Position numbers and translations under genes: made by a program
Shown here: in pieces, positions 1 to 64,000 of the stretch
How positions within the stretch are numbered: the stretch's first letter is position 1
How the letters are laid out: the number at the start of each line of letters is the position of its first letter
Origin: a virus
IMG/VR virus record: IMGVR_UViG_3300042691_014897
Location: 33,239 to 97,238 of that record
Length of the DNA: 64,000 bases
Strand: one strand, 5' to 3'
The notes under the pieces: generated by a model
Told to the model about the DNA's origin: nothing
Databases searched by the model: none
Seen by the model: only the letters and a program-made list of their open reading frames with translations

Positions 1-3000
1 ACTTCTAATAACCATCGGTGTAGCGTGTGCCGGCGCAGTTTCGATAGTCAGTGGTGGGCTAATTTGCAATCTTGCACTATAACGCCCTTCTGGTAACGAA
101 CTTGGACCGTTGTTAATAACACTAATAATTGTAGTGAAGCAAGTATCGATTTTTTCATCAACTACTAATTGATCAATATTGAAAACTACAGTTGGATCAC
201 TAACACGGCTTTCAACTTCCTGGAATCTAATGTCAGGGTCTTCGTTGTTAAATACTGCCTGGATTATATCTTTAGCGTAATTCATTGCGGCAATCGTTGG
301 AGCATACTGCTCTCCGGTAATCGCCCTTAATGCGCTTTCGCTTTGATAATATCTTAGGCCAACTTCTCGAGATCTTGATAATCCGCCATAGATGTCATAC
401 GCAATAGCATCAACAATTAAACCAACATCTCGATAGCATAGTCCGACATCGTAATTAAGATTTTCATAACTCGCGCTTACGAATGCCACGGTCTCCGCTT
501 GAATAAATGCTTTATTGTCAAGTAATAGCTGTTTAACGTCATTTAAGAATTCACCGTATTCAAGAATTCTACGGATAATTCTGGCTAGATCGGCTAAATG
601 TTCGCTAGCCTCGTCGCCATTAGTAATAGACGGGAATCGTACCTGGAACGCATTAGTTTGTGTTCTAGTATAGGTTTGATTTCTAATTAGTTTTTGTACA
701 ATAAAATCAATTTGATTTAATGCGGCGAGCGTCTGCGGACGTTGATCACTTAACACTAATGCCGCTGTTGCCGCATAATAACGTTGTCCTGCTTCGATTG
801 TTTTTGCAACATCACCAAATATGTCATCGGCAAACGCCTGTACTATTAGACCTGTATCTCTGAAACATACATCTTGATCATATGTAAAGTTTACAAAGGT
901 GTTAGTAACATAGGTTACAATATCGCTTTGTAGTGTACTCTTTACTCCTTGGATAGCATTTCTAGAAGTAATATTAAACCCTGTAAAGTTTGAGTTAGTT
1001 AGCGTTACTCCCGAACCTGCAAATCCGTTATTAATGATAGCTGAGAAACCTGTCATTAGTGTACTAATTCTACCAGATGACGCTGTGTCGCCGCCTGGTA
1101 ACGTAGTATCTTGTGCGGTTGTATTACCTGATTCTGGTGTAACGTTATTGTTTTCTCCGATATCTTGTAATAAAGTATTTAGATATGTTAGCATATCTAA
1201 GTAGTCAGCTTTAGCGGCTGCACTTGTTCCAGGAACACCCGGAATAGTTAAATTACCATCAACAAAACAAGACTTACCAAATTCTACAGTCTGCACATTA
1301 CCTGTATAGGTTAAGTCATATGCCACTGATATAGCAATTTGTCTAATTTCTGCTTCAAAAGTAGCATCAGTAAACCCGACAATCTTAGAATTATTAACCA
1401 TCCATGCAGTTGTTTGTTTAGCTATAAAAGTTAAGTTTGCTAGGATACAATTTTTAGCACGGTCATCTTGGGTGTCAAAATTTCCGTTAGGCATATTTAA
1501 GCTAGGTATTGCTTCATATGCTGTTCCGTTCTTAACCCATTCGATTAAGAAATCAAGATTTCTTGCAACAGAGAACGGATCAGTTGGATCTTCACTTAAT
1601 TCATCGTTGATGAGATCTTGCAATTCTTGAAGTGCAGATGCTGTTTGTATTCTTTGTTGATCGAATAAATCAAAAATTCCTCTTTGATGTTGATACAGCA
1701 CTGCCAGTAATCTTGTATTTCCTTCATAGGTGTAATCATCAGTTAATGCATCAATAATAATTCCTATGTCTCTACTACATTTAACTGTATCGTAAGTGAA
1801 GTCATTAAGATAGCTTAAAATTTCCCACTGAATAAATTCTTTATTTTCCAGTAAAATATTTCTAGCACCGATAATGCCACTTGGACCTAATACTTCTCTA
1901 ATAGTAACTAATTTATAGTATTGGTCGCTATCTTCAAATTGAATGTTAGCGCCTGGAGTCGGAATGTTTGTTAGATTATCAACATATACAAACTGTCCTA
2001 CTTGTGCAATATCTGCATAACCATCACCATCTACTAAAGCATCGGCTGCTGTAAAACCAGTTCCTCGGCTAGTAAATCTTGGTTGATCTAAAACACCGTC
2101 TGCTGTTCTTACAATAAACCTAGCATCGCTAGTATTGTTTGCATCAATTAATCGAATATTTGGCCCTGCTAGGTATCCGGAACCTGGGCTAATGATTGTC
2201 ATTGAATTTACATTACCGCCGACTATCTTTGCTCTAATAAATGCTCCGGTTCCTGGATCAGGTGTTATCACAACTGAAGGTGTAGCGGAATATCCTGCGC
2301 CTTTTTCAGTCATTGTAAATCCAGTAATTGTACCAGTTAAAGAATTAATGATCGGAGTTGCTGTTGCTGTGGTAGTTACAGCTGGGCCACCGCCGGTTAT
2401 TGTTATTACAGTTCCAGAGCTGTAGCCAATGCCGCCGTCGTTTACTGTAATAGAAGAAATAACTCCGGTTGTAGACGAGGTAACCGAAGGATTATTATCT
2501 TCAGCGTTTACTAAGTCATATGAAATAGCATCAACGATGTAACCTACATCTCTTGCACATAACGTTTGATTGTAATCAAAATCTTCGTATGTAGTATTAA
2601 TGTAAGCAATTACTTCAGCTTTAATAAATTGTTTATTTGCTAATAGTAGTCCAGCCACGGATGCAAATCCGGATGAACTTGCTAGCGTACCAGCTTCCAA
2701 TATTTCAATAGTAAAATTAAAGAGATTTTCTGCGGCAGTTGTTGATCCAGTTTCTAATGTTAAAGTGTCATCAATATACTGCATACTTAATGTTAATGTT
2801 CCGGAAGCTGTTGATAAAACTACTGCTGATCCATCTACAGTTGTAGAAACAGTAAATTCAGTCGAACTAATAATATCTTTCACATAGTACACGGTATTTG
2901 CTGATAAACCTCCAAATGCTGTTCCTATAAAGATAACATTATCACCTTCCGATAACATTGAAGTATCGGCGGCAGTAATTCTATTTGTAGTTCCTGTAGT

Positions 3001-6000
3001 TCCTGTAATTGCAATTCCTGTTAAAGGAGCAGTAACTACGGTATTTTCAATAATATCAATTACTAGGTCTCTAATAAATTCAATACCCGATACAGCGGCT
3101 GCTAAGTTTGTTGTTCTAGCAGTGCCTAGGAAAATTTGTTTGAGGCCAGCTAATATAGTATAATCTACTCCTCTATATCCGATATCTGTAGCTATTGCAT
3201 CGATCATTAGACCAACATCTCTACTCCATGTCGCAGTAGCTACTCCTGGATAGAATGAATCCCAGAATTCCATTACTTCTGCTCTGATCCATTCTCTGTT
3301 GGCTAAAATTAATGATTTAGCGTTGGTATAATTTTCTCCGTTTTGTATTGTGTAGTAAACAGATTTAGTCCATACATCAACTGCGTCTTCAATTCCGCTT
3401 GGGCCTGCTGTGCCTGTTACTCGAGTAACGGCAGTTTGGAATACAGAGGCTGGAGCAAGATTTTGTACTACTGCTCTAGCAACAACTCGCAATCTTTCGA
3501 TTCCGGCTAATGTCTGATCTTTTTGTGAAATGCCGATTGCGATTCTTGCACTAGCATTAACATAATAACGATTACCGGCAAAAGGAGTCTTAAATTGATT
3601 TCCTGCCGCAAATGTTATTAGAGGCGATGTATTATAGCTTCCACCTGGATCAGTTACAGTAACAGTTTGTACAATACCATCGATTCTTGATCTTAGAATT
3701 GCACTTCTAGCAGGGAATGTTATGCCTCCAGTGACTGAAATTGCAGGATTACTAGTATAACCAGTACCGGAACTAGTAAGAGTAACTTCCCCTAATACAC
3801 TATCCATTGCTGTAACGTTTGCAGTTGCATTAATGCCACCACCGCCACTAAATCCTAATGTTGGAGTTCCAACCCATCCGGTTCCTCCATCGACTACTGT
3901 TAAACTAATTACAGAACCTGTTAATGTAACAGTTCCTTGTGCGCCAGCACCGCTGGTGCTAGCAAAAGTAATTGTTGGGGTTGTCTGATAACCTCGGCCT
4001 GGATTAGTAATAGTGATACTGCTAACAGATCCTTCAATATTTGAAGTTGCAACAGCATCAACACCTGTACCTGAAATAACTACTGCTGGCGGTGTTGCAT
4101 ATCCTGTACCATTATTAGTAACAATTATTCCTGTGATAACTCCGGGAGTGACTCCAGCAACATAGTTACCAAAATCGACTTCAACGTCTGCTGTTGCACC
4201 GAATCCGCCTCCGCCCAACAACAAGCAAGTAGTTGTGTCATCATATCCGCTACCGCCTTCTTGTACTGTGATTGTTGTTACTTCTGCATCAAGAACAGCA
4301 GTACCTTCGGCAAACACTAAAGGTTCGCCGCCGATAAATTCTACAGTTGGAGCACTGGTATATCCAGAACCGCCGCTGTTTGTTCCGCCGGTTAATGTAA
4401 CTCCACCGACCACGTTACTAATCTGTGCTGATATAATAGCACCCGAGCCACCAGTACCTGATACTGTAACACTAGGTGGAGTTGTAAAGCCTGTACCACC
4501 GTCTGTAACTTCTACAGTTTTAATGGTGCTGGTTATAGTAGCTGTAGCTGTAGCATGATCTGGCGATCCGTTTGGTAAGCCGCCGCCAACAAATGTAAGT
4601 GTAGGAGGAGAAGCATAACCTGTACCTCGATCTAAGATTAACACAGATTCAACTTCACCTTCAATTGTAGAAGTTGCTGTTGCACCAAATCCTCCAGAGC
4701 CGGTACCGTCACCGCTAATAATAACCTGTGGAGGAATAGTAAAGCCGCCGCCGCCTGTTGAAACAGCAATAGTTGAAATACCTTGAGTTTGAACTGCTGT
4801 AGCACTTGCGCCTGATCCTGTACCTACTACAACTCTTGGTTCAATAACATATCGTGATGTGGTGTTTAAAAATTCTAATACTGGTTGTTTTCCAACCCCG
4901 GTACCACCACTAATATAGGTAGTATAAGCTGTGCCATCTACAGACACTAATAAGGTAGGATCTGAATATAATGTAAAAGTACTTGACCCTGTTTTAGAAA
5001 CGTAATATGTATTTCCATTTAATTGTGTCATACCAACTACACCCGAAATAGATACTTCCATTCCTGTGTAAAATGCATGAGGCACGGTTGTAGTTATTTC
5101 TACTGGGTTTGCTCTAGTAGCACCGGTAAATGTTTCAGTAATGCCTTCAACAAATGTATCCCACCCAGATTTATGTAGGTGCATTTCGCCAGTAGCAGTT
5201 GTTAACGTTATTTCTGTTTTAGTAACAGTATCTGTATAGGCTGTAAACTGTGTTCCGCTAATAACGGCTTTCACGTAATACTGTGTTGCAGTAGCTAATC
5301 CGCCGAATGCTGTTTCAGTTAAGGTAAAAGGCATATCTGCCGATAAAGTACTAGTATTTGCTACGGTTAATCTATTTGTACTTGAAGTAGTATTAGTAAC
5401 AATTAAAGGCGTGAAGGACTCCATACCGAGAGTACACAATTTTGAGCCGCCATCAAAGCTAGTAATATAAGCATATTGGCCTGATCCTGCACCGTCGATG
5501 ATAATAATTCTTTCACCAACGTATGCATTTGTGAGAGCAATATCTGCCGCACCTAGACGAATGTCAAGATTAGTACCTGCCTGCGCATTATTAGTTACAG
5601 ACGTATAGTTTTCGCCATCGTCGAGAATTCGAACTTCACACACACCGCCATCTTGAATAACTGGTGTTGTAATGATAGTGTTGCCAACGCCAGATCCGGT
5701 AAAGCCGTATGTGGCTGTAGTGTATTCTTCGCCCGCATTTAAATATTCAAGGTAGATAACTTTATCGGCACCGTCAGTCTGTACTCGATCAACGATAGCA
5801 TTTAATCGGCGATTGTCTACACTTGATGTTCTTGAAATTTCTGTTGGGTCAACACCTTCCGATACTGAACCGTAGTCACCGTAAGAGTTGTTACCGTTAG
5901 TAGCACGGATAACACCGCCTGCTTCACAAAGATAACCAATATATCCGTAGTATGTGAATACAGAAACAAGTTCTGCTCGCCCTTGATTTAAACACCAAGC

Positions 6001-8427
6001 GCCGACTGAGTTTGACAATACACAAGTAAAGTCGTTTGATGTAATAGATTTATTACCGCCGTTATGCAGTGATCCGTCAATTTTTTGGCCGACGCAGTAA
6101 TCACCGAATAATGTAACGTTTTGTATATAAGGGGAACGCTGTCCTACCCATACGTTTTCGTCATTAGGCCCGGTACCGGGATCTAGAGAAACCCAAGCAC
6201 CGCCTGTTGGTCGACGAGTTCCATATTGGTTTGCATCGGTGTAAGTATCAGTTAATCCGTTGTCTAAGTTAGCACCGGTAGCACCGCGGAATGTAAAGTT
6301 ACGGATAGTTGTGCTATCGCGCATGTAGAACTTATCGTTACCTGACGTATCGGCAGTTGGTTGCACGATACTCATACGCAATTCATCACCTACTAATGAT
6401 GTATACTTTGGAACGCTAATAGGAAACTCTTCAGAGTAAACACCAGTCTTAACCATAATAACTGCTGGTTGGTCGACAGTTGGCACAACCTGTGTTCTTA
6501 CATAGTCACAAGCATATTTGATTGTTCTCCAAGGATCACTTAAAGTAGTTCCTCTAGTTGAAGCATCGACACCGTCTGTTGAAACATAGAATACTCGGGT
6601 AATTCTTCCGACTAAATCCCACTCTAGATCTTGGTCTCCTGCTTTTAAGAAAGAACCAGTTTGTCCTTTTGCTAATCGAACGTTTTGAATTGCATTACGT
6701 GTAACTAAGTCGCCTCTGCGTAGTAAAACGTTATTTGCATCGCCTTCGGCAAACGAATCCCAAAAAATTCCTGTGTCCTGATCTGGTCTTGAGGTAAAGG
6801 TACCTGTTAAAGAACCTGTAGCAGTTAATAATACCTTTGTTGAACCGCCTAAGGATTCACTTAAAGTAATATGTGTTCCGTCAACAACAGTTTTTACATA
6901 GTAAGTAACACCATTATTTAGATTTCCAAATCCGGTGCCGGTAAATGTAATTGGTTGATTTTCATTTAGTAAGGAAGAATCGCTAACTGTTACTTGATTG
7001 CCAGTACTAGATGTTGCTGTTGCTGTTATAGTTGTTCCCACATCTGAAGGAACGTGCTCAGCGATACAAAGATATGTGCTTGCACTATACTTAACAACGT
7101 CTCCGATCTTGTAGGTAGCTTCGGTTGGTGTTGGATCCCAGTCCTCTCTCCAGCGGAAACCGTCGGTAATTTTTTCCCATTTTGCGGCTGCTGAATTTGG
7201 AGTTTCGTTAGTAGTTACTTCTTCTATTGCTACAAAGGTATTACCACCGTATAATACTAGATCACCAACTTTATATGTTTGTGTACTTTCGTATCTTGAT
7301 CTGTTGTTAAACCCAGTAGTTAATAGATTCCAAAATCCTGCAGAATTAGGAGGAATTTGACTAGTGTTTCTTGCTATTGCAACATAGGCATAGCCGCCGT
7401 ATGTAACGATATCTCCAACTTGATATTCGGTGATTGCTGACCAACTATCTTCAAATTGTAGACCTTCAACAAATGTTTCCCATTTGTTTTCTTCAAATGC
7501 CGATGCGCTACTAGTATGTGCTGTTGCACAAATATAAAGGCTAGCTCCAAACTTTACAACATCATTAACTGCGTAAGATGTCGCTACTCGACTAGCTGGT
7601 ATTTGACTACCGTTCCAATCTCCTCTCCATTTAAATCCTTCGCTGAAGACTTCCCACTTGTTAAGATCTGATTCTAAGCCGTCAACAAACGATGATGTTA
7701 TAATAGCCTGTAAATTTGCTCCGGCGCCAGCTGTAGGTCCTTGCACCGAAACTGTAGGTGTTGATGTGTATCCACTACCATAGCTACTAAAAGTAATGCC
7801 TGTAATAGTTCCGGCACCGTTAACTGTAATAGTTGCGGATGGCAGTGTTCCTCCAACTAACTCTGGTGCGCTAAATGCTAAAGAAAGCCCGGAAGTATAA
7901 TCGAGGCCGCCGCTGACGATATTAATGTAATCAATAGACTCGCCTGAATAAACGCCAGTTTCTGATAGGTGAGGAATACTACAAACATAAGTGATGCCGT
8001 TATATTTTACAAGATCACCTAATTTGTAATATGTACTAGGTAACCAAATACCTTTCCATTCGTTGCCGGATGAAAATAAGTCCCACTTTCCCGATGTTTC
8101 GTCTGTGTAAAAGCCGCCGTTAGTTACAGAACTAGATGTATGATTGCTTGTACAGACATAGATATTTCCACCGTATTTTACGAGATCGTTTAGTTTATAT
8201 GATGTACTTACAGTCCATGGGGTCGAAACCCATTGCTGACCAGCTGACATTATCTGCCATTTATTGGCTGTAATATCTACATTAAAGTCTGCATTTGCTG
8301 TATGCCCGGCCATACAAACATAAGAAGTGCCGCCGTATTTAACAATGTCGTCTTTAACGTATGCGGTGCCGCTAGTCCAAGTACCCTTCCATACAAAACG
8401 CAATCTGCCAAGTTTAAATTCTGCCAT
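1..8427 (-). CDS. giant repeat-rich virion adhesin/fibre protein, 3' end outside window
   Basis: The frame is open from the ATG at 8427 to the window edge (2809 codons, no stop), so the C-terminus is missing. AAAGGA lies just upstream of the start. Residues about 14-460 hold seven copies of a short module with the pattern Y-x-x-G/N-D-x-V-x-Y-G-x-x-Y-x-C followed by HTS, like small carbohydrate-binding modules. A right-handed beta-helix-like segment starts near residue 608 (FYVSTDGVDAS, then RTIKYA) and is shared with the 1561-aa and 1353-aa proteins upstream. Residues about 1190-1610 carry many GSGYTSAPTV-type beta repeats. From about 1696 to 2700 there are six copies of a repeat with cores FIxxE and RDVGxIVDAIxYD, a type I know from large proteins of marine T4-like phages. 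Probably a surface-exposed virion fibre or adhesin; no enzymatic motif seen. It is the last gene of the minus-strand fibre cluster within the window. Confidence 0.8.
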   Translation of the reverse strand, partial: MAEFKLGRLRFVWKGTWTSGTAYVKDDIVKYGGTSYVCMAGHTANADFNVDITANKWQIMSAGQQWVSTPWTVSTSYKLNDLVKYGGNIYVCTSNHTSSSVTNGGFYTDETSGKWDLFSSGNEWKGIWLPSTYYKLGDLVKYNGITYVCSIPHLSETGVYSGESIDYINIVSGGLDYTSGLSLAFSAPELVGGTLPSATITVNGAGTITGITFSSYGSGYTSTPTVSVQGPTAGAGANLQAIITSSFVDGLESDLNKWEVFSEGFKWRGDWNGSQIPASRVATSYAVNDVVKFGASLYICATAHTSSASAFEENKWETFVEGLQFEDSWSAITEYQVGDIVTYGGYAYVAIARNTSQIPPNSAGFWNLLTTGFNNRSRYESTQTYKVGDLVLYGGNTFVAIEEVTTNETPNSAAAKWEKITDGFRWREDWDPTPTEATYKIGDVVKYSASTYLCIAEHVPSDVGTTITATATSSTGNQVTVSDSSLLNENQPITFTGTGFGNLNNGVTYYVKTVVDGTHITLSESLGGSTKVLLTATGSLTGTFTSRPDQDTGIFWDSFAEGDANNVLLRRGDLVTRNAIQNVRLAKGQTGSFLKAGDQDLEWDLVGRITRVFYVSTDGVDASTRGTTLSDPWRTIKYACDYVRTQVVPTVDQPAVIMVKTGVYSEEFPISVPKYTSLVGDELRMSIVQPTADTSGNDKFYMRDSTTIRNFTFRGATGANLDNGLTDTYTDANQYGTRRPTGGAWVSLDPGTGPNDENVWVGQRSPYIQNVTLFGDYCVGQKIDGSLHNGGNKSITSNDFTCVLSNSVGAWCLNQGRAELVSVFTYYGYIGYLCEAGGVIRATNGNNSYGDYGSVSEGVDPTEISRTSSVDNRRLNAIVDRVQTDGADKVIYLEYLNAGEEYTTATYGFTGSGVGNTIITTPVIQDGGVCEVRILDDGENYTSVTNNAQAGTNLDIRLGAADIALTNAYVGERIIIIDGAGSGQYAYITSFDGGSKLCTLGMESFTPLIVTNTTSSTNRLTVANTSTLSADMPFTLTETAFGGLATATQYYVKAVISGTQFTAYTDTVTKTEITLTTATGEMHLHKSGWDTFVEGITETFTGATRANPVEITTTVPHAFYTGMEVSISGVVGMTQLNGNTYYVSKTGSSTFTLYSDPTLLVSVDGTAYTTYISGGTGVGKQPVLEFLNTTSRYVIEPRVVVGTGSGASATAVQTQGISTIAVSTGGGGFTIPPQVIISGDGTGSGGFGATATSTIEGEVESVLILDRGTGYASPPTLTFVGGGLPNGSPDHATATATITSTIKTVEVTDGGTGFTTPPSVTVSGTGGSGAIISAQISNVVGGVTLTGGTNSGGSGYTSAPTVEFIGGEPLVFAEGTAVLDAEVTTITVQEGGSGYDDTTTCLLLGGGGFGATADVEVDFGNYVAGVTPGVITGIIVTNNGTGYATPPAVVISGTGVDAVATSNIEGSVSSITITNPGRGYQTTPTITFASTSGAGAQGTVTLTGSVISLTVVDGGTGWVGTPTLGFSGGGGINATANVTAMDSVLGEVTLTSSGTGYTSNPAISVTGGITFPARSAILRSRIDGIVQTVTVTDPGGSYNTSPLITFAAGNQFKTPFAGNRYYVNASARIAIGISQKDQTLAGIERLRVVARAVVQNLAPASVFQTAVTRVTGTAGPSGIEDAVDVWTKSVYYTIQNGENYTNAKSLILANREWIRAEVMEFWDSFYPGVATATWSRDVGLMIDAIATDIGYRGVDYTILAGLKQIFLGTARTTNLAAAVSGIEFIRDLVIDIIENTVVTAPLTGIAITGTTGTTNRITAADTSMLSEGDNVIFIGTAFGGLSANTVYYVKDIISSTEFTVSTTVDGSAVVLSTASGTLTLSMQYIDDTLTLETGSTTAAENLFNFTIEILEAGTLASSSGFASVAGLLLANKQFIKAEVIAYINTTYEDFDYNQTLCARDVGYIVDAISYDLVNAEDNNPSVTSSTTGVISSITVNDGGIGYSSGTVITITGGGPAVTTTATATPIINSLTGTITGFTMTEKGAGYSATPSVVITPDPGTGAFIRAKIVGGNVNSMTIISPGSGYLAGPNIRLIDANNTSDARFIVRTADGVLDQPRFTSRGTGFTAADALVDGDGYADIAQVGQFVYVDNLTNIPTPGANIQFEDSDQYYKLVTIREVLGPSGIIGARNILLENKEFIQWEILSYLNDFTYDTVKCSRDIGIIIDALTDDYTYEGNTRLLAVLYQHQRGIFDLFDQQRIQTASALQELQDLINDELSEDPTDPFSVARNLDFLIEWVKNGTAYEAIPSLNMPNGNFDTQDDRAKNCILANLTFIAKQTTAWMVNNSKIVGFTDATFEAEIRQIAISVAYDLTYTGNVQTVEFGKSCFVDGNLTIPGVPGTSAAAKADYLDMLTYLNTLLQDIGENNNVTPESGNTTAQDTTLPGGDTASSGRISTLMTGFSAIINNGFAGSGVTLTNSNFTGFNITSRNAIQGVKSTLQSDIVTYVTNTFVNFTYDQDVCFRDTGLIVQAFADDIFGDVAKTIEAGQRYYAATAALVLSDQRPQTLAALNQIDFIVQKLIRNQTYTRTQTNAFQVRFPSITNGDEASEHLADLARIIRRILEYGEFLNDVKQLLLDNKAFIQAETVAFVSASYENLNYDVGLCYRDVGLIVDAIAYDIYGGLSRSREVGLRYYQSESALRAITGEQYAPTIAAMNYAKDIIQAVFNNEDPDIRFQEVESRVSDPTVVFNIDQLVVDEKIDTCFTTIISVINNGPSSLPEGRYSARLQISPPLTIETAPAHATPMVIRS

Positions 8428-8463
8428 TTTTCATCCTTTTATACTCAAATAAGCATATTTTTA

Positions 8464-8471
8464 TATTTATG
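8464..8471 (-). promoter_or_regulatory. T4-type late promoter box for the giant adhesin gene
   Basis: CATAAATA on the minus strand, 37 bases before the ATG at 8427 and just past the stop of the 122-aa gene. It sits in an imperfect inverted repeat (GCATA and TATGC arms). It matches the TATAAATA boxes recognised by gp55 in T4; assignment is by motif and position. Confidence 0.5.
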
Positions 8472-8473
8472 CT

Positions 8474-8842
8474 TTAAACATCGCTTGGGTAGCTATATGA
8501 TTGATTATATCTAACGACTAGCTCACCTTCATCGTTGATATAGTAATACAGAGATCTTCGATCAAATCTATACTGATCGTGTACTAAATTTGGATAATCT
8601 TTTACATGTGTTTCTGGGTTTTTACCATCAAAGAAATCAACGCCTAATTCAAAGTATTCCCAGTCGTCGTTTGCATCCCCGGGATTATTAATTTCTATAG
8701 GGTCATTGCTAGTCCAAGTATCAATTCTTGTAAAATAGATATTTCCATCTTCGTCTGTTCTTAGAGCATAGAAATAGCGTTGATCCGGAGAACCTAATAC
8801 AGAATTATCTCCTATTGCCCCTACATAATGTGTTCCACTCAT
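8474..8842 (-). CDS. small conserved virion-associated protein, 122 aa
   Basis: 122 aa, preceded by a good AAGGAG site. The protein is acidic and aromatic-rich, with GNIYFTRID near residue 34 and a C-terminal QYRFDRRSLYYYINDEGEL stretch. This pattern is familiar from small proteins beside fibre genes in marine T4-like phages, but I cannot name a function. No signal peptide or membrane segment is evident. It lies between a 113-aa beta protein and the giant adhesin gene, so a virion or fibre-assembly role is inferred from position only. Confidence 0.6.
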   Translation of the reverse strand: MSGTHYVGAIGDNSVLGSPDQRYFYALRTDEDGNIYFTRIDTWTSNDPIEINNPGDANDDWEYFELGVDFFDGKNPETHVKDYPNLVHDQYRFDRRSLYYYINDEGELVVRYNQSYSYPSDV

Positions 8843-8853
8843 TTCTATTCTCC

Positions 8854-9195
8854 TTAAACAATTTCAACGTAGCTAGCCACCATATCAAGACTATCATCAA
8901 TGCTGGCTTGAACATGCACTTTCATGTTCCCTGATAATACTAATTTTTCGCCGCCATTAATAACTCTTAAACTCTGGTTAGGCGGAACTATTATATTCTT
9001 AACAAAGTATGCACTATTATTTGGCGGTGCTTCTGCGGTATTCTCTATGCGTATGCTAACTAATACAACATCTGCTGTTTGATTTGAAAAACTCATACCG
9101 ATAACAGTTGCTCGTGCAAGAGCACCTATGTCAATAACTTCAATTTCTGTAGTTCCTATTCCTGCTTCTAGTTTATTTTTAAATAATGTTGCCAT
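8854..9195 (-). CDS. small beta-sandwich-like virion accessory protein, 113 aa
   Basis: 113 aa starting MATLFKNKLEAGIG. It shows alternating beta-strand pattern and a C-terminal part with VPPNQSLRV, then GGEKLVLSG, then VASYVEIV. The 101-aa protein at 18634-18939 has the same plan (VPAGDTVSF, then EKMVLGTGDNLVA), so the two look paralogous. Small proteins of this plan are common next to tail fibre genes in phages. The stop of the upstream 1353-aa gene is only 4 bases away, so the two are probably translated from one message. Function unknown; an accessory role in fibre or virion assembly is inferred. Confidence 0.6.
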   Translation of the reverse strand: MATLFKNKLEAGIGTTEIEVIDIGALARATVIGMSFSNQTADVVLVSIRIENTAEAPPNNSAYFVKNIIVPPNQSLRVINGGEKLVLSGNMKVHVQASIDDSLDMVASYVEIV

Positions 9196-9199
9196 TTTT

Positions 9200-12100
9200 T
9201 TATCCGAAAATTAGTGCTGAAACGATACCGATCTCTTCAGCTTGGAAAATTGTAATACCTGCATTAACACCTGCCACTGAGGCCCAAATAGATCCATTAT
9301 ATACTTCTACCAATTGCAATGATGTATTAAATCTTATCATGCCAGTTACGGGAGATAACGGTCTGTCATTTGCTGTATCGCCTGCTGGTATTACTACACC
9401 GTTAGTTCCTGCAATTTTTACATATCCGGTACCTGATTGTGTGAATTCTGTTACAGCGCCTGAGGTTGTATTTGTAATTACATTATCTTTAATGCTAAAG
9501 TTTTCAAATACCACTGCACCAGTACCGCTGGTATTTAAGTTTATATTAGTATTACTGTTGATCGTAGTAATCGTATTGCTGTTAATATCTAAACTTGCAG
9601 TTTGTAATCGTTGTGTAAATAATTTTACTGCATCAACAGTAACAGTTAAATTGCCGTTGGCGTAAAAATATAATGTATCGTCATTAGCACCGGGTGTAGA
9701 TTCAGGTAAAATATAGGTATTTCCGTCTACATCCTTAACACCGCCCAATGATAGCCAGTAACTGCCAGTCCAGCCTTCATACTGATTTATATCAGTATTA
9801 TATCGAATCATACCAACTGCGGCTGGATCAGGTCGATCAGCAGTTGTTCCTACAGGTATTTGTACGCTTTGATCACTATTGATTATTACATTACCTGTTC
9901 CTTGCGGTGTTAGGGTAATACTTTGATCGGTGCCTGTGACAGAAATTGTAGTATCAGCTATTTCTAAACCTTCTACAATAATATTACCAGTGCCGTTAGC
10001 AGTTAATATTAAATCTGTATTAGTTGCTGTTGTACTGATAGTATTTCCGGAGATAGTAATTTGTGGTAATTGTAGGAATCCTGTTGCAGTTAAATTACCA
10101 GTAACATCTAGTGTTCCGCTGGTAGTAATATCACCGGTTTGATTAATAGTTCCGGTGATATCTACATCGCCTACAATTTGTGTTCCTTTTAGAGATGTTG
10201 TTCCTGTAGTTACTGTTAGATCACCATCAACTGTTAGATCTTGTCCTAAACTTACATCGCTAGTTGGAATCGATACAATACCAGTACCGTTGGCAGAAAT
10301 TGTTAGATTGTCATTGCCTATTGTTGTTTCGATAGTATTATTATCAATTACTACGCCGTCTATTTCTGCTCGGCTAACATAGATGTTATCCCAACGATCG
10401 CTAGGTGCTCCTAAATCATATGTTTGAGTAGTTGCTGGAATCAGGTTACTGTTGATACCGCCAACAAAATTAATAGTATCAGTATTTTGATCCCCAACGA
10501 TAATATTTCCACCAATAGTTACATCGCCAGTAACATCAAGATTACCTGTAACATTAGTATTATTTTGAAGATTAATTTCCCCGCTGGCTGCTACAATATT
10601 AACATCACCGGTTACACTTGATACTGTATTTCCGCTGATTAAAATATTTCCTGTACTAATTTCAGTTGAAGTAATAGTTGTACTATAAACTCCGTCTGTA
10701 AATGTAACACCTGCTGGAACTGTAACATTTAATGTTTGACTGTTGAACAGTACTTCACCAGTTCGTTGATTTACAAAAAACGCATCACCAACACTAAAGT
10801 TACCTTCGTTATCTACGCTAGTATGATAGAATCTAGCACCATTTAGTTCGACTACTTCGTTTGCCGCGATACGATCAGTTGGATCGTTAGTTGATAATTT
10901 GCCTGACCCTACGTAGGCAAAGTTTTGACTGATTAGGTAGCCTATGACTCCCGGACCATCACCATAGGCACCATATGTTCCGTAAACACAAGCAGATCCA
11001 ATTGAACGAATTTCAACACCAAAATCTGAATAATCAGCGAAGTTGATTAGGGTCGATGTACCGCCTGAAGTTGTTCTTAAATCTTGATAAGTGACACCGT
11101 CGTCGATAAATGTTGTTGAATTATTTGCACCGTTAAAGTGCAGTAACAGTACGGTAGATAAGTCGCCAGTGAGCGGCTGCGTTGGTACTGTAACAGAAGT
11201 GCTATATTTTGCTACTCCTTTGACAATTCTAACTTCGTCAAAGTATCCGGTACATGGTGAACCGCCGGTCCAACCTGCACCTAATCTAAAAGGTCTTGCT
11301 GGATAGTTAGTAGAATCTGACCATGTTGTAGGAGTAACTGTGCCGTTAACTGCAATTTTTGTAACTCCGCCTATTCTGAATAATACTATATGATTAAATG
11401 TTCCAGCGGTACAGGCTACACTAGATGTTAATCTATATGCGTTGCTGACAAATAATCGTATGTTACCAGCAGTATTCATTTCAAGATATATTGCTGTGTC
11501 ATTTGTAGCTGTTCGAGTGTCTAGTAATATCTGCTGTGTTCCTAATGTAGTAGGTCTCCAGAAGAATTCTATTGTAAAATCACCGGTTCCGTAGGCAAAA
11601 TCTGCTTGACTAACAATATTAATAAAATCGCCTGTACCGTCTAATACTAAACTTGCAGTGCCAAATTTTTTCTGTGCTGTTGATAGTTTAGCGTTGCCCT
11701 GTGCATAAACTGTTTTACCTTCACGATCGGTAATGGTTTCAAAGCCTAGCTGACGACCATCGATGCTAACAGTTTCCCCGTCTATATCATCAATAGTTCC
11801 GCTCGCTAGGACTGTTGTTCCATCTGTATCATAATATGTTAGAGTGTCACCTACATTCCAACTACCTGTTTGAGTAGCTATTCTTAAACGTGTTTTTCCG
11901 TCACCGCCAAGTCCTTCTGGACTTGAATATCCATAAATTCCTTTTTCAGCAAAGTAAGTAAAACTGTTTAACCACTCAATTCTAGCACCATTGGTTGCTA
12001 CAATACACTCTTGATTGGGAGTAAAGAATGTTACTGAATGAAATAACATCGATGCTTCTCTACTTGTTGGGTCAGAGTCTGCACCGTTAATGTATGCGCC

Positions 12101-13261
12101 TTTACCTGCATCGTCGCTGTCAAAACCGTATGGATCGCTTACAGATGTAGTCGATCCTTTAGATATTACTGTACAATTTCTAATGTAAGGGCTTCTGCTA
12201 GTTACTGTAAATCCTGGTGCAAATTTAAAAGCGTAACCTGTATTGTCAACAGAATTAAATCTAAAATTAGCAACTGTTAAATCTTCAACGGTTGTTTCGC
12301 CGTTAAGCCAAAACGCATCTTTTGTAACGGTACCTGCGGTAGGTTGTATTGTTACTGCACGTATACCAGACCCCCGAATAGAGACGCCGGCAGGTACTGT
12401 TAACGGAAATATTTCTGTATAAGTTCCTGGATAGATGTAAACAGTATCTCCAGCGTTGGTTAAGCTAAGTGCATATTTTAATGTTGCTACTGGATCGTGC
12501 TCGTGTTCGCCGGCATTAGTGTCGCTACCATTAGTAGCCACATAATATATATTACCTTGAGGCTGTGCTAGATCTATGCCGTTAACTATTACGTTATTTG
12601 TAGTAACAGTTTGTGCATTTACATCGTTGATCCATGCTGTTTTCCAGGCTTTTCCAAATTCGCCCGGTGTGTATTCTACCGAAGGATCGCTACCTAAATC
12701 GTATGTGTTTGTTTGATCTGGGATAATATTACTATTAATATCGGCATTAAATGTAATATTATCAGTATCAGCATCACCAATTTGAATGTCGCCGTCTGCT
12801 GTAATATTACCGGTTACGTGAACATCACCATTAACTTGTAAATTACTATTAATATTGACTTTGCCTGTACCAACTGTATTAAAATCTAAATCTTCGTCAG
12901 TTGCAGTAACTTCGATAGTGTTTCCGCTAATCTGTAAATCGTCTAAGACTAACTTAGCTTGATAGACAACAGGATTTGCGCCTGCTGGCTCTAAAACTAT
13001 TGTTCCGTTTGTACTTGATATGGTATTGCCAACTATGCTAAATTCAGCTATGTCGGCTTGGTTGATGACTTCTAAATCTGTAGTTCTTGTGGTGCCGTTA
13101 ACACCGAGGTCGTAATCGGATAGAGCGTTTGGAATCGTTTTGATGCCAACTTTGCCATTAACAACATCTAGATAAAGCAGGTCAGTCTCAAAAGCCAGAT
13201 CAACTCCGTCACGAAGCAGATTTGCCTTTAAGAGCGGACCAGAAATACGACCAATAGCCAT
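9200..13261 (-). CDS. large fibre/adhesin with beta-helix and LamG-like domain, 1353 aa
   Basis: 1353 aa; start supported by GAGGAGA upstream. Residues 4-34 (RISGPLLKANL, then GVDLAFETDLLYLDVV) form an N-terminal signature shared with the 1561-aa neighbour and seen in marine T4-like fibre proteins. Residues about 234-308 are a beta-helix-type segment (IYYVATNGSDTNAG, then IYPGTYTE). Residues about 533-701 resemble a laminin-G/concanavalin-like lectin domain (ASLVLDGTGDFI, FTIEFFWRP, GYFDEVRIVKG). The C-terminal half has repeated short beta modules, a TYDLG motif, and two IPxGxxxxxRPxxPxxGMIRxNT modules. The C-terminus ends in a hydrophobic SALIFG. The order of domains matches the 1561-aa protein, so this is a tandem duplicate that has diverged. 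Probably a receptor-binding or carbohydrate-binding virion fibre; no catalytic residues recognised. Confidence 0.75.
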   Translation of the reverse strand: MAIGRISGPLLKANLLRDGVDLAFETDLLYLDVVNGKVGIKTIPNALSDYDLGVNGTTRTTDLEVINQADIAEFSIVGNTISSTNGTIVLEPAGANPVVYQAKLVLDDLQISGNTIEVTATDEDLDFNTVGTGKVNINSNLQVNGDVHVTGNITADGDIQIGDADTDNITFNADINSNIIPDQTNTYDLGSDPSVEYTPGEFGKAWKTAWINDVNAQTVTTNNVIVNGIDLAQPQGNIYYVATNGSDTNAGEHEHDPVATLKYALSLTNAGDTVYIYPGTYTEIFPLTVPAGVSIRGSGIRAVTIQPTAGTVTKDAFWLNGETTVEDLTVANFRFNSVDNTGYAFKFAPGFTVTSRSPYIRNCTVISKGSTTSVSDPYGFDSDDAGKGAYINGADSDPTSREASMLFHSVTFFTPNQECIVATNGARIEWLNSFTYFAEKGIYGYSSPEGLGGDGKTRLRIATQTGSWNVGDTLTYYDTDGTTVLASGTIDDIDGETVSIDGRQLGFETITDREGKTVYAQGNAKLSTAQKKFGTASLVLDGTGDFINIVSQADFAYGTGDFTIEFFWRPTTLGTQQILLDTRTATNDTAIYLEMNTAGNIRLFVSNAYRLTSSVACTAGTFNHIVLFRIGGVTKIAVNGTVTPTTWSDSTNYPARPFRLGAGWTGGSPCTGYFDEVRIVKGVAKYSTSVTVPTQPLTGDLSTVLLLHFNGANNSTTFIDDGVTYQDLRTTSGGTSTLINFADYSDFGVEIRSIGSACVYGTYGAYGDGPGVIGYLISQNFAYVGSGKLSTNDPTDRIAANEVVELNGARFYHTSVDNEGNFSVGDAFFVNQRTGEVLFNSQTLNVTVPAGVTFTDGVYSTTITSTEISTGNILISGNTVSSVTGDVNIVAASGEINLQNNTNVTGNLDVTGDVTIGGNIIVGDQNTDTINFVGGINSNLIPATTQTYDLGAPSDRWDNIYVSRAEIDGVVIDNNTIETTIGNDNLTISANGTGIVSIPTSDVSLGQDLTVDGDLTVTTGTTSLKGTQIVGDVDITGTINQTGDITTSGTLDVTGNLTATGFLQLPQITISGNTISTTATNTDLILTANGTGNIIVEGLEIADTTISVTGTDQSITLTPQGTGNVIINSDQSVQIPVGTTADRPDPAAVGMIRYNTDINQYEGWTGSYWLSLGGVKDVDGNTYILPESTPGANDDTLYFYANGNLTVTVDAVKLFTQRLQTASLDINSNTITTINSNTNINLNTSGTGAVVFENFSIKDNVITNTTSGAVTEFTQSGTGYVKIAGTNGVVIPAGDTANDRPLSPVTGMIRFNTSLQLVEVYNGSIWASVAGVNAGITIFQAEEIGIVSALIFG

Positions 13262-13277
13262 CAGCTCTCCTCATACC

Positions 13278-13354
13278 CCGTGTTTCACGGTTAACCACCT
13301 TACGTTGCGGGTTTACCACAGTTTGATATCGCAAGAGCTTGGTCGGCTCTTTGC
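13278..13354 (-). other. structured 5' leader of the 1353-aa fibre gene
   Basis: The 5' leader between the late box at 13362-13369 and the ATG at 13261 holds two hairpins. One is at 13331-13354 (GCAAGAGC and GCTCTTTGC arms, one bulged base). The other is at 13278-13290 (CCGTG and CACGG arms, 3-base loop). A similar box-plus-hairpins layout precedes the 241-aa gene at 20724. A role in message stability or translation is inferred. Confidence 0.4.
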
Positions 13355-13361
13355 AGTAATA

Positions 13362-13369
13362 GTATTTAG
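13362..13369 (-). promoter_or_regulatory. late promoter-like box, CTAAATAC
   Basis: CTAAATAC inside GCTAAATACTATTA on the minus strand, 13 bases after the stop of the 1561-aa gene and about 100 bases before the 1353-aa start. The box at 20811-20820 has nearly the same context (GCTAAATAATAAT), which supports both. It deviates from TATAAATA at the second base. Confidence 0.45.
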
Positions 13370-13382
13370 CGGTTTGGGTATT

Positions 13383-16300
13383 TTAGCCGAGGATAATGCT
13401 GTAAAGATTGATAGTGTCTTCTATGTCTTCTAGAGATGCGGCACCTTGCGTGCCTACAGCTGATATCCAGTCAACTCCGTCATAAACTTCCATAGTCCAT
13501 GCGGCTGGATTTTGATTGTTATTTCTGATTTCACCAACTTCTGGAGATACTCTTCTTTCAGTATTAGTTCCATAAGGTATAACTACTGCACCTGACCCCA
13601 TAAATCTAACATATCCGTCTCCGGTAGATTGTATAGTCAAAGGTGTGTTTAACAAGTTTTCAATAGTGCTGTCTTTTATAGCTGTAGAATTAACATTTAA
13701 TTTTCCAGTACCAGAAACAGAAAATATTAAGTTTTCTGTTAAACTAGTATTGTTTATAGTACTTCCAGAAATTCTAATGTTATCAACATCTACTGTAGGT
13801 GTATATAGTTTTGCTGAATCAATTGTAGCACGAACTACACTATTAATTCCAAACCTTAAAGTGTTATCATTAGCACCGATAGTTAGTTCCGGTGTAATAT
13901 AGGTATCTCGTAGTTGGCTATAGAGTCCGCTTAAAGATACATTACCAGTTCTATCAAACCCTTCGTAACCGCTAAAACTATTGTTAAATCGTATTTCTCC
14001 GTTTGACGACAGTACTCTGTTAGTGTTATTTCCTGCAGGTATTTGTAGTGCTGTTACAGAATCTATAACTAGATTTCCGCTTCCGCTAGGACTGATAACA
14101 ATGCTTTTTTGTTGATTTGTAGTAGCTGGTGAAAATACATTAGAAATTGTAGTTCCGGTAAGTTTTAGATAATTATCAAGTCCTACACCACCCGTGCCGT
14201 TGGCTAACAGTTCTAGGTCGTCGTTTGTAGCTGTGACAGAAATTTCATTATTTTCAATTTTAATGTTGGGAACTTCAAAATAACTGCTTAATCCAGAAAC
14301 AATATAATTGTTAGCTATTACATTTCCTATAGTATTAAAGTCGCCTGTTTGATCAATATCGCCTGTTTGTGTTATTGTTCCTAATACATCAACATCTTTA
14401 AATGACGAATCTCCGTTTACTGTTAGTCCTGTTCCGACGGTTAATTTGTTATCAATTTCTACATCAGAATCTACGCTAATAATACCTGTTCCAGATGCAG
14501 TTAGCACTAGATTAGTGTCTGTTGTTAGAATAGAAATGCTGTTCGAATTAATTTCGATAACACCGTCGACATTTAATAGGCTTGCATAAAGAGTATCCCA
14601 ACGAGTCGATGATTCTCCTAGTGTTAATCCTGTCGTATTTGGAATTATGTCTTGGCTAATTTCAGAATTAAACGTAATTGTATCGCTAGAATTATTACCT
14701 AGATATAGTGTACCGTCGATAGTAAAATCACCAGTAATATCTAAGTCGCCTGTAATATTAACATTCGTTTCTAAAGTAGTTGTTCCACTAAAAGCAGACC
14801 AATTCACTGGACCAATTAAACTGTCAATGTTATTATCGTAAATCCTTAAATTTCCAGTCTGTATGTATTGTGCATTTATAGTAGTGGTGCCACCGGCACC
14901 TTCAAGTACTATACTGCCCGACGGTAAAAAATCAATTGCTTCAGCATTGAATACTACATCGCCGGTTTCTTGATTAACATAGAAGATGTCTCCGACTCTA
15001 TAATCGCCTTTATGATCTACACTGTCGTAATATATTTTGCCGTTGTCAATTTCTACAACTTCGTTTGCCTGTACTACTAAACTTCTATCATTTGAACTGT
15101 CAGTCCCAGATCCGATATATCCGAAGTTATGCCCAATTAAGTACCCTAGCGTATCTCGGCCTTCAGCGACAGCACCGTATGTTCCGTAAACGTTTGCAGA
15201 GTTTATACTACGCATTTCTGCGGCAAAGGCTTTATAGTCTAGACCTGTGATTCTATCAGCTACTGCACTTGTGAGCACTATCTTTTGTATTGGAGTGCTA
15301 ACGTTAGTAAACACCGTGCTAGATTCAGTTCCATCAAAGTGCATTAATATTGCTGTTGTACTGTCAACTGTTGCATATTCCGCTGTTGGAGGTGTAAATT
15401 CTCCAGTGAATATTGCATTATTTCTACTTAATCTAAATTCGTCAATATAACCGGTATAGTATTCTGTGTCACCTGTAGTGTGTCCAAAGTTAAAAGGACC
15501 GGTTCCGTCATTGATAACTGCACCTGAAACTAGACTTACAGATGCTTTGCTTATGCCGCCAACATATATATTCAACACATCATTGTAGCGAACAACTGCA
15601 ACGTGTTGCCAGGCGCCTGTTATTAGAGTTTCGTCTTCGCTGATTATAGGATTTCCTAATTCATCAGTAATAATATCGCCGGATTCCGATAATAGATACT
15701 CAATTCCAGTAGTTAGTTCAGTTGCAGATCCGTCGTTAAGATAAACTTTAATGCCACCCGTTGATGTTAATGTTACTTTGTATGCCTGTTCAACTGATGT
15801 CAATCCCCATTGTGAGAAAAGTGTACATTCTGTTGTAGGAAATGCTGTTGGATATAACCACGCTTCTAGACAAAAATCACCGTCGTCGAGAGAAAACTGA
15901 ATATTGTCAGATCCTGTTACATAGCTAGCACCGTCTAAATATAAACTTGCTGTTTCAAACTTATAATTTAATTGTGTTAATCTAGCAGTACCTACCGGAG
16001 TAAATGTACCTGCGGTAATTTCGCTAATTAAATCTAAGTTTCCAACATAACCATCTAAAGTTATAATGTTACCGTCTACTGCCTCTACAATACCTGTCGC
16101 TAAAATAGTACTACCAGACTGATCGTAATATGTAAATGTATCACCTGGTGTTATCGTTCCCGTTATATCTCCAAGGGTAACTATAGTATTTCCTGATCCA
16201 CCGACACCTAATGTTCCAGTTTCTAATCTAATACCAGTTTCAGCAAAGTAAGTAAATGAATTTAACCACTCAATTCTAGCACCGTTAGTAGCAACTAGGC

Positions 16301-18068
16301 CTTGACCACCAGGTACTATAAATGTGGTTGAAAAGAATAATGCAGTTGGTGGTAGCTGAGTTGTAGAATTAGCTACGCCTCCATCGATAAAGGCGCCTCC
16401 ACCGGCAATGATTGGATCACCGACTGGAGATGAAAAAATAGGAATACCAGTACCGCCTACTAGAGATGTAGTAACATAAATTCTCCATTGCGTAGTATTA
16501 ACCGGATCTTCAATTATGTAATCAACAATGTATAATGTTCCTGCTACGTTAATAGTCCACCCGGGTTGTACAGTAGTTTCAAAATTAATAGGTAAATTAT
16601 ATTTGTACCAAGCTACCCATTTTTCTCCAATCGAATTTCCTGTTGTATCCCAGATATCGTTTGTGACTATTTCTATAGCATCTGCATTTGAATAAAAACT
16701 GATAGGTTTAAGCTGACCGGTTGGAGCAAATGTCGTATCTACGGTCATCCTCCACTGTGTTGGAGATAAAGGTTCTGTTTCGATCGATACTACTGTATAA
16801 TACAGTGGTTGAAGTGGATATCTATCAATAACTGCTGTTTGACCTACTAAAGAATCTACAAGAGCTTGGCTATAGAATGATTTATCTAAAGTTACACTAT
16901 TACTAGTTAAAGAAACTCCTGTAGGAGCTGGCCCGGGGATTATTGATATTGGCGAACCTGGAGTTTCTTGTGTTATAACTGTTACGTTATAAATGTAAGG
17001 ACTTTTTGTTGAACTAGAATAACCAGGTGCTAATTCAAAGGCATATCCAGGACTGTAAAAATCTTTAACTGTTAAAAATTCTACAGTTGTTTCTCCGTTT
17101 AGTAAAAAACAGCTTTCAGTATTTGTTTCTAGAGTAGGTATTACTGTTACTGCTCGAATACCCGAACCTTTTACAGTTACGCCCTGTGGAATTTCTAAAG
17201 GCCACTCTTCTTGATATGTACCTGGAAATATTAATATCTCATCTCCGGCAGTTGCTTGACTAAGCGCATGTTTAATTGTTAAGAATGTATCATGTAAATG
17301 ATCGCCGGTATTAGTGTCATTGCCATTTACACTAACATACCAAATTTTACCTTGGGTTAACAGTAGGTCAATGCCATTAACTATTAGATTATCTACTACT
17401 AAATTATCTGCTTTAAGATCAGTAACATGTAGTGTTTTCCATTGTTTAGAAACCGATCCTAAGTTATAGGTATCATCGATATTTGGTATAAGGTCGCTAG
17501 AAACATCAGAATTAAAGCTAACATTATCGCTGTCACTGTTACCAAAAATAATATTACCATCATAAGTAATATCGCCGGTGGCATGCATATTCCCGTCGAT
17601 ATCAACTTCACTGGTATTGAAAATAACCTCGCCAGTGCCGTTAGGATTAAGATTAATATCACTGTTACTAGTAATATTTTCGATCAGCTTGTCACTAATT
17701 CTTAAGTTGAGTGTTCCGATTCTTGTTGTTTCAACTGTTGGTGTTGATCCCGGATTCGGAGAAATGATAATCTCGTCTAAGAGATTTTGTATTTTATTGT
17801 CGGAGAGATATAAATCGGCTAGTTCTGCGCCGTTGTCTACGATTAAGTTAGTAGTTTGAAGTTTTCTATGCTCGGAAACAATGTCATTTCCGATATGTAG
17901 TTCTCTTTGGGGAGCATCGGTCGTGATACCAATACCTACCTGTTTTGTACCTTCGTCTTCGGCAACAACTGACAGATAGATTAAATCAGTTTCAAATGCT
18001 AGGTCAACGCCGTGTCTTTCTAAATTTGCTTTTAGTAGCGGCCCGCTGATTCTTCCAAGCTCACTCAT
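13383..18068 (-). CDS. large fibre/adhesin with beta-helix and LamG-like domain, 1561 aa
   Basis: 1561 aa, start supported by AAAGGAG. It has the same plan as the 1353-aa protein. N-terminal GRISGPLLKANL and GVDLAFETDLIYLSVV come first. A beta-helix-type segment follows at about 237-307 (IWYVSVNGNDTNTG, then IFPGTYQE). A LamG-like lectin segment lies at about 700-893 (ASLYLDGASYVTG, FCLEAWLYP, GYIDEFRLSRN). The C-terminal half holds short beta repeats and IPxG modules, ending SIILG. Both share the stretch ARIEWLNSFTYFAE and a VYGTYGA element. An additional segment between the beta-helix and the lectin part (about residues 380-560) makes it longer. Probably a receptor- or glycan-binding fibre. 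The neighbouring genes are small beta proteins that may help it assemble or attach. Confidence 0.75.
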   Translation of the reverse strand: MSELGRISGPLLKANLERHGVDLAFETDLIYLSVVAEDEGTKQVGIGITTDAPQRELHIGNDIVSEHRKLQTTNLIVDNGAELADLYLSDNKIQNLLDEIIISPNPGSTPTVETTRIGTLNLRISDKLIENITSNSDINLNPNGTGEVIFNTSEVDIDGNMHATGDITYDGNIIFGNSDSDNVSFNSDVSSDLIPNIDDTYNLGSVSKQWKTLHVTDLKADNLVVDNLIVNGIDLLLTQGKIWYVSVNGNDTNTGDHLHDTFLTIKHALSQATAGDEILIFPGTYQEEWPLEIPQGVTVKGSGIRAVTVIPTLETNTESCFLLNGETTVEFLTVKDFYSPGYAFELAPGYSSSTKSPYIYNVTVITQETPGSPISIIPGPAPTGVSLTSNSVTLDKSFYSQALVDSLVGQTAVIDRYPLQPLYYTVVSIETEPLSPTQWRMTVDTTFAPTGQLKPISFYSNADAIEIVTNDIWDTTGNSIGEKWVAWYKYNLPINFETTVQPGWTINVAGTLYIVDYIIEDPVNTTQWRIYVTTSLVGGTGIPIFSSPVGDPIIAGGGAFIDGGVANSTTQLPPTALFFSTTFIVPGGQGLVATNGARIEWLNSFTYFAETGIRLETGTLGVGGSGNTIVTLGDITGTITPGDTFTYYDQSGSTILATGIVEAVDGNIITLDGYVGNLDLISEITAGTFTPVGTARLTQLNYKFETASLYLDGASYVTGSDNIQFSLDDGDFCLEAWLYPTAFPTTECTLFSQWGLTSVEQAYKVTLTSTGGIKVYLNDGSATELTTGIEYLLSESGDIITDELGNPIISEDETLITGAWQHVAVVRYNDVLNIYVGGISKASVSLVSGAVINDGTGPFNFGHTTGDTEYYTGYIDEFRLSRNNAIFTGEFTPPTAEYATVDSTTAILMHFDGTESSTVFTNVSTPIQKIVLTSAVADRITGLDYKAFAAEMRSINSANVYGTYGAVAEGRDTLGYLIGHNFGYIGSGTDSSNDRSLVVQANEVVEIDNGKIYYDSVDHKGDYRVGDIFYVNQETGDVVFNAEAIDFLPSGSIVLEGAGGTTTINAQYIQTGNLRIYDNNIDSLIGPVNWSAFSGTTTLETNVNITGDLDITGDFTIDGTLYLGNNSSDTITFNSEISQDIIPNTTGLTLGESSTRWDTLYASLLNVDGVIEINSNSISILTTDTNLVLTASGTGIISVDSDVEIDNKLTVGTGLTVNGDSSFKDVDVLGTITQTGDIDQTGDFNTIGNVIANNYIVSGLSSYFEVPNIKIENNEISVTATNDDLELLANGTGGVGLDNYLKLTGTTISNVFSPATTNQQKSIVISPSGSGNLVIDSVTALQIPAGNNTNRVLSSNGEIRFNNSFSGYEGFDRTGNVSLSGLYSQLRDTYITPELTIGANDNTLRFGINSVVRATIDSAKLYTPTVDVDNIRISGSTINNTSLTENLIFSVSGTGKLNVNSTAIKDSTIENLLNTPLTIQSTGDGYVRFMGSGAVVIPYGTNTERRVSPEVGEIRNNNQNPAAWTMEVYDGVDWISAVGTQGAASLEDIEDTINLYSIILG

Positions 18069-18079
18069 CGAAAGCTCCT

Positions 18080-18631
18080 TTATTGATCAAAGCCGCGTAT
18101 GATAACGATAGGTGTTAATCCAGTCGGGCTTGATGAGGTAAATTTAATATAATATTGACCGGTAGTAAACGGTCCTGGATCGCCGGCAGTAGGTGTAATA
18201 TCCTCGCCTAGTAATATTTCATAGTTAGTATCCCACACTTGGAAGACATTGCCTACAATGACGATAAGATTTAACCCGGTCCATGTTGCACCGTCTTCAA
18301 CTACGGTAGGGGGTTGTACACTTAATGGACCAAATACAGCCTTAACTCCATCGCCGATATAAGTTTCTTTGGTTATTTGTGTAGCTTCTTTAAATCTAAA
18401 ACTCCGCCAGGTAGCATTGCCGCCGGTCCCTTGATAGATTTCTACTTCATTACTGTCTGTATTATATCTTATCATGCCTACGGTGGGGCTAGATGGTCTA
18501 TCTGCGTCGCTGCCTTTGGGTATTAGTAAATTATTCGTAGTACGCATGACAACTGCATTGTCTGTTTCTACAGCAAGGCGATCATCGTATATTGTTCTAC
18601 GATTTAGACTTAGTGTTTTCAAAAATCTCAT
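18080..18631 (-). CDS. small fibre-type virion protein, 183 aa
   Basis: 183 aa. Residues about 29-75 contain LLIPKGSDADRPSSP, GMIRYNTDSNEVEIY and a WRSFRF end, the same module found twice each in the 1353-aa and 1561-aa fibres. Here it stands nearly alone, followed by a domain with VFQVWDTNYEILLG and an end at VIIRGFDQ. No strong ribosome-binding site precedes the ATG; the upstream 101-aa gene ends 2 bases away, so translational coupling is likely. Virion role inferred from shared module and position. Confidence 0.65.
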   Translation of the reverse strand: MRFLKTLSLNRRTIYDDRLAVETDNAVVMRTTNNLLIPKGSDADRPSSPTVGMIRYNTDSNEVEIYQGTGGNATWRSFRFKEATQITKETYIGDGVKAVFGPLSVQPPTVVEDGATWTGLNLIVIVGNVFQVWDTNYEILLGEDITPTAGDPGPFTTGQYYIKFTSSSPTGLTPIVIIRGFDQ

Positions 18632-18633
18632 TA

Positions 18634-18939
18634 TTATACCGCCAATGTACTAACTGTAGCTGATAATCCTGTACCGTCTGCACTTGCTACTAAATTGTCT
18701 CCAGTACCTAACACCATTTTTTCTTGATCAAAACTAACTGTATCTCCGGCTGGAACAGATAGTGCATTAACGATCATAGATGTTGTCCCTACTGATCCTC
18801 CGCTTGGAACTGCATACATTGTTAATTCTCTATCTACTGTTCCAGTATTACATACAATAACCGTTGTTATCGCACGATTTCCTGATCCCGATACTAGTGT
18901 AGTGTCTGAAGTTAAAATTGCTGTATTGTATATTGCCAT
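18634..18939 (-). CDS. small beta-sandwich-like virion accessory protein, 101 aa
   Basis: 101 aa with an AAGGAA site before the ATG. It is rich in Thr, Val and Gly with alternating strand pattern; the second half (VPAGDTVSFDQEKMVLG, then GDNLVASA) matches the plan of the 113-aa protein at 8854-9195. Proteins of this size and pattern often sit next to phage fibre genes. It is placed between a 336-aa structural protein and the 183-aa fibre-module protein with short gaps, so one operon is likely. Function unknown. Confidence 0.6.
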   Translation of the reverse strand: MAIYNTAILTSDTTLVSGSGNRAITTVIVCNTGTVDRELTMYAVPSGGSVGTTSMIVNALSVPAGDTVSFDQEKMVLGTGDNLVASADGTGLSATVSTLAV

Positions 18940-18948
18940 GTTTGTTCC

Positions 18949-19959
18949 TTAAAATAACATACTAAACAGTAATGCTCTATTCTTAGCCACTAGCTCATCG
19001 GTGCTTACATTATTAGTAAAGTATATACCACTATCTCCCGGTGTAGTAGTTACTGCTGATTTTGAATAAATTAACGTTCTGCCGCCGGTAGGACCTGCAG
19101 GATCTGGCTGATCTGTTAAGTTAAGCACAGCGTCAACGTCAACATTTTTGTTTAGTGCAGTTAAAATTAAATTTTCTGTACCAGTTGTTTGTACAGTATC
19201 GTTAGATATTCTAATATCATCAACGTCTAATCCGGCGCTGGTTATCTGAGCTCTTTGATTTAGTGTTCCGCCTGATTTAATACTAAATCTTAGAGATGTT
19301 TCAAATGCTTGAATTTGAGTATCCGGATCGGTTGGTTGATCTACCGGATAAAATATCCTATCTACTATTGCTATACCATCGTAGGCTAATACATAATCTG
19401 TGACAAATTTTCTATTTGGTATCCAATTATCGCCTAGCGGAGTTGGCAATAAAGTATCAGCTTCTAAGGCATTTGAATAGCTAGTAGCATCTGTATTAGT
19501 TAGTTCAAGAAACGCACCGCTCCACGAACCCGGAGTTGCAGGATCTTCAAGATTAAATTTTATATTTTCACCGACTTCGGCAGTATATTCACTTGCTGCC
19601 ACTGGTGATAAAGTTGCTGTTCCACTTGTTGTTATAGTTTGAACAGCAAACATTCCATCTGTTCCTCTATTTTCGTCCCAGACAAACTGAGCATTATCTA
19701 GAGAACCTCGATCAATTTCTAAACCTGATACATCTTCAGTTACTCCTGCATGACTAGGACTTTCACCTTTGTTTAGAAATATAATATTATCTTCAATGTC
19801 TAGATTAGTAGTATTAACAGTTGTAGTTTCTCCGCGAACTTCTAGGTCTCCTGTTATAACAACAAGACCCACATCGACTCCGGTATCTAATGTAATAGTA
19901 CCTTCATCTTTTACTTTAATCCTGTAGTCGCTTTGACTAACTCTTAATATTCTAGACAT
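18949..19959 (-). CDS. virion structural protein with fibre-like N-terminus, 336 aa
   Basis: 336 aa; AAGGAT precedes the ATG. The N-terminal part (LRVSQSDYRIKV, then TGDLEVRGETTTVNT and NIIFLNKGE) is a beta pattern seen in fibre and whisker-type proteins of marine T4-like phages. The middle is beta-rich and includes YVLAYDG and FSIKSGG. The protein ends STDELVAKNRALLFSMLF, a conserved-looking tail. No enzyme motif. It follows the 241-aa gene and begins a run of closely spaced fibre-type genes, which points to a structural role. Confidence 0.6.
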   Translation of the reverse strand: MSRILRVSQSDYRIKVKDEGTITLDTGVDVGLVVITGDLEVRGETTTVNTTNLDIEDNIIFLNKGESPSHAGVTEDVSGLEIDRGSLDNAQFVWDENRGTDGMFAVQTITTSGTATLSPVAASEYTAEVGENIKFNLEDPATPGSWSGAFLELTNTDATSYSNALEADTLLPTPLGDNWIPNRKFVTDYVLAYDGIAIVDRIFYPVDQPTDPDTQIQAFETSLRFSIKSGGTLNQRAQITSAGLDVDDIRISNDTVQTTGTENLILTALNKNVDVDAVLNLTDQPDPAGPTGGRTLIYSKSAVTTTPGDSGIYFTNNVSTDELVAKNRALLFSMLF

Positions 19960-19973
19960 TCTAAATCCTTAGT

Positions 19974-19989
19974 GGGGGCCGTAGCCCCC
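19974..19989 (-). terminator. GC hairpin between structural genes, possible attenuator
   Basis: GGGGGC and GCCCCC arms around a 4-base loop form a perfect 6-bp stem just after the stop of the 241-aa gene and before the 336-aa gene on the minus strand. The downstream bases (ACTAAGG) are not a U-tract, so it is more likely a message-end stabiliser or partial terminator than a classic one. Confidence 0.4.
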
Positions 19990-19998
19990 GTTTGTTAA

Positions 19999-20724
19999 TT
20001 ACTGGTTAGCAATAGTTACAGTTGTATCTAAAACAGCTGAACCAAATGTCCATTTAGCAGTTGTGCCGCTGGCAAACTGTGTTCCTGCTGAACTTGATCC
20101 GCCGTGTGCATTTGCTGTTGGAACTAGAACTGCTTTACGAGCAGTTAATTTCTTAACAAGGTATGTGCCGCCTGCGCTGTCAGTTGCCATAATTGACATT
20201 TCGCCGGCTGATTTAGATTCAGTTGTTACTAGTGTAAAGAAACCAGTACCTTGAGATGTTTGAACTTTATAACGCTTAGAACTTTCTTGTTTAATAATGT
20301 CGCCGGTAGTAATTTCGCTGTCGCCTGAACCGTATTGTGTTTCACACTTAATACCGTTCTGACGAGCAGATGTACTAGATGTTAGTGTTGCTACTGGTGT
20401 AGAACTACCTGAAGCAGATCCGCCTGTAATACTGCCGTTAAATGTAATTGTTGGAGCACTTGTATATCCTGAACCTGCTGATACAACACTTACTGTATAT
20501 GTTGTTGCACCGGTTACAACTACTTGTAAAACTGGCTTTGCGCCGCCGGTTATGTCTGGGGCAGTAATACTTGCCGCAGGAATTGTAAATGTTCCTGTTT
20601 CTAAATCAGCTAGTGTACCTGCTGGTGCGGTTACGCTGGCAACGCTTTCGCCACCAACATTTGCTGTGCCAAAATCTTGATAGTTTGTATTGGCAAAATA
20701 TTTTTTGTTTAATGGACGTCCCAT
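19999..20724 (-). CDS. probable virion structural/decoration protein, 241 aa
   Basis: 241 aa, AAGGAG site upstream. It starts GRPLNKKYFANTN. At about residues 81-96 it has one copy of the GSGYTSAPTITFNG-type repeat that occurs many times in the giant adhesin. The C-terminal half (KQESSKRYKVQTSQG, GTYLVKKLTARKAVLV) is basic and beta-rich. It is the first gene after the capsid gene terminator, with its own late-type box and structured leader. That arrangement suggests high late expression, as for an abundant surface or decoration protein. The product is not a recognised T4 homologue, so the role is inferred. Confidence 0.6.
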   Translation of the reverse strand: MGRPLNKKYFANTNYQDFGTANVGGESVASVTAPAGTLADLETGTFTIPAASITAPDITGGAKPVLQVVVTGATTYTVSVVSAGSGYTSAPTITFNGSITGGSASGSSTPVATLTSSTSARQNGIKCETQYGSGDSEITTGDIIKQESSKRYKVQTSQGTGFFTLVTTESKSAGEMSIMATDSAGGTYLVKKLTARKAVLVPTANAHGGSSSAGTQFASGTTAKWTFGSAVLDTTVTIANQ

Positions 20725-20759
20725 TTGTTTTCTCCTTAAATATGACGTTCTAGGTCTAC

Positions 20760-20796
20760 GCAGAGGGATTCTGCATAAGTCTTGCTACAAGGCAAG
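20760..20796 (-). other. structured 5' leader of the 241-aa structural gene
   Basis: Two hairpins lie between the late box and the gene: GCAGA/TCTGC with a 5-base loop (20760-20774) and CTTGC/GCAAG with a 6-base loop (20781-20796). The layout parallels the leader at 13278-13354. Message stabilisation is a reasonable but untested role. Confidence 0.4.
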
Positions 20797-20810
20797 CTCA
20801 TATTAGACAT

Positions 20811-20820
20811 TATTATTTAG
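20811..20820 (-). promoter_or_regulatory. late promoter-like box, CTAAATAATA
   Basis: Minus strand GCTAAATAATAAT, directly downstream of the capsid gene terminator and about 90 bases before the 241-aa ATG. The position between a terminator and a new gene is what a promoter would be expected to occupy, and the 13362 box repeats the context. Confidence 0.5.
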
Positions 20821-20825
20821 CTGAT

Positions 20826-20851
20826 CAAGAGAAAGCCCACCGAAGTGGGCT
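20826..20851 (-). terminator. intrinsic terminator after the major capsid gene
   Basis: On the minus strand AGCCCAC and GTGGGCT arms (20834-20851) pair perfectly around a TTCG loop. They are followed by TTCTCTT, 29 bases after the gp23 stop. The C(UUCG)G tetraloop makes an unusually stable hairpin. It is the best terminator in the window and fits the end of the capsid operon. Confidence 0.75.
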
Positions 20852-20879
20852 AATCTTGCATAGTTCTTTAAGTAACGGA

Positions 20880-22046
20880 TTACTTGAAAGAAACGTTGCT
20901 TAGGCTTACGCGACCTAAGTAGTCAGCGGCGTTACCTAGAGATGAAGCTGTGTTTGTTAGCTCAACATAACCATAACGTGTCATGAATGATACGACTGGT
21001 TCGAATGTTGATGGATCTAACACAACACCAGAGCTCATTAGAGGAATGTATGGGCAGTAGAATGCAGCCGCATCACTCTCGCTTGAACCTTTGTAACCAA
21101 CTAATACGTCTGTGCTGTCGCCAGCGTATGTGTTTACATAAACCTTCATAGCGTTGTTTAATGTACCAACAAACTTAGTGTTTGTAGGTGCTTCAAATGT
21201 GCCTTCAGTTGTACGTGCAAATGCTGAAGTAGTAGCAGACTGTAGAACAGTCAATGCGTATGGGCTAACAACTGCCCAGTTACCAGCACCACGACGTGTA
21301 CGCTGAGCGATCAAGTTGCTAACACGATTGATCTGAACAGCCAATGCGGCATGCTCGTCACCAACGAATGTAGCTGTACCTGAAACTGCGTTCTGGTCGA
21401 AAGCTTCAACTGCTGAGCCAGCTAAACTGTATAGAGAATTTAGAATCTCTTGATCAATTTCAGCTGTAATTTCTTGTGCTAGAGCAGCCATGATTTCTGC
21501 TTCGATGTCAATGCCTTGTTGAGCTTGTGCATCTTGAGCAGCCTCAAATGTCCAGCGAGCTGATAACTTACGTGTCTTAGCTTCAACTGTTTGCTTGAGG
21601 ATTTGAATGCTCATCTTCTTACCAGCGGCACCTTCTAGGCTAGCTGTTGAGGCAGCACGACCTGTTGTAGCACCTGAATAAGATTCAGCAATCTTGAATG
21701 GGCTTAGTGCCTCTTCACCTGCTGTTACTGTTACAGAACCTGAAGAATCAGTTTCAGCGTAACGAACACGTAAAGTATGGATTTGACCCACTGGTCCAGT
21801 CATTGGCTGTACGCCAACCAACTCGTTAGCAATAACGGTTGGCATAACACGACGGATCACTGGGAGGATCACGCGGTTTAGGGTTGCAACGTTGCCGGCA
21901 GAAGTAGAACCTGCTGTAGCTGATTCTGAAAGATACTTGCGAGTATTCTCTAAAGTAACTCCCATTACGCTACGCTTGGTACCTTGTAGGCCTTCTAATA
22001 GAGCCTCTTTGGTTTCCGCCCAACGGCCGTTTAGTAGTTCAGACAT
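20880..22046 (-). CDS. 23: major capsid protein (gp23-like)
   Basis: 388 aa, strong AAGGAG site. N-terminal residues show the helical gp23-type leader (LLNGRWAETKEALLEG) followed by TLNRVILPVIRRVMPTVIANELVGVQPMTGP, the conserved entry into the T4 capsid fold. The C-terminal part with VLDPSTFEPVVSFMTRYG is also typical. T4 gp23 has 521 residues, so this one is compact. A plausible gp21 maturation site is LSE followed by S at residues 39-42; T4 prohead protease prefers cleavage after a Leu-x-Glu type sequence. The gene follows scaffold gp22 and protease gp21 and is closed by a terminator, which is the usual T4-like order. It forms the hexameric lattice of the head. Confidence 0.95.
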   Translation of the reverse strand: MSELLNGRWAETKEALLEGLQGTKRSVMGVTLENTRKYLSESATAGSTSAGNVATLNRVILPVIRRVMPTVIANELVGVQPMTGPVGQIHTLRVRYAETDSSGSVTVTAGEEALSPFKIAESYSGATTGRAASTASLEGAAGKKMSIQILKQTVEAKTRKLSARWTFEAAQDAQAQQGIDIEAEIMAALAQEITAEIDQEILNSLYSLAGSAVEAFDQNAVSGTATFVGDEHAALAVQINRVSNLIAQRTRRGAGNWAVVSPYALTVLQSATTSAFARTTEGTFEAPTNTKFVGTLNNAMKVYVNTYAGDSTDVLVGYKGSSESDAAAFYCPYIPLMSSGVVLDPSTFEPVVSFMTRYGYVELTNTASSLGNAADYLGRVSLSNVSFK

Positions 22047-22057
22047 TTAATTTCTCC

Positions 22058-23155
22058 TTAAATTTTTAGTCCAGCGAGACGACGAATATCAACAATGTTT
22101 GAATCGTTCTCGCCGCTACGATTTGCGTTGGTAATCTCTTTATTACCTGTAATTTCTTTAGCCTCTACAAGTGCCTGTTTCTTCTGCGGAGCTTTACCGG
22201 CAATAACTGCTGGTAGATACTTCTCAAAACTCTCGTTGAGTTTAGAGGTTTTCACGCTCTCCATTAACTCACCCATGATTTCGCGTTGCTCTGAATTTAA
22301 CGGAGCAAGCAACTCACTCATGATTTCTTTGCGTTCTTGAGCTTCTTTCAAAGCCGCAATTTCTGCTTCTTTACTTTCTACTATCTGTTGAGCTTCCTCG
22401 ATAGCTTTGGCAGCTTCTTGGACAGCTAGATCTTTCGTGTCTATGACCTTGAGTAATTTAGCAGTTTCTGATTTCTCGTTTAAGTAGCTAGACTGATATT
22501 CAGAAGCAAAAGCTTCGAATAACTTACGTCCAAAATCTGCGCGACGAGCGGCTTCGATGTCTTCCTTCAGTGAAGTAATTTCAGAACGTAGGTTCTCTGT
22601 TACTACTGATTCAACCATCTTAGCGGCACGCTCTACAAACTGTTGCTTAACTTTAGCGAGTTGTTCGCGACCTTCGCGAACTAAACGAACCTTGGTTTCA
22701 GCCAAGTCTTGCTTATCTTTGTAAAACTCTGTAATTTCTTGAGCTAGAGCCTCTACAACGAATTGTTCTAGTTTACCGAATTTATCAGCCATTACGACTT
22801 GATCTTCGTGTAATTCTTTGACTTCTGCTGACAGTTGACGTGTAACGAATTCCTTCATTAGGTTACTATCTGCTTTCATCTTGACAGCATACTTTGCCTT
22901 CATCTCAGCTAATTGCTTACGATCGTCGGCAAACTCAACAAGTTCTTCTGATAGACGATCTGTGATCATGCGATCAACAGCTTCAATCATAGTTTCTTTG
23001 TCGTGTTCGTATTTTTGTGCAAACTCTTCGCGTAGTTGTGCAGAAACTTGTTCGCGATTCTCAGTGATTCTCGCTTCCCAAGCCTGCTCAATTGACTGCT
23101 TGATCTCCTCAGAAATCACATTGTTTTCAAATAAAGTTTTTAGTGCATCCAACAT
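22058..23155 (-). CDS. 22: prohead core scaffolding protein (gp22-like)
   Basis: 365 aa with AAGGAG upstream. Nearly the whole chain is predicted helical and charged, with long Glu/Lys/Gln/Ala heptad-type stretches (for example around residues 60-270), as expected for the internal scaffold that shapes the T4 prohead and is then degraded by gp21. The C-terminus (SNIVDIRRLAGLKI) resembles gp22 tails. It lies between gp21 and gp23 with gaps of about 12 bases, the conserved T4 head-gene order. Identification rests on order plus composition, since scaffolds diverge fast. Confidence 0.88.
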   Translation of the reverse strand: MLDALKTLFENNVISEEIKQSIEQAWEARITENREQVSAQLREEFAQKYEHDKETMIEAVDRMITDRLSEELVEFADDRKQLAEMKAKYAVKMKADSNLMKEFVTRQLSAEVKELHEDQVVMADKFGKLEQFVVEALAQEITEFYKDKQDLAETKVRLVREGREQLAKVKQQFVERAAKMVESVVTENLRSEITSLKEDIEAARRADFGRKLFEAFASEYQSSYLNEKSETAKLLKVIDTKDLAVQEAAKAIEEAQQIVESKEAEIAALKEAQERKEIMSELLAPLNSEQREIMGELMESVKTSKLNESFEKYLPAVIAGKAPQKKQALVEAKEITGNKEITNANRSGENDSNIVDIRRLAGLKI

Positions 23156-23168
23156 GTGATTCTCCTTG

Positions 23169-23795
23169 TTATTGGAGTTTGCCTATTATTCCTAATAGGC
23201 TCTCTTTGAGATATTGTTGTGCTTTAGGATCGCCACGCACCTCTTCCGCTATACGGAAAGCACTATAACCACCGCGACTGTTCATCAGGTGTTCATAAAT
23301 TGGTGTGGGGTATGCTCCGGGGGCACTAGGTTGAGCTACCATATCTACAGTGATAATCTCAAAATCCGATACTTCACCGGAACCGTCTGGTTTGACGTTT
23401 CCGGATCCGCGACTACTTACGCCTAATTTCACACCACTTTCAAGCATGGTGCGAATTAGTTGTCCCATTGGTGTAGGTAATATCTTCAACTTACCGTAAC
23501 CATTTGGACCGTCCATCCACATATTAACTATCATATGCGATACACGATCCAAATTAATTTTTAAATCATCAGGGTGATCTACTTCTCCAAGAACTGAGTA
23601 ACCGTTCTGAATCTGATCGTTAAGGGTTTTGACAGCCCTGCCAATTTCGCCCACAGGATAAACACGCTGGTTAGCGTTTCTTATACCGCCCTGAATACAA
23701 ATTCCGGACATGTATAAGTTTTTACCCTCTTTGTCGTCAGATTCAACGACGATTTTAGCTTGATCAAAGCTCAGGTTTTCTCGGAGGTATAACAT
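23169..23795 (-). CDS. 21: prohead core maturation protease (gp21-like)
   Basis: 208 aa, about the length of T4 gp21 (212). The serine protease signature is clear: catalytic His candidate H74 in GEVDHP and Ser in GVSSRG (S127/S128), followed by FEIITVDMVAQPSAPGA, which is typical of the U9/herpesvirus-like protease family. It cleaves scaffold and capsid proteins during head maturation. No good ribosome-binding site is seen. The acidic core gene ends 4 bases upstream, suggesting translational coupling. Confidence 0.95.
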   Translation of the reverse strand: MLYLRENLSFDQAKIVVESDDKEGKNLYMSGICIQGGIRNANQRVYPVGEIGRAVKTLNDQIQNGYSVLGEVDHPDDLKINLDRVSHMIVNMWMDGPNGYGKLKILPTPMGQLIRTMLESGVKLGVSSRGSGNVKPDGSGEVSDFEIITVDMVAQPSAPGAYPTPIYEHLMNSRGGYSAFRIAEEVRGDPKAQQYLKESLLGIIGKLQ

Positions 23796-23799
23796 CTAA

Positions 23800-24651
23800 T
23801 TACTTGCCACCAATGATCGACTTCTTGTTATCAGCAGATTCACCTTTGCCTTTTTTCTCAGCACCGTGACCACCGCTAACTGGGCTTAGTTTTACTTTAT
23901 TTCCGCCTGGAACATTTACGTTACCTGCGTTATCTTCTTTAGTAGAAGGATTTAGTAAACCACCTTTTGTACTAGAACTGTCAGGCTCTGTACCGCCCTT
24001 TGCGATATTAGCAGTTGTACCGCCCATATCGTTCTTACCAGCTACGACTGACTTGGCGTTTGCACCGTTGTCACCCATTTTTGCTGTTACTTTGTGCTTG
24101 TATTCCATTACTGGCATAGCACCCATTTCTTTAGCAAGCATGTCGTCCATGTTATCGCCGCCCATGTCAGCACCTATATCAGCACCCATGTCGCCTTCTG
24201 GTTCGCCTTCGCCTGCCATTAGTTGTTCAAATTCTGCTTTTAATTCTTCTAAAGCATCTTCTAGGTCAAGAATACGATCTGATTGTTCTTCATCGCTCAT
24301 GTCGCCTTCTTCGGATCCAGCATCATCGGAAACGTCACCGACTAAATCGTCAGTAGCATCGCCACCTACATCGCCTTCATCCCCTTCCTCACCTTCTTCG
24401 TCGCCCATATCGGCTTCGTCGTCGGCTGCTTCGTCAAAAGACTCATCTACTTCTTCTTGGTCTTTTTTACGTTTTGCTTCTTCTTCGTCTTCGTCTTTAG
24501 CTTCTTCTAAATCAAAGTCTTCGCTTAATAGCTCTTCATAAATTTCGCGGCTTTTTGCAACTACGATATTATGGAAAATGTCCTTTGCTGTTTCTTGATC
24601 TTCGTTGATCAAAGCCTCTAGCATGGCTTCAAATTGTTTACGATCAGTCAT
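23800..24651 (-). CDS. acidic prohead core protein (gp67/gp68-position)
   Basis: 283 aa, CAGGAG site upstream. Residues 1-50 are helical (FEAMLEALINEDQETAKDIFHNIVV), then a very acidic low-complexity zone (about 50-175) with runs of Asp/Glu/Gly and GADIGADMGGD-like repeats. The end is a Gly/Asn/Lys-rich tail finishing KKSIIGGK. In T4-like phages the small core proteins gp67 and gp68 lie between portal and protease and are acidic or charged scaffold components. Position and composition fit this role, but the sequence is too biased to assign to one of them. It is much longer than T4 gp67 (80 aa) and gp68 (141 aa). Confidence 0.7.
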   Translation of the reverse strand: MTDRKQFEAMLEALINEDQETAKDIFHNIVVAKSREIYEELLSEDFDLEEAKDEDEEEAKRKKDQEEVDESFDEAADDEADMGDEEGEEGDEGDVGGDATDDLVGDVSDDAGSEEGDMSDEEQSDRILDLEDALEELKAEFEQLMAGEGEPEGDMGADIGADMGGDNMDDMLAKEMGAMPVMEYKHKVTAKMGDNGANAKSVVAGKNDMGGTTANIAKGGTEPDSSSTKGGLLNPSTKEDNAGNVNVPGGNKVKLSPVSGGHGAEKKGKGESADNKKSIIGGK

Positions 24652-24689
24652 GTTTTAATCTCCTGTGATATGATGACAAGGCTGTATTA

Positions 24690-24697
24690 TATTTACA
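24690..24697 (-). promoter_or_regulatory. late promoter-like box before the prohead core gene
   Basis: Minus strand TGTAAATATAATAC, 39 bases before the core-protein ATG and downstream of a hairpin terminator. It would start the core-gp21-gp22-gp23 unit. It differs from TATAAATA at the second base. A second box, CATAAATA, overlaps the end of the 79-aa gene at 24773-24780 but lies upstream of the hairpin. Confidence 0.45.
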
Positions 24698-24734
24698 TAT
24701 ATTATAAAAAACCGAGTTATAATGGCGTAAAAAT

Positions 24735-24752
24735 AGACTGTTTTCACAGTCT
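24735..24752 (-). terminator. intrinsic terminator between portal unit and core unit
   Basis: AGACTGT and ACAGTCT arms, a 7-bp perfect stem with a 4-base loop, followed on the minus strand by ATTTTTA. The plus strand also has a T-run after the stem, so it could act both ways. It follows the 79-aa gene stop by about 24 bases. The sequence TACGCCAT occurs on both sides of the stem. Confidence 0.65.
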
Positions 24753-24775
24753 TTTAATATAATTTGATGGCGTAT

Positions 24776-25015
24776 TTATGCAGTAGGAGCCATTTGAGGT
24801 TTATACATGTCGCTAATAAACGCTAATTCTCTCTCTTGTTCTAAAATGTGTGCTTCACTGCTCTTACGTAATTCGTTGAGTTGTCTTAATGTTAGACGTG
24901 TTTTTCGTGTATCGTCACGATGCATAGTGGTGATATCGCGATCCGCTGAGTAACGAAAGTCGTTAGCTGTGCGGCGAGTATCAGGATCAATATAAAATAA
25001 TTCGCGAAGTATCAT
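24776..25015 (-). CDS. small conserved head-cluster protein, 79 aa
   Basis: 79 aa, hydrophilic, with a central ITTMHRDDTRKTRLTLRQL stretch and helical C-terminal half ending in MYKPQMAPTA. The DTRKTRLTL pattern is familiar from small proteins next to the portal gene in marine T4-like phages, but its function is not known to me. The portal stop is only 8 bases upstream and no ribosome-binding site is present, so reinitiation after the portal gene is likely. Confidence 0.6.
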   Translation of the reverse strand: MILRELFYIDPDTRRTANDFRYSADRDITTMHRDDTRKTRLTLRQLNELRKSSEAHILEQERELAFISDMYKPQMAPTA

Positions 25016-25023
25016 ATTAATAT

Positions 25024-26745
25024 TTATGCGGGAGGTACCGTTCCGGCAGGTGTCGCAGGTGCTACTGGTTCAGAGCCAGCATCTAAAGGTTCAATACCTT
25101 CATCACCTCCAAGGTCACCTGCCATACCTAGATCACCTTCAATACCTGCGGCACTAAGACCAGCTGAGCGTAATTCGCCAGCAGAGTCAGTATAAGTTGG
25201 TTGTCCTTTGCCGTTTTCTTCTGCCCACATACGTTCGTTTTCTGCTATCTCGTCGTCGGTTAAATTTAGATAACGCTTCATAGCGAATCGTTTTGACATA
25301 AAAGGCAATGCCTGTACAGTATTGAACGTATTAATGCGTTCAGTATCCATAGCAGCCTGACGACTACTTGCAAAATTTAACGGCGGATTAAACTTTAATT
25401 CAAAGAGACTAGCGTCAATATTAACACCTCTTTGATACATAAACAGTTTAAATTCTTCGTCAAATACACTAGTTACTAATGCTTGTAGACGTTCGCAATA
25501 CTTGTTAAAACGCAGTTCTTGAATATATGCTGTGCCAACACGACCGTCATTATATGATGCTTGGCTATCGTCTGCACCTGTTGGCAGATAGCTTGATGGA
25601 ATTCGTAGGCCGCGGAATAGCTTGTTTGTGAAGTATTTTAAATCGTCGATTTCACCGAGATTCGTCCCTCCAGGCAGGGTCTCAACTTTGGATCCACGTC
25701 CCTCTGCGGTTTGTGGGAAAAAATAATCTTCGTTAATTGACAACGGATTATATGCGCTATCAATAACGTTTTGACCGCCGCCTGTTTGGCTAGGGATACG
25801 ACGCTGATGGATTTCATTTTTAACCCTTTCAACAAAGGCCATAGCCATGTGGCTTGGCATGTTACCTACATCAATGTGAAACACCCTGCGCTCTGGAGCA
25901 CGTTGAATACGATAGATTAAGATAGCGTCTTCAAGCAGTTCTTTCTGCTTGTAGACTTTAAAAATATTTTCTAATAAACTGTTGCCAAACGGAAAATTGT
26001 TATCTAATCCTTCTGAAAGACTAAGATGAACTACATGTTCTGCGTTGATTGCATATTCAGTTTCGCTAGTACCAAACCGTCCAGTATTACTAGTAGGATA
26101 TGCGTTGCTCTTAGGCATAGTTCCGCCAATCGCTCCATATCCTCCGCTGCCAGCCATACCGCCTGTTCCTTGTCTAGGATTAATGTTAGGTGTAATCTGT
26201 GTTACAACAAGGCTCTCAAAATTAGGTGCAAGATCTTTAACTACATATTGCTCGGGTTTTTTGCCTTCACTTTCGTTAACAATAATTTTTACAATTTTAC
26301 TAGGATCGATATAGCTCCACTTTTGTGTTTCTGGATCTCGAATAAAAAAAGCATCACCGTACTTGAATGTGTTACGCATCATACGGAAAATACGAACATC
26401 AAACTGTTGTATTCTGCACCATTGCTGTAGATATTCACCTAAAATTCTTATTTCTGAATTAGTTGCTTTATGTCGCCATTGAACTGTAAAAGGAGTTTTA
26501 CCGTCCTTTAACTTTTGTGTAGAAAACTCTGCTAGAATATCTAGAGCCGCGTTAACTTCGGGATCTGAATCCATCACTTCGTACTGTTGATAACGTTCAA
26601 CACGGTTTGGACTACCGGTATAAACGTCTGGCAAGTAGCTGGAATAATTTGTAGCAGCCGGTCCTGGTCGCGATGAAGAATTTCCAGAAATTGGACTTAA
26701 ATTTGATACAGTCGGTACTGGTGTGAAATATTTTTTCCAGCTCAT
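25024..26745 (-). CDS. 20: portal vertex protein (gp20-like)
   Basis: 573 aa compared with 524 in T4 gp20. AAGGAT precedes the ATG. The N-terminal third has PDVYTGSPNRVERYQQYEVMDSDPEVNAALDILAEF and later WSYIDPSKI, typical of T4-like portals. The central RAPERRVFHIDVGNMP and the LPGGTNLGEIDDLKYF segments are hallmark gp20 elements. The C-terminal 50 residues are Gly/Ala/Pro/Asp-rich and probably disordered. It forms the dodecameric ring through which DNA enters the head and to which the neck attaches. It is encoded just upstream of the head scaffold and protease genes, as in T4. Confidence 0.95.
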   Translation of the reverse strand: MSWKKYFTPVPTVSNLSPISGNSSSRPGPAATNYSSYLPDVYTGSPNRVERYQQYEVMDSDPEVNAALDILAEFSTQKLKDGKTPFTVQWRHKATNSEIRILGEYLQQWCRIQQFDVRIFRMMRNTFKYGDAFFIRDPETQKWSYIDPSKIVKIIVNESEGKKPEQYVVKDLAPNFESLVVTQITPNINPRQGTGGMAGSGGYGAIGGTMPKSNAYPTSNTGRFGTSETEYAINAEHVVHLSLSEGLDNNFPFGNSLLENIFKVYKQKELLEDAILIYRIQRAPERRVFHIDVGNMPSHMAMAFVERVKNEIHQRRIPSQTGGGQNVIDSAYNPLSINEDYFFPQTAEGRGSKVETLPGGTNLGEIDDLKYFTNKLFRGLRIPSSYLPTGADDSQASYNDGRVGTAYIQELRFNKYCERLQALVTSVFDEEFKLFMYQRGVNIDASLFELKFNPPLNFASSRQAAMDTERINTFNTVQALPFMSKRFAMKRYLNLTDDEIAENERMWAEENGKGQPTYTDSAGELRSAGLSAAGIEGDLGMAGDLGGDEGIEPLDAGSEPVAPATPAGTVPPA

Positions 26746-26753
26746 ATTAATCC

Positions 26754-28760
26754 TTAGGCTATTAAATTGCCTTTACTTTTAATTGCTTTTGCGGTACTTG
26801 ACCCGGTCGATTCTACTGTTTCGATTAGTTGGGCGGTTAGTTTATTTAAGTTATTAATGCCTTTCACCATCTCGATCTGAATTTCCGTTCCGCTGTCTAT
26901 TGCTGTGCTTCCTGCAACTGAGTTAGCAATATTAGACGCGGTAGATCCGCCACCGGATACTAAAGTAGGAACGGTATTCATGATTTCAGTCATTAAACCT
27001 TTGATACTGTCGGCGCTGGATGTAGATGCACTGGCTAACGATGATTGCATTTCTTTCATTAATGGTGCAAGTACGCTAGGATCATCTCTGGCAATATCTG
27101 TTATAAACTGTGATCGTTTACTCCAAGGAACGCTAGCTTCTTCTTCTCTTTCAGCTAGAAATGATAATCTGTTTAAAGGGCCGCTAAACCAATCTCCAAA
27201 AACATCCTTTGATCCAAATGCTTCTCGGCCTACGTTTCCGAGTTTACTTCTTCTCTGTGCTTCTGCTTCGTTTGATCCGCTAATCTCAGGATTTGTACTA
27301 GTTTCAATCGCTTCTCTGTTGCCTTCACCGACTGCGGTTATTTTGTCATATACAGCACGACCAAGTTGGGCACTACTGGCTTGGGTAATAGGTGTTAATT
27401 TGTCGCTTACTGCTTGAAAAGCATCACGCAATCCGAATGCTTTTTTATTTGCCGCATCAAATGCTGTACCTACCCCTGCACTGATATCTTTAAACAGATC
27501 TTCTGTCCTATTAATAACAGTGGCCGCCATTTGTTCAGGTGAAACTTCGCCTGTACGAGCGGCTCTGCGTTGATCTTCTATTTCTTTTATAATTCTAGCT
27601 TTAGCCTGTTCTATAGTTTCGCCTGCTCGAAGACCATCTCTCTGTATCTGTTGAAGTGCTGTAGCATAGTCTTTCATGCCAACAATTACTCGTCCTTGTG
27701 CTTGTCCCCATTCTCCCCCTGCAGTTACCTGAGCGGCACGAATTCTTAATTCTTCTTTATTGTTTGCTAGACGTAGGGTTTCAGCATCCATTGCCTCCAT
27801 AACTGCTTTTCGGCGGCGATTAGCTTCATCATCGTTGCCTTCGATTTCAGAAAGTTCTCTAATTAATCTCGTAAACTCTGGACCTAGAGCCGCAGCCTTC
27901 ATAGAATCTTCAGCGGTCCTTAATCCTCCAGTTTTAAAAGCAGTAAACACGTCTTGGGCATCTTTACCAAATGCGCTGAGAGAGGCAGTTCCTTTTAGGT
28001 ATGCTTCTCTTTGGTCTTCATCCATAGCCATGAGAGCAATTTCTACTTCATTCTTACGCAGTTGTGCTTGCACAGCTTTTTCTTGCTCTTGTCGACTTAT
28101 TCCTGTTAGTCGAGCAACGTTATCCATTTCTCTAGCTAGAGAAAGAGCACTCTCAACTACTGCTATGTTAGATTCTTTTGTAGTAAGATCTGAGCCTCTG
28201 CGTATAGAAGTTGATATTCCTAACGCTTTGTTAAGTTCGTCAGCACCTACTCCTGTGGCTTTTAATTCTCTTCCTAGGTTTGATTCTTGTACATCTTTAG
28301 CAAATGCTAAAAATCTCAATCCGCTACCTGCGGCATCGCCAGCAAGACCTTTTAATGCTACGCTGTTTTCTTTGACCATTGCCTGAAACTCAGGCAAGCT
28401 CATTCTAGCACCAGTGATCGAATTAACCATTAGGCCCATATCTAGGCCAAAGTTCATACCGCTCTTAGAAACGTCTTTTAAAACATTATTAAATTCAATA
28501 CCTGTGCGACCTACTTTTCCTAGTACATCGCCCATTACTCCGCCAACAACAGGGAAGACGTTAAACGCCTTAGTAGTAAGCTCTAGAGCATCACTTAGTC
28601 CAAAAGTACCTGAAGTTAGTTTAGTCAGTGATCCTACAGTTCCGCTGATAACTGTACCCACAGAAGGCAGTTGAAATCCTCCCATATTTTTAACAGAAAC
28701 AGTAAGAGCGTCAATTGATGTTTTTAACGAACTAATATCGGAAGCAGAAGGGTCAGCCAT
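26754..28760 (-). CDS. tape-measure-like tail/virion protein, 668 aa
   Basis: 668 aa with a hydrophobic, Gly-rich N-terminal third (about residues 20-120) and a long helical, charged middle (about 150-440, e.g. LARLTGISRQEQEKAVQAQLRK). The tail is Ser/Thr-rich with SGGGSTASNIANSVAGS. This mix of helical rod and hydrophobic patches is typical of tail length tape measures. A helical ruler at 0.15 nm per residue would span roughly 100 nm, consistent with a myovirus tail. It lies beside the portal gene and opposite a gp26-like hub gene. T4 gp29 homology is not visible by eye, so the assignment is an inference; a different internal virion protein is possible. Confidence 0.5.
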   Translation of the reverse strand: MADPSASDISSLKTSIDALTVSVKNMGGFQLPSVGTVISGTVGSLTKLTSGTFGLSDALELTTKAFNVFPVVGGVMGDVLGKVGRTGIEFNNVLKDVSKSGMNFGLDMGLMVNSITGARMSLPEFQAMVKENSVALKGLAGDAAGSGLRFLAFAKDVQESNLGRELKATGVGADELNKALGISTSIRRGSDLTTKESNIAVVESALSLAREMDNVARLTGISRQEQEKAVQAQLRKNEVEIALMAMDEDQREAYLKGTASLSAFGKDAQDVFTAFKTGGLRTAEDSMKAAALGPEFTRLIRELSEIEGNDDEANRRRKAVMEAMDAETLRLANNKEELRIRAAQVTAGGEWGQAQGRVIVGMKDYATALQQIQRDGLRAGETIEQAKARIIKEIEDQRRAARTGEVSPEQMAATVINRTEDLFKDISAGVGTAFDAANKKAFGLRDAFQAVSDKLTPITQASSAQLGRAVYDKITAVGEGNREAIETSTNPEISGSNEAEAQRRSKLGNVGREAFGSKDVFGDWFSGPLNRLSFLAEREEEASVPWSKRSQFITDIARDDPSVLAPLMKEMQSSLASASTSSADSIKGLMTEIMNTVPTLVSGGGSTASNIANSVAGSTAIDSGTEIQIEMVKGINNLNKLTAQLIETVESTGSSTAKAIKSKGNLIA

Positions 28761-28785
28761 TTAAAAAATCCAAGAAATATGCGTA

Positions 28786-28793
28786 TATAAATA
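28786..28793 (+). promoter_or_regulatory. late promoter TATAAATA for the gp26-like gene
   Basis: Exact TATAAATA on the plus strand, 33 bases before the ATG at 28827. It matches the T4 late consensus and faces a divergent box at 28808-28814. Confidence 0.7.
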
Positions 28794-28807
28794 CACGAGT
28801 TCACAAA

Positions 28808-28814
28808 TATTTAT
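28808..28814 (-). promoter_or_regulatory. late promoter-like box for the tape-measure-like gene
   Basis: Minus strand GATAAATATTT, about 48 bases before the ATG at 28760. With the plus-strand TATAAATA at 28786 it makes a divergent pair in which each start region overlaps the other box, so the two could interfere. Confidence 0.5.
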
Positions 28815-28826
28815 CCGGAGTAAAAT

Positions 28827-29654
28827 ATGACCACAAATCCATTACAGCAGTTTTTTAGACAACCAAAGATCTATGTTGGCCTGCCTAGCAAAGGTATTTT
28901 TAATAAGCCTAATACAGTATCTGGGGATATAAATCGCATGCCAATCTACGGCATGACCGGTATGGATGAGATCATACTTAAAACTCCAGATGCGCTATTA
29001 TCCGGAGAAAGTACCGTAAGGATTTTCCAAAGTTGCTGTCCAACACTAACAGATCCGTGGGATGTGTCAATTATAGATACAGATCTATTGTTAACTGCTA
29101 TCCGTATTGCTACTTTTGGTAATGAACTGTCTGTTAAAAATGTTTGTAAAAACTGTGGAACAGAAAACGATTATACTATTAATCTTAATACATTTATCGA
29201 TCACTTCGGTAGCTGTGCATACGAAGATACTCTTGTGTTAAAAGATATGTTAATCAAAACAAGACCGTTAACTTACAAACAAAGCTCAGAGTTCGGATTA
29301 GAAAATTTCCAAATACAACAACAGGCTAATCAAATTAGCCTAATTGACATCGATGCTGAAAAGAAAAAATTAATGGAAGAAGTATTTGTAGCACTGGGCA
29401 AACTGCGTATTAACGCTTTTACTGCACAAATAGATAGCATAGAAGCAGGCGGAGCAACTGTTATCGAAAAAACTTATATCAAAGAATTTTTAGAAAATGC
29501 TGATGTCGAAATTATTGATCAACTACAGAAACATCTAGAAGATAACAGAAATAAATGGACTATTCCTAGACAACATGTTACCTGTGCTAATTGCAGTACT
29601 GAGGATAATCTGCTTATCGAGCTTGACCAAGCAAATTTTTTCGCCAAAGCCTAA
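28827..29654 (+). CDS. 26: baseplate hub protein (gp26-like)
   Basis: 275 aa, CGGAG site before the ATG. The N-terminus QPKIYVGLPSKG is the typical entry of the T4 baseplate gp26 family. Two CxxC pairs, CKNCGTEN at about residues 109-116 and CANCSTED near the C-terminus, suggest a bound zinc. T4 gp26 is 208 aa. In T4 it is part of the central hub of the baseplate. A probable gp51-like gene follows after 5 bases. It is on the plus strand while the tape-measure-like gene reads away from it. Confidence 0.8.
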   Translation: MTTNPLQQFFRQPKIYVGLPSKGIFNKPNTVSGDINRMPIYGMTGMDEIILKTPDALLSGESTVRIFQSCCPTLTDPWDVSIIDTDLLLTAIRIATFGNELSVKNVCKNCGTENDYTINLNTFIDHFGSCAYEDTLVLKDMLIKTRPLTYKQSSEFGLENFQIQQQANQISLIDIDAEKKKLMEEVFVALGKLRINAFTAQIDSIEAGGATVIEKTYIKEFLENADVEIIDQLQKHLEDNRNKWTIPRQHVTCANCSTEDNLLIELDQANFFAKA

Positions 29655-29659
29655 TTAGG

Positions 29660-29875
29660 ATGTCTGCCTCGGACATTGAAACATATCTAATTAGGCTAGA
29701 TAAAGAAATACAAGAATTTAAAAACGAATTATCAAGAATAAGTTGGTACATGAGAGGCGGTGTAACAGTACAAGAGTTACTGCATGTCTATTCAGCCGAT
29801 GATCGAGACAGTTTCTATTCTGTGATCAAAGAAAACATCGACATGACCAAAGAAACTAAAATGCCTCTTATCTAG
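29660..29875 (+). CDS. small baseplate hub assembly protein (gp51-like), 71 aa
   Basis: 71 aa, helical, with ISWYMRGGVTVQELLHVYSADDR then IKENIDMTKETKMPLI. This WYMRGG plus IKEN pattern resembles small T4-like proteins annotated as gp51, a catalyst of hub assembly, and it follows the gp26-like gene by 5 bases with a TTAGGA site. The name is inferred from these features. Its last 8 bases overlap the end of the convergent minus-strand gene. Confidence 0.6.
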   Translation: MSASDIETYLIRLDKEIQEFKNELSRISWYMRGGVTVQELLHVYSADDRDSFYSVIKENIDMTKETKMPLI

Positions 29876-30758
29876 GATTAACTGGTGTTGGTTTGTTGAG
29901 GGGATCTGTTTTTGGATCCCATTTTATTTCTGCATCTGCATCACGCTGTGCTTGCGCGGCAGCTCGTTGATCGCGTTCAGGCTGGCGGCCTGCGGCACCC
30001 GCTGGATCTTTAAAGTCTTGTATCTTATCGATCAGTGGTTGAGTTTTTTGTTTAACCCAACCGCCAATCCAAGCACGTACTGGTTGTAAGAATGAATTAG
30101 CAAAAGAGTTGTAAACAAGAAATTCTGCCACTGCTTTACGGCCTTCGTCTGTGGCTAGCCAGCCCTGTAGTGCTATGTTTGCTGTTGGGCTTAATGCGGC
30201 AAGAGCGTTAGTCACAGCAGTAACACCGGGTATCCAGCCAAACCAACTTTGGAATCCTGTAGGTAATTTTAAAATCTTTGTTGCAATAGGAACTGTTATT
30301 ATAGTAACAGCTTCTGCGACAAATCGATCAATTCTAACCTGAGCAGCCGCTTGGAAATCAGCACCTTGATATTTGCCAGCATCTTCATAGATACCTGTAA
30401 CCAGATTATAAAAAGAATATCCTAAACCTAAACTTGTGATCCATGGGGATAACTGATTCCATCCCTTTAGCATAGATCCACCAACTTTTTGTGCTACCAT
30501 CCTATTAGCCAAATTACGTGCATCGGAAAGGATAGTGCTATCTCCGCGGAATTTTTCCGGAATGATTTTAGAAGGTGATGATAAACGTGCTGGAACACCT
30601 CTAGATACTGCATTCTCAATATCATCAGCCCACTGTTTGGCCAATTTTTCTACTAAATCTTTACGACTCATGCCCATGAATAGACCGCTAAACTTTTGCC
30701 ATGCCTTTCGTTTAGCATTTTCATTAAGATCTTCAGAAATGATTTCAGTAACTCGCAT
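29868..30758 (-). CDS. membrane-associated phage protein of unknown function, 296 aa
   Basis: The ATG at 30758 is preceded by GAGGAAT at proper spacing. A longer frame starts from TTG at 30776 but has no ribosome-binding site and would begin inside the promoter. The product starts MRVTEIISEDLNEN, then a helical charged region. Hydrophobic stretches follow at about residues 105-135 and 145-215 (FVAEAVTIITVPIATKIL; WIPGVTAVTNALAAL). The C-terminal tail (about 250-296) is Asp/Gln/Pro-rich and hydrophilic. A MRxTEII start occurs on other marine T4-like phage proteins of unknown role. No catalytic motif. It has an exact late promoter and stands alone between the hub genes and the structured intergenic region. 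Confidence 0.6.
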   Translation of the reverse strand: MRVTEIISEDLNENAKRKAWQKFSGLFMGMSRKDLVEKLAKQWADDIENAVSRGVPARLSSPSKIIPEKFRGDSTILSDARNLANRMVAQKVGGSMLKGWNQLSPWITSLGLGYSFYNLVTGIYEDAGKYQGADFQAAAQVRIDRFVAEAVTIITVPIATKILKLPTGFQSWFGWIPGVTAVTNALAALSPTANIALQGWLATDEGRKAVAEFLVYNSFANSFLQPVRAWIGGWVKQKTQPLIDKIQDFKDPAGAAGRQPERDQRAAAQAQRDADAEIKWDPKTDPLNKPTPVNPR

Positions 30759-30776
30759 ATATTCCTCGCAGTTCAA

Positions 30777-30784
30777 TATTTATA
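30777..30784 (-). promoter_or_regulatory. late promoter TATAAATA for the 296-aa gene
   Basis: Exact TATAAATA on the minus strand, 18 bases before the ATG at 30758, leaving a short leader that just contains GAGGAAT. A perfect 9-bp inverted repeat (30792-30812, CAGATTGAC and GTCAATCTG) ends 8 bases upstream of the box. Confidence 0.7.
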
Positions 30785-30886
30785 CTATTATCAGATTGAC
30801 TACGTCAATCTGCTCTTCGCTATCGCTCGAGCTTTTTTAGATCTTAGATAATAATCAACAAACATCATGAACGCGAAGCGTTTTAG

Positions 30887-30962
30887 CATTATCCAGATTG
30901 TTCAGCCACACTTCGCCCGTTTCCGGGCGAAAAAAACATTATCCGAGTTGAACAATGCCACA
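30887..30962. repeat. two direct repeats with inverted 8-bp cores around a hairpin
   Basis: Copy 1 (30887-30910) reads CATTATCC, AG, ATTGTTCA, GCCACA. Copy 2 (30937-30962) reads CATTATCC, GAGT, TGAACAAT, GCCACA. The outer parts repeat directly but the 8-bp cores are reverse complements, so they can pair around the perfect hairpin at 30912-30931. The arrangement is visible directly; function unknown. Confidence 0.6.
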
Positions 30963-31060
30963 TAGCGTTAGGGCATTACAGAGGCGGTCATCCGGTACCT
31001 CGAGCCCCGTCTTCATAATGACGGCGGCACACAAATATACGCTAACATACTTGTGTACGT

Positions 31061-31082
31061 GCAGGTTTTCCCTGCTCTTTTT
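31061..31082 (+). terminator. possible plus-strand terminator
   Basis: GCAGG and CCTGC arms with a 5-base loop, followed on the plus strand by TCTTTTTA. No plus-strand gene ends nearby. It could stop read-through from the gp26/gp51 unit, which has no terminator at 29875. The stem is short, so the call is weak. Confidence 0.35.
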
Positions 31083-31249
31083 ACCTATACATATTCTTTT
31101 CAAACAGCAAAATCGCAGGTTTTAAGCGATCTTCATCCATTACGGGTAGTTGCTGAGTACTCTTTGCGGCGAGAGATTTCCGTCCCTGCGATCCGAGATC
31201 CAGGTATAAGGGTGCCCGATATTGGCCGGCACTGAGCCCAAAAACCGCT

Positions 31250-31696
31250 TTATTTTGCCTGTTTTTCTTGAGCCTTGAGTATATGCGAGCCGTGTACTCT
31301 TACTTGAATATGGCCGTTATACCAGTCTTTTGATTCTAGTACTCGATGGGTAAATTGTTCGCGGGCCTCTATATAACTGCATTCTGCTTTGCTAGAACAG
31401 TAAAAAAGTATGTCTCTACGAAAGTTTTCTGTGCCTAATTCCGCAATATCTTTGCTTAGTTCCGGGCTTGATCCATAATAGTCACGCCAGTCACTGTCAA
31501 TTTTACTGCGAATTTTCTTTTTCTTTTTGTTGCCGTTCTTGAGTTTTACAGTTTTATATGTGGTTTTACTAAATTTGGCTAGTTTTTTGCCTATGTATCG
31601 CCTGCCGCTGATGAGGTTGGTGATGATATAAACAAAGCCTACGCAATCTTCAGGGAGTGTTTCGACTTGTTCATTATTGTAATACCATGTCATCAA
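31250..31696 (-). CDS. GIY-YIG nuclease-like protein, 148 aa
   Basis: 148 aa. Residues 21-38 read FVYIITNLISGRRYIGKK, a clear GIY-YIG core (VYI and YIG elements). A lysine-rich insert follows at about 49-64. The later DYYGSSPELSKDI and ECSYIEAREQFTHRVL segments, with Glu candidates, fit the rest of the small GIY-YIG fold. In T4-like phages such proteins are homing-type (Seg) or related repair nucleases. It is small, lacks an obvious separate DNA-binding domain, and is the last gene of the operon, overlapping the SGNH gene by 4 bases, so it looks like an integrated operon member rather than a recent insertion. Two ATG codons are adjacent; the first overlaps the upstream stop. Confidence 0.75.
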   Translation of the reverse strand: MMTWYYNNEQVETLPEDCVGFVYIITNLISGRRYIGKKLAKFSKTTYKTVKLKNGNKKKKKIRSKIDSDWRDYYGSSPELSKDIAELGTENFRRDILFYCSSKAECSYIEAREQFTHRVLESKDWYNGHIQVRVHGSHILKAQEKQAK

Positions 31697-32469
31697 CTAT
31701 GTAGCTGATTGGGTGCCTCGGGTTGGTTAATCGTGAATCGTTGTTTAAGTTTGTTTTCTATATTTCTTGCTAAAATCATATGGCCTTTTTTCAATGGATG
31801 CCCTCCAGGTCCGTAGTCTATGCCTGTGTATTGTTTGAGTATTGATTCTAAACTAAATTGATAGTGCTGTGCAGGTAGATCGCAGATTTCATTGAGCTGT
31901 GTGAGATACGGTTTAAATTCTTTACTGCTGATATGTCTTTCTAGTAAATTATAAGGTTTTTTAAACACGCTAAGACCTAGCACAGGAATATCGTTAGCTC
32001 GACAGAAACTGTGGAAACTGATCATCTGTGTGATCCACTTGACTAGATCGCAGTAATCAGAACTCCATGTTCCCCAAAATTCTCTAACACCTCTGGGCAG
32101 TTCTGGATCATTAGGATTAACAAATCCTCTAAATGAGGGGCCGCCTTGGTTAGACACTTCAAACCGATGAAGTTGGGACCATGCAACTATCGCCATAACT
32201 CTACGACCCTGCATTTTTAACTGTGCTAGATCGTATATGCTGGTTCTTAAAATACGATCATTTCCCGATCCAGGCTCCGAATTGTTGATCAATTCTGCAC
32301 CAATCTGTTCAGCTATCAGCGTGGGCCATTTATATTTTTTTCTATAATTTTCGTGGATAGGATGAAAATGATCCTGCAGATCGGGTCTGCTAGGATCTAC
32401 TAGTTCACTGCCGTAGACCCACGAATCCCCGTTGATGTATAAGCAATCTATGGTTAATTTTTCAGACAT
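31693..32469 (-). CDS. SGNH/GDSL-hydrolase-like protein, 258 aa
   Basis: 258 aa. It shows the block pattern of SGNH hydrolases: GDSW with candidate nucleophile S16, a GSGND stretch at 67-71 giving Gly and Asn for the oxyanion site, and GGHP near residues 222-225 with a candidate catalytic His 224. Family members hydrolyse esters of lipids, sugars or polysaccharide acetyl groups; the substrate cannot be read from sequence. No signal peptide, so it acts in the cytoplasm or is carried by the virion. Its first 8 bases overlap the 79-aa gene. The location in a DNA-metabolism operon is unexpected for such an enzyme. Confidence 0.65.
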   Translation of the reverse strand: MSEKLTIDCLYINGDSWVYGSELVDPSRPDLQDHFHPIHENYRKKYKWPTLIAEQIGAELINNSEPGSGNDRILRTSIYDLAQLKMQGRRVMAIVAWSQLHRFEVSNQGGPSFRGFVNPNDPELPRGVREFWGTWSSDYCDLVKWITQMISFHSFCRANDIPVLGLSVFKKPYNLLERHISSKEFKPYLTQLNEICDLPAQHYQFSLESILKQYTGIDYGPGGHPLKKGHMILARNIENKLKQRFTINQPEAPNQLHS

Positions 32470-32701
32470 TATTTTTTCTACGCTCTTTTCTTGCTTCTAA
32501 CTGCTGTTCTTTATCAACGGCCCACTCGCGGATCGCAACTCTGCGCTTAGAACAAACGCGACGGATTTCCGATAATTTTTTACGTAGACGAATTGCAGAC
32601 ACTTTAGTACCTTCGTTGAGCCACTGTTGGTTAGCTTCGAAGTATTCTCGGAACACACGCAGTAACTCTGCATGTAGTTCTTCGTCCTGCGGCCGCATCA
32701 C
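32462..32701 (-). CDS. small basic helical protein, 79 aa
   Basis: 79 aa, strongly basic and helical, with FEANQQWLNEG, then IRLRKKLSEIRR and a C-terminal ARKERRKNN tail. Small basic proteins with a similar G-x-x-x-A/S-x-R-x-RK-x-L-x-EI pattern are common in marine T4-like phages and look histone-like, but I cannot confirm a function. Start overlaps the gp46 stop (ATGA), the second ATG being an alternative start. Placement after gp46/gp47 suggests a nucleic-acid-related role. Confidence 0.55.
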   Translation of the reverse strand: MMRPQDEELHAELLRVFREYFEANQQWLNEGTKVSAIRLRKKLSEIRRVCSKRRVAIREWAVDKEQQLEARKERRKNNV

Positions 32702-34476
32702 TCACTGATCTCCAGATCAGTTGCGTAGCTGGTAAACCCGTTTTCTTTGATTACCTTGAGCACGTTGTTAACACGACCTACTAGTTCGTCCTTGTGACTG
32801 ATCAAGAATATATTCTTGCTACGTTCTCGTGACATCTTTTTCAATACTGCTAGAGCATTTTCAACACCTGATGCGTCAAGTCCGTTGTCTACAAGTTCGT
32901 CAACAAACAATAAGTTAATATTCTGATACAAACTTTCCCACACATCACGGAAAGCCCAAGATAAACCAAGTATTAGTCTATTACGCTCGCCTCTACTAAG
33001 ATTATCAAAGTCTAGATCCTGTCCTAGCTGTGTGATCTCTACATTAAGATCGTTTTGGAATACTACAGTATGTGGTAGACCCATCTTGTCTAGATAGTAG
33101 GTCAAGCGATTGTTCAAGTATGCTAGATTTTGATCGATAATCTTTTTACGTATAAACGAATCCTTGCTGGTCAGCAGTTTAAGTAAAAACTCTTGGTGGT
33201 CTTTAAGACTGGTTAACTCGTTGACTTGATCCCAGGTAATCTCTTGCATGGCAGTATTCATCAGTTCTTCGATCTGTTCTTGATAGGGATCCTGCTCTCC
33301 TGCTCTAACGGTCAGTTGTGTTTCTAATGTTTTGAGATTGTTCTGATGTTTGAGTGCCTGCTCTAGGGTATCATAGTAAGTAGTCGGTTTATTACTTAAC
33401 TCTCCAATGCTGGTTATTTCTGTCAGTATTTTATTCAAGTCGCCTTGGACCTTGTCCTGATACTTTTGAGCCTCTGATAAGTTTTGAGTAGCAGTAGCAG
33501 TCATTTCTTCATGCTTGTGATCATGTAAGTCTTGTTCACAAGCATGGCATTTTTTGTTTGCCAGCGACTGCAACTCCGTTGCGTATTTTTTTACGCTTCG
33601 CTCTGCTTGCGCTGTCGCGCTTTCTAACGTAGCACGTTCCTTGTTTAGGCTTTTCAGCTTCGCTGACTTTTCTTCGAAAAGTTTTAGGTCGCTGTGCTTC
33701 GCAAGCTCAGCTTCAATATCTACATTTTCTAATTCAATTATAGCACGACCAATTTTTTCAACATCGTTGTCTCGCTGAGTGTTCCACGCTGTTTGTTTAG
33801 TAATCAGACTGTCGATGCTTTTTTGAATGCCTTCATTGGATTTTTTAGTTGCTTCAATTCTAGCTGACTCTTGTGTAATTTCGTCTTTAGTAGATCGAAT
33901 AAGTTCTTTTAGTGTTTCTGCTTTCTCTGAAAGAATCGTTATACCTAATAACTGTTCAATAATAGCACGTTGTTCATTGGCCTTCATTGATAAGAACGGT
34001 TCGGTGTACGTGTTTAAAGCTACTATATGTTTGAACATATCGTGACTCATACCCAGCAGATCGTCTAGATCTTTCTGCGTTTCCCGCATATCTCCTTGGG
34101 CATCATCCGTTTCTTCAGTTTCTTGCTCTATATCGTTAACATAAAACTGTAGAATATTGGGTTTACGCCCACGCTCGATACGATACGATTGCCCGTCCTT
34201 TTCAAACGCCAACGTAACTAACATGTTCTTATTGTTAATCTTGTTAATTAAATTGTCTTTCTTAATATTAGTAAGGGCGTTCCCAAATAACGCATAACTT
34301 AGGGCATTGACTATGGTAGTTTTACCAGTACCGTTGCGTGATCCGCTGTCATCTCCGCCCATGTCTAAGTTTTCGCCTAAGACAAGAGTTAAGTTTTCTT
34401 TATCAAAATCAACTGCTTGGGTTTGATTACCCACACTCATAAAGTTTTTTACTGTTAATTCTTTTATTCTAATCAT
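32698..34476 (-). CDS. 46: recombination endonuclease ATPase subunit (gp46-like, Rad50/SbcC family)
   Basis: 592 aa; T4 gp46 is 560. Walker A lies at residues 46-54 (SRNGTGKTT) with the extended GENLDMGGDD loop typical of gp46. Long coiled-coil arms (about 180-300 and 320-410) flank a zinc-hook CHAC at 310-313. The ABC signature LSRGERNRLILG is near 491-502 and Walker B NLLFVDELVD near 521-530, followed by the switch SHKD. With gp47 it makes the nuclease that resects ends for recombination-dependent replication. The start overlaps the gp47 stop by 4 bases (ATGA). Confidence 0.95.
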   Translation of the reverse strand: MIRIKELTVKNFMSVGNQTQAVDFDKENLTLVLGENLDMGGDDSGSRNGTGKTTIVNALSYALFGNALTNIKKDNLINKINNKNMLVTLAFEKDGQSYRIERGRKPNILQFYVNDIEQETEETDDAQGDMRETQKDLDDLLGMSHDMFKHIVALNTYTEPFLSMKANEQRAIIEQLLGITILSEKAETLKELIRSTKDEITQESARIEATKKSNEGIQKSIDSLITKQTAWNTQRDNDVEKIGRAIIELENVDIEAELAKHSDLKLFEEKSAKLKSLNKERATLESATAQAERSVKKYATELQSLANKKCHACEQDLHDHKHEEMTATATQNLSEAQKYQDKVQGDLNKILTEITSIGELSNKPTTYYDTLEQALKHQNNLKTLETQLTVRAGEQDPYQEQIEELMNTAMQEITWDQVNELTSLKDHQEFLLKLLTSKDSFIRKKIIDQNLAYLNNRLTYYLDKMGLPHTVVFQNDLNVEITQLGQDLDFDNLSRGERNRLILGLSWAFRDVWESLYQNINLLFVDELVDNGLDASGVENALAVLKKMSRERSKNIFLISHKDELVGRVNNVLKVIKENGFTSYATDLEISE

Positions 34477-35486
34477 AGGTTATTGTAGATCGCTAGTAGC
34501 GTGTTTTTATTATACGTGTCGCTTTCAATGTTTACAAGTTGACTGGACACAATCTGGTCGACTGATTCAAAAGATTGGATATCTATATTAGTATCAATTT
34601 CAACAGCTTTCTTTTCTGCAATCAAAGTCAATTCACGTATATCGTAATCGCCCATAAACTTTTCTTTGATAAAACTTGCTTCTTCATAGCTGATATCGAT
34701 ATCTAATGTTACACGTAAATGTTGCTTTGGTAGTATTAAACTGTCTGCTTCATCGATTAGTCTGCTTAGAGTTACAGTACGGAATGTCGGTTGCCCGGGC
34801 CAACTATAGTATTCTGGTTGCCCACCCCACTCTAATATCATCATACCTCGTTCATCGTCCCATGCGTCAGCATAATTGTGCGGAAAAGCATTGCCGATAT
34901 AGTGCATATTACCTTTACTTTGGCGTTTGTGAAAGTGTCCACTAAACCCTAGATCGTAACCTTGGAATGCGTCTAACTGAATCTCACCGTGGTCTGGCAT
35001 AGCAACCATAGCGTTCATGTAAAAGTGCGGCAGTTCAAAGTGACCAAAAATGTATTTGGCTTTCTTTTTACCGATCTGCTTCCACTCTTCCCCGACTAGC
35101 CACGGGCAAAGGGTAACGTCACCTTCAGTCATCGGGTGGTGTACAACGGTAATACCGGGAATGTACTTTCCAAATTCAACAGAATGTATGTCGCGTTTAT
35201 CTTTATAATAAAGATCATGGTTACCAGGAAAAAAGAAAAACTGATCAAAGGCACTACCCAGCTTTTCCAACGCTCTGAGGCTATAATCCATAGTAGTGAT
35301 ATTAAGACTGTTACGATTATGATGCCAATCTCCAAGAAATATTCCTGTATCACATCCTTCCTCCTTTGCTTTCGCGATGTACCAATCAACAAAATCTTCA
35401 CAATCTTGATTATGTACTCCGCTGTTAGATTTTAAACCGAAGTGTATATCTGTAAAACACGCGGCTTTTTTAAAAAGATTACTCAT
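34473..35486 (-). CDS. 47: recombination endonuclease nuclease subunit (gp47-like, Mre11/SbcD family)
   Basis: 337 aa, equal to the T4 gp47 size class (339). All phosphoesterase motifs are present: D13-I-H15, GDWHH (G52-D53-H55-H56), GNHD (88-91), GH at 148-149 and GHFH at 183-186. These ligands bind the two catalytic metals. It partners gp46, encoded next. The start overlaps the end of gp55 by 8 bases, showing tight translational linkage between late sigma and the recombination genes. Confidence 0.95.
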   Translation of the reverse strand: MSNLFKKAACFTDIHFGLKSNSGVHNQDCEDFVDWYIAKAKEEGCDTGIFLGDWHHNRNSLNITTMDYSLRALEKLGSAFDQFFFFPGNHDLYYKDKRDIHSVEFGKYIPGITVVHHPMTEGDVTLCPWLVGEEWKQIGKKKAKYIFGHFELPHFYMNAMVAMPDHGEIQLDAFQGYDLGFSGHFHKRQSKGNMHYIGNAFPHNYADAWDDERGMMILEWGGQPEYYSWPGQPTFRTVTLSRLIDEADSLILPKQHLRVTLDIDISYEEASFIKEKFMGDYDIRELTLIAEKKAVEIDTNIDIQSFESVDQIVSSQLVNIESDTYNKNTLLAIYNNL

Positions 35487-36318
35487 CGCTTGATCCTTCG
35501 CTATGGCGTTTCATTGCGGCTTCGTGTTCGCCTTGTCCTGTTCTAGAATAACTTGGATTCATACCGTTCATTTCTAAAATATCATCTCTAATATTCTGAT
35601 TCCGTTTTTCAATATTAATAACCCTGACAAATGAATTTGTGACAGCGGCAGTAAAATAAGCAAACGGATTATCGGACTTACTCTCATCAAACTGTAGACC
35701 TATTTGTGTTAACTGTAAAATAGCTTGTCCCTTCATTTCATCGTTATAAGTATAGCCACGAACGTTGCCCCTAGTAGCATATCGTTCACACAATTTGATC
35801 ATCATCCGTGCAAGATTGTTTGTTATTTGTCCGGCATCCTTATCAAAGTGTCCTTTGATTAAATCGCCTTTCCAGTGGCTCTTGCCAACACATACTAACT
35901 GGTCATTATCGTCAAATTTCCAGTGTTGGAATGGTGGAAAATTGACTTTATCGTGTTTGTCTGCTGTACTTTTAGGATTCTTTTTTCTGCCAACGTTTGT
36001 AGGAATATGATCAAACGTCATGATCCTAAAAATTAAATCTGTTTTGGCAATCTTTTTATAATCAACTTCGCAATCTGCTAGTTTGATCTTTTCACCAGCG
36101 GCTTTGCGTTTAGCATATTCTTCGTCGCCTTGCCTTTTAGCCCTATTACGCTTGGCTTCTGCTATAGTTCTAATGTTAATTTTTTCAATATTGGGTAAAA
36201 TAATATCGTATTGATGGTACTTTGGGTCGGTAAAACTACAGTAAGAACTTTTTGATTTGTGTATTTCCGACAACATATCCTTGTTGTTTAGGTAGTTAAC
36301 TTTCGGTTGTAATGTCAT
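35479..36318 (-). CDS. 55: RNA polymerase sigma factor for late transcription (gp55-like)
   Basis: 279 aa; T4 gp55 is 185, so this has an N-terminal extension rich in Lys and Arg (about residues 50-110, AEAKRNRAKRQGDEEYAKRK). The C-terminal half carries the gp55 sigma region 2-like core: NNLARMMIKLCERYATRGN, YTYNDEMKGQAILQLTQIGLQFDES and NPFAYFTAAVTNSFVRVINIEKRNQ. This binds core polymerase and the TATAAATA box. The start follows GGAG. It is first in an operon from a sigma70-type promoter, so host polymerase makes it before late genes turn on. In T4 it also needs gp33 and gp45; these are not in the window. Confidence 0.93.
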   Translation of the reverse strand: MTLQPKVNYLNNKDMLSEIHKSKSSYCSFTDPKYHQYDIILPNIEKINIRTIAEAKRNRAKRQGDEEYAKRKAAGEKIKLADCEVDYKKIAKTDLIFRIMTFDHIPTNVGRKKNPKSTADKHDKVNFPPFQHWKFDDNDQLVCVGKSHWKGDLIKGHFDKDAGQITNNLARMMIKLCERYATRGNVRGYTYNDEMKGQAILQLTQIGLQFDESKSDNPFAYFTAAVTNSFVRVINIEKRNQNIRDDILEMNGMNPSYSRTGQGEHEAAMKRHSEGSSDE

Positions 36319-36343
36319 TATAATTCAGTCTCCGGATTGTACA

Positions 36344-36372
36344 ATTATAAACTACGCAGTTTATAAAGTCAA
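36344..36372 (-). promoter_or_regulatory. sigma70-type promoter for the gp55-gp47-gp46 operon
   Basis: On the minus strand TTGACT (36372-36367) and TATAAT (36349-36344) are separated by exactly 17 bases, one mismatch from the bacterial consensus. The gp55 ATG is 26 bases beyond the -10 box. It fits early or middle expression by host polymerase. The spacer is filled by a perfect inverted repeat. Confidence 0.8.
36345..36366. promoter_or_regulatory. perfect 22-bp inverted repeat in promoter spacer, operator candidate
   Basis: TTATAAACT and AGTTTATAA arms (9 bp each, no mismatch) around ACGC. It occupies the whole spacer of the gp55 promoter and overlaps its -10 box, the classic place for a repressor site. 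No regulator gene is known here; DNA cruciform formation is an alternative. Confidence 0.5.
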
Positions 36373-36379
36373 ATAAATA
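36373..36379 (+). promoter_or_regulatory. late promoter-like box for the baseplate operon
   Basis: Plus strand AATAAATAC, 24 bases before the ATG at 36403, with GGGGAA as ribosome-binding site. It directly abuts the -35 box of the divergent sigma70-type promoter, so early and late polymerases would exclude each other. Confidence 0.6.
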
Positions 36380-36402
36380 CTTTACCAAATGGGGAAATAG
36401 AT

Positions 36403-37407
36403 ATGGCAGTTACTAGAGGACAAAGTTTTAATTCAAAAATCGCATCAACATCGGCAACATTCGGTGCTGCCGCAAATGCAGTAGGAACTGCTAGTAGATT
36501 AAGTGCCGCTATTAGCACAGGGTACCAAACTGGCGGTGTAGTTAGTGCTATACGAGCAGTTAACCTTCCAGCCGCAGGCGAAGCAATCGGTGACATTACT
36601 AGTGCTATAGCATCCTTCGGCGGTGATGCAAATGCAAATGATTGGCGTGTCAGACTAAGTCTCCCAACGTGGACTAGTTTTAGAAATAGTCCTGTGCTTA
36701 AACCGCTCAAAGAATCAGGCGGCTTGATATTTCCCTATACGCCACAAATTGCTGTAAGGTCTTCTGCAAAGTACGGCCAAGATCAGATAGTTCATTCTAA
36801 TTTTACATTCCAGTCTTTTAGGAATAGTGATCCTGGATCTATTGAAATTACAGCACCAATGAACGTTGAAGATAGTTCTCAAGCATTATATTGGATTGCG
36901 GCAGTTCATTATTTACGTAGTGCGTCCAAAATGTTTAGCGGAAATGATCCAAAGGCAGGAAATCCTCCTCCGGTAGTCTTGTTGAATGGCTACGGTAATT
37001 ATGTGTTCAAGAATGTTCCGGTGGTTATTACTTCATTTAATTTACAGTTACCACAAGATTCAGATTATATCTCAACCGATGTTGTTGGTTCAGCCGCCGG
37101 CGCAGTAGCAGGTGTAGCAGACAGCATTGGCGGCCTTGCAGATACATTAGGAGAAACATTAGGTGGAGGCATTCCAGGAATAACTAGTACAATTAGTAAT
37201 ATTGCAGGCGGAGTTAGCCAAGTAGCAGGTCTGTTAGGTGCCTTTGGTATCGGAGGATCAACTAGTGGTGGCCGAGCTTATGTACCAGCAAAGAGTCAAT
37301 TTACAATTAGCCTAATGCCAATGTACAGTCGTTCAAGTGCTCGTAAATTTAGCCTTGACAGATTTGTTACTGGCGGATATTTAAACGGCGGATTCGGATA
37401 CATTTAA
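36403..37407 (+). CDS. baseplate tail-tube cap protein (gp48-like)
   Basis: 334 aa (T4 gp48 364, gp54 320). The N-terminal 90 residues are Ala/Gly/Ser-rich, then NDWRVRLSLP, GLIFPYTPQIAVRSSAKYGQ and FRNSDPGSIEITAPMNVE, which resemble the T4-like tube cap proteins that terminate the baseplate and seed the tail tube. A C-terminal Gly-rich hydrophobic stretch (about 225-285) is unusual. It begins the plus-strand baseplate operon and is followed by gp53 after 1 base. gp54 is the other possibility. Confidence 0.65.
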   Translation: MAVTRGQSFNSKIASTSATFGAAANAVGTASRLSAAISTGYQTGGVVSAIRAVNLPAAGEAIGDITSAIASFGGDANANDWRVRLSLPTWTSFRNSPVLKPLKESGGLIFPYTPQIAVRSSAKYGQDQIVHSNFTFQSFRNSDPGSIEITAPMNVEDSSQALYWIAAVHYLRSASKMFSGNDPKAGNPPPVVLLNGYGNYVFKNVPVVITSFNLQLPQDSDYISTDVVGSAAGAVAGVADSIGGLADTLGETLGGGIPGITSTISNIAGGVSQVAGLLGAFGIGGSTSGGRAYVPAKSQFTISLMPMYSRSSARKFSLDRFVTGGYLNGGFGYI

Positions 37408-37408
37408 T

Positions 37409-37711
37409 ATGTCAGCAAACTATACAAATACCAGCCCATGGTTTACTACAGAAATATCTCAAGACTATCTAGACATTCTAAAAATTAGACCAGTTAGTGC
37501 TGAACCAGATGATTTTTTATACACAATCGAAGCACAATATACATATCGTCCAGATTTGTTAGCATTTGATTTATACGGTGAACCTAGCCTCTGGTGGGTC
37601 TTTATACAAAGAAATCTAGATGTCTTACAAGATCCAATCTTTGATTTTGTTCCAGGAAAGAAAATTTATATTCCGAAGAACAGCAGTTTAAGAACTGTGT
37701 TAGGATTATAA
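37409..37711 (+). CDS. 53: baseplate wedge protein (gp53-like)
   Basis: 100 aa; T4 gp53 is 196, so this is the short form seen in marine T4-like phages. Residues from about 58 on (DLLAFDLYGEPSLWWVFIQRNLDVLQDPIFDFVPGKKIYIP) show the LysM-like wedge pattern of the family. gp53 locks baseplate wedges together around the hub. Tight spacing (1 base both sides) to the tube cap and hub genes supports the baseplate assignment. Confidence 0.85.
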   Translation: MSANYTNTSPWFTTEISQDYLDILKIRPVSAEPDDFLYTIEAQYTYRPDLLAFDLYGEPSLWWVFIQRNLDVLQDPIFDFVPGKKIYIPKNSSLRTVLGL

Positions 37712-37712
37712 A

Positions 37713-39917
37713 ATGACAAATATTTTAGGATCAATTGCATCTGTAGCATCGTCAGTAAAATCAGCATTTACTAGCGTTGGAAAACTAGCATCTCCGCTCG
37801 GTGGCGCACTTCCTGCACAGAATGTATTATCAAAGTATGCAAGCTATACCTATGTAATCGGCATTAGCTCGATGTCTATTAATGATGCAAACTATCCTGA
37901 CATTTCTTATAGAGCGGGAAAAGTATTACCTTTAATTTGTAAAAGTGCAGGCGCAGATCCTGATAATCGTGTAAACACATTTTATGGAAAGTATGACTAT
38001 TTTCTTGATAACCTTAATTTTGAAAGTGTCATAGGATTAGAAGATGCTCGTTCCACTAACGTGACTACACTTCAGTTTGATATAGTTGAGCCTTACAGTT
38101 TAGGTGTGTTTATGTTATCTTTGCAAAGCGCGGCATATCAGCAAGGATTTAAAAACTGGAGAGATGCTCCGTTTTTGTTAACAATCGAATTTAGAGGAAA
38201 TACTGAAACAGGAACATTGTCTAAGATTCCATTTTCAACAAGACATATACCTTTTAAATTTAGTACGATTACAATGCGAGGCAGTGAACAAGGTTCTAGA
38301 TACTCGTGCATAGGTTATGCAACAAACTCGGAAGCATTAACAACACGATACGCTAATTTAAAAACTGACTCATCAATTAAAGGAAAGACTGTACAAGAAA
38401 TTTTACAAACCGGTGAACAAAGTTTACAGGCTGTTGTTAATCAACATCTTAAAGAATATAAAGATAAAGGAACAGTTGAGGTTCCTGACGAAGTAGTAAT
38501 ACTATTCCCTAAAGAAATAGCGTCATCGGCATCGTCAGCTAATGCTCCAACTGGCGGCGCAACAGCGAGTACAGCAACAGCTCAACCCTCAAGTACTGCG
38601 GCTGACATTAATAAAAAATTAGGAGTAGCACAAAGTCCTGTTAACAAGACTCTAGTACAATCCGCGGGTGCTGTTAATGAGATCGGAAGCTCCGCTATGG
38701 GATTCAGCTATGCTCGAAAAGCAGATGGTTCTTTAGCTAAAGAAGGAGATACAGTTGACGAAAAGACTGGCAAGTGGTCTAGAGGAAGTTTACAAGTTAA
38801 TCCCGAAGAAGGAACTTTGAAATTTGGTAAACAAATGGACATTCCTTCTGTGATTAATCAAGTACTATTGACTAGTAAGTACGCAGAAAATCAATTAAAA
38901 GAAAACAAATTAGATAATGACGGTATGCGTACATGGTGGAGAATAGATACGCAGGTGTATTATATTGATAGTCCTGAGAATGTTAAGAAAACAGGAGTAT
39001 ATCCAAGGATACTAGTTTATAGAGTAATACCTTATAAAGCACACTCTGGCGCAATTACGGCAGTTAACGAACCACCACCAGGCTATACTAACATTCGCCA
39101 GCAGGTAGTAAAAGAATACAATTATATCTATACAGGAAAAAATACAGAAATACTAAAATTTGATATTGATTTTAGTGTAGGCTTTACTAATATTCTTGCC
39201 GCAGACAATTATAAAGGATCTGCTGATCAGTCCCTAGCAGAAAGGAAAGCGCAATCAATTGATCCATCTGCTCCGGTAAAAGATGTACAGAAAGGATCTT
39301 TACCTCCTGATCAGCCAGGTAATTACGGTACGACGCAAAATCTTCCGATATTATTAGAAACAGCATATGACCGACTTGGGGGCGGCGGCACAGAAACACC
39401 GGCTATGAGAGCTGCCAAGGTATTCCATAATGCTATAACTAATCCAAACGATATGGTTGTTCTTAATATGGATATAGTAGGCGACCCGTACTGGGTCGTT
39501 AACAGCGGTCTCGGTAATTATACAGCAAAATCAGTAGATGGTGTAAAAGATTTAAACAAGGATGGATCAGTTAATTGGCAAAACGGTGAAGTTGATATAT
39601 TAGTAAATTTTCGTAGTCCCTTTGATATTAATCAAACTACAGGAATGTATGATTTTAAATCTCCTAATATTTTCGATATCTCGTCAGCCTCGGGAGCAAG
39701 TCCTACACTAGGATTCAGTGGACTTTATAGAATCAATAGAGTGACTAATATTTTCAGAGGCGGAAGTTTTAGACAAACTCTAAAAGGAAATAGACGACCT
39801 CTACAAGAATCTAAGAAAGCTCCAGATCCGAAGAAAACAATGAGTTCTAATACTCCTGTACCTGAATCAGATAAAAAAGGTTATGCAACCGACCCTAATG
39901 GAAACGGATTATATTAA
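37713..39917 (+). CDS. probable baseplate hub protein (gp27-like), 734 aa
   Basis: 734 aa. A hydrophobic Ser/Ala-rich start is followed by KYASYTYVIGISSMSIND and NLNFESVIGLEDARSTN, then TTLQFDIVEPYSLGVFML, a pattern of tube-like beta domains in myovirus hub proteins. A second such domain appears about 395-500 (TWWRIDTQVYYIDS, YRVIPYK). The C-terminal tail (about 700-734) is Lys/Pro-rich and disordered. T4 gp27 is 391 aa, so this is nearly twice as long. It is followed at once (TAATG overlap) by the gp5-like spike, the partner of gp27 in T4. That adjacency is the main argument; direct homology is not secure. Confidence 0.5.
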   Translation: MTNILGSIASVASSVKSAFTSVGKLASPLGGALPAQNVLSKYASYTYVIGISSMSINDANYPDISYRAGKVLPLICKSAGADPDNRVNTFYGKYDYFLDNLNFESVIGLEDARSTNVTTLQFDIVEPYSLGVFMLSLQSAAYQQGFKNWRDAPFLLTIEFRGNTETGTLSKIPFSTRHIPFKFSTITMRGSEQGSRYSCIGYATNSEALTTRYANLKTDSSIKGKTVQEILQTGEQSLQAVVNQHLKEYKDKGTVEVPDEVVILFPKEIASSASSANAPTGGATASTATAQPSSTAADINKKLGVAQSPVNKTLVQSAGAVNEIGSSAMGFSYARKADGSLAKEGDTVDEKTGKWSRGSLQVNPEEGTLKFGKQMDIPSVINQVLLTSKYAENQLKENKLDNDGMRTWWRIDTQVYYIDSPENVKKTGVYPRILVYRVIPYKAHSGAITAVNEPPPGYTNIRQQVVKEYNYIYTGKNTEILKFDIDFSVGFTNILAADNYKGSADQSLAERKAQSIDPSAPVKDVQKGSLPPDQPGNYGTTQNLPILLETAYDRLGGGGTETPAMRAAKVFHNAITNPNDMVVLNMDIVGDPYWVVNSGLGNYTAKSVDGVKDLNKDGSVNWQNGEVDILVNFRSPFDINQTTGMYDFKSPNIFDISSASGASPTLGFSGLYRINRVTNIFRGGSFRQTLKGNRRPLQESKKAPDPKKTMSSNTPVPESDKKGYATDPNGNGLY

Positions 39918-41383
39918 TGAGTGATAATAACGTAACTATATCATCAGATATGCCTCCGGTTGCCCCGGGTATATATCTTGCGACTGTAACAGGTATTCTT
40001 GATCCTTCGTTTAACGGAATGCTTCAAGTAAAATTAATCCATGCAGGTTCTGGAAACAGTAATTACAGAGGACAACATCTGCCAGTCAAATATATGAGTC
40101 CGTTCTTTGGGTCTACTAGTAGTAATTACACCAAGAAACAAGACGATTACGATAGCACACAAAAGAGTTACGGTATGTGGATGATTCCGCCAGATGTTGG
40201 CAATACAGTAATTGTTCTGTTCATGCAAGGTAGTCCAAAGTTTGGATACTATATCGGGTGTGTTCCTGATGATGATATGAATTTTTCTGTTCCTGGACTT
40301 GCCGCAACAAAGTATAACATTGACGGTGTTGAAGAGCGTGTACCTGTAGCAGAATTTAATAGGAAAATAAATGACCAAGTTAAGACTCCTACAAAGATTC
40401 CTAAACCACAACATTTGTTTACTGAGAGATTAGTAGAACAGGGACTTATTAAAGACGACACTCGAGGAATAACAACTAGTAGTGCAAGACGAGAAGTACC
40501 AAGTACAGTTTTTGGAATATCTACCCCGGGGCCAGTCGATGAAGCCGGACCAAAGGGCGAAGTAGGCACAAAAGACGACTTCGCCAATGTTCCAGTTAGC
40601 AGGCTAGGCGGCACGACTTTTGTGATGGATGATGGCGACTCATACTTTTTAAGAAAGACGCTAGCCGGAGAAGGCCCTCCTGAGTACGCTAGTGTTGAGA
40701 ATGAAGACTTTAGCGGTTTGCTAGATGTTCCACACAACGAGCTTGTAAGGATTAGGACTAGAACAGGCCATCAAATACTGCTACACAACTCTGAAGACCT
40801 AATTTATATCGGTAATGCTAAAGGTACATCTTGGATAGAGTTATCTAGTAATGGTAAGATAGACATTTACGCTGAGGACAGCATCAGCATTCATACAAAA
40901 AATGATTTAAACATCCTTGCAGATAGAGATATAAATTTAGAAGCTAAAAGAAATATTAATATCAAAGCCGGAGGAACATCGCAGATAGAATCGGTAGTTA
41001 ATACAAAAGTTTATTCAGGCTCGAGTACATTTATTACCTCCGGCGGATCTTCACACATTAACAGCGGAGCAAATCATATCGAATCTACTGGAGGAAAAAT
41101 TTACATGAATAGCTCCACCGGCGCTATTGCAGTCGAGCCATTAAAAACTTATAACTTACCGGATGAAACCGGCGAGGTATCTATAGAATCAATTATGTTG
41201 CGAGTTCCTACCCACGAACCTTGGCCACATCATGAGAACCTAGATCCTCTAGCAGTTTCTCCAGAAAAAACAGATTCGTCACAAGGCGCTGATATACCAG
41301 TACCAACTGCCTGGACTAACTATTCTCTAACAACAGATACATTTGAAATGTTTGTTAGACCAACACCTTCTCAGGAGGCATAA
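39917..41383 (+). CDS. 5: baseplate hub spike protein (gp5-like), no lysozyme domain
   Basis: 488 aa; T4 gp5 is 575. Residues about 15-130 form an OB-fold-like head (APGIYLATVTGILDP, then YGMWMIPPDVGNTVIVLFMQG and GYYIGCVPDD). A variable linker with many Thr/Pro follows. Residues about 300-405 carry the short hydrophobic-alternating repeats of the trimeric beta-helix needle (IDIYAEDSISIHTKNDLNI, INLEAKRNINIKAGG). The T4-type lysozyme domain between head and helix is absent; no E/D/T catalytic motif is seen. So peptidoglycan cleavage must come from elsewhere. The stop codon of the hub gene and this ATG overlap by one base. Confidence 0.85.
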   Translation: MSDNNVTISSDMPPVAPGIYLATVTGILDPSFNGMLQVKLIHAGSGNSNYRGQHLPVKYMSPFFGSTSSNYTKKQDDYDSTQKSYGMWMIPPDVGNTVIVLFMQGSPKFGYYIGCVPDDDMNFSVPGLAATKYNIDGVEERVPVAEFNRKINDQVKTPTKIPKPQHLFTERLVEQGLIKDDTRGITTSSARREVPSTVFGISTPGPVDEAGPKGEVGTKDDFANVPVSRLGGTTFVMDDGDSYFLRKTLAGEGPPEYASVENEDFSGLLDVPHNELVRIRTRTGHQILLHNSEDLIYIGNAKGTSWIELSSNGKIDIYAEDSISIHTKNDLNILADRDINLEAKRNINIKAGGTSQIESVVNTKVYSGSSTFITSGGSSHINSGANHIESTGGKIYMNSSTGAIAVEPLKTYNLPDETGEVSIESIMLRVPTHEPWPHHENLDPLAVSPEKTDSSQGADIPVPTAWTNYSLTTDTFEMFVRPTPSQEA

Positions 41384-41386
41384 AGC

Positions 41387-41830
41387 ATGGGAACAAATGC
41401 AAATTTATACGATAAGGTAATTTTAAAACCTAACATTAGAAATGAATTAATTACTCCTAAGACTTATAAAGGTTTTAGCACAGTTAGTACTGATACAGAA
41501 AATTTTTCTTTATATGATTTTCAACTGATACAACAAGATATATTAAATCATTTTTATACACGGCAAGGCGAACGCTTGATGAATCCTACATTCGGCACAA
41601 TTATATGGGACTTGTTGTTTGAACCTCTTACAGAAGAACTAAAAGATCTAATAGTTCAAAACGTCAACGAAATTGTAAACTACGATCCTCGGGTCAGGGC
41701 AGAAAATCCTATCATTACACAATACGAATCTGGAATACAGATCGAATGTGTGCTTACCTATTTGCCGTACAACATCAGCCAAGCGATGCAACTACGATTT
41801 GATCAAGCCAACGGATTACTTGTAGGATAA
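41387..41830 (+). CDS. 25: baseplate wedge protein (gp25-like)
   Basis: 147 aa with a perfect AGGAGG site. The gp25/lysozyme-like fold pattern is plain: FSLYDFQLIQQDILNHFYTRQGERLMNPTFGTIIWDLLFEPL, then NVNEIVNYDPRVRAEN, with the conserved E and DPR residues of the family, and a beta-strand end. It is the most conserved wedge protein of contractile machines and contacts the sheath. Encoded just before gp6, as in T4. Confidence 0.95.
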   Translation: MGTNANLYDKVILKPNIRNELITPKTYKGFSTVSTDTENFSLYDFQLIQQDILNHFYTRQGERLMNPTFGTIIWDLLFEPLTEELKDLIVQNVNEIVNYDPRVRAENPIITQYESGIQIECVLTYLPYNISQAMQLRFDQANGLLVG

Positions 41831-41852
41831 TATACGCAGATAATTTTTATCG

Positions 41853-41859
41853 ATAAATA
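41853..41859 (+). promoter_or_regulatory. late promoter-like box before gp6
   Basis: Plus strand CGATAAATATTG, 18 bases before the gp6 ATG, in the 47-base gap after gp25. An additional internal start for the gp6 and giant gp7-position genes. Confidence 0.55.
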
Positions 41860-41877
41860 TTGTTATTAGGACAGATC

Positions 41878-44800
41878 ATGAGTGTAACTACTAGACAAAA
41901 CAGATTATTAATTGCGGAAGATTGGAAAAAGATATATCAAAGTTTCCGCAACGCAGATTTCCAAAGCTACGACTTTGAAAATTTACGTCGCACAATGATC
42001 GATTATATCCGTCAAAACTATCCAGAAGACTATAACGATTACATTGAATCCAGCGAATACCTTGCCCTAATTGACCTTATTGCGTTCTTGGGCCAAAGCA
42101 TAGCGTTCCGTGTCGATTTAAATGCTCGTGACAACTTCTTAGAATTAGCAGAGCGTAGAGAGAGTGTTCTAAGACTTGCAAGAATGCTTAGTTATAATCC
42201 TAAGAGAAATATAGCGGCAACAGGTCTTTTAAAATTCACATCAGTAACAACAACAGAGAATGTCATCGATAGTAACGGACGAAATCTGTCCGGACAAATT
42301 ATTACATGGAATGATCCTAGCAACTCTAATTGGTACGACCAGTTTATAAAAGTAATAAATGCCGGATTCTCTAAGACACAACAATTTGGTAATCCGTCGG
42401 ACAAGGCCACAATTTACGGCATACCTACAGAACAGTATCGCTTCCAGAGCTTGGGAGAATCTGCACCAGTTTTTGGTTTTACAAAAACCGTTGCCGGCCG
42501 ACCTATGTCTTTTGAAGTAGTAAGCACATCCTTTAGCGGACAGACCTACATATATGAAGAACAGCCAAAATTAGGCAATAAGATCAGCTGTATATATAGA
42601 GACGATGGTCGCGGCCCAAGTTCTTCTAGTTCTGGTTTCTTTATGAAATTTGTTCAAGGCGAATTAAACACTGGAACGTTTACTATATCACAGCCTGGTA
42701 CTAATGAATCTATTGACATTGATGCACAAAATATTAATAATACCGACGTATGGTTATACAAGTTAGATAAAGATGGCAACGAAGATGTCTTGTGGACACC
42801 TGTTAGTAATTTCGAAGCAAACAACATTATCTATAACAGCGTCAATAAAAGTATTAGATCGATTTACTCTGTGATTACTAGAAATAACGATGCCGTAAGT
42901 TTACAGTTTAGTGATGGTACTTTTGGAGATCTTCCACTGGGAACATTCCGTGTTTATTACAGAATAAGCAACGCATTGGAATATACAATCAATACACAAG
43001 ATATTCGTAATATCAGTATATCATTTCCTTATATATCAAACACTGGACAGCAAGAGACTTTATCAGTCACGATGAACTTGGCCTCGAGTGTAAGTAATGC
43101 AACAGCAGCCGAAACTAACGAAGACATTAAGGCAAATGCTCCTGCTACTTACTATACACAGAATAGAATGATTACAGGGGAAGATTATAACATAACTCCT
43201 TTATCGTCTAGCTCTCAAATAGCTAAAGTTAAAGCAGTTAACAGAACTAGTTCGGGTATAAGTCGATATTTTGATTTATCAGATCCTACAGGAAAGTACA
43301 GTTCGACTATTTTATTTGCGAACGACGGGGTCGTTTATCGAGAAGAATTTAAATCTTCAAGTCGGTTTTCTTATCAAAACAAAACAGATATTGAGGGAAT
43401 AATCTATAATCAAATATTTGATATTCTTAAAGATCCTAATCTTAAAAATTTTTACTACGCTAATTTTATTGTGTTTATTACTTCAAGTCTTGATATTATT
43501 TGGAATAATATAACATCTGATAGTAACTTATCTACTGGTTATGTTAGTTCCGGAGATACAATATTTAAAGTCGGAACATTTACTTCTAACGATTTAAAAT
43601 ATTTAAGATCGGGGTGTTTAATAAAGTTCTCTGCTCCTGAAGGAAAATACTTTGATACAAAAAATTCTAATCGACTAGTTACGGGATCAGCTACAGTTGC
43701 TGGCGCCGAGACAGTCTTATGGGCTGAAGCTATAACAGTTGAAGATGACGGCACCGCTGCCGGCACAGGTGTAAACTCTGACGGTTTTGGTCCTATAACA
43801 TTAAACAGAATAATTCCTCAAGGGTCGATTATTACACAAATAATTCCAAGGTGGAGAACAGTCATTGAGACTTCAACGATTGCAACAATGGTTGATTTGA
43901 TTTTTTCAAATAAGCCATTTGGTCTAAGATATGATTCAGAAAACCAGCAATGGAAAATTGTCTTTGAGTTAAATCTTGATGCACGAAATAATTTTAGTTT
44001 AGGTAAGCAAGGCGACCAAACAAATCAAAGACAAGATGCTAGCTGGTTATTGTTGTTTACTACAGATAACGAGTATTATACAGTTACAGCTCGAATTCAA
44101 AGATATGTATTTGAAAGCGATAAGGAAATCAGATTCTATTTTGATTCCAGCAACAAAGTCTACGACAGTAAAAATAATGCAGTTATAAAAGATACAATTA
44201 AATTCCTTAGTGTTAATACTCAGCCGGAAAACACACTAGCATTTACTAATGATAAGGTCTGGGACATTGTTAGCGAATACATCGGATTAGATGGGTACGT
44301 AGATACTAAAAAAATTATTATAGCATTCGGAGATTCAGATGATAATGGTGTAGTAGATAATCCAGAAATGTTTAATGAATTAGTCATACCTGCATCTGGA
44401 AATATCTCTTTACAAAACAAATATATTGTTTTAGAAAAATATATTATTAGTGCCGGACAAGAAGATTATCAATATGTTGACAACTCCTCTGGCCTAGTAA
44501 CTATTTTAGGAACAAAGCCTACTAGTTATTCAGTCTCTGATAACGGAAAATATTTTTATTTTGTAGACACAAATACAGTTTGTAAATTAGATGTAACTCT
44601 TTCAAATCCGTGGATCCCGACATTGGATTATAAAATTTATATCGGCAGAGACAATCTTAAATTTCAATATAACCATAATGCTGATTACGAATCAAGAATT
44701 GATCCGGGCGTAAGCAATATTATTGATATTTTTGTGTTAACCAAGTCGTACGATACTAGATTTAGACAGTGGATTAATGGATCTATAGTTAATAAACCAC

Positions 44801-45342
44801 TTCCTCCTAGTTCTTTAGAATTATATGATTTAGTTTCTTCGAACTTAAATCTTGTTAAAGCTATCAGCGATGAGATTATTTTTCATCCGGTGAGTTATAA
44901 AGTCTTATTCGGATCTTCTGCCACTGAGGATGTTCAAGCTAGTTTTAAAGTTATTAAAAATCCTAATCGTGTTGTGTCTGACAACGATATTAAAACTAGA
45001 GTAATCACTGCTATCGAAGAATTCTTTACATTAGAAAATTGGGATTTTGGAGATACATTTTATTTTACAGAACTTTCAACCTACGTAATGAGTCAACTAA
45101 GCCCTGACATTTCTAGTTTTGTTATAGTACCTAGATTGGGTGGTTTAGGGTTTGGAAGTTTGTTCGAAATTAAATCTGCAAGCGATCAATTGTTTGTCAA
45201 TGGTGCGACTGTTGACGATATTGAGATAATACAAGGTATAACTGCTACATCGATTAAATCGATTTCAGGCACTACTGTAGATTCAACAGTGTCAGAACAG
45301 CAAAATGTAACAAGTTCGAATTACGGAGCAAATAATGGCTGA
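41878..45342 (+). CDS. 6: baseplate wedge protein (gp6-like)
   Basis: The ATG at 41878 (1154 aa) is chosen because TTAGGA precedes it; the longer frame begins with TTG at 41860 inside the promoter. T4 gp6 is 660 aa, so this is large. The N-terminal 130 residues (SFRNADFQSYDFENLRRTM, IESSEYLALIDLIAFLGQSIAFRVDLNARDNFLELAERRESVLRLARMLSYNP) match the gp6 family. The middle holds the baseplate J-like fold. The extra mass lies in beta-rich segments at about 560-900. gp6 forms the ring that links wedges. Its last 8 bases overlap the next gene. Confidence 0.9.
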   Translation: MSVTTRQNRLLIAEDWKKIYQSFRNADFQSYDFENLRRTMIDYIRQNYPEDYNDYIESSEYLALIDLIAFLGQSIAFRVDLNARDNFLELAERRESVLRLARMLSYNPKRNIAATGLLKFTSVTTTENVIDSNGRNLSGQIITWNDPSNSNWYDQFIKVINAGFSKTQQFGNPSDKATIYGIPTEQYRFQSLGESAPVFGFTKTVAGRPMSFEVVSTSFSGQTYIYEEQPKLGNKISCIYRDDGRGPSSSSSGFFMKFVQGELNTGTFTISQPGTNESIDIDAQNINNTDVWLYKLDKDGNEDVLWTPVSNFEANNIIYNSVNKSIRSIYSVITRNNDAVSLQFSDGTFGDLPLGTFRVYYRISNALEYTINTQDIRNISISFPYISNTGQQETLSVTMNLASSVSNATAAETNEDIKANAPATYYTQNRMITGEDYNITPLSSSSQIAKVKAVNRTSSGISRYFDLSDPTGKYSSTILFANDGVVYREEFKSSSRFSYQNKTDIEGIIYNQIFDILKDPNLKNFYYANFIVFITSSLDIIWNNITSDSNLSTGYVSSGDTIFKVGTFTSNDLKYLRSGCLIKFSAPEGKYFDTKNSNRLVTGSATVAGAETVLWAEAITVEDDGTAAGTGVNSDGFGPITLNRIIPQGSIITQIIPRWRTVIETSTIATMVDLIFSNKPFGLRYDSENQQWKIVFELNLDARNNFSLGKQGDQTNQRQDASWLLLFTTDNEYYTVTARIQRYVFESDKEIRFYFDSSNKVYDSKNNAVIKDTIKFLSVNTQPENTLAFTNDKVWDIVSEYIGLDGYVDTKKIIIAFGDSDDNGVVDNPEMFNELVIPASGNISLQNKYIVLEKYIISAGQEDYQYVDNSSGLVTILGTKPTSYSVSDNGKYFYFVDTNTVCKLDVTLSNPWIPTLDYKIYIGRDNLKFQYNHNADYESRIDPGVSNIIDIFVLTKSYDTRFRQWINGSIVNKPLPPSSLELYDLVSSNLNLVKAISDEIIFHPVSYKVLFGSSATEDVQASFKVIKNPNRVVSDNDIKTRVITAIEEFFTLENWDFGDTFYFTELSTYVMSQLSPDISSFVIVPRLGGLGFGSLFEIKSASDQLFVNGATVDDIEIIQGITATSIKSISGTTVDSTVSEQQNVTSSNYGANNG

Positions 45343-48300
45343 GAGTAAGAAAATAAAAAACTTAAAAACAACAGCAACTGATTTATTACCTCGTTATTTT
45401 AAAACAGATGCTAATAAAAAGTTTTTACAGGCCACTATAGATCAGTTAATACAACCGGGTACTGTTAAAAAAGTAAACGGTTATATCGGTCGCCAAAATG
45501 CAAAATCAGCCGTCGGCTCTGATATTTTTATTACTGCTTCGACAAAAGATAGACAAGATTACCAATTAGAACCAGCTCTTACAATTAAAGACTCTATCGG
45601 TAATAATGTATTTTTCAAAGATTATCAAGACTATATTAACCAATTGTCTGTATTCGGATCAAACACAAAAAATCATAATAGATTAAATCGCCAAGAATTT
45701 TATTCTTGGAATCCGCATATCGACTGGGATAAATTTGTTAACTTTCAAAATTATTACTGGTTACCGTATGGCCCAGATACTGTAAGAATATTTGGCCAAC
45801 AAGAAAATATTATAAGTTCATATAAAGTAGATTTACAATCCGAAACTGATAATAATGTTTACGTGTTCAGCCCAGACGGTGCTACACAAAACCCTACTTT
45901 AAAATTGTTTAGAGGACAAACTTATAGATTTGAAATTAACAGTCCAGGAAATCCATTTAGTATTAAGACTGCAAGATCTCCCGAATCATTTGATCGATAT
46001 ATTAATCCTGGTGTAACTGGATATGCTGTAGAAAATGGCGTAATTGAAATTACTTTACCATATAATAGTCCGGATATTCTTTATTATGTGAGTGAAACAG
46101 ATATCGATCTCGGCGGAGTTTTTCAAGTAGAATCTATCGAGGAAAATACAGTTTTAGATATTTCGACAGATATTTTAGGAAAGAAAGAATACGTATTATC
46201 AGACGGAACAAAATTAAGCAATGGAATGAAAGTTTCATTTGTGGGCAATGTCAGTCCTGCTGAGTATTCTGTTGGACAATATTATGTAGAAGGTGTTGGT
46301 AGGTCTATCCGTCTTGTAAACGAAAAAGTTTTAGAACTAATTAGTACCTATACTAATCAACAATCTGTACCGTTTGATTCCGGAAAATTTGACAGCCAGC
46401 CTTGGGACGATGCTATTTCATTCGCTGGAAAATCTGATTACATTGTTGTTAACCGTGCTAGTACCGATAGGAATCCTTGGAGTCGATATAATCGTTGGTT
46501 CCATAAAGATGTCATTGAGAAAAGTGCAACTTATAACAATAAAGTAGCTTCTATAGATCAATCAGCTAGAGCAACTAGACCTATTATCGAGTTCGAACCA
46601 AATATTAAACTTTATAATTTTGGAACTAGAGCCCTCGGCGATGTAGATGTGATTGACGATTATACTGTTGATGTTTTTTCTATGGTAGAAGGCCAGCTAG
46701 GATATAACGTTGACGGAATTCAACTAGCTCAAGGTCAGCGTGTGTTGTTTACTGCTGATACCGACAGACTAGTTAGGAACAGAATTTATAAGGTTGATTT
46801 TTTATTACTCGACGGCGTACGAAAAATACATTTAGTAGAGCAAGAGCTACCAGTTACAAACGATCTAGTATTGATCCGCCAGGGGAATAAGAATAAAGGA
46901 CAGATGTATTGGTATGATGGAGATCAATGGAATCTAGGTCAGCAAAAAACTTCAGTAAATCAATCTCCTATGTTCGATGTATTTGACGAAACTGGACATA
47001 GCTTTGGAGATAAAACTGTTTATGACGGATCGACATTTAAGGGAACTAAACTCTTTTCTTATAAGCAAGGAACAGGTGCTAACGACGCAACTTTAGGATT
47101 TCCATTGTCTTATAAAAACATAACCAATATTGGGGATATTGTTTTTAATTTTAATTTAGCAACTGATAAGTTTCAATACAAAGATATAGTTGATATCAAA
47201 GATAAACAAATTAAAGTAGGTTATCTTTTTAATTATGAAGATACTGACGCTGGATATATTAACGGTTGGACTACAGCCCGTACATTTGATGTACAACCAG
47301 CAGTAAGAATTTATAAAAATTCTAACAAATTTAATAATTTTAATATCGATATTTTTGATGATATCGATAGTTTAGGCGATCTTCGAGTTAAGGTATTTGT
47401 TAACGGATTGTTTGTACAACCTGCCGACTATACAATCTCAACGAGTGGTCGATATAAAACAATTATTTTAAATAATGACATTCTAGATTCAGACGTTTTA
47501 ACAATCAAATGTTATTCTAACCAACCTATTAATGAAAATGGTTATTACGAAGTTCCTATAAATTTACAAAATAATCCATCTAATAACGATATAGGAGATT
47601 TTACTCTTGGAGAAGTTATTGATCATGTTGGATCTATTGTAGAAAATTTAGAAAATTTCGAAGGGCAGTTTCCAGGACCAAATAATCTCAGAGATTTAGG
47701 CGGTGTTTCTGATCTCGGAACTAAGTTTGTTCAACACAGCGGCCCGATGAGCTTGGTCTTGTATCATGTAACATCCGATACAAATAACATTATCAGAGCC
47801 ATTGAATCGTCTAGAGAAGACTATAATAAATTTAAAAGAAATTTTGTTTCAGTAGCAGAAAATCTTGGGATTGATACTGACCCGGTAGAGTTAGTAAATC
47901 TAATTTTACAAGAAATTAATAAAGATAAACCAAAGTCAAGTCCTTACTATTTTAGTGATATGATCCCATACGCTGGCGGAATCAAAACTGAACTAACAGT
48001 AATTGACTATAGAATAAAAACATATCCTTTAACAAATAATTTTAATTTAGATACATTATCAAATAAGGCAGTTATCGTTTATCTTAATGACAACCAACTA
48101 CTGTATGAAAAAGATTATACATTTAGTGATCAGGGATTTGTTGTTATTTCTGCAGAATTGCAAAACGATGATAAAGTTACAATATGGGAATTTGAAAATA
48201 CTAATGGATGCTGTGTTCCACCAACACCAACTAAGTTAGGTATTTGGCCAAAATATGAACCTAAAAAGATTTATGATACCACGTTGGTAAATCCACGGTG

Positions 48301-51300
48301 GATGATACAGGGCCACGACGGTAGCTTAATATTGGCCTACAATGATTACAGAGACGATTTAATATTAGAATTAGAAAAGAGAATTTTTAATAATATTAAA
48401 ATTAAGTACGATTCTAACATATTTGATGTACAAGATTTAATTCCGTCTTTTAATAAGAGTAATAGATATTCGCTGTCTGAATTTAATGAAGTCCTCTCAA
48501 TAAGTTTTTACCAGTGGTCGGGACTTGTTAGTAAAGATTTTACTAAACCGCTTGGTTATTCTAGAGATAATAGTCTTACTTTTAACTATAAAGAATTACC
48601 GGCATTAGACGGTTCTTCGCCTCTTCCGGGATACTGGAGAGGTGTCTATCAGTGGATGCTAGGAACAGATAGGCCGAACCTTTGTCCTTGGGAAATGTTA
48701 GGTTTTTCTATAGAGCCAAGTTGGTGGCAAGAAGTATATGGTCCTGCTCCATATACTAGCGACAATTTAATAATGTGGGAAGACATAGCCGATGGGCTAG
48801 TAAAGCAACCTAATTCACCAACGGTGTATGTAGAAAAATACAAGAGGCCATATCTAAAAGGAAGAATACCGGTAGATCAAGATGGAAATATTATTAGTCC
48901 ATTAGATTCTGGTTTAGCTCTAGGACCGATCACAACTAGCACAGCTAACGATTTTGTATTCGGAGACCAAAGTCCTGTTGAGACTGCTTGGCGAAGAAGT
49001 AGTTATTATCCGTTCAGTGTAATGGTTGCATCAATGTTGTTGCAGCCAGCAACTACCTTAGGAACTCTTTTAGATAGGTCAAGAATTGTTAGAAATTTAG
49101 CAGGGCAGTTGATTTATAAAGATACTGGAGTTAGAATTACAGCCAGCGACATTGTATTGCCTAGCATCTATTCTAGCACTTCTAATATTAAATCTTCTGG
49201 AATTATTAATTACATTGTAGATTATATCCTTAGTGACAATTTAAGATCTTATACTGAGTATCAATATAATTTAAAAAATATTCAAGCTAAACTATCGTAC
49301 AGAATAGGATCTTTTAGCAGTAAAGAAAAATTTAAGTTACTATTAGATAGTAAAACACCTTTAAGTCAAAGTAGTGTATTTGTCCCTCAAGAAGATTATG
49401 AGATTATTCTAAATTCGTCTAGTCCTATCAAGAAGATATCATATAGCGGAGTAGTTATTACGAAGGGTGCTGACGGTTTTTCAGTAAAAGGTTACAGTAA
49501 AACTCAACCATACTTTAAATATTATCCAGCTACTAATCTTGGTTTACTAATAAACATCGGCGGCATATCTGAGGGATTTGTTGAATGGACTTCTCAGTCA
49601 ACATATTCTTCTGGTAAAGTAATATTTTACAATAATAGATATTACAGATCAAAAGTTTTACATACAACATCAGATACATTTGATTCTAAATATTATCAAT
49701 TACTACCGTCTCTTCCTCTAATTGGTGGTCGAGATGCTTATATACGAACAGAATGGGATAGGACCGAGGAAATCGTAGTTCCATACGGAACTAGATTTAG
49801 AACAATTCAAGAAGTTGTTGATTTCCTTTTAGGATACGGCGAATATTTGAAAGACCAAGGATTTATTTTTGATGACTTTAATGCAGAATTAAATGCTATA
49901 ACTAATTGGGAAACTAGTGCTAAAGAATTTTTATTCTGGACTACACAAAACTGGAGCACCGGCGAAGACCAATGGGACGACTGGAAGCCAAATGAATTTG
50001 TACCTGTAGGTAGTGTTGTAAAGTACGCCGGCGATTATTATAAATCAGTAGTTACATCGGATCCTTCAGAAGTTTTTCAAGAAGATAATTTTGTTAAACT
50101 TGACGGACTAAGTGACATTGGAAGTGCTGTAATAAGCCTAAGTCCAGCCGCAATTAAATTAACTTTCGAAGCACCGTTAAGTGTAGTCGACGACATTCGT
50201 AATTCTTTTAATGGTTACGAAATATTTAAAGTTGACGGAACACCGATACAACCTAATTTTTTAAATAATTATAGAGAAGATAATGCAGTAAGTTATACAC
50301 CAACTGAAGACGGTATATATGGTGCAACTTTTTATCTCGTGCAAAAAGAACAAGTTGTTATTCTTAATAATTCAACTTTGTTCAACGATACAATTTATAA
50401 TCCTGAAAGCGGATATAGACAAGAAAAAATTAAAGTATCCGGGTATGTTAGTAGCGAATGGAACGGATCGTTCAACATTCCAGGATTTATCTTCGATCAA
50501 GCGAAGATCGATGATTGGGAGTCATGGAAAGATTATGCGCTAGGCGACATTGTAAAATATAAGCAATTTTATTATTCTGCTTCTCGATTTATTCCTGGAG
50601 AGGAGTCGTTTGATAATAACAAGTGGATTAAGTTAGATCAAAAACCTACTCCGCGATTATTACCTAACTGGACATATAAAGCCGAGCAGTTTACAGATTT
50701 TTATAGTTTAGATAGCGACAATTTTGACGGAGATCAGCAGGCAGTAGCACAACATTTAGTTGGATATCAAAAGCGTCAATATCTAAGTAACATTATTAAA
50801 GACGACGTTAGCGAATTTAAGTTTTATCAAGGAATGATAGTTGAAAAGGGAACACAAAATGTTCTTAATAAACTATTTGATGTTCTGAGTGCCGATGATA
50901 AAGAAAGCGTTGATTTTTATGAAGAATGGGCATTACGTACCGGGCAGTACGGTGCAAGCCAGGCATTTGAAAACATCGAATTTATAATTGACGAATCTGA
51001 TGTAAAAAATAATCCCCAAGGATACGAGCTAGTTAATCAAATTGACACATCATTGGTTGACTTTATAGTAAGACAGACCCCTAATGAAGTGTATCTTAAG
51101 CCAGTAGGATACAGCAATAGTCCGTGGCCTGTTGCAGAAGATAAGCCGTCATTTTTAAGAACACCGGGATATGTAAGACCTAGCGATGTTAAGTATTCAT
51201 TTGTGTCGCTCGATCAAGTAATTAGTACTGATATTACTGATTATGTTGAAGGTGATTATGTTTGGGTCGGATTCGAAGGCAGAGAATGGAATGTCTATAG

Positions 51301-54300
51301 ATACAGTCGATTAGAACAAACAGTTGTCGATGCTGCCTATTCTACTAATGACAAGTTATTAACATTGGTCTTAGACAAGAATACTTCAGTACGCATAGGT
51401 GATATCATCGGAATAGATCAAGTATCTACCTTTCCAGGATTTTATAAAGTTGTTGATATAGACTTAAAGAAAATTATTTTATCAGCACCGTCTATTACTA
51501 ATTTTAGAACACCGTTTACTGAACAAAATAAGATAGTAATTTCAACATTTTATTCTTATAGGGTAAAAAATGTTGTTAATGGTAACGGGTCAATTGACTA
51601 TGCTATAGATAGGGCAGACCAAGTACTAAAGACTGCACCAAACAACGGTGAACTACTTTGGATTGACGACAACGGAAATAATAAATGGATGACATGGCAG
51701 TATAATCCAATTTACTCTTTAGATGAAATTATTAATACTGCTCCGCAAGAAGGTCTTTCATATGGAAGAAGAATTGTATTAAATCCTGGCGCTAATATTA
51801 CTGCTATTTCTAATGACCTTGGCGAAGTAATTATATATGATAAAGCCGGACCAGTTGCACCGTGGCTACAAAGACAAACAATAACTGTTCCATTTATATC
51901 TAAGAATACTGGTTTCGATGATAATGCTACGCCTGCGAGTTTAACCGGTGATGTTATAGCTATCTCCGGAGACAGTAGGTGGTTAGCAACTGGAACACCG
52001 TTGGCAAATAATGTGTCTTCTAGATTGAAATATGTAGGAGGTTCTCCTCTGTGGTCTTCAGTGACAAGCTATGCTGTAGGCGATATAGTAATTTATAATT
52101 CTAAACCTTACCAAGCACAGTTTATTGTTGGCCTTCCTGCAAATTTAAATAAGAATCCAGAAACTCAAACAAATTTCTGGAAGGAAATTTCTTATATTCC
52201 AGTTGGTGAAGATTCTTTATCAACAAACTCTAATTTAACAAAACAAGGTGTTGTTTCGATATACGAAAAAGATGCGAATAATATCTTTACGTTAGTTGCT
52301 ACGATTGTTAGCCCGCATCCGTTGAATAATGAAAAATTTGGATCAAGTCTTGCATTCGGTAGTGATACTTTATTAGTCGGTTCCGAAGGATTCCAGAACG
52401 ACACAGGTAAAGTTTATAGATTAACCTATAAGACAACTATCGAAGCCACTACAAACTATAACCCAGTTGGTAGTTCTGGACAGACATTAGTTGTGTCAAG
52501 TACTGCAAATATACGAGCAGGTATGCATGTGCTAGGAAATGGTTTCACTACACAATATGTAGCACAGGTAGTTAATTCTACAACATTAATATTAAATGCC
52601 CCCCCTGATTCAGATCCAAGTACAATATTATCATTTACTGTAACCGGTTGGAGATACGATACTAGTATAGTAGTCGGCGAGCCATTGCAGTCTGGAAGTA
52701 GGTTTGGTACATCTACTATAGTAAGTAAAGATAATTCAACGCTTTTAGTTTCTGCACCAGGCGGCGTCTATGATAATAATAGTGAAAATTTATCAGTCGA
52801 AGGTGACGAATTAATTAAGATACCCGGAAAAGTTTTCGTCTATAAGTTAGCTTCTGGGCAATATTCTCTTTATACTGTTCTAACTAACGGATCACCAGAT
52901 TACGGTACTTCAATTACAGTTTCTAACACTGGGCAATATATTGCAGTTTCTTCTATTTTTGATGATAAAGAAACGATAGATCAAGGAACAGTTATTGTCT
53001 ACAAGGACAACGGCACTGGTTATTCTCAATATCAGGAGTTATACAATCTTGATCCCGAAACTGCTGAATTCTTCGGCTCAAAAATATCTTTTATGAATGA
53101 TTATGATACATTAGTTGTTTATAGCGAAGGTTCAGACACTAAAACAACAATGACGATCGATTTAGGATCAACAACATTTGATAATAACTTGACAAAAATT
53201 GTTGATGTCGCTGAGGATAGCGGTCGAATCGATGTATATGACAGGTATGGTAGCAAATGGATATTCAGTGAGAGCCTAGTAAATGGACAAGATATTTCTA
53301 CAGGATATAGTACAGGTTTAGCTGTAGGATCTGACGTTATCTTAGTCGGAGCTCCATATGCCCTTGACCAAGGACTTAGCTCTGGTAGAGTACACGAATA
53401 TAGAAAACCAATAGGGAAATTTAGTTGGTCAGTCTTGCATCAAGAAACAGATAGAATTGATTTATCAAAGATTAAACGAGCATTCTTATACGATCGAAAC
53501 ACTAATAAATTAGTATCTTATCTTGATGTCATTGATTCTACACAAGGCAGAATTCCAGGCCTTGCTGACCAAGAAATTAGATATAAAACTTTTTACGATC
53601 CTGCAATTTATTCAGTTGGAAACTCTACAGTAAAAATTGACGAAGGAATGGCTTGGGGTAAAGCACAAGTAGGAACTCTCTGGTGGGATTTAAGAACTGC
53701 TAAATTTTACGACAGTCAAGATAATGATCTAGTATATAGGAATAGTACTTGGAATACATTGTTCCCGGGAGCAAGCGTTGATATCTACGAATGGGTAGAA
53801 ACAACATTAACACCTTCTCAGTGGAATAGCAGAGCAGATACAGACGAAGGGCTAATAACAGGTGTTAGCGGCACTACTCTTTATGGTAACGATGTTTATG
53901 GTTTAATTAAAAAATATGATTCTGTCGCTAAAACATTTAAGAACACTTATTATTATTGGGTTAAGAACAAGAAAACTATTCCAAATGTCAACTTTAGAAA
54001 AATCCCTGCTAATGATGTAGCAGAATTAATTTCTAACCCTAGGGGGTATGGTTACAAATATCTTGCATTAACAAGTCCTAATTCGTTTAGTCTTGTTAAC
54101 GTTAAGCCTTTGCTTCAGGATTCAAATATTGTTTTATCCGTTGAATACTGGACCGGGAATTACGATAATAAAAACATTCATAACGAATGGAAAATTATTA
54201 GTAACAATCCAAATTCTTCGATTCCTCGTTTCATTGAAAACAAATGGTTTGACAGTTTATGCGGTAAAGACGAGGCAGGTCGACTAGTCCCAGATACTAC

Positions 54301-57300
54301 ACTACCTCCAAAAATAAAATACGGCATAGAATTTAGACCAAGACAGGGAATGTTTGTTAATAGATTTGAAGCATTAAAACAGTTTATCGAACAAATAAAT
54401 CTTGTTCTAATTAATAATCTGATCGTAGAGAGATCTGATTTATCAAGCATAGAACAATTTGAAAAAGAACCTTCGGAGATATCGGGTCTGTACGATTCGG
54501 CAATTGATTCTGAAGAAGAATTACGATTTACGAATATTGGAACATACGAAAAGGCAGTACTAAAACCGATTATTAATGATGGAAGAATAACAGGAATTGA
54601 TATTGTACAAAGAGGTAGAGGATATTTAATTGCTCCTTATTTGACAATTAGCGGTACTGGCACCGGTGCAGTAGTTCGATCAGTCCTTGATACTCGAGGG
54701 AGAATTACCGGAGTTGAAATTATTTCTCAAGGAGAGGGATACTCTGATCAAACAACAGTTACAGTTAGAAATTATTCTATACTAGTACACAGTGATAGTA
54801 CAGCGTACGGCAATTGGAGCATATACTCATATGAGCCTCTATCTTTAACTTGGTCAAGAGTACAAACACAATCGTATGACGTAAGAAATTATTGGTCATA
54901 TGTAGATTGGTATGCTCCGGGCTACAATCAATTTACTGCTATCGATTTTTCTGTAAGCTCCTTTGTAGACCTAAATAATTTAAAGACAGATATTGATCAA
55001 ATAGTTAAGATTAGAACTACTAATAACGGAACTTGGTTGTTATTAAGAAAGTATGCCGAGTCGACATCAGTTGACTGGACACAGAGCTATGAAGTAATTG
55101 GTAGCGAAAAAGGAACAATACAGTTTAATTCTAATTTGTATAGCTTCTCAAATACACAATATGGTTTCGATGCTTCGCTTTATGACTCATCGATATTTGA
55201 TAATTCTGCTTCGATAGAATTGCGAATTATTTTAAATGCAATTAAGAACAATATTCTTACAGACGACCTAAAACAATCATATCTTGATTTATTCTTTAAT
55301 AGCGTAAGATATGTATTAAGCGAACAGAACTATGTAGATTGGATATTTAAAACTAGTTTCGTTAAAGCTAAACACTCAGTCGGCGAATTAAAACAAAAAG
55401 TCACATACAATAATGACAATCTTGAAAACTTTGAAGATTTTATCAACGAAGTTAAGCCATATAGAACTAAGATAAGAGAATTTATTAGTTCATACGACAA
55501 AGTTGATAATTCTTTATTGTCAACAACTGATTTTGATTTACCAGCGGTATTTGAAGATGGTGCAATAACTCCGATAGATGTAGTCGTTAGAAACGGTATA
55601 GTACAAACTAATTCCAACAAATTATTAGAATATCCATGGAAGCATTGGTACGATAATTTAGGATATAATATCACGTCAATAGTTGTTTCGTCGCAAGGCG
55701 CCGGATATGTAAGTGAACCTGTTGTAAGAATAATCAGCAATTCCGGATCCGGCGCTCGTGCCAGAGCGTTTATAACTAACGGAAAAGTTACAAGAATATC
55801 TTTAATTAATCGTGGTTCAGGATATCTTGATGCTCCTGTAATCGTCCTCGAGGGAGGTCTTGGTACAACTGGAGTACAGGCTAGGGCCGTGGCTATTATA
55901 GGTGACGGCGTTATTAGAAATAATCACATCGGAATAAAGTTTGACAGACTAACACAACGTTATTTTATTACAAGTTTGCAAGAAACTGAAACTTATTCTG
56001 GTAGTGTTGCAGTTTCTGGTTCTAGACTACAGTTTCCTCTAAAGTGGGCACCTGATATTGTTAATACATTTGCTAATAATGTTAAACTTGGAATCGAAAC
56101 CGTTACAATAAATGATGTAGAAGTATTAAAATCAGATTATAAATTATCAACTGTTAAATCTACATCCAGAGGTTATACAAGTTATAGTGGTCTATTAACA
56201 TTTGACGTTGCACCTGCAAGAGGATCTACAGTTAAAATTAACTATACTAAAGATTGGTCAGTCCTTAATGCGGCTGACAGAATTCAATATTATTATGATC
56301 CAGTAGCCGGAGAGCTCGGTAAAGAGCTAGGACAGCTAATGACCGGAGTCGATTACGGTGGTGTCAACGTTACCGGACTATCATTTGAAGTTGGTCAGGG
56401 ATGGGATAGTGTACCGTATTATACAGACAAATGGGATAGCTCAGACACTACATTTAGCGATTATATTGTAACTGTTGCTGCCAATACACATAGCTTCACC
56501 CTGCCATATGTTCCTCCTAACGGAACAGAAATGAACGTTTATTATTCTAGTAAGAATATTGAAACTTATCCCGGTGACGGATTCACAAAAATTTATAATT
56601 TTAACATTTTAAATATCTATCCGCCAACAGTTAGAGTAGAAACTACAGTTGAATTTGATGATACAGCTACTACTAATGTTGAAGGTAGCAATACAATTAC
56701 CTTAGTAAGTGTTAATAACATTCAAGTCGGTGACATAGTAACAATAATTCCAGATGTTGAGAAAACTATTGGTTTAGACACTAAGGTAATAGAAGTCAAT
56801 ACTATTAACAAAACAGTTAAGCTAGATCAAATATTGTTTAAAGACATCGAAACAGGAACTTCTGCTGTGTTTACAAGAACGCTAGTAGATCCTATAGATT
56901 GTACTATAAATTCTAATGGAACAGTATTTTTAAATGATGCAGTCCCAACAGGTAGTAATATTGTTATAACAGCATTTTTTGATCCTGTTCGATTAGACGA
57001 TCCTTATTATAATAGCAAAACATCGGCTCAAGAAACATTAGCCGATGCTCAAGAAGTATTAACTACGAAAACTAATGAATATTATACATTAGTAAACAGT
57101 GAAGTAGATTTACAGGAACAACTTGAATCTCTTACTGACGAAATTTATCAACTACAAACGGAATTAAATGCATTAAATGTCATTATCGATGGACTTGATC
57201 CAAGCAATCCTCTATACATTGAATCAGTTAACCGTATAAATGATTTAGTGAATACAGAAATTCCTGCGGTACAAGATCAAATAGATTCAGTAAGTAATGA

Positions 57301-60052
57301 TTTATCAAATCTTGATCAAGATATTGCAGATAAGTTAGCTGAAAAGAATCATGCACAGATAGAAGTAAACATCGCTCAAGATACATACGACTCTATTCCA
57401 GTGTTGTTGAATTCTACAGCTATCATGCAAACTATTATATCTGATGGAATACCTGATGATTTAGTTAATCCTACATATAAAACTTTTAGTATTCCATCAA
57501 CATTTACAGTACTCGACGGCGACAGATTTATATGGCGCAAGAGTACTAGCGACGGATCAATCGTTCCACAAGATACTGATTATGATACTGCTCTAAGCGG
57601 TGGAAATTTAGCATACTCAACTGCTACAGGATTAGCTGCCGATGATATCTTAGTTGATGGCGACGGATTTGTTACTCCTACATCGAGCCCTGCTCCTGAA
57701 GAAGTAGTTCCGGGACAAATTGTCGATGCTGTTGCGATTAAAGTCTACGATAGGCCAAGCGCCGGTTCGGCAAATATTAAAGTAGATAGCTATATCGCCG
57801 ATGGAGTAACGAAAGAATTTGCTGTTAGCCAACAACCAAATAGTCCTTCGGCATTAATTGTTAAATTTACCACCGGTGAACGAGATGAAATTACCGACGA
57901 GCTGGTTTCTGTTTCATCGATTAAATCTCTAGGAGAAGATTTCACTTTCGATTATTCTAATAGATTAGTAACTTTAAACGAAGCACCTCCTGAAGGAACG
58001 CTAGTTTCTATTTTTAGTTTTGAATTTAACGGTTCTAAGATATTAGACATTAACTATTTTATCGGAGACGGTGTTCAGACCGAGTTTGTTACTAATGCTC
58101 CATATGTAGATAATATAACATATCAAGTATATGTCGATGGACAACCAGCACAACCTGGTAATCCTGCGTTGTTCGAAACAGATTTATCTTATGAGTCACC
58201 AGGTAGAGTTGGTCTTTATTTTAGTGTACCTCCAGCGAACGGATCTCTAGTAAATTTCATTCTCATTAGCGGTAATGAAAGAACATATTCGATTGCCACA
58301 ACTGAAAAGTTTCCGGGTAATGGCGGATCGTTATACGATTTGTACTATGTAGTAGGTGATATTGTTCCTGTTGAATCAAGTATGCTTGTTCGCGTAAATC
58401 AAAGAATCTTAAAAGCACCTAACAGCAGTTATTACACTATTGAGCCTGGGATTGTAGAATATTTTATCGATCCTGCAAAATATTTGCCTTATAGCATTTC
58501 TACAGATGACATTGTTGTATTAGCTGATAGTCAAGTATTAAATGGTGGTGTTGATTATACTGTTGAATTAAGTAATATTAGTATTGTCTTAAATGAATAT
58601 GTAGCACAAAACTACATAGGAAAAAAATTAATTATCGCAGTACGTCGAGATCAAGAGTACACTTATGTACCTCCGACTGAGACAGAAGGGCCAAAAATAC
58701 AATTTATAGAGAATTTTGATCCTTCGGATAGTATTGAAGTTATTAGTTTTTATAAACATGACATCCTAGACATCCAGAGATCGAGAATTCGAATATCTTC
58801 TAATTTATCGTTGACTCCTGATACTCCTGAATACTATGAATACAGAGGACTAACAGGCGGCCTAATACAATTAGATCGATCAGTTCTTGATGAAAGTTAT
58901 GTTTGGGTAGTTAAAAATGCTAGTCTTTTAACACCGAGTGTTGATTACAAATTAAACAAGGATAGACACAGTATTAAATTAGCTTTACCTGCAAAGATCG
59001 ATGATGACTTTACTGTTATTACGTTTAGTAGTAATGTTTTAACGTCGGGTGTGTCTTATATGCAGTTTAAGGATATGCTTAACAGAGTTCATTTTAAGAG
59101 ATTAAACGCAGATAAGAGAACTCGTTTAGTAAAACCACTATCTTATACAGATACTACAATTGAAGTAGAAGATGCAAGTAATTTTGATTTACCAAGCACA
59201 GCAAATAACAAACCTGGTGTAGTTGAAATCAGAGGCGAAAGAATTGAATATTTTAGTATCAGCGGAAACGTATTAGGACAGTTACGTCGAGGAACGCTTG
59301 GTACTGGAGTTCCATCACTGCATCCAGTTAACAGTTACGTTCAGGATATAGGGGCTAGTGAAACATTACCTTATGTTGAAAGTTCAGTAATTGACCAAGT
59401 TAAAGCTGACGGCACAGAAAATGTAGGTTTATCATTCGTTCCTGGAAACTTTGACACTTCTTGGAGATATCAGGGTAGAGCCATGACAGCACAAGAAGCA
59501 ACAGGACTTGCTAAAAGCTCCATTGAAGCATTCGTTGGCGGATATAGTTCAGTTCCGTGGCAGTCAGGAGTATCTTATAAAGTCGACGATGTTGTTGAGG
59601 TTGGAACTTATACATATAAATGCGTTTTAGCACATACAAGTTCGGATAATTTTAAATCTGATTCGACTAAGTGGTCTTTCTTTGTTGGAAATATAAGACT
59701 GAAGAAAGACAGTTATTCTGTTCATAGCGTTGCAATTCATCCAGAAAGTCCCGAAGGCGATGTTGTATTAGACGCTGACTTTACAGTTGATAATCAAACA
59801 GCAAGTTTAACATTAACTAACAATTTAAAACTTGGTACTAGGGTTACTGTTGTAAAAAGAACAGGAACCGACTGGGATTCTGTAACTAGTATTTTAGATG
59901 AAGATAATAAGATTTCGAGATTCCTAAAAGCGGCGCCTGTAGTATGGTATGCAACTATAGGTAAATATGACAGTACTTTAGGTGATCCGAATACATTTGA
60001 TAGAGATGATGGAACATTTGATAGTACATCGATCACGTTTGATCAAGGATAA
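45335..60052 (+). CDS. giant baseplate wedge-position protein (gp7-position), 4905 aa
   Basis: 4905 aa in one frame, starting in the end of gp6; T4 gp7, in the same place, has 1032. The first 140 residues (KIKNLKTTATDLLPRYFKTDANKKFLQ, YSWNPHIDWDKFVNFQNYYWLPYGP) resemble N-termini of large wedge proteins in marine T4-like phages. Cys pair CC lies at about 959. Carbohydrate-binding-like modules lie near 1417, 1549, 1738, 2246 and 4744. Residues about 2190-2696 carry FG-GAP-type propeller repeats (FGSSLAFGSDTLLVGSEGF; VGSDVILVGAPYALDQG). Next come a DWIFKTSF plus NEVKPYRTKIREF segment (3206-3409), GxGY repeats, a long coiled coil (3892-4022) and an IRGERIEYFSI plus RGTLGTG element near 4628. No enzyme motif. 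Probably a baseplate and peripheral adhesion protein; its gp7 kinship is positional. Confidence 0.75.
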   Translation: MAESKKIKNLKTTATDLLPRYFKTDANKKFLQATIDQLIQPGTVKKVNGYIGRQNAKSAVGSDIFITASTKDRQDYQLEPALTIKDSIGNNVFFKDYQDYINQLSVFGSNTKNHNRLNRQEFYSWNPHIDWDKFVNFQNYYWLPYGPDTVRIFGQQENIISSYKVDLQSETDNNVYVFSPDGATQNPTLKLFRGQTYRFEINSPGNPFSIKTARSPESFDRYINPGVTGYAVENGVIEITLPYNSPDILYYVSETDIDLGGVFQVESIEENTVLDISTDILGKKEYVLSDGTKLSNGMKVSFVGNVSPAEYSVGQYYVEGVGRSIRLVNEKVLELISTYTNQQSVPFDSGKFDSQPWDDAISFAGKSDYIVVNRASTDRNPWSRYNRWFHKDVIEKSATYNNKVASIDQSARATRPIIEFEPNIKLYNFGTRALGDVDVIDDYTVDVFSMVEGQLGYNVDGIQLAQGQRVLFTADTDRLVRNRIYKVDFLLLDGVRKIHLVEQELPVTNDLVLIRQGNKNKGQMYWYDGDQWNLGQQKTSVNQSPMFDVFDETGHSFGDKTVYDGSTFKGTKLFSYKQGTGANDATLGFPLSYKNITNIGDIVFNFNLATDKFQYKDIVDIKDKQIKVGYLFNYEDTDAGYINGWTTARTFDVQPAVRIYKNSNKFNNFNIDIFDDIDSLGDLRVKVFVNGLFVQPADYTISTSGRYKTIILNNDILDSDVLTIKCYSNQPINENGYYEVPINLQNNPSNNDIGDFTLGEVIDHVGSIVENLENFEGQFPGPNNLRDLGGVSDLGTKFVQHSGPMSLVLYHVTSDTNNIIRAIESSREDYNKFKRNFVSVAENLGIDTDPVELVNLILQEINKDKPKSSPYYFSDMIPYAGGIKTELTVIDYRIKTYPLTNNFNLDTLSNKAVIVYLNDNQLLYEKDYTFSDQGFVVISAELQNDDKVTIWEFENTNGCCVPPTPTKLGIWPKYEPKKIYDTTLVNPRWMIQGHDGSLILAYNDYRDDLILELEKRIFNNIKIKYDSNIFDVQDLIPSFNKSNRYSLSEFNEVLSISFYQWSGLVSKDFTKPLGYSRDNSLTFNYKELPALDGSSPLPGYWRGVYQWMLGTDRPNLCPWEMLGFSIEPSWWQEVYGPAPYTSDNLIMWEDIADGLVKQPNSPTVYVEKYKRPYLKGRIPVDQDGNIISPLDSGLALGPITTSTANDFVFGDQSPVETAWRRSSYYPFSVMVASMLLQPATTLGTLLDRSRIVRNLAGQLIYKDTGVRITASDIVLPSIYSSTSNIKSSGIINYIVDYILSDNLRSYTEYQYNLKNIQAKLSYRIGSFSSKEKFKLLLDSKTPLSQSSVFVPQEDYEIILNSSSPIKKISYSGVVITKGADGFSVKGYSKTQPYFKYYPATNLGLLINIGGISEGFVEWTSQSTYSSGKVIFYNNRYYRSKVLHTTSDTFDSKYYQLLPSLPLIGGRDAYIRTEWDRTEEIVVPYGTRFRTIQEVVDFLLGYGEYLKDQGFIFDDFNAELNAITNWETSAKEFLFWTTQNWSTGEDQWDDWKPNEFVPVGSVVKYAGDYYKSVVTSDPSEVFQEDNFVKLDGLSDIGSAVISLSPAAIKLTFEAPLSVVDDIRNSFNGYEIFKVDGTPIQPNFLNNYREDNAVSYTPTEDGIYGATFYLVQKEQVVILNNSTLFNDTIYNPESGYRQEKIKVSGYVSSEWNGSFNIPGFIFDQAKIDDWESWKDYALGDIVKYKQFYYSASRFIPGEESFDNNKWIKLDQKPTPRLLPNWTYKAEQFTDFYSLDSDNFDGDQQAVAQHLVGYQKRQYLSNIIKDDVSEFKFYQGMIVEKGTQNVLNKLFDVLSADDKESVDFYEEWALRTGQYGASQAFENIEFIIDESDVKNNPQGYELVNQIDTSLVDFIVRQTPNEVYLKPVGYSNSPWPVAEDKPSFLRTPGYVRPSDVKYSFVSLDQVISTDITDYVEGDYVWVGFEGREWNVYRYSRLEQTVVDAAYSTNDKLLTLVLDKNTSVRIGDIIGIDQVSTFPGFYKVVDIDLKKIILSAPSITNFRTPFTEQNKIVISTFYSYRVKNVVNGNGSIDYAIDRADQVLKTAPNNGELLWIDDNGNNKWMTWQYNPIYSLDEIINTAPQEGLSYGRRIVLNPGANITAISNDLGEVIIYDKAGPVAPWLQRQTITVPFISKNTGFDDNATPASLTGDVIAISGDSRWLATGTPLANNVSSRLKYVGGSPLWSSVTSYAVGDIVIYNSKPYQAQFIVGLPANLNKNPETQTNFWKEISYIPVGEDSLSTNSNLTKQGVVSIYEKDANNIFTLVATIVSPHPLNNEKFGSSLAFGSDTLLVGSEGFQNDTGKVYRLTYKTTIEATTNYNPVGSSGQTLVVSSTANIRAGMHVLGNGFTTQYVAQVVNSTTLILNAPPDSDPSTILSFTVTGWRYDTSIVVGEPLQSGSRFGTSTIVSKDNSTLLVSAPGGVYDNNSENLSVEGDELIKIPGKVFVYKLASGQYSLYTVLTNGSPDYGTSITVSNTGQYIAVSSIFDDKETIDQGTVIVYKDNGTGYSQYQELYNLDPETAEFFGSKISFMNDYDTLVVYSEGSDTKTTMTIDLGSTTFDNNLTKIVDVAEDSGRIDVYDRYGSKWIFSESLVNGQDISTGYSTGLAVGSDVILVGAPYALDQGLSSGRVHEYRKPIGKFSWSVLHQETDRIDLSKIKRAFLYDRNTNKLVSYLDVIDSTQGRIPGLADQEIRYKTFYDPAIYSVGNSTVKIDEGMAWGKAQVGTLWWDLRTAKFYDSQDNDLVYRNSTWNTLFPGASVDIYEWVETTLTPSQWNSRADTDEGLITGVSGTTLYGNDVYGLIKKYDSVAKTFKNTYYYWVKNKKTIPNVNFRKIPANDVAELISNPRGYGYKYLALTSPNSFSLVNVKPLLQDSNIVLSVEYWTGNYDNKNIHNEWKIISNNPNSSIPRFIENKWFDSLCGKDEAGRLVPDTTLPPKIKYGIEFRPRQGMFVNRFEALKQFIEQINLVLINNLIVERSDLSSIEQFEKEPSEISGLYDSAIDSEEELRFTNIGTYEKAVLKPIINDGRITGIDIVQRGRGYLIAPYLTISGTGTGAVVRSVLDTRGRITGVEIISQGEGYSDQTTVTVRNYSILVHSDSTAYGNWSIYSYEPLSLTWSRVQTQSYDVRNYWSYVDWYAPGYNQFTAIDFSVSSFVDLNNLKTDIDQIVKIRTTNNGTWLLLRKYAESTSVDWTQSYEVIGSEKGTIQFNSNLYSFSNTQYGFDASLYDSSIFDNSASIELRIILNAIKNNILTDDLKQSYLDLFFNSVRYVLSEQNYVDWIFKTSFVKAKHSVGELKQKVTYNNDNLENFEDFINEVKPYRTKIREFISSYDKVDNSLLSTTDFDLPAVFEDGAITPIDVVVRNGIVQTNSNKLLEYPWKHWYDNLGYNITSIVVSSQGAGYVSEPVVRIISNSGSGARARAFITNGKVTRISLINRGSGYLDAPVIVLEGGLGTTGVQARAVAIIGDGVIRNNHIGIKFDRLTQRYFITSLQETETYSGSVAVSGSRLQFPLKWAPDIVNTFANNVKLGIETVTINDVEVLKSDYKLSTVKSTSRGYTSYSGLLTFDVAPARGSTVKINYTKDWSVLNAADRIQYYYDPVAGELGKELGQLMTGVDYGGVNVTGLSFEVGQGWDSVPYYTDKWDSSDTTFSDYIVTVAANTHSFTLPYVPPNGTEMNVYYSSKNIETYPGDGFTKIYNFNILNIYPPTVRVETTVEFDDTATTNVEGSNTITLVSVNNIQVGDIVTIIPDVEKTIGLDTKVIEVNTINKTVKLDQILFKDIETGTSAVFTRTLVDPIDCTINSNGTVFLNDAVPTGSNIVITAFFDPVRLDDPYYNSKTSAQETLADAQEVLTTKTNEYYTLVNSEVDLQEQLESLTDEIYQLQTELNALNVIIDGLDPSNPLYIESVNRINDLVNTEIPAVQDQIDSVSNDLSNLDQDIADKLAEKNHAQIEVNIAQDTYDSIPVLLNSTAIMQTIISDGIPDDLVNPTYKTFSIPSTFTVLDGDRFIWRKSTSDGSIVPQDTDYDTALSGGNLAYSTATGLAADDILVDGDGFVTPTSSPAPEEVVPGQIVDAVAIKVYDRPSAGSANIKVDSYIADGVTKEFAVSQQPNSPSALIVKFTTGERDEITDELVSVSSIKSLGEDFTFDYSNRLVTLNEAPPEGTLVSIFSFEFNGSKILDINYFIGDGVQTEFVTNAPYVDNITYQVYVDGQPAQPGNPALFETDLSYESPGRVGLYFSVPPANGSLVNFILISGNERTYSIATTEKFPGNGGSLYDLYYVVGDIVPVESSMLVRVNQRILKAPNSSYYTIEPGIVEYFIDPAKYLPYSISTDDIVVLADSQVLNGGVDYTVELSNISIVLNEYVAQNYIGKKLIIAVRRDQEYTYVPPTETEGPKIQFIENFDPSDSIEVISFYKHDILDIQRSRIRISSNLSLTPDTPEYYEYRGLTGGLIQLDRSVLDESYVWVVKNASLLTPSVDYKLNKDRHSIKLALPAKIDDDFTVITFSSNVLTSGVSYMQFKDMLNRVHFKRLNADKRTRLVKPLSYTDTTIEVEDASNFDLPSTANNKPGVVEIRGERIEYFSISGNVLGQLRRGTLGTGVPSLHPVNSYVQDIGASETLPYVESSVIDQVKADGTENVGLSFVPGNFDTSWRYQGRAMTAQEATGLAKSSIEAFVGGYSSVPWQSGVSYKVDDVVEVGTYTYKCVLAHTSSDNFKSDSTKWSFFVGNIRLKKDSYSVHSVAIHPESPEGDVVLDADFTVDNQTASLTLTNNLKLGTRVTVVKRTGTDWDSVTSILDEDNKISRFLKAAPVVWYATIGKYDSTLGDPNTFDRDDGTFDSTSITFDQG

Positions 60053-60055
60053 AAC

Positions 60056-62059
60056 ATGGCAAAGCAAACAATAAATTTTGGAACCACGATAAACGACGGC
60101 ACAGGCGACACGTTAAGAGCCGGCGCTCAGAAAATCAACGCTAATTTTACTGAATTATATGATGCATTTTCTGCAGACGGGACATTAAGTGTTGTTTCAG
60201 GAGTTGTTGCAGGAAACGGTATATCAGTTAGTAATCCATATGGTTCAGTTACTGTTAACGCATTGCCTGCATCAGAAACACAGGCAGGTGTAATCAAAGT
60301 AGGTAGCGGACTAACTATCACTGATGGAATATTATCAGCTACAGCCTACTCCCTGCCAAAGGCTGCATCTAATATATTAGGTGGCATCAAAGTCGGTGAT
60401 AACCTAACGATTAATAATGAGGGTGTACTAAGTGCAGTCGCTACTCCTTATACCTTACCAACTGCTAGCCCAACAACTAAGGGCGGAATTAAAGTTGGAG
60501 ACGGGCTAGAGATTGTTGATGGAGTTTTAAAGGTGGCAAGCATTGGAATAGCATCTGCTCTAGAATCCGGAAATGCTATTCTAACTTATAGCGAAGTAGA
60601 GGGATTAACTCACAGTATTTTGCAATCAGATTTTGGTGTTTCGTTGTTTACTACCGGAGAAATTAATTATACTAGTTTAGGGTGGACAGATGGAACAGAG
60701 ATAGTTAATCAAGTAACTGTCACGAGTGCCGGAATTAGCATGTACCATCAAAATATTACTGATGAAATTACAACTCAATGGCAATTTAGAAATGATGGAA
60801 TACTATTAGGACCAACGATTGCTTTAGGTACCCTCGCTGATCAAACTCAAATAATAGCAGTACAAACTGATGAAAGCATAACTTTAGGAAACTACGATCT
60901 TAAATCATACGTAAGAGTTGAGTCGCCAATTAACGAATCAGCACCTCACGTTATTAGAATTAACTCTAACATTGTTGATGATTATGTTGAAGGCCTGGGA
61001 TATACTAGTCCGGGCGGTATCGAACTTAACGCAGGTGGAATACAGTCGGAGACTCGCTCTGGAATAACCATGGGAACATTAGTAGCAGACACATCCCACG
61101 ATTTTCCTCCAGCACCTGTATTACCAACCGCAACATTAACTACTAACATGGAAATTGTTGGCGGAACTGCTTTCTACGGTGATGTTTATATTGCAGGCGG
61201 AAGTATATTAGGAATTCGAACTGGGATAGTATTCCAAGATGGTACTATACAGACAACTGCATATCAGGGAGAATCACCTGCTGATATTTCTTCGTTGAAT
61301 AATGGATCTTTCAGTGTCGAATTAACTAGTGAAGGATTAGTAACAATACCAAGTACACTTACATCTACTACTAATTTAATTTTAGAATCTATTGCAGATT
61401 TACAAGCGACTGCCGGCGAGGATGTTATTTTAACTTCTTCAGTTGGATTTGCCTTAAGAAACTACAGCACAACTGACGGCATTAGCATTGTCACATCTTT
61501 CAACGACGAAGCAGAAAAGATTTGGACATTTAATGCAAGTGGTAGTTTAACAATGCCAAGCAGTGGGGACGGATTAACATGGAATAACCCCGATGAGCCA
61601 CCAATGCCACTCGGCGGCTGGCATGCTAATTCATCTATAACTATTGAAAAGGACGCCGGACTACACATAACTCATGGCATCGGCGGTCTTGGAAGTTTGG
61701 AATGGATATTTAAGACTGATGGCTCTATACAATTCCCGGATTCTACGGTACAGACCACTGCCTACACACGTTCGTTAACGTTAGTAGAAACTGTCGGTGG
61801 GCTTATTGATCTGTTAGAGGGTGCTGATACTATCCAGATTAACGAGGCACCTGCGTATGTTTACGAAGGAATTTATACAATAAGCTTCGTTGATCGAGTA
61901 GTAAGTGGGCAGAGAACATTAGTAATAAACAATACTGATGGCGAAATTGCTTTAGATTTCGGCAGCGGAACTTCGGGATTTATTATTCCGGCATTAACAG
62001 TTATGGAAGCAGTATATACTGGTGCCCAGTTCTTTATCATATCAGACCGAGCAATATAA
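60056..62059 (+). CDS. tail fibre-type protein, 667 aa
   Basis: 667 aa, starting 3 bases after the giant gene stop. N-terminal TINFGTTINDGTGDTLRAGAQKINANFTELYDA is a common phage fibre entry. Three tandem repeats with the pattern GGIKVGxGLxIxDGVL occupy about residues 75-165. Two DGT/DSTxQTTAY motifs (near 399 and 563) occur in many T4-like fibres. The C-terminal 90 residues are beta-rich (YEGIYTISF, VTMEAVYTGAQFF-like end). Beta-repeat fibre or whisker role inferred; no catalytic or chaperone signature. Confidence 0.75.
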   Translation: MAKQTINFGTTINDGTGDTLRAGAQKINANFTELYDAFSADGTLSVVSGVVAGNGISVSNPYGSVTVNALPASETQAGVIKVGSGLTITDGILSATAYSLPKAASNILGGIKVGDNLTINNEGVLSAVATPYTLPTASPTTKGGIKVGDGLEIVDGVLKVASIGIASALESGNAILTYSEVEGLTHSILQSDFGVSLFTTGEINYTSLGWTDGTEIVNQVTVTSAGISMYHQNITDEITTQWQFRNDGILLGPTIALGTLADQTQIIAVQTDESITLGNYDLKSYVRVESPINESAPHVIRINSNIVDDYVEGLGYTSPGGIELNAGGIQSETRSGITMGTLVADTSHDFPPAPVLPTATLTTNMEIVGGTAFYGDVYIAGGSILGIRTGIVFQDGTIQTTAYQGESPADISSLNNGSFSVELTSEGLVTIPSTLTSTTNLILESIADLQATAGEDVILTSSVGFALRNYSTTDGISIVTSFNDEAEKIWTFNASGSLTMPSSGDGLTWNNPDEPPMPLGGWHANSSITIEKDAGLHITHGIGGLGSLEWIFKTDGSIQFPDSTVQTTAYTRSLTLVETVGGLIDLLEGADTIQINEAPAYVYEGIYTISFVDRVVSGQRTLVINNTDGEIALDFGSGTSGFIIPALTVMEAVYTGAQFFIISDRAI

Positions 62060-62088
62060 CGAATTAACTGACTACTTTATATACATTG

Positions 62089-62095
62089 ATAAATA
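62089..62095 (+). promoter_or_regulatory. late promoter-like box for distal fibre genes
   Basis: Plus strand TTGATAAATATTG, 20 bases before the ATG at 62116, in the 56-base gap. It matches the box before gp6 (GATAAATATTG) almost exactly, supporting both. Confidence 0.6.
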
Positions 62096-62115
62096 TTGAA
62101 TAAAGAGAGATTACT

Positions 62116-62724
62116 ATGCAGAGTAAAGACGTAACCGGAGTACATATCGAAGGGCATATCAAGATTTTTAACCCAGAATCTGGGGAAGTCTTTATTAATA
62201 AAAGAAATGCCATTCATTATGAGAATATTAGTATTGCATTAGCACAGAGTATTGCTAATAGCGGCCAGGGATTTATTTATGAAATGGCGTTTGGCAACGG
62301 CGGAACCGCAGTTGACCCGACTGGTATTATTACATACTTGACTCCAAACAGCTCAGGAACTAACGCTAGTCTTTACAATGAAACATATTCTAAAGTAGTC
62401 GACGACAGATCTAGTAACAACGTAGATCCTACCCGTAATTTTATTGAAACACGTCATGTTACTGGTACAAATTACACCGATGTATTTGTTACCTGCTTGT
62501 TAGATTACGGTGAGCCCAGTGGCCAACAAGCATTTGACACATCAACTGATGCAGATGGACTTTACATTTTTGACGAATTAGGTTTAAAAAGTTATAGCGC
62601 ATCGGGAAACAGTCTGTTACTGACCCATGTTATTTTCCATCCAGTGCAGAAATCACTTAATCGTTTGATACAAATTGATTATACAGTTCGTATTCAAAGT
62701 CTAACAGGCCTTGCGGGAGTTTAA
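62116..62724 (+). CDS. conserved virion-associated protein, 202 aa
   Basis: 202 aa, AAAGAGAG precedes the ATG. It begins SKDVTGVHIEGHIKIFNPESGEV, then NKRNAIHYENISIALAQSI and FIYEMAFGNGGTAVDP, a pattern of conserved baseplate or fibre neighbours in marine T4-like phages. The C-terminal half ends in strands (LLLTHVIFHPV, LIQIDYTVRIQ). Function not known to me. It lies between two fibre genes, with its own late promoter, so a fibre-attachment or adaptor role is possible. Confidence 0.6.
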   Translation: MQSKDVTGVHIEGHIKIFNPESGEVFINKRNAIHYENISIALAQSIANSGQGFIYEMAFGNGGTAVDPTGIITYLTPNSSGTNASLYNETYSKVVDDRSSNNVDPTRNFIETRHVTGTNYTDVFVTCLLDYGEPSGQQAFDTSTDADGLYIFDELGLKSYSASGNSLLLTHVIFHPVQKSLNRLIQIDYTVRIQSLTGLAGV

Positions 62725-62727
62725 TAA

Positions 62728-64000
62728 ATGTCATATCAAGTAAATCATACTGAACAGACTAATCCGGCAAAACCGCCATACGTAGTACAAGACCAAAGTC
62801 TTAACCAAGAAACTAGTTTAAAGTTTCCCGGAAAGAACTATGCCGGTTACGGGCCAATCGTAGCTGAAAACTTTTTGCATTTGCTAGAAAACTTTGCTAA
62901 AAATTCTGCACCATTAAATCCTGTTCAAGGCCAATTATGGTACGACAATAGTCCTAACGTAAATCTTTTAAAAATTTATGATGGTACGACTTGGACTGCC
63001 GCAGGAAGTGTAAAGAAATCGTCAAACGAACCTAGTGTTGCAAGTAGTATTACTGGAGACTTGTGGGTTAATACAGAAAAGAAACAGTTATATGTTTATT
63101 CTGGATCTAATTGGTTGTTAATCGGTCCTCAATTTAGCGAAGGATCTAAAACAGGTCCAGATATTGAAACAATTACTGATACTAATAACATAGACCATGA
63201 TATTCTTACTTTATGGTCTGAAAACAATAGAATCGCAATTATTAGTAAAACATCTTTTACACCTAAAACTACACTTGCAGGATTTGCTTCAGTAGGACAA
63301 GGTGTAAATTTATCATCAGTTGACGAAACTAATACAACAAGCCCTACAAAATTTTGGGGTACTGCTAGTAAAGCAGATTCTTTAGTTGTTAGAGGACAAA
63401 CAGTTTTAGCTAGTAATTTTTTAAGAAACGACGAATCTAGTACCAGTAACTTTCCTATTAATATTCGAAACAACAACGGATTGAGTGTTGGTAGCGATTT
63501 AAGTTTTAATATCTCAACAGATACAAACTCATCGATATTTTATTCTAAGACAAATGATAGCTATTTGCAATTTAGATTAACCAGCGGCGGAAATCCGATT
63601 GATGCAGTTCGAATTGAAGCTAACGGATATGTTAGAGTAGGATCAAGTAATAAAGTTCCGGAGTATGAACTTGACGTAGTTGGGACAATTCAATCATCCG
63701 GAGATTTAAAAGTATTAGGAACTACCGATGCAACAGTACTAGGCGTTGGTAGTATTGCAACTAATGGTGGCCTAAGTGTTAATAAACAAAGTCAGTTCGG
63801 CGGCGACATTAATGTCAATGGCGGGATACACTTTAACAATCTAGACACAAATGGCGATCCTATAGCCGGAACAGTCATTCAACCTGGCTCTGCTGACGCC
63901 GCAAATTTATACGATATCGGAAGCAGTGCAAGACCTTTTAGAAATATATATTCTCAATCATTTGTTGGTAATTTTAACGGTGCCTTTACAGGAACATTAG
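62728..64000 (+). CDS. tail fibre protein, 3' end outside window
   Basis: Open from the ATG at 62728 to the window edge (424 codons plus one base, no stop), so the C-terminus is missing. GGGAG lies upstream. N-terminal FPGKNYAGYGPIVAENFLHLLENFA and then PVQGQLWYDNSPN, LKIYDGTTWTAAG are familiar marine T4-like fibre entries. Later GDLWVNTEKKQLYVYSGSNW repeats the theme, and the visible end (NLYDIGSSARPFRNIYSQSF) is the short shaft repeat also found in the minus-strand fibres. Receptor-binding tip, if any, would be beyond the window. Confidence 0.8.
   Translation, partial: MSYQVNHTEQTNPAKPPYVVQDQSLNQETSLKFPGKNYAGYGPIVAENFLHLLENFAKNSAPLNPVQGQLWYDNSPNVNLLKIYDGTTWTAAGSVKKSSNEPSVASSITGDLWVNTEKKQLYVYSGSNWLLIGPQFSEGSKTGPDIETITDTNNIDHDILTLWSENNRIAIISKTSFTPKTTLAGFASVGQGVNLSSVDETNTTSPTKFWGTASKADSLVVRGQTVLASNFLRNDESSTSNFPINIRNNNGLSVGSDLSFNISTDTNSSIFYSKTNDSYLQFRLTSGGNPIDAVRIEANGYVRVGSSNKVPEYELDVVGTIQSSGDLKVLGTTDATVLGVGSIATNGGLSVNKQSQFGGDINVNGGIHFNNLDTNGDPIAGTVIQPGSADAANLYDIGSSARPFRNIYSQSFVGNFNGAFTGTL

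Follow-up and report, generated by a model that had tools for sequence, protein, structure and literature searches.

A large structured phage RNA with Polynucleobacter-1 as its 5' domain and a pseudoknotted core resembling cow-rumen-2

The Polynucleobacter-1 motif (Rfam RF01718) was listed in a survey table under 'Burkholderiales, fresh water/estuary' with a tentative cis-regulatory mark (PMC2864571). GOLLD and ROOL are large phage-encoded RNAs of 650-800 nt with many pseudoknots, found near tRNAs, and in GOLLD a conserved 3' part is combined with a variable 5' part (PMC12286853). HEARO and the omega RNA of IscB are structured RNAs that adjoin a small nuclease gene. The cow-rumen-2 family (RF02947) reportedly originated in a 2017 survey.

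The RNA described here shares something with each of these. Its 5' domain is a full-length member of Polynucleobacter-1, but the 141 positions of the Rfam model stop before the core, linker, tandem motifs and 3' hairpins, and the RNA is found in phages, behind gp46 and SegE. Like GOLLD and ROOL it is large, phage-encoded and has many pseudoknots, and the division into a conserved 3' and a variable 5' part recalls GOLLD, but it is only about 450 nt long and lies behind gp46-SegE rather than near tRNAs. No covariance-model match to GOLLD or ROOL was obtained in the window, where only RF01718 and RF02980 reached their cut-offs; in the island no Rfam family other than RF01718 reached its gathering score, and no sequence relation to GOLLD or ROOL was seen. 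As with HEARO and omega RNA, a small nuclease gene adjoins the RNA, but the nuclease belongs to another family, the RNA also occurs without it, and no mobility was seen. The RF01718 match is itself already known; in the openly accessible literature searched, outside the 2017 survey from which RF02947 reportedly comes, we did not find RF01718 described as a fragment of a much larger phage RNA, nor a core common to RF01718 and RF02947, the fixed place behind gp46-SegE, exchangeable 5' domains or concerted 7-mers.

The island and its flanking genes

The window is a stretch of 64,000 nucleotides from a 97,238-bp IMG/VR virus record, with T4-type gp20, gp23, gp46, gp47 and late sigma factor present. 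Its longest gene-free gap extends from 30759 to 31249, other gaps seen being about 155 bp or less; the lower limit follows from the next gene on the minus strand, which probably begins at an ATG at 30758 with a GAGGA ribosome site and a late promoter ahead of it (Table 1). An earlier note had placed a GC-rich, hairpin-rich island at 30785-31249, and this proved correct to within a few bases, as there are no credible ORFs between the stop of the SegE-like gene (31250) and the next gene. The GC content of the island is 46.0%, compared to 38.2% for the window and 39.8-42.4% for the flanks, a value reached by only 1.7% of 465-bp windows, and the perfect 9-bp and 8-bp stems that had been reported are both present. 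The RNA lies directly 3' of an operon of gp47, gp46 and the SegE-like GIY-YIG gene, on the minus strand.

Table 1. Features of the RNA and its borders; positions are those of the window.
Feature	Position	Strand	Evidence or remark
Entire large RNA (about 458 nt), from 5' domain through linker, core and tandem motif arm to 3' hairpins	30792..31249	-	Conserved from segE stop to terminal hairpin; ends inferred from conservation
5' domain D1, RF01718 Polynucleobacter-1	31102..31237	-	114 bits, E 5.6e-24, cut-off 37
Pseudoknot 5' strand GCGG, partner hairpin loop CCGC 31166-31169	31245..31248	-	Column pair 2:84
Loop strand CCGC, partner of 31245-31248	31166..31169	-	Column pair 2:84
Core and arm D2, outside RF01718	30884..31077	-	Alignment A1; covariance model R1, 191.7 bits here
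Full-length RF02947 cow-rumen-2 match, sub-threshold	30955..31058	-	18.5 bits, cut-off 66
Helix H1, 12-bp hairpin, loop GUUAGCGU	31027..31058	-	12/12 pairs with changes on both sides, 93.2% paired
H3 5' strand inside H1 loop (pseudoknot), partner 30963-30968	31039..31044	-	6/6 pairs with changes on both sides, 96.9% paired
H3 3' strand	30963..30968	-	Same H3 pair counts
PK1 5' strand GUCA, partner 30987-30990 in H2b loop (pseudoknot)	31019..31022	-	99.2% paired; C-G/U-A and G-C/A-U swaps
PK1 3' strand UGAC	30987..30990	-	Same PK1 pair counts
H2 5' strand, partner 30970-30974	31004..31008	-	Inner pairs 100% paired, 4-5 pair types
H2 3' strand	30970..30974	-	Column-pair scan
H2b hairpin GAGG..CCUC, near-invariant loop UACCGGAUGACCG	30981..31001	-	100% paired, A-U/U-A swap
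Tandem motif A, ACUC+GGAUAAU	30938..30948	-	7-mer comparison with copy B
Tandem motif B, AUCU+GGAUAAU	30888..30898	-	7-mer comparison with copy A
8-bp GAAA-capped hairpin between tandem motifs	30912..30931	-	GCCC..GGGC hairpin kept in relatives
Terminal perfect 9-bp hairpin, no T run after	30792..30812	-	Sequence
T4-type late promoter TATAAATA of next gene	30777..30784	-	Sequence
SegE-like GIY-YIG protein, encoded upstream; not counted as part of the RNA	31250..31696	-	PF19835, 112 bits

The protein encoded at 31250-31696 falls under the label 'NAD synthetase' in PHROG 447 and in many GenBank records. This looks like a propagated mis-annotation, PF19835 (SegE GIY-YIG) being a far better name for the sequence.

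Architecture and covariation

The RF01718 match is 136 nt long, spans the full model (positions 1-141), begins 12 bases past the SegE-like stop and lies far above the gathering cut-off (Table 1), making the 5' domain a member of the family. RF01718 accounts for only the 5' third of the RNA, and the 194 nt that follow are the best conserved part of the 56-sequence alignment and contain at least two pseudoknots; it is H3 and PK1 that make the core pseudoknotted.

Alignments were made by MAFFT without structure. In D2, 88.9% of cells were paired compared to 73.6% after shuffling, the covariation score was 0.469 against 0.186, and 32 of 43 pairs had compensatory changes on both sides; none of 500 shuffles reached any of these measures. 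The values for D1 were 85.0% against 66.9% for pairing and 0.508 against 0.198 for covariation (0/500). As this pair-count shuffle test ignores the relatedness of the sequences, we also relied on pairs with four or five types and on a slide control, in which displacing the D2 structure by 1-3 columns reduced pairing to 34-45%. When all column pairs were scanned free of any structural assumption, the nested and knotted helices of Table 1 came out as the top signals, with H2 the strongest, and column pair 2:84 was 97% paired with GC, AU, UA and CG types in 102 RNAs. Many of the G-U cells would be A-C mismatches on the plus strand, so that the covariation fits the minus strand. The island also folds better than its dinucleotide shuffles (z = -2.75 for the minus and -3.64 for the plus strand), which by itself is modest evidence; the covariation in relatives is decisive. 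On this comparative evidence the island is a conserved structured RNA of the minus strand.

These results strongly support the suggestion of a structured RNA made in the earlier note, and two of the checks that it had proposed, folding against shuffled sequence and covariation in relatives, came out in favour of an RNA. Its two other suggestions, a replication or recombination site and a remnant of acquired DNA, found no support, the conserved entity being an RNA fold held at one syntenic position across many phages.

Two further pairings were considered and are not claimed: a helix H4 formed by the spacers before the two motifs was only 71.7% paired, and a pseudoknot GGCU:GGCC at the start of D1 was 43.5% paired in alignment A2, although column pair 13:25 does covary. 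A perfect hairpin of 7-8 bp, varying in sequence, occupies the place of the terminal hairpin in 62 of 65 relatives; the 3' end of the RNA is uncertain because no T run follows this hairpin.

Relatives in freshwater and rumen phages

Among 50 viral-contig records with SegE relatives, 38 contained RF01718, and in 36 of the 38 it lay -1 to +46 bases from the segE stop. The records without an RF01718 match still hold the D2 domain, as detected by covariance model R1, preceded by different 5' domains with no Rfam match. Of the 80 SegE loci from freshwater phages, nearly all have the RNA in this position. The conserved gene order runs gp47, gp46, a small ORF, SegE, the RNA and a variable gene, followed on the opposite strand by the baseplate hub gene. 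In a reciprocal sample gathered by the core RNA pattern alone, SegE was directly upstream in 69 of 75 assessable loci. The RNA was without SegE, or parted from it by another gene, in L147, L152, L072/L159, L026, L037, L057 and L181 (SegE being absent from L147 and L152, and the RNA displaced from it in L072 and L181); these exceptions show that the RNA also occurs where SegE is missing or not adjacent.

In L062, L052, L058, L074, L076, L079, L085, L092 and L095, the RNA after segE has a second type of 5' domain (ACUUGGGCGUCAAAGGCAAUUGCUAACUUAAGGCAACAAAUGG), highly conserved and with no Rfam match, which stands in for Polynucleobacter-1 before the same core. A third type follows segE in L024, L094 and L089, in which the core is strongly diverged and the tandem motifs are kept, both copies carrying their own 7-mer, ACAUGAA. 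One contig binned as Bacteroidetes (L137, CAINOI010000056.1) begins inside this RNA and, since a phage hub gene adjoins the RNA, looks like a mis-binned phage fragment. A match in a Verrucomicrobia MAG (L136) was discarded as a chance GC-rich 17-nt match. Searching viral contigs for an exact Polynucleobacter-1 pattern gave 19 matches, none of which was real.

DNA similarity searches of cultured phages and plasmids gave no real match, the cultured jumbo relatives by gp46 (Phosso, PA5oct, Atu_ph07 and Serratia BF) had no match to model R1, and the SegE relatives of the cultured phages examined were without the RNA. As no homologue was found in any cultured phage tried, nothing ties the RNA to a tested function. 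In Serratia phage BF (L265, 6190-6720) a gene-free gap of about 800 bp with a terminator-like end lies just behind gp46, flanked by an EndoVII gene and the baseplate hub region; it matches neither R1 nor Rfam and may represent a large RNA that is either unrelated or very diverged.

The sub-threshold RF02947 match in the D2 core recurs at the same place, with 10-23 bits, in about 20 related records, which are not independent, and these scores do not make the RNA a member of that family. A pattern of shared boxes retrieved 15 loci from viral contigs, and the 12 that were scanned comprised nine bona fide RF02947 RNAs (94-113 bits) and three with RF01718. An ordered-box expression found 33 freshwater and 13 cow-type loci and nothing in 14.4 Mb of shuffled DNA, and model R1 finds the cow-type sites, weakly. 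Both types have the same fold and the same order of boxes, namely a UUAGC-loop hairpin, GCCGCC, a short helix, a GUAC(A/C)GGAUGACCG loop and UAA, with the pairing equivalent to PK1 also visible in cow-type RNAs; they differ in the 5' domain and the 3' arm. We therefore claim, from the box pattern, its shuffled control and the R1 matches, that the island core is homologous to that of RF02947, and not that the RNA belongs to RF02947.

The cow-type RNA reaches well beyond its Rfam model and has its own conserved 5' domain. It was found in 53 stretches; one contig of 424 kb has four copies, and contigs of 411 kb and 415 kb have two apiece. No SegE was found in this context, and in L275, L276, L279, L284, L285 and L288 the RNA is opposite in strand to both neighbouring genes, which points to a stand-alone gene. 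In two virus-classed contigs a tmRNA gene lies near the cow-type RNA (L277, 4366-4722; L280, 4680-5036).

Tandem motifs and the probable role of the RNA

Near the 3' end of the freshwater RNAs the two motifs, ACUC and AUCU each followed by a 7-mer, are 47-59 bases apart. The two 7-mers were identical in 81 of 83 distinct RNAs, representing ten shared variants, compared to a shuffled mean of 18.7 and maximum of 33; where there was a choice, the motif picker took the pair that matched best, which introduces a mild bias, and the shuffled comparison used only the first six letters. Across 102 non-redundant RNAs, variable positions of one 7-mer matched its own copy at 97-98% identity, and no column within the RNA was a Watson-Crick partner for them; the idea that the 7-mers pair with each other or elsewhere in the RNA was rejected on this result. 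Given the concerted change with no internal partner, both probably bind one outside partner, recognition of both copies by a single partner being the simplest reading of these patterns. Gene conversion between the copies is an alternative source of identical 7-mers, but the adjoining CUC and UCU never become alike. Complements of the 7-mers were neither enriched in the window nor clustered in the loci, and the outside partner was not found by this route. The idea that they target repeated phage sites was rejected on the same grounds, the weak excess of complements in the flanks (80 against 57) having no positional clustering and being dominated by related loci.

We consider it likely that the island encodes a stand-alone phage RNA of roughly 450 nt that acts in trans. 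The comparative data show its fold to consist of a 5' domain that is exchangeable and is here Polynucleobacter-1, a strongly conserved core with multiple pseudoknots and a 3' arm with a short motif in two copies. It would be transcribed with the gp47-46-SegE operon, or from its end, ahead of the late promoter that serves the following gene. The core may serve as a rigid scaffold, and the two identical motifs may allow two-site binding of one outside partner, which could be an RNA or protein of phage or host, or a second molecule of the RNA itself. By analogy, the best reading is a trans-acting scaffold comparable to GOLLD and ROOL, which would work as those large ornate phage RNAs do and not as a switch for a neighbouring gene. 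A bolder proposal, to which we give an even chance, is a new superfamily of large trans-acting phage RNAs in which two orphan Rfam families are joined through one pseudoknotted core, with four or more exchangeable 5' domains (Polynucleobacter-1, cow-type, L062-type and L024-type) and with freshwater forms that bind one outside partner twice through co-evolving 7-mers, in effect an RNA machine with swappable modules. Two families that Rfam lists as small RNAs in their own right look like pieces of a single large RNA, kept under strong selection by lake and rumen phages, and the few large ornate phage RNAs gain a further candidate. With its single copy at an operon end in freshwater phages, its multiple stand-alone copies in the giant phages of the rumen and its concerted 7-mers, the RNA has a function that can be tested.

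It is unlikely that the RNA instead acts in cis, as a 3'-UTR or leader governing either the transcript of gp46-SegE or the gene after it through transcript stability, a switch or an attenuator. Its fixed position directly behind SegE, the lack of a strong terminator before the next gene and the possible cis-regulatory mark given to Polynucleobacter-1 in 2010 (PMC2864571) would fit such a role, but the RNA survives without SegE and no constant same-strand downstream gene was found: the next gene differs among phages and here has its own TATAAATA promoter. The cow-type RNAs, which share the core, occur in multiple copies and are antisense to both neighbours, also argue against cis-regulation.

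Still less probable is that the RNA is the partner of the SegE-like nuclease in an RNA-guided or RNA-carried cassette, as in IscB with HEARO/omega RNA. The GIY-YIG domain match, the two matched short motifs and the position of the RNA immediately 3' of the nuclease gene, in the 36 of 38 records and reciprocally in the 69 of 75 loci, are what such a cassette would predict; but the RNA is not always accompanied by the nuclease (L147, L152), is displaced from it in L072 and L181 and has no SegE in the cow-type context, while SegE relatives in cultured phages lack the RNA and the order gp47-gp46-SegE-RNA is fixed, not mobile.

A DNA-level origin, packaging or recombination site whose palindromes merely resemble RNA structure, although repeats and palindromes are present and both strands fold better than shuffles, is very improbable and already largely refuted by compensatory changes in knotted, far-apart helices, by the many G-U pairs on one strand only and by the occurrence of more than one copy, at unrelated positions, in the giant phages of the rumen.

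Elsewhere in the window, a freshwater-2 RNA (RF02980; 64.4 bits, cut-off 49.9) was found on the minus strand at 20722-20797. It lies in the 155-bp gap that separates the gp23 gene (20880-22046) from the gene after it (19999-20724) and is likely the leader of the latter, whose 241-aa product matched nothing in Pfam or PHROG. On the plus strand, 45335-60052 is a single ORF of 4905 aa.
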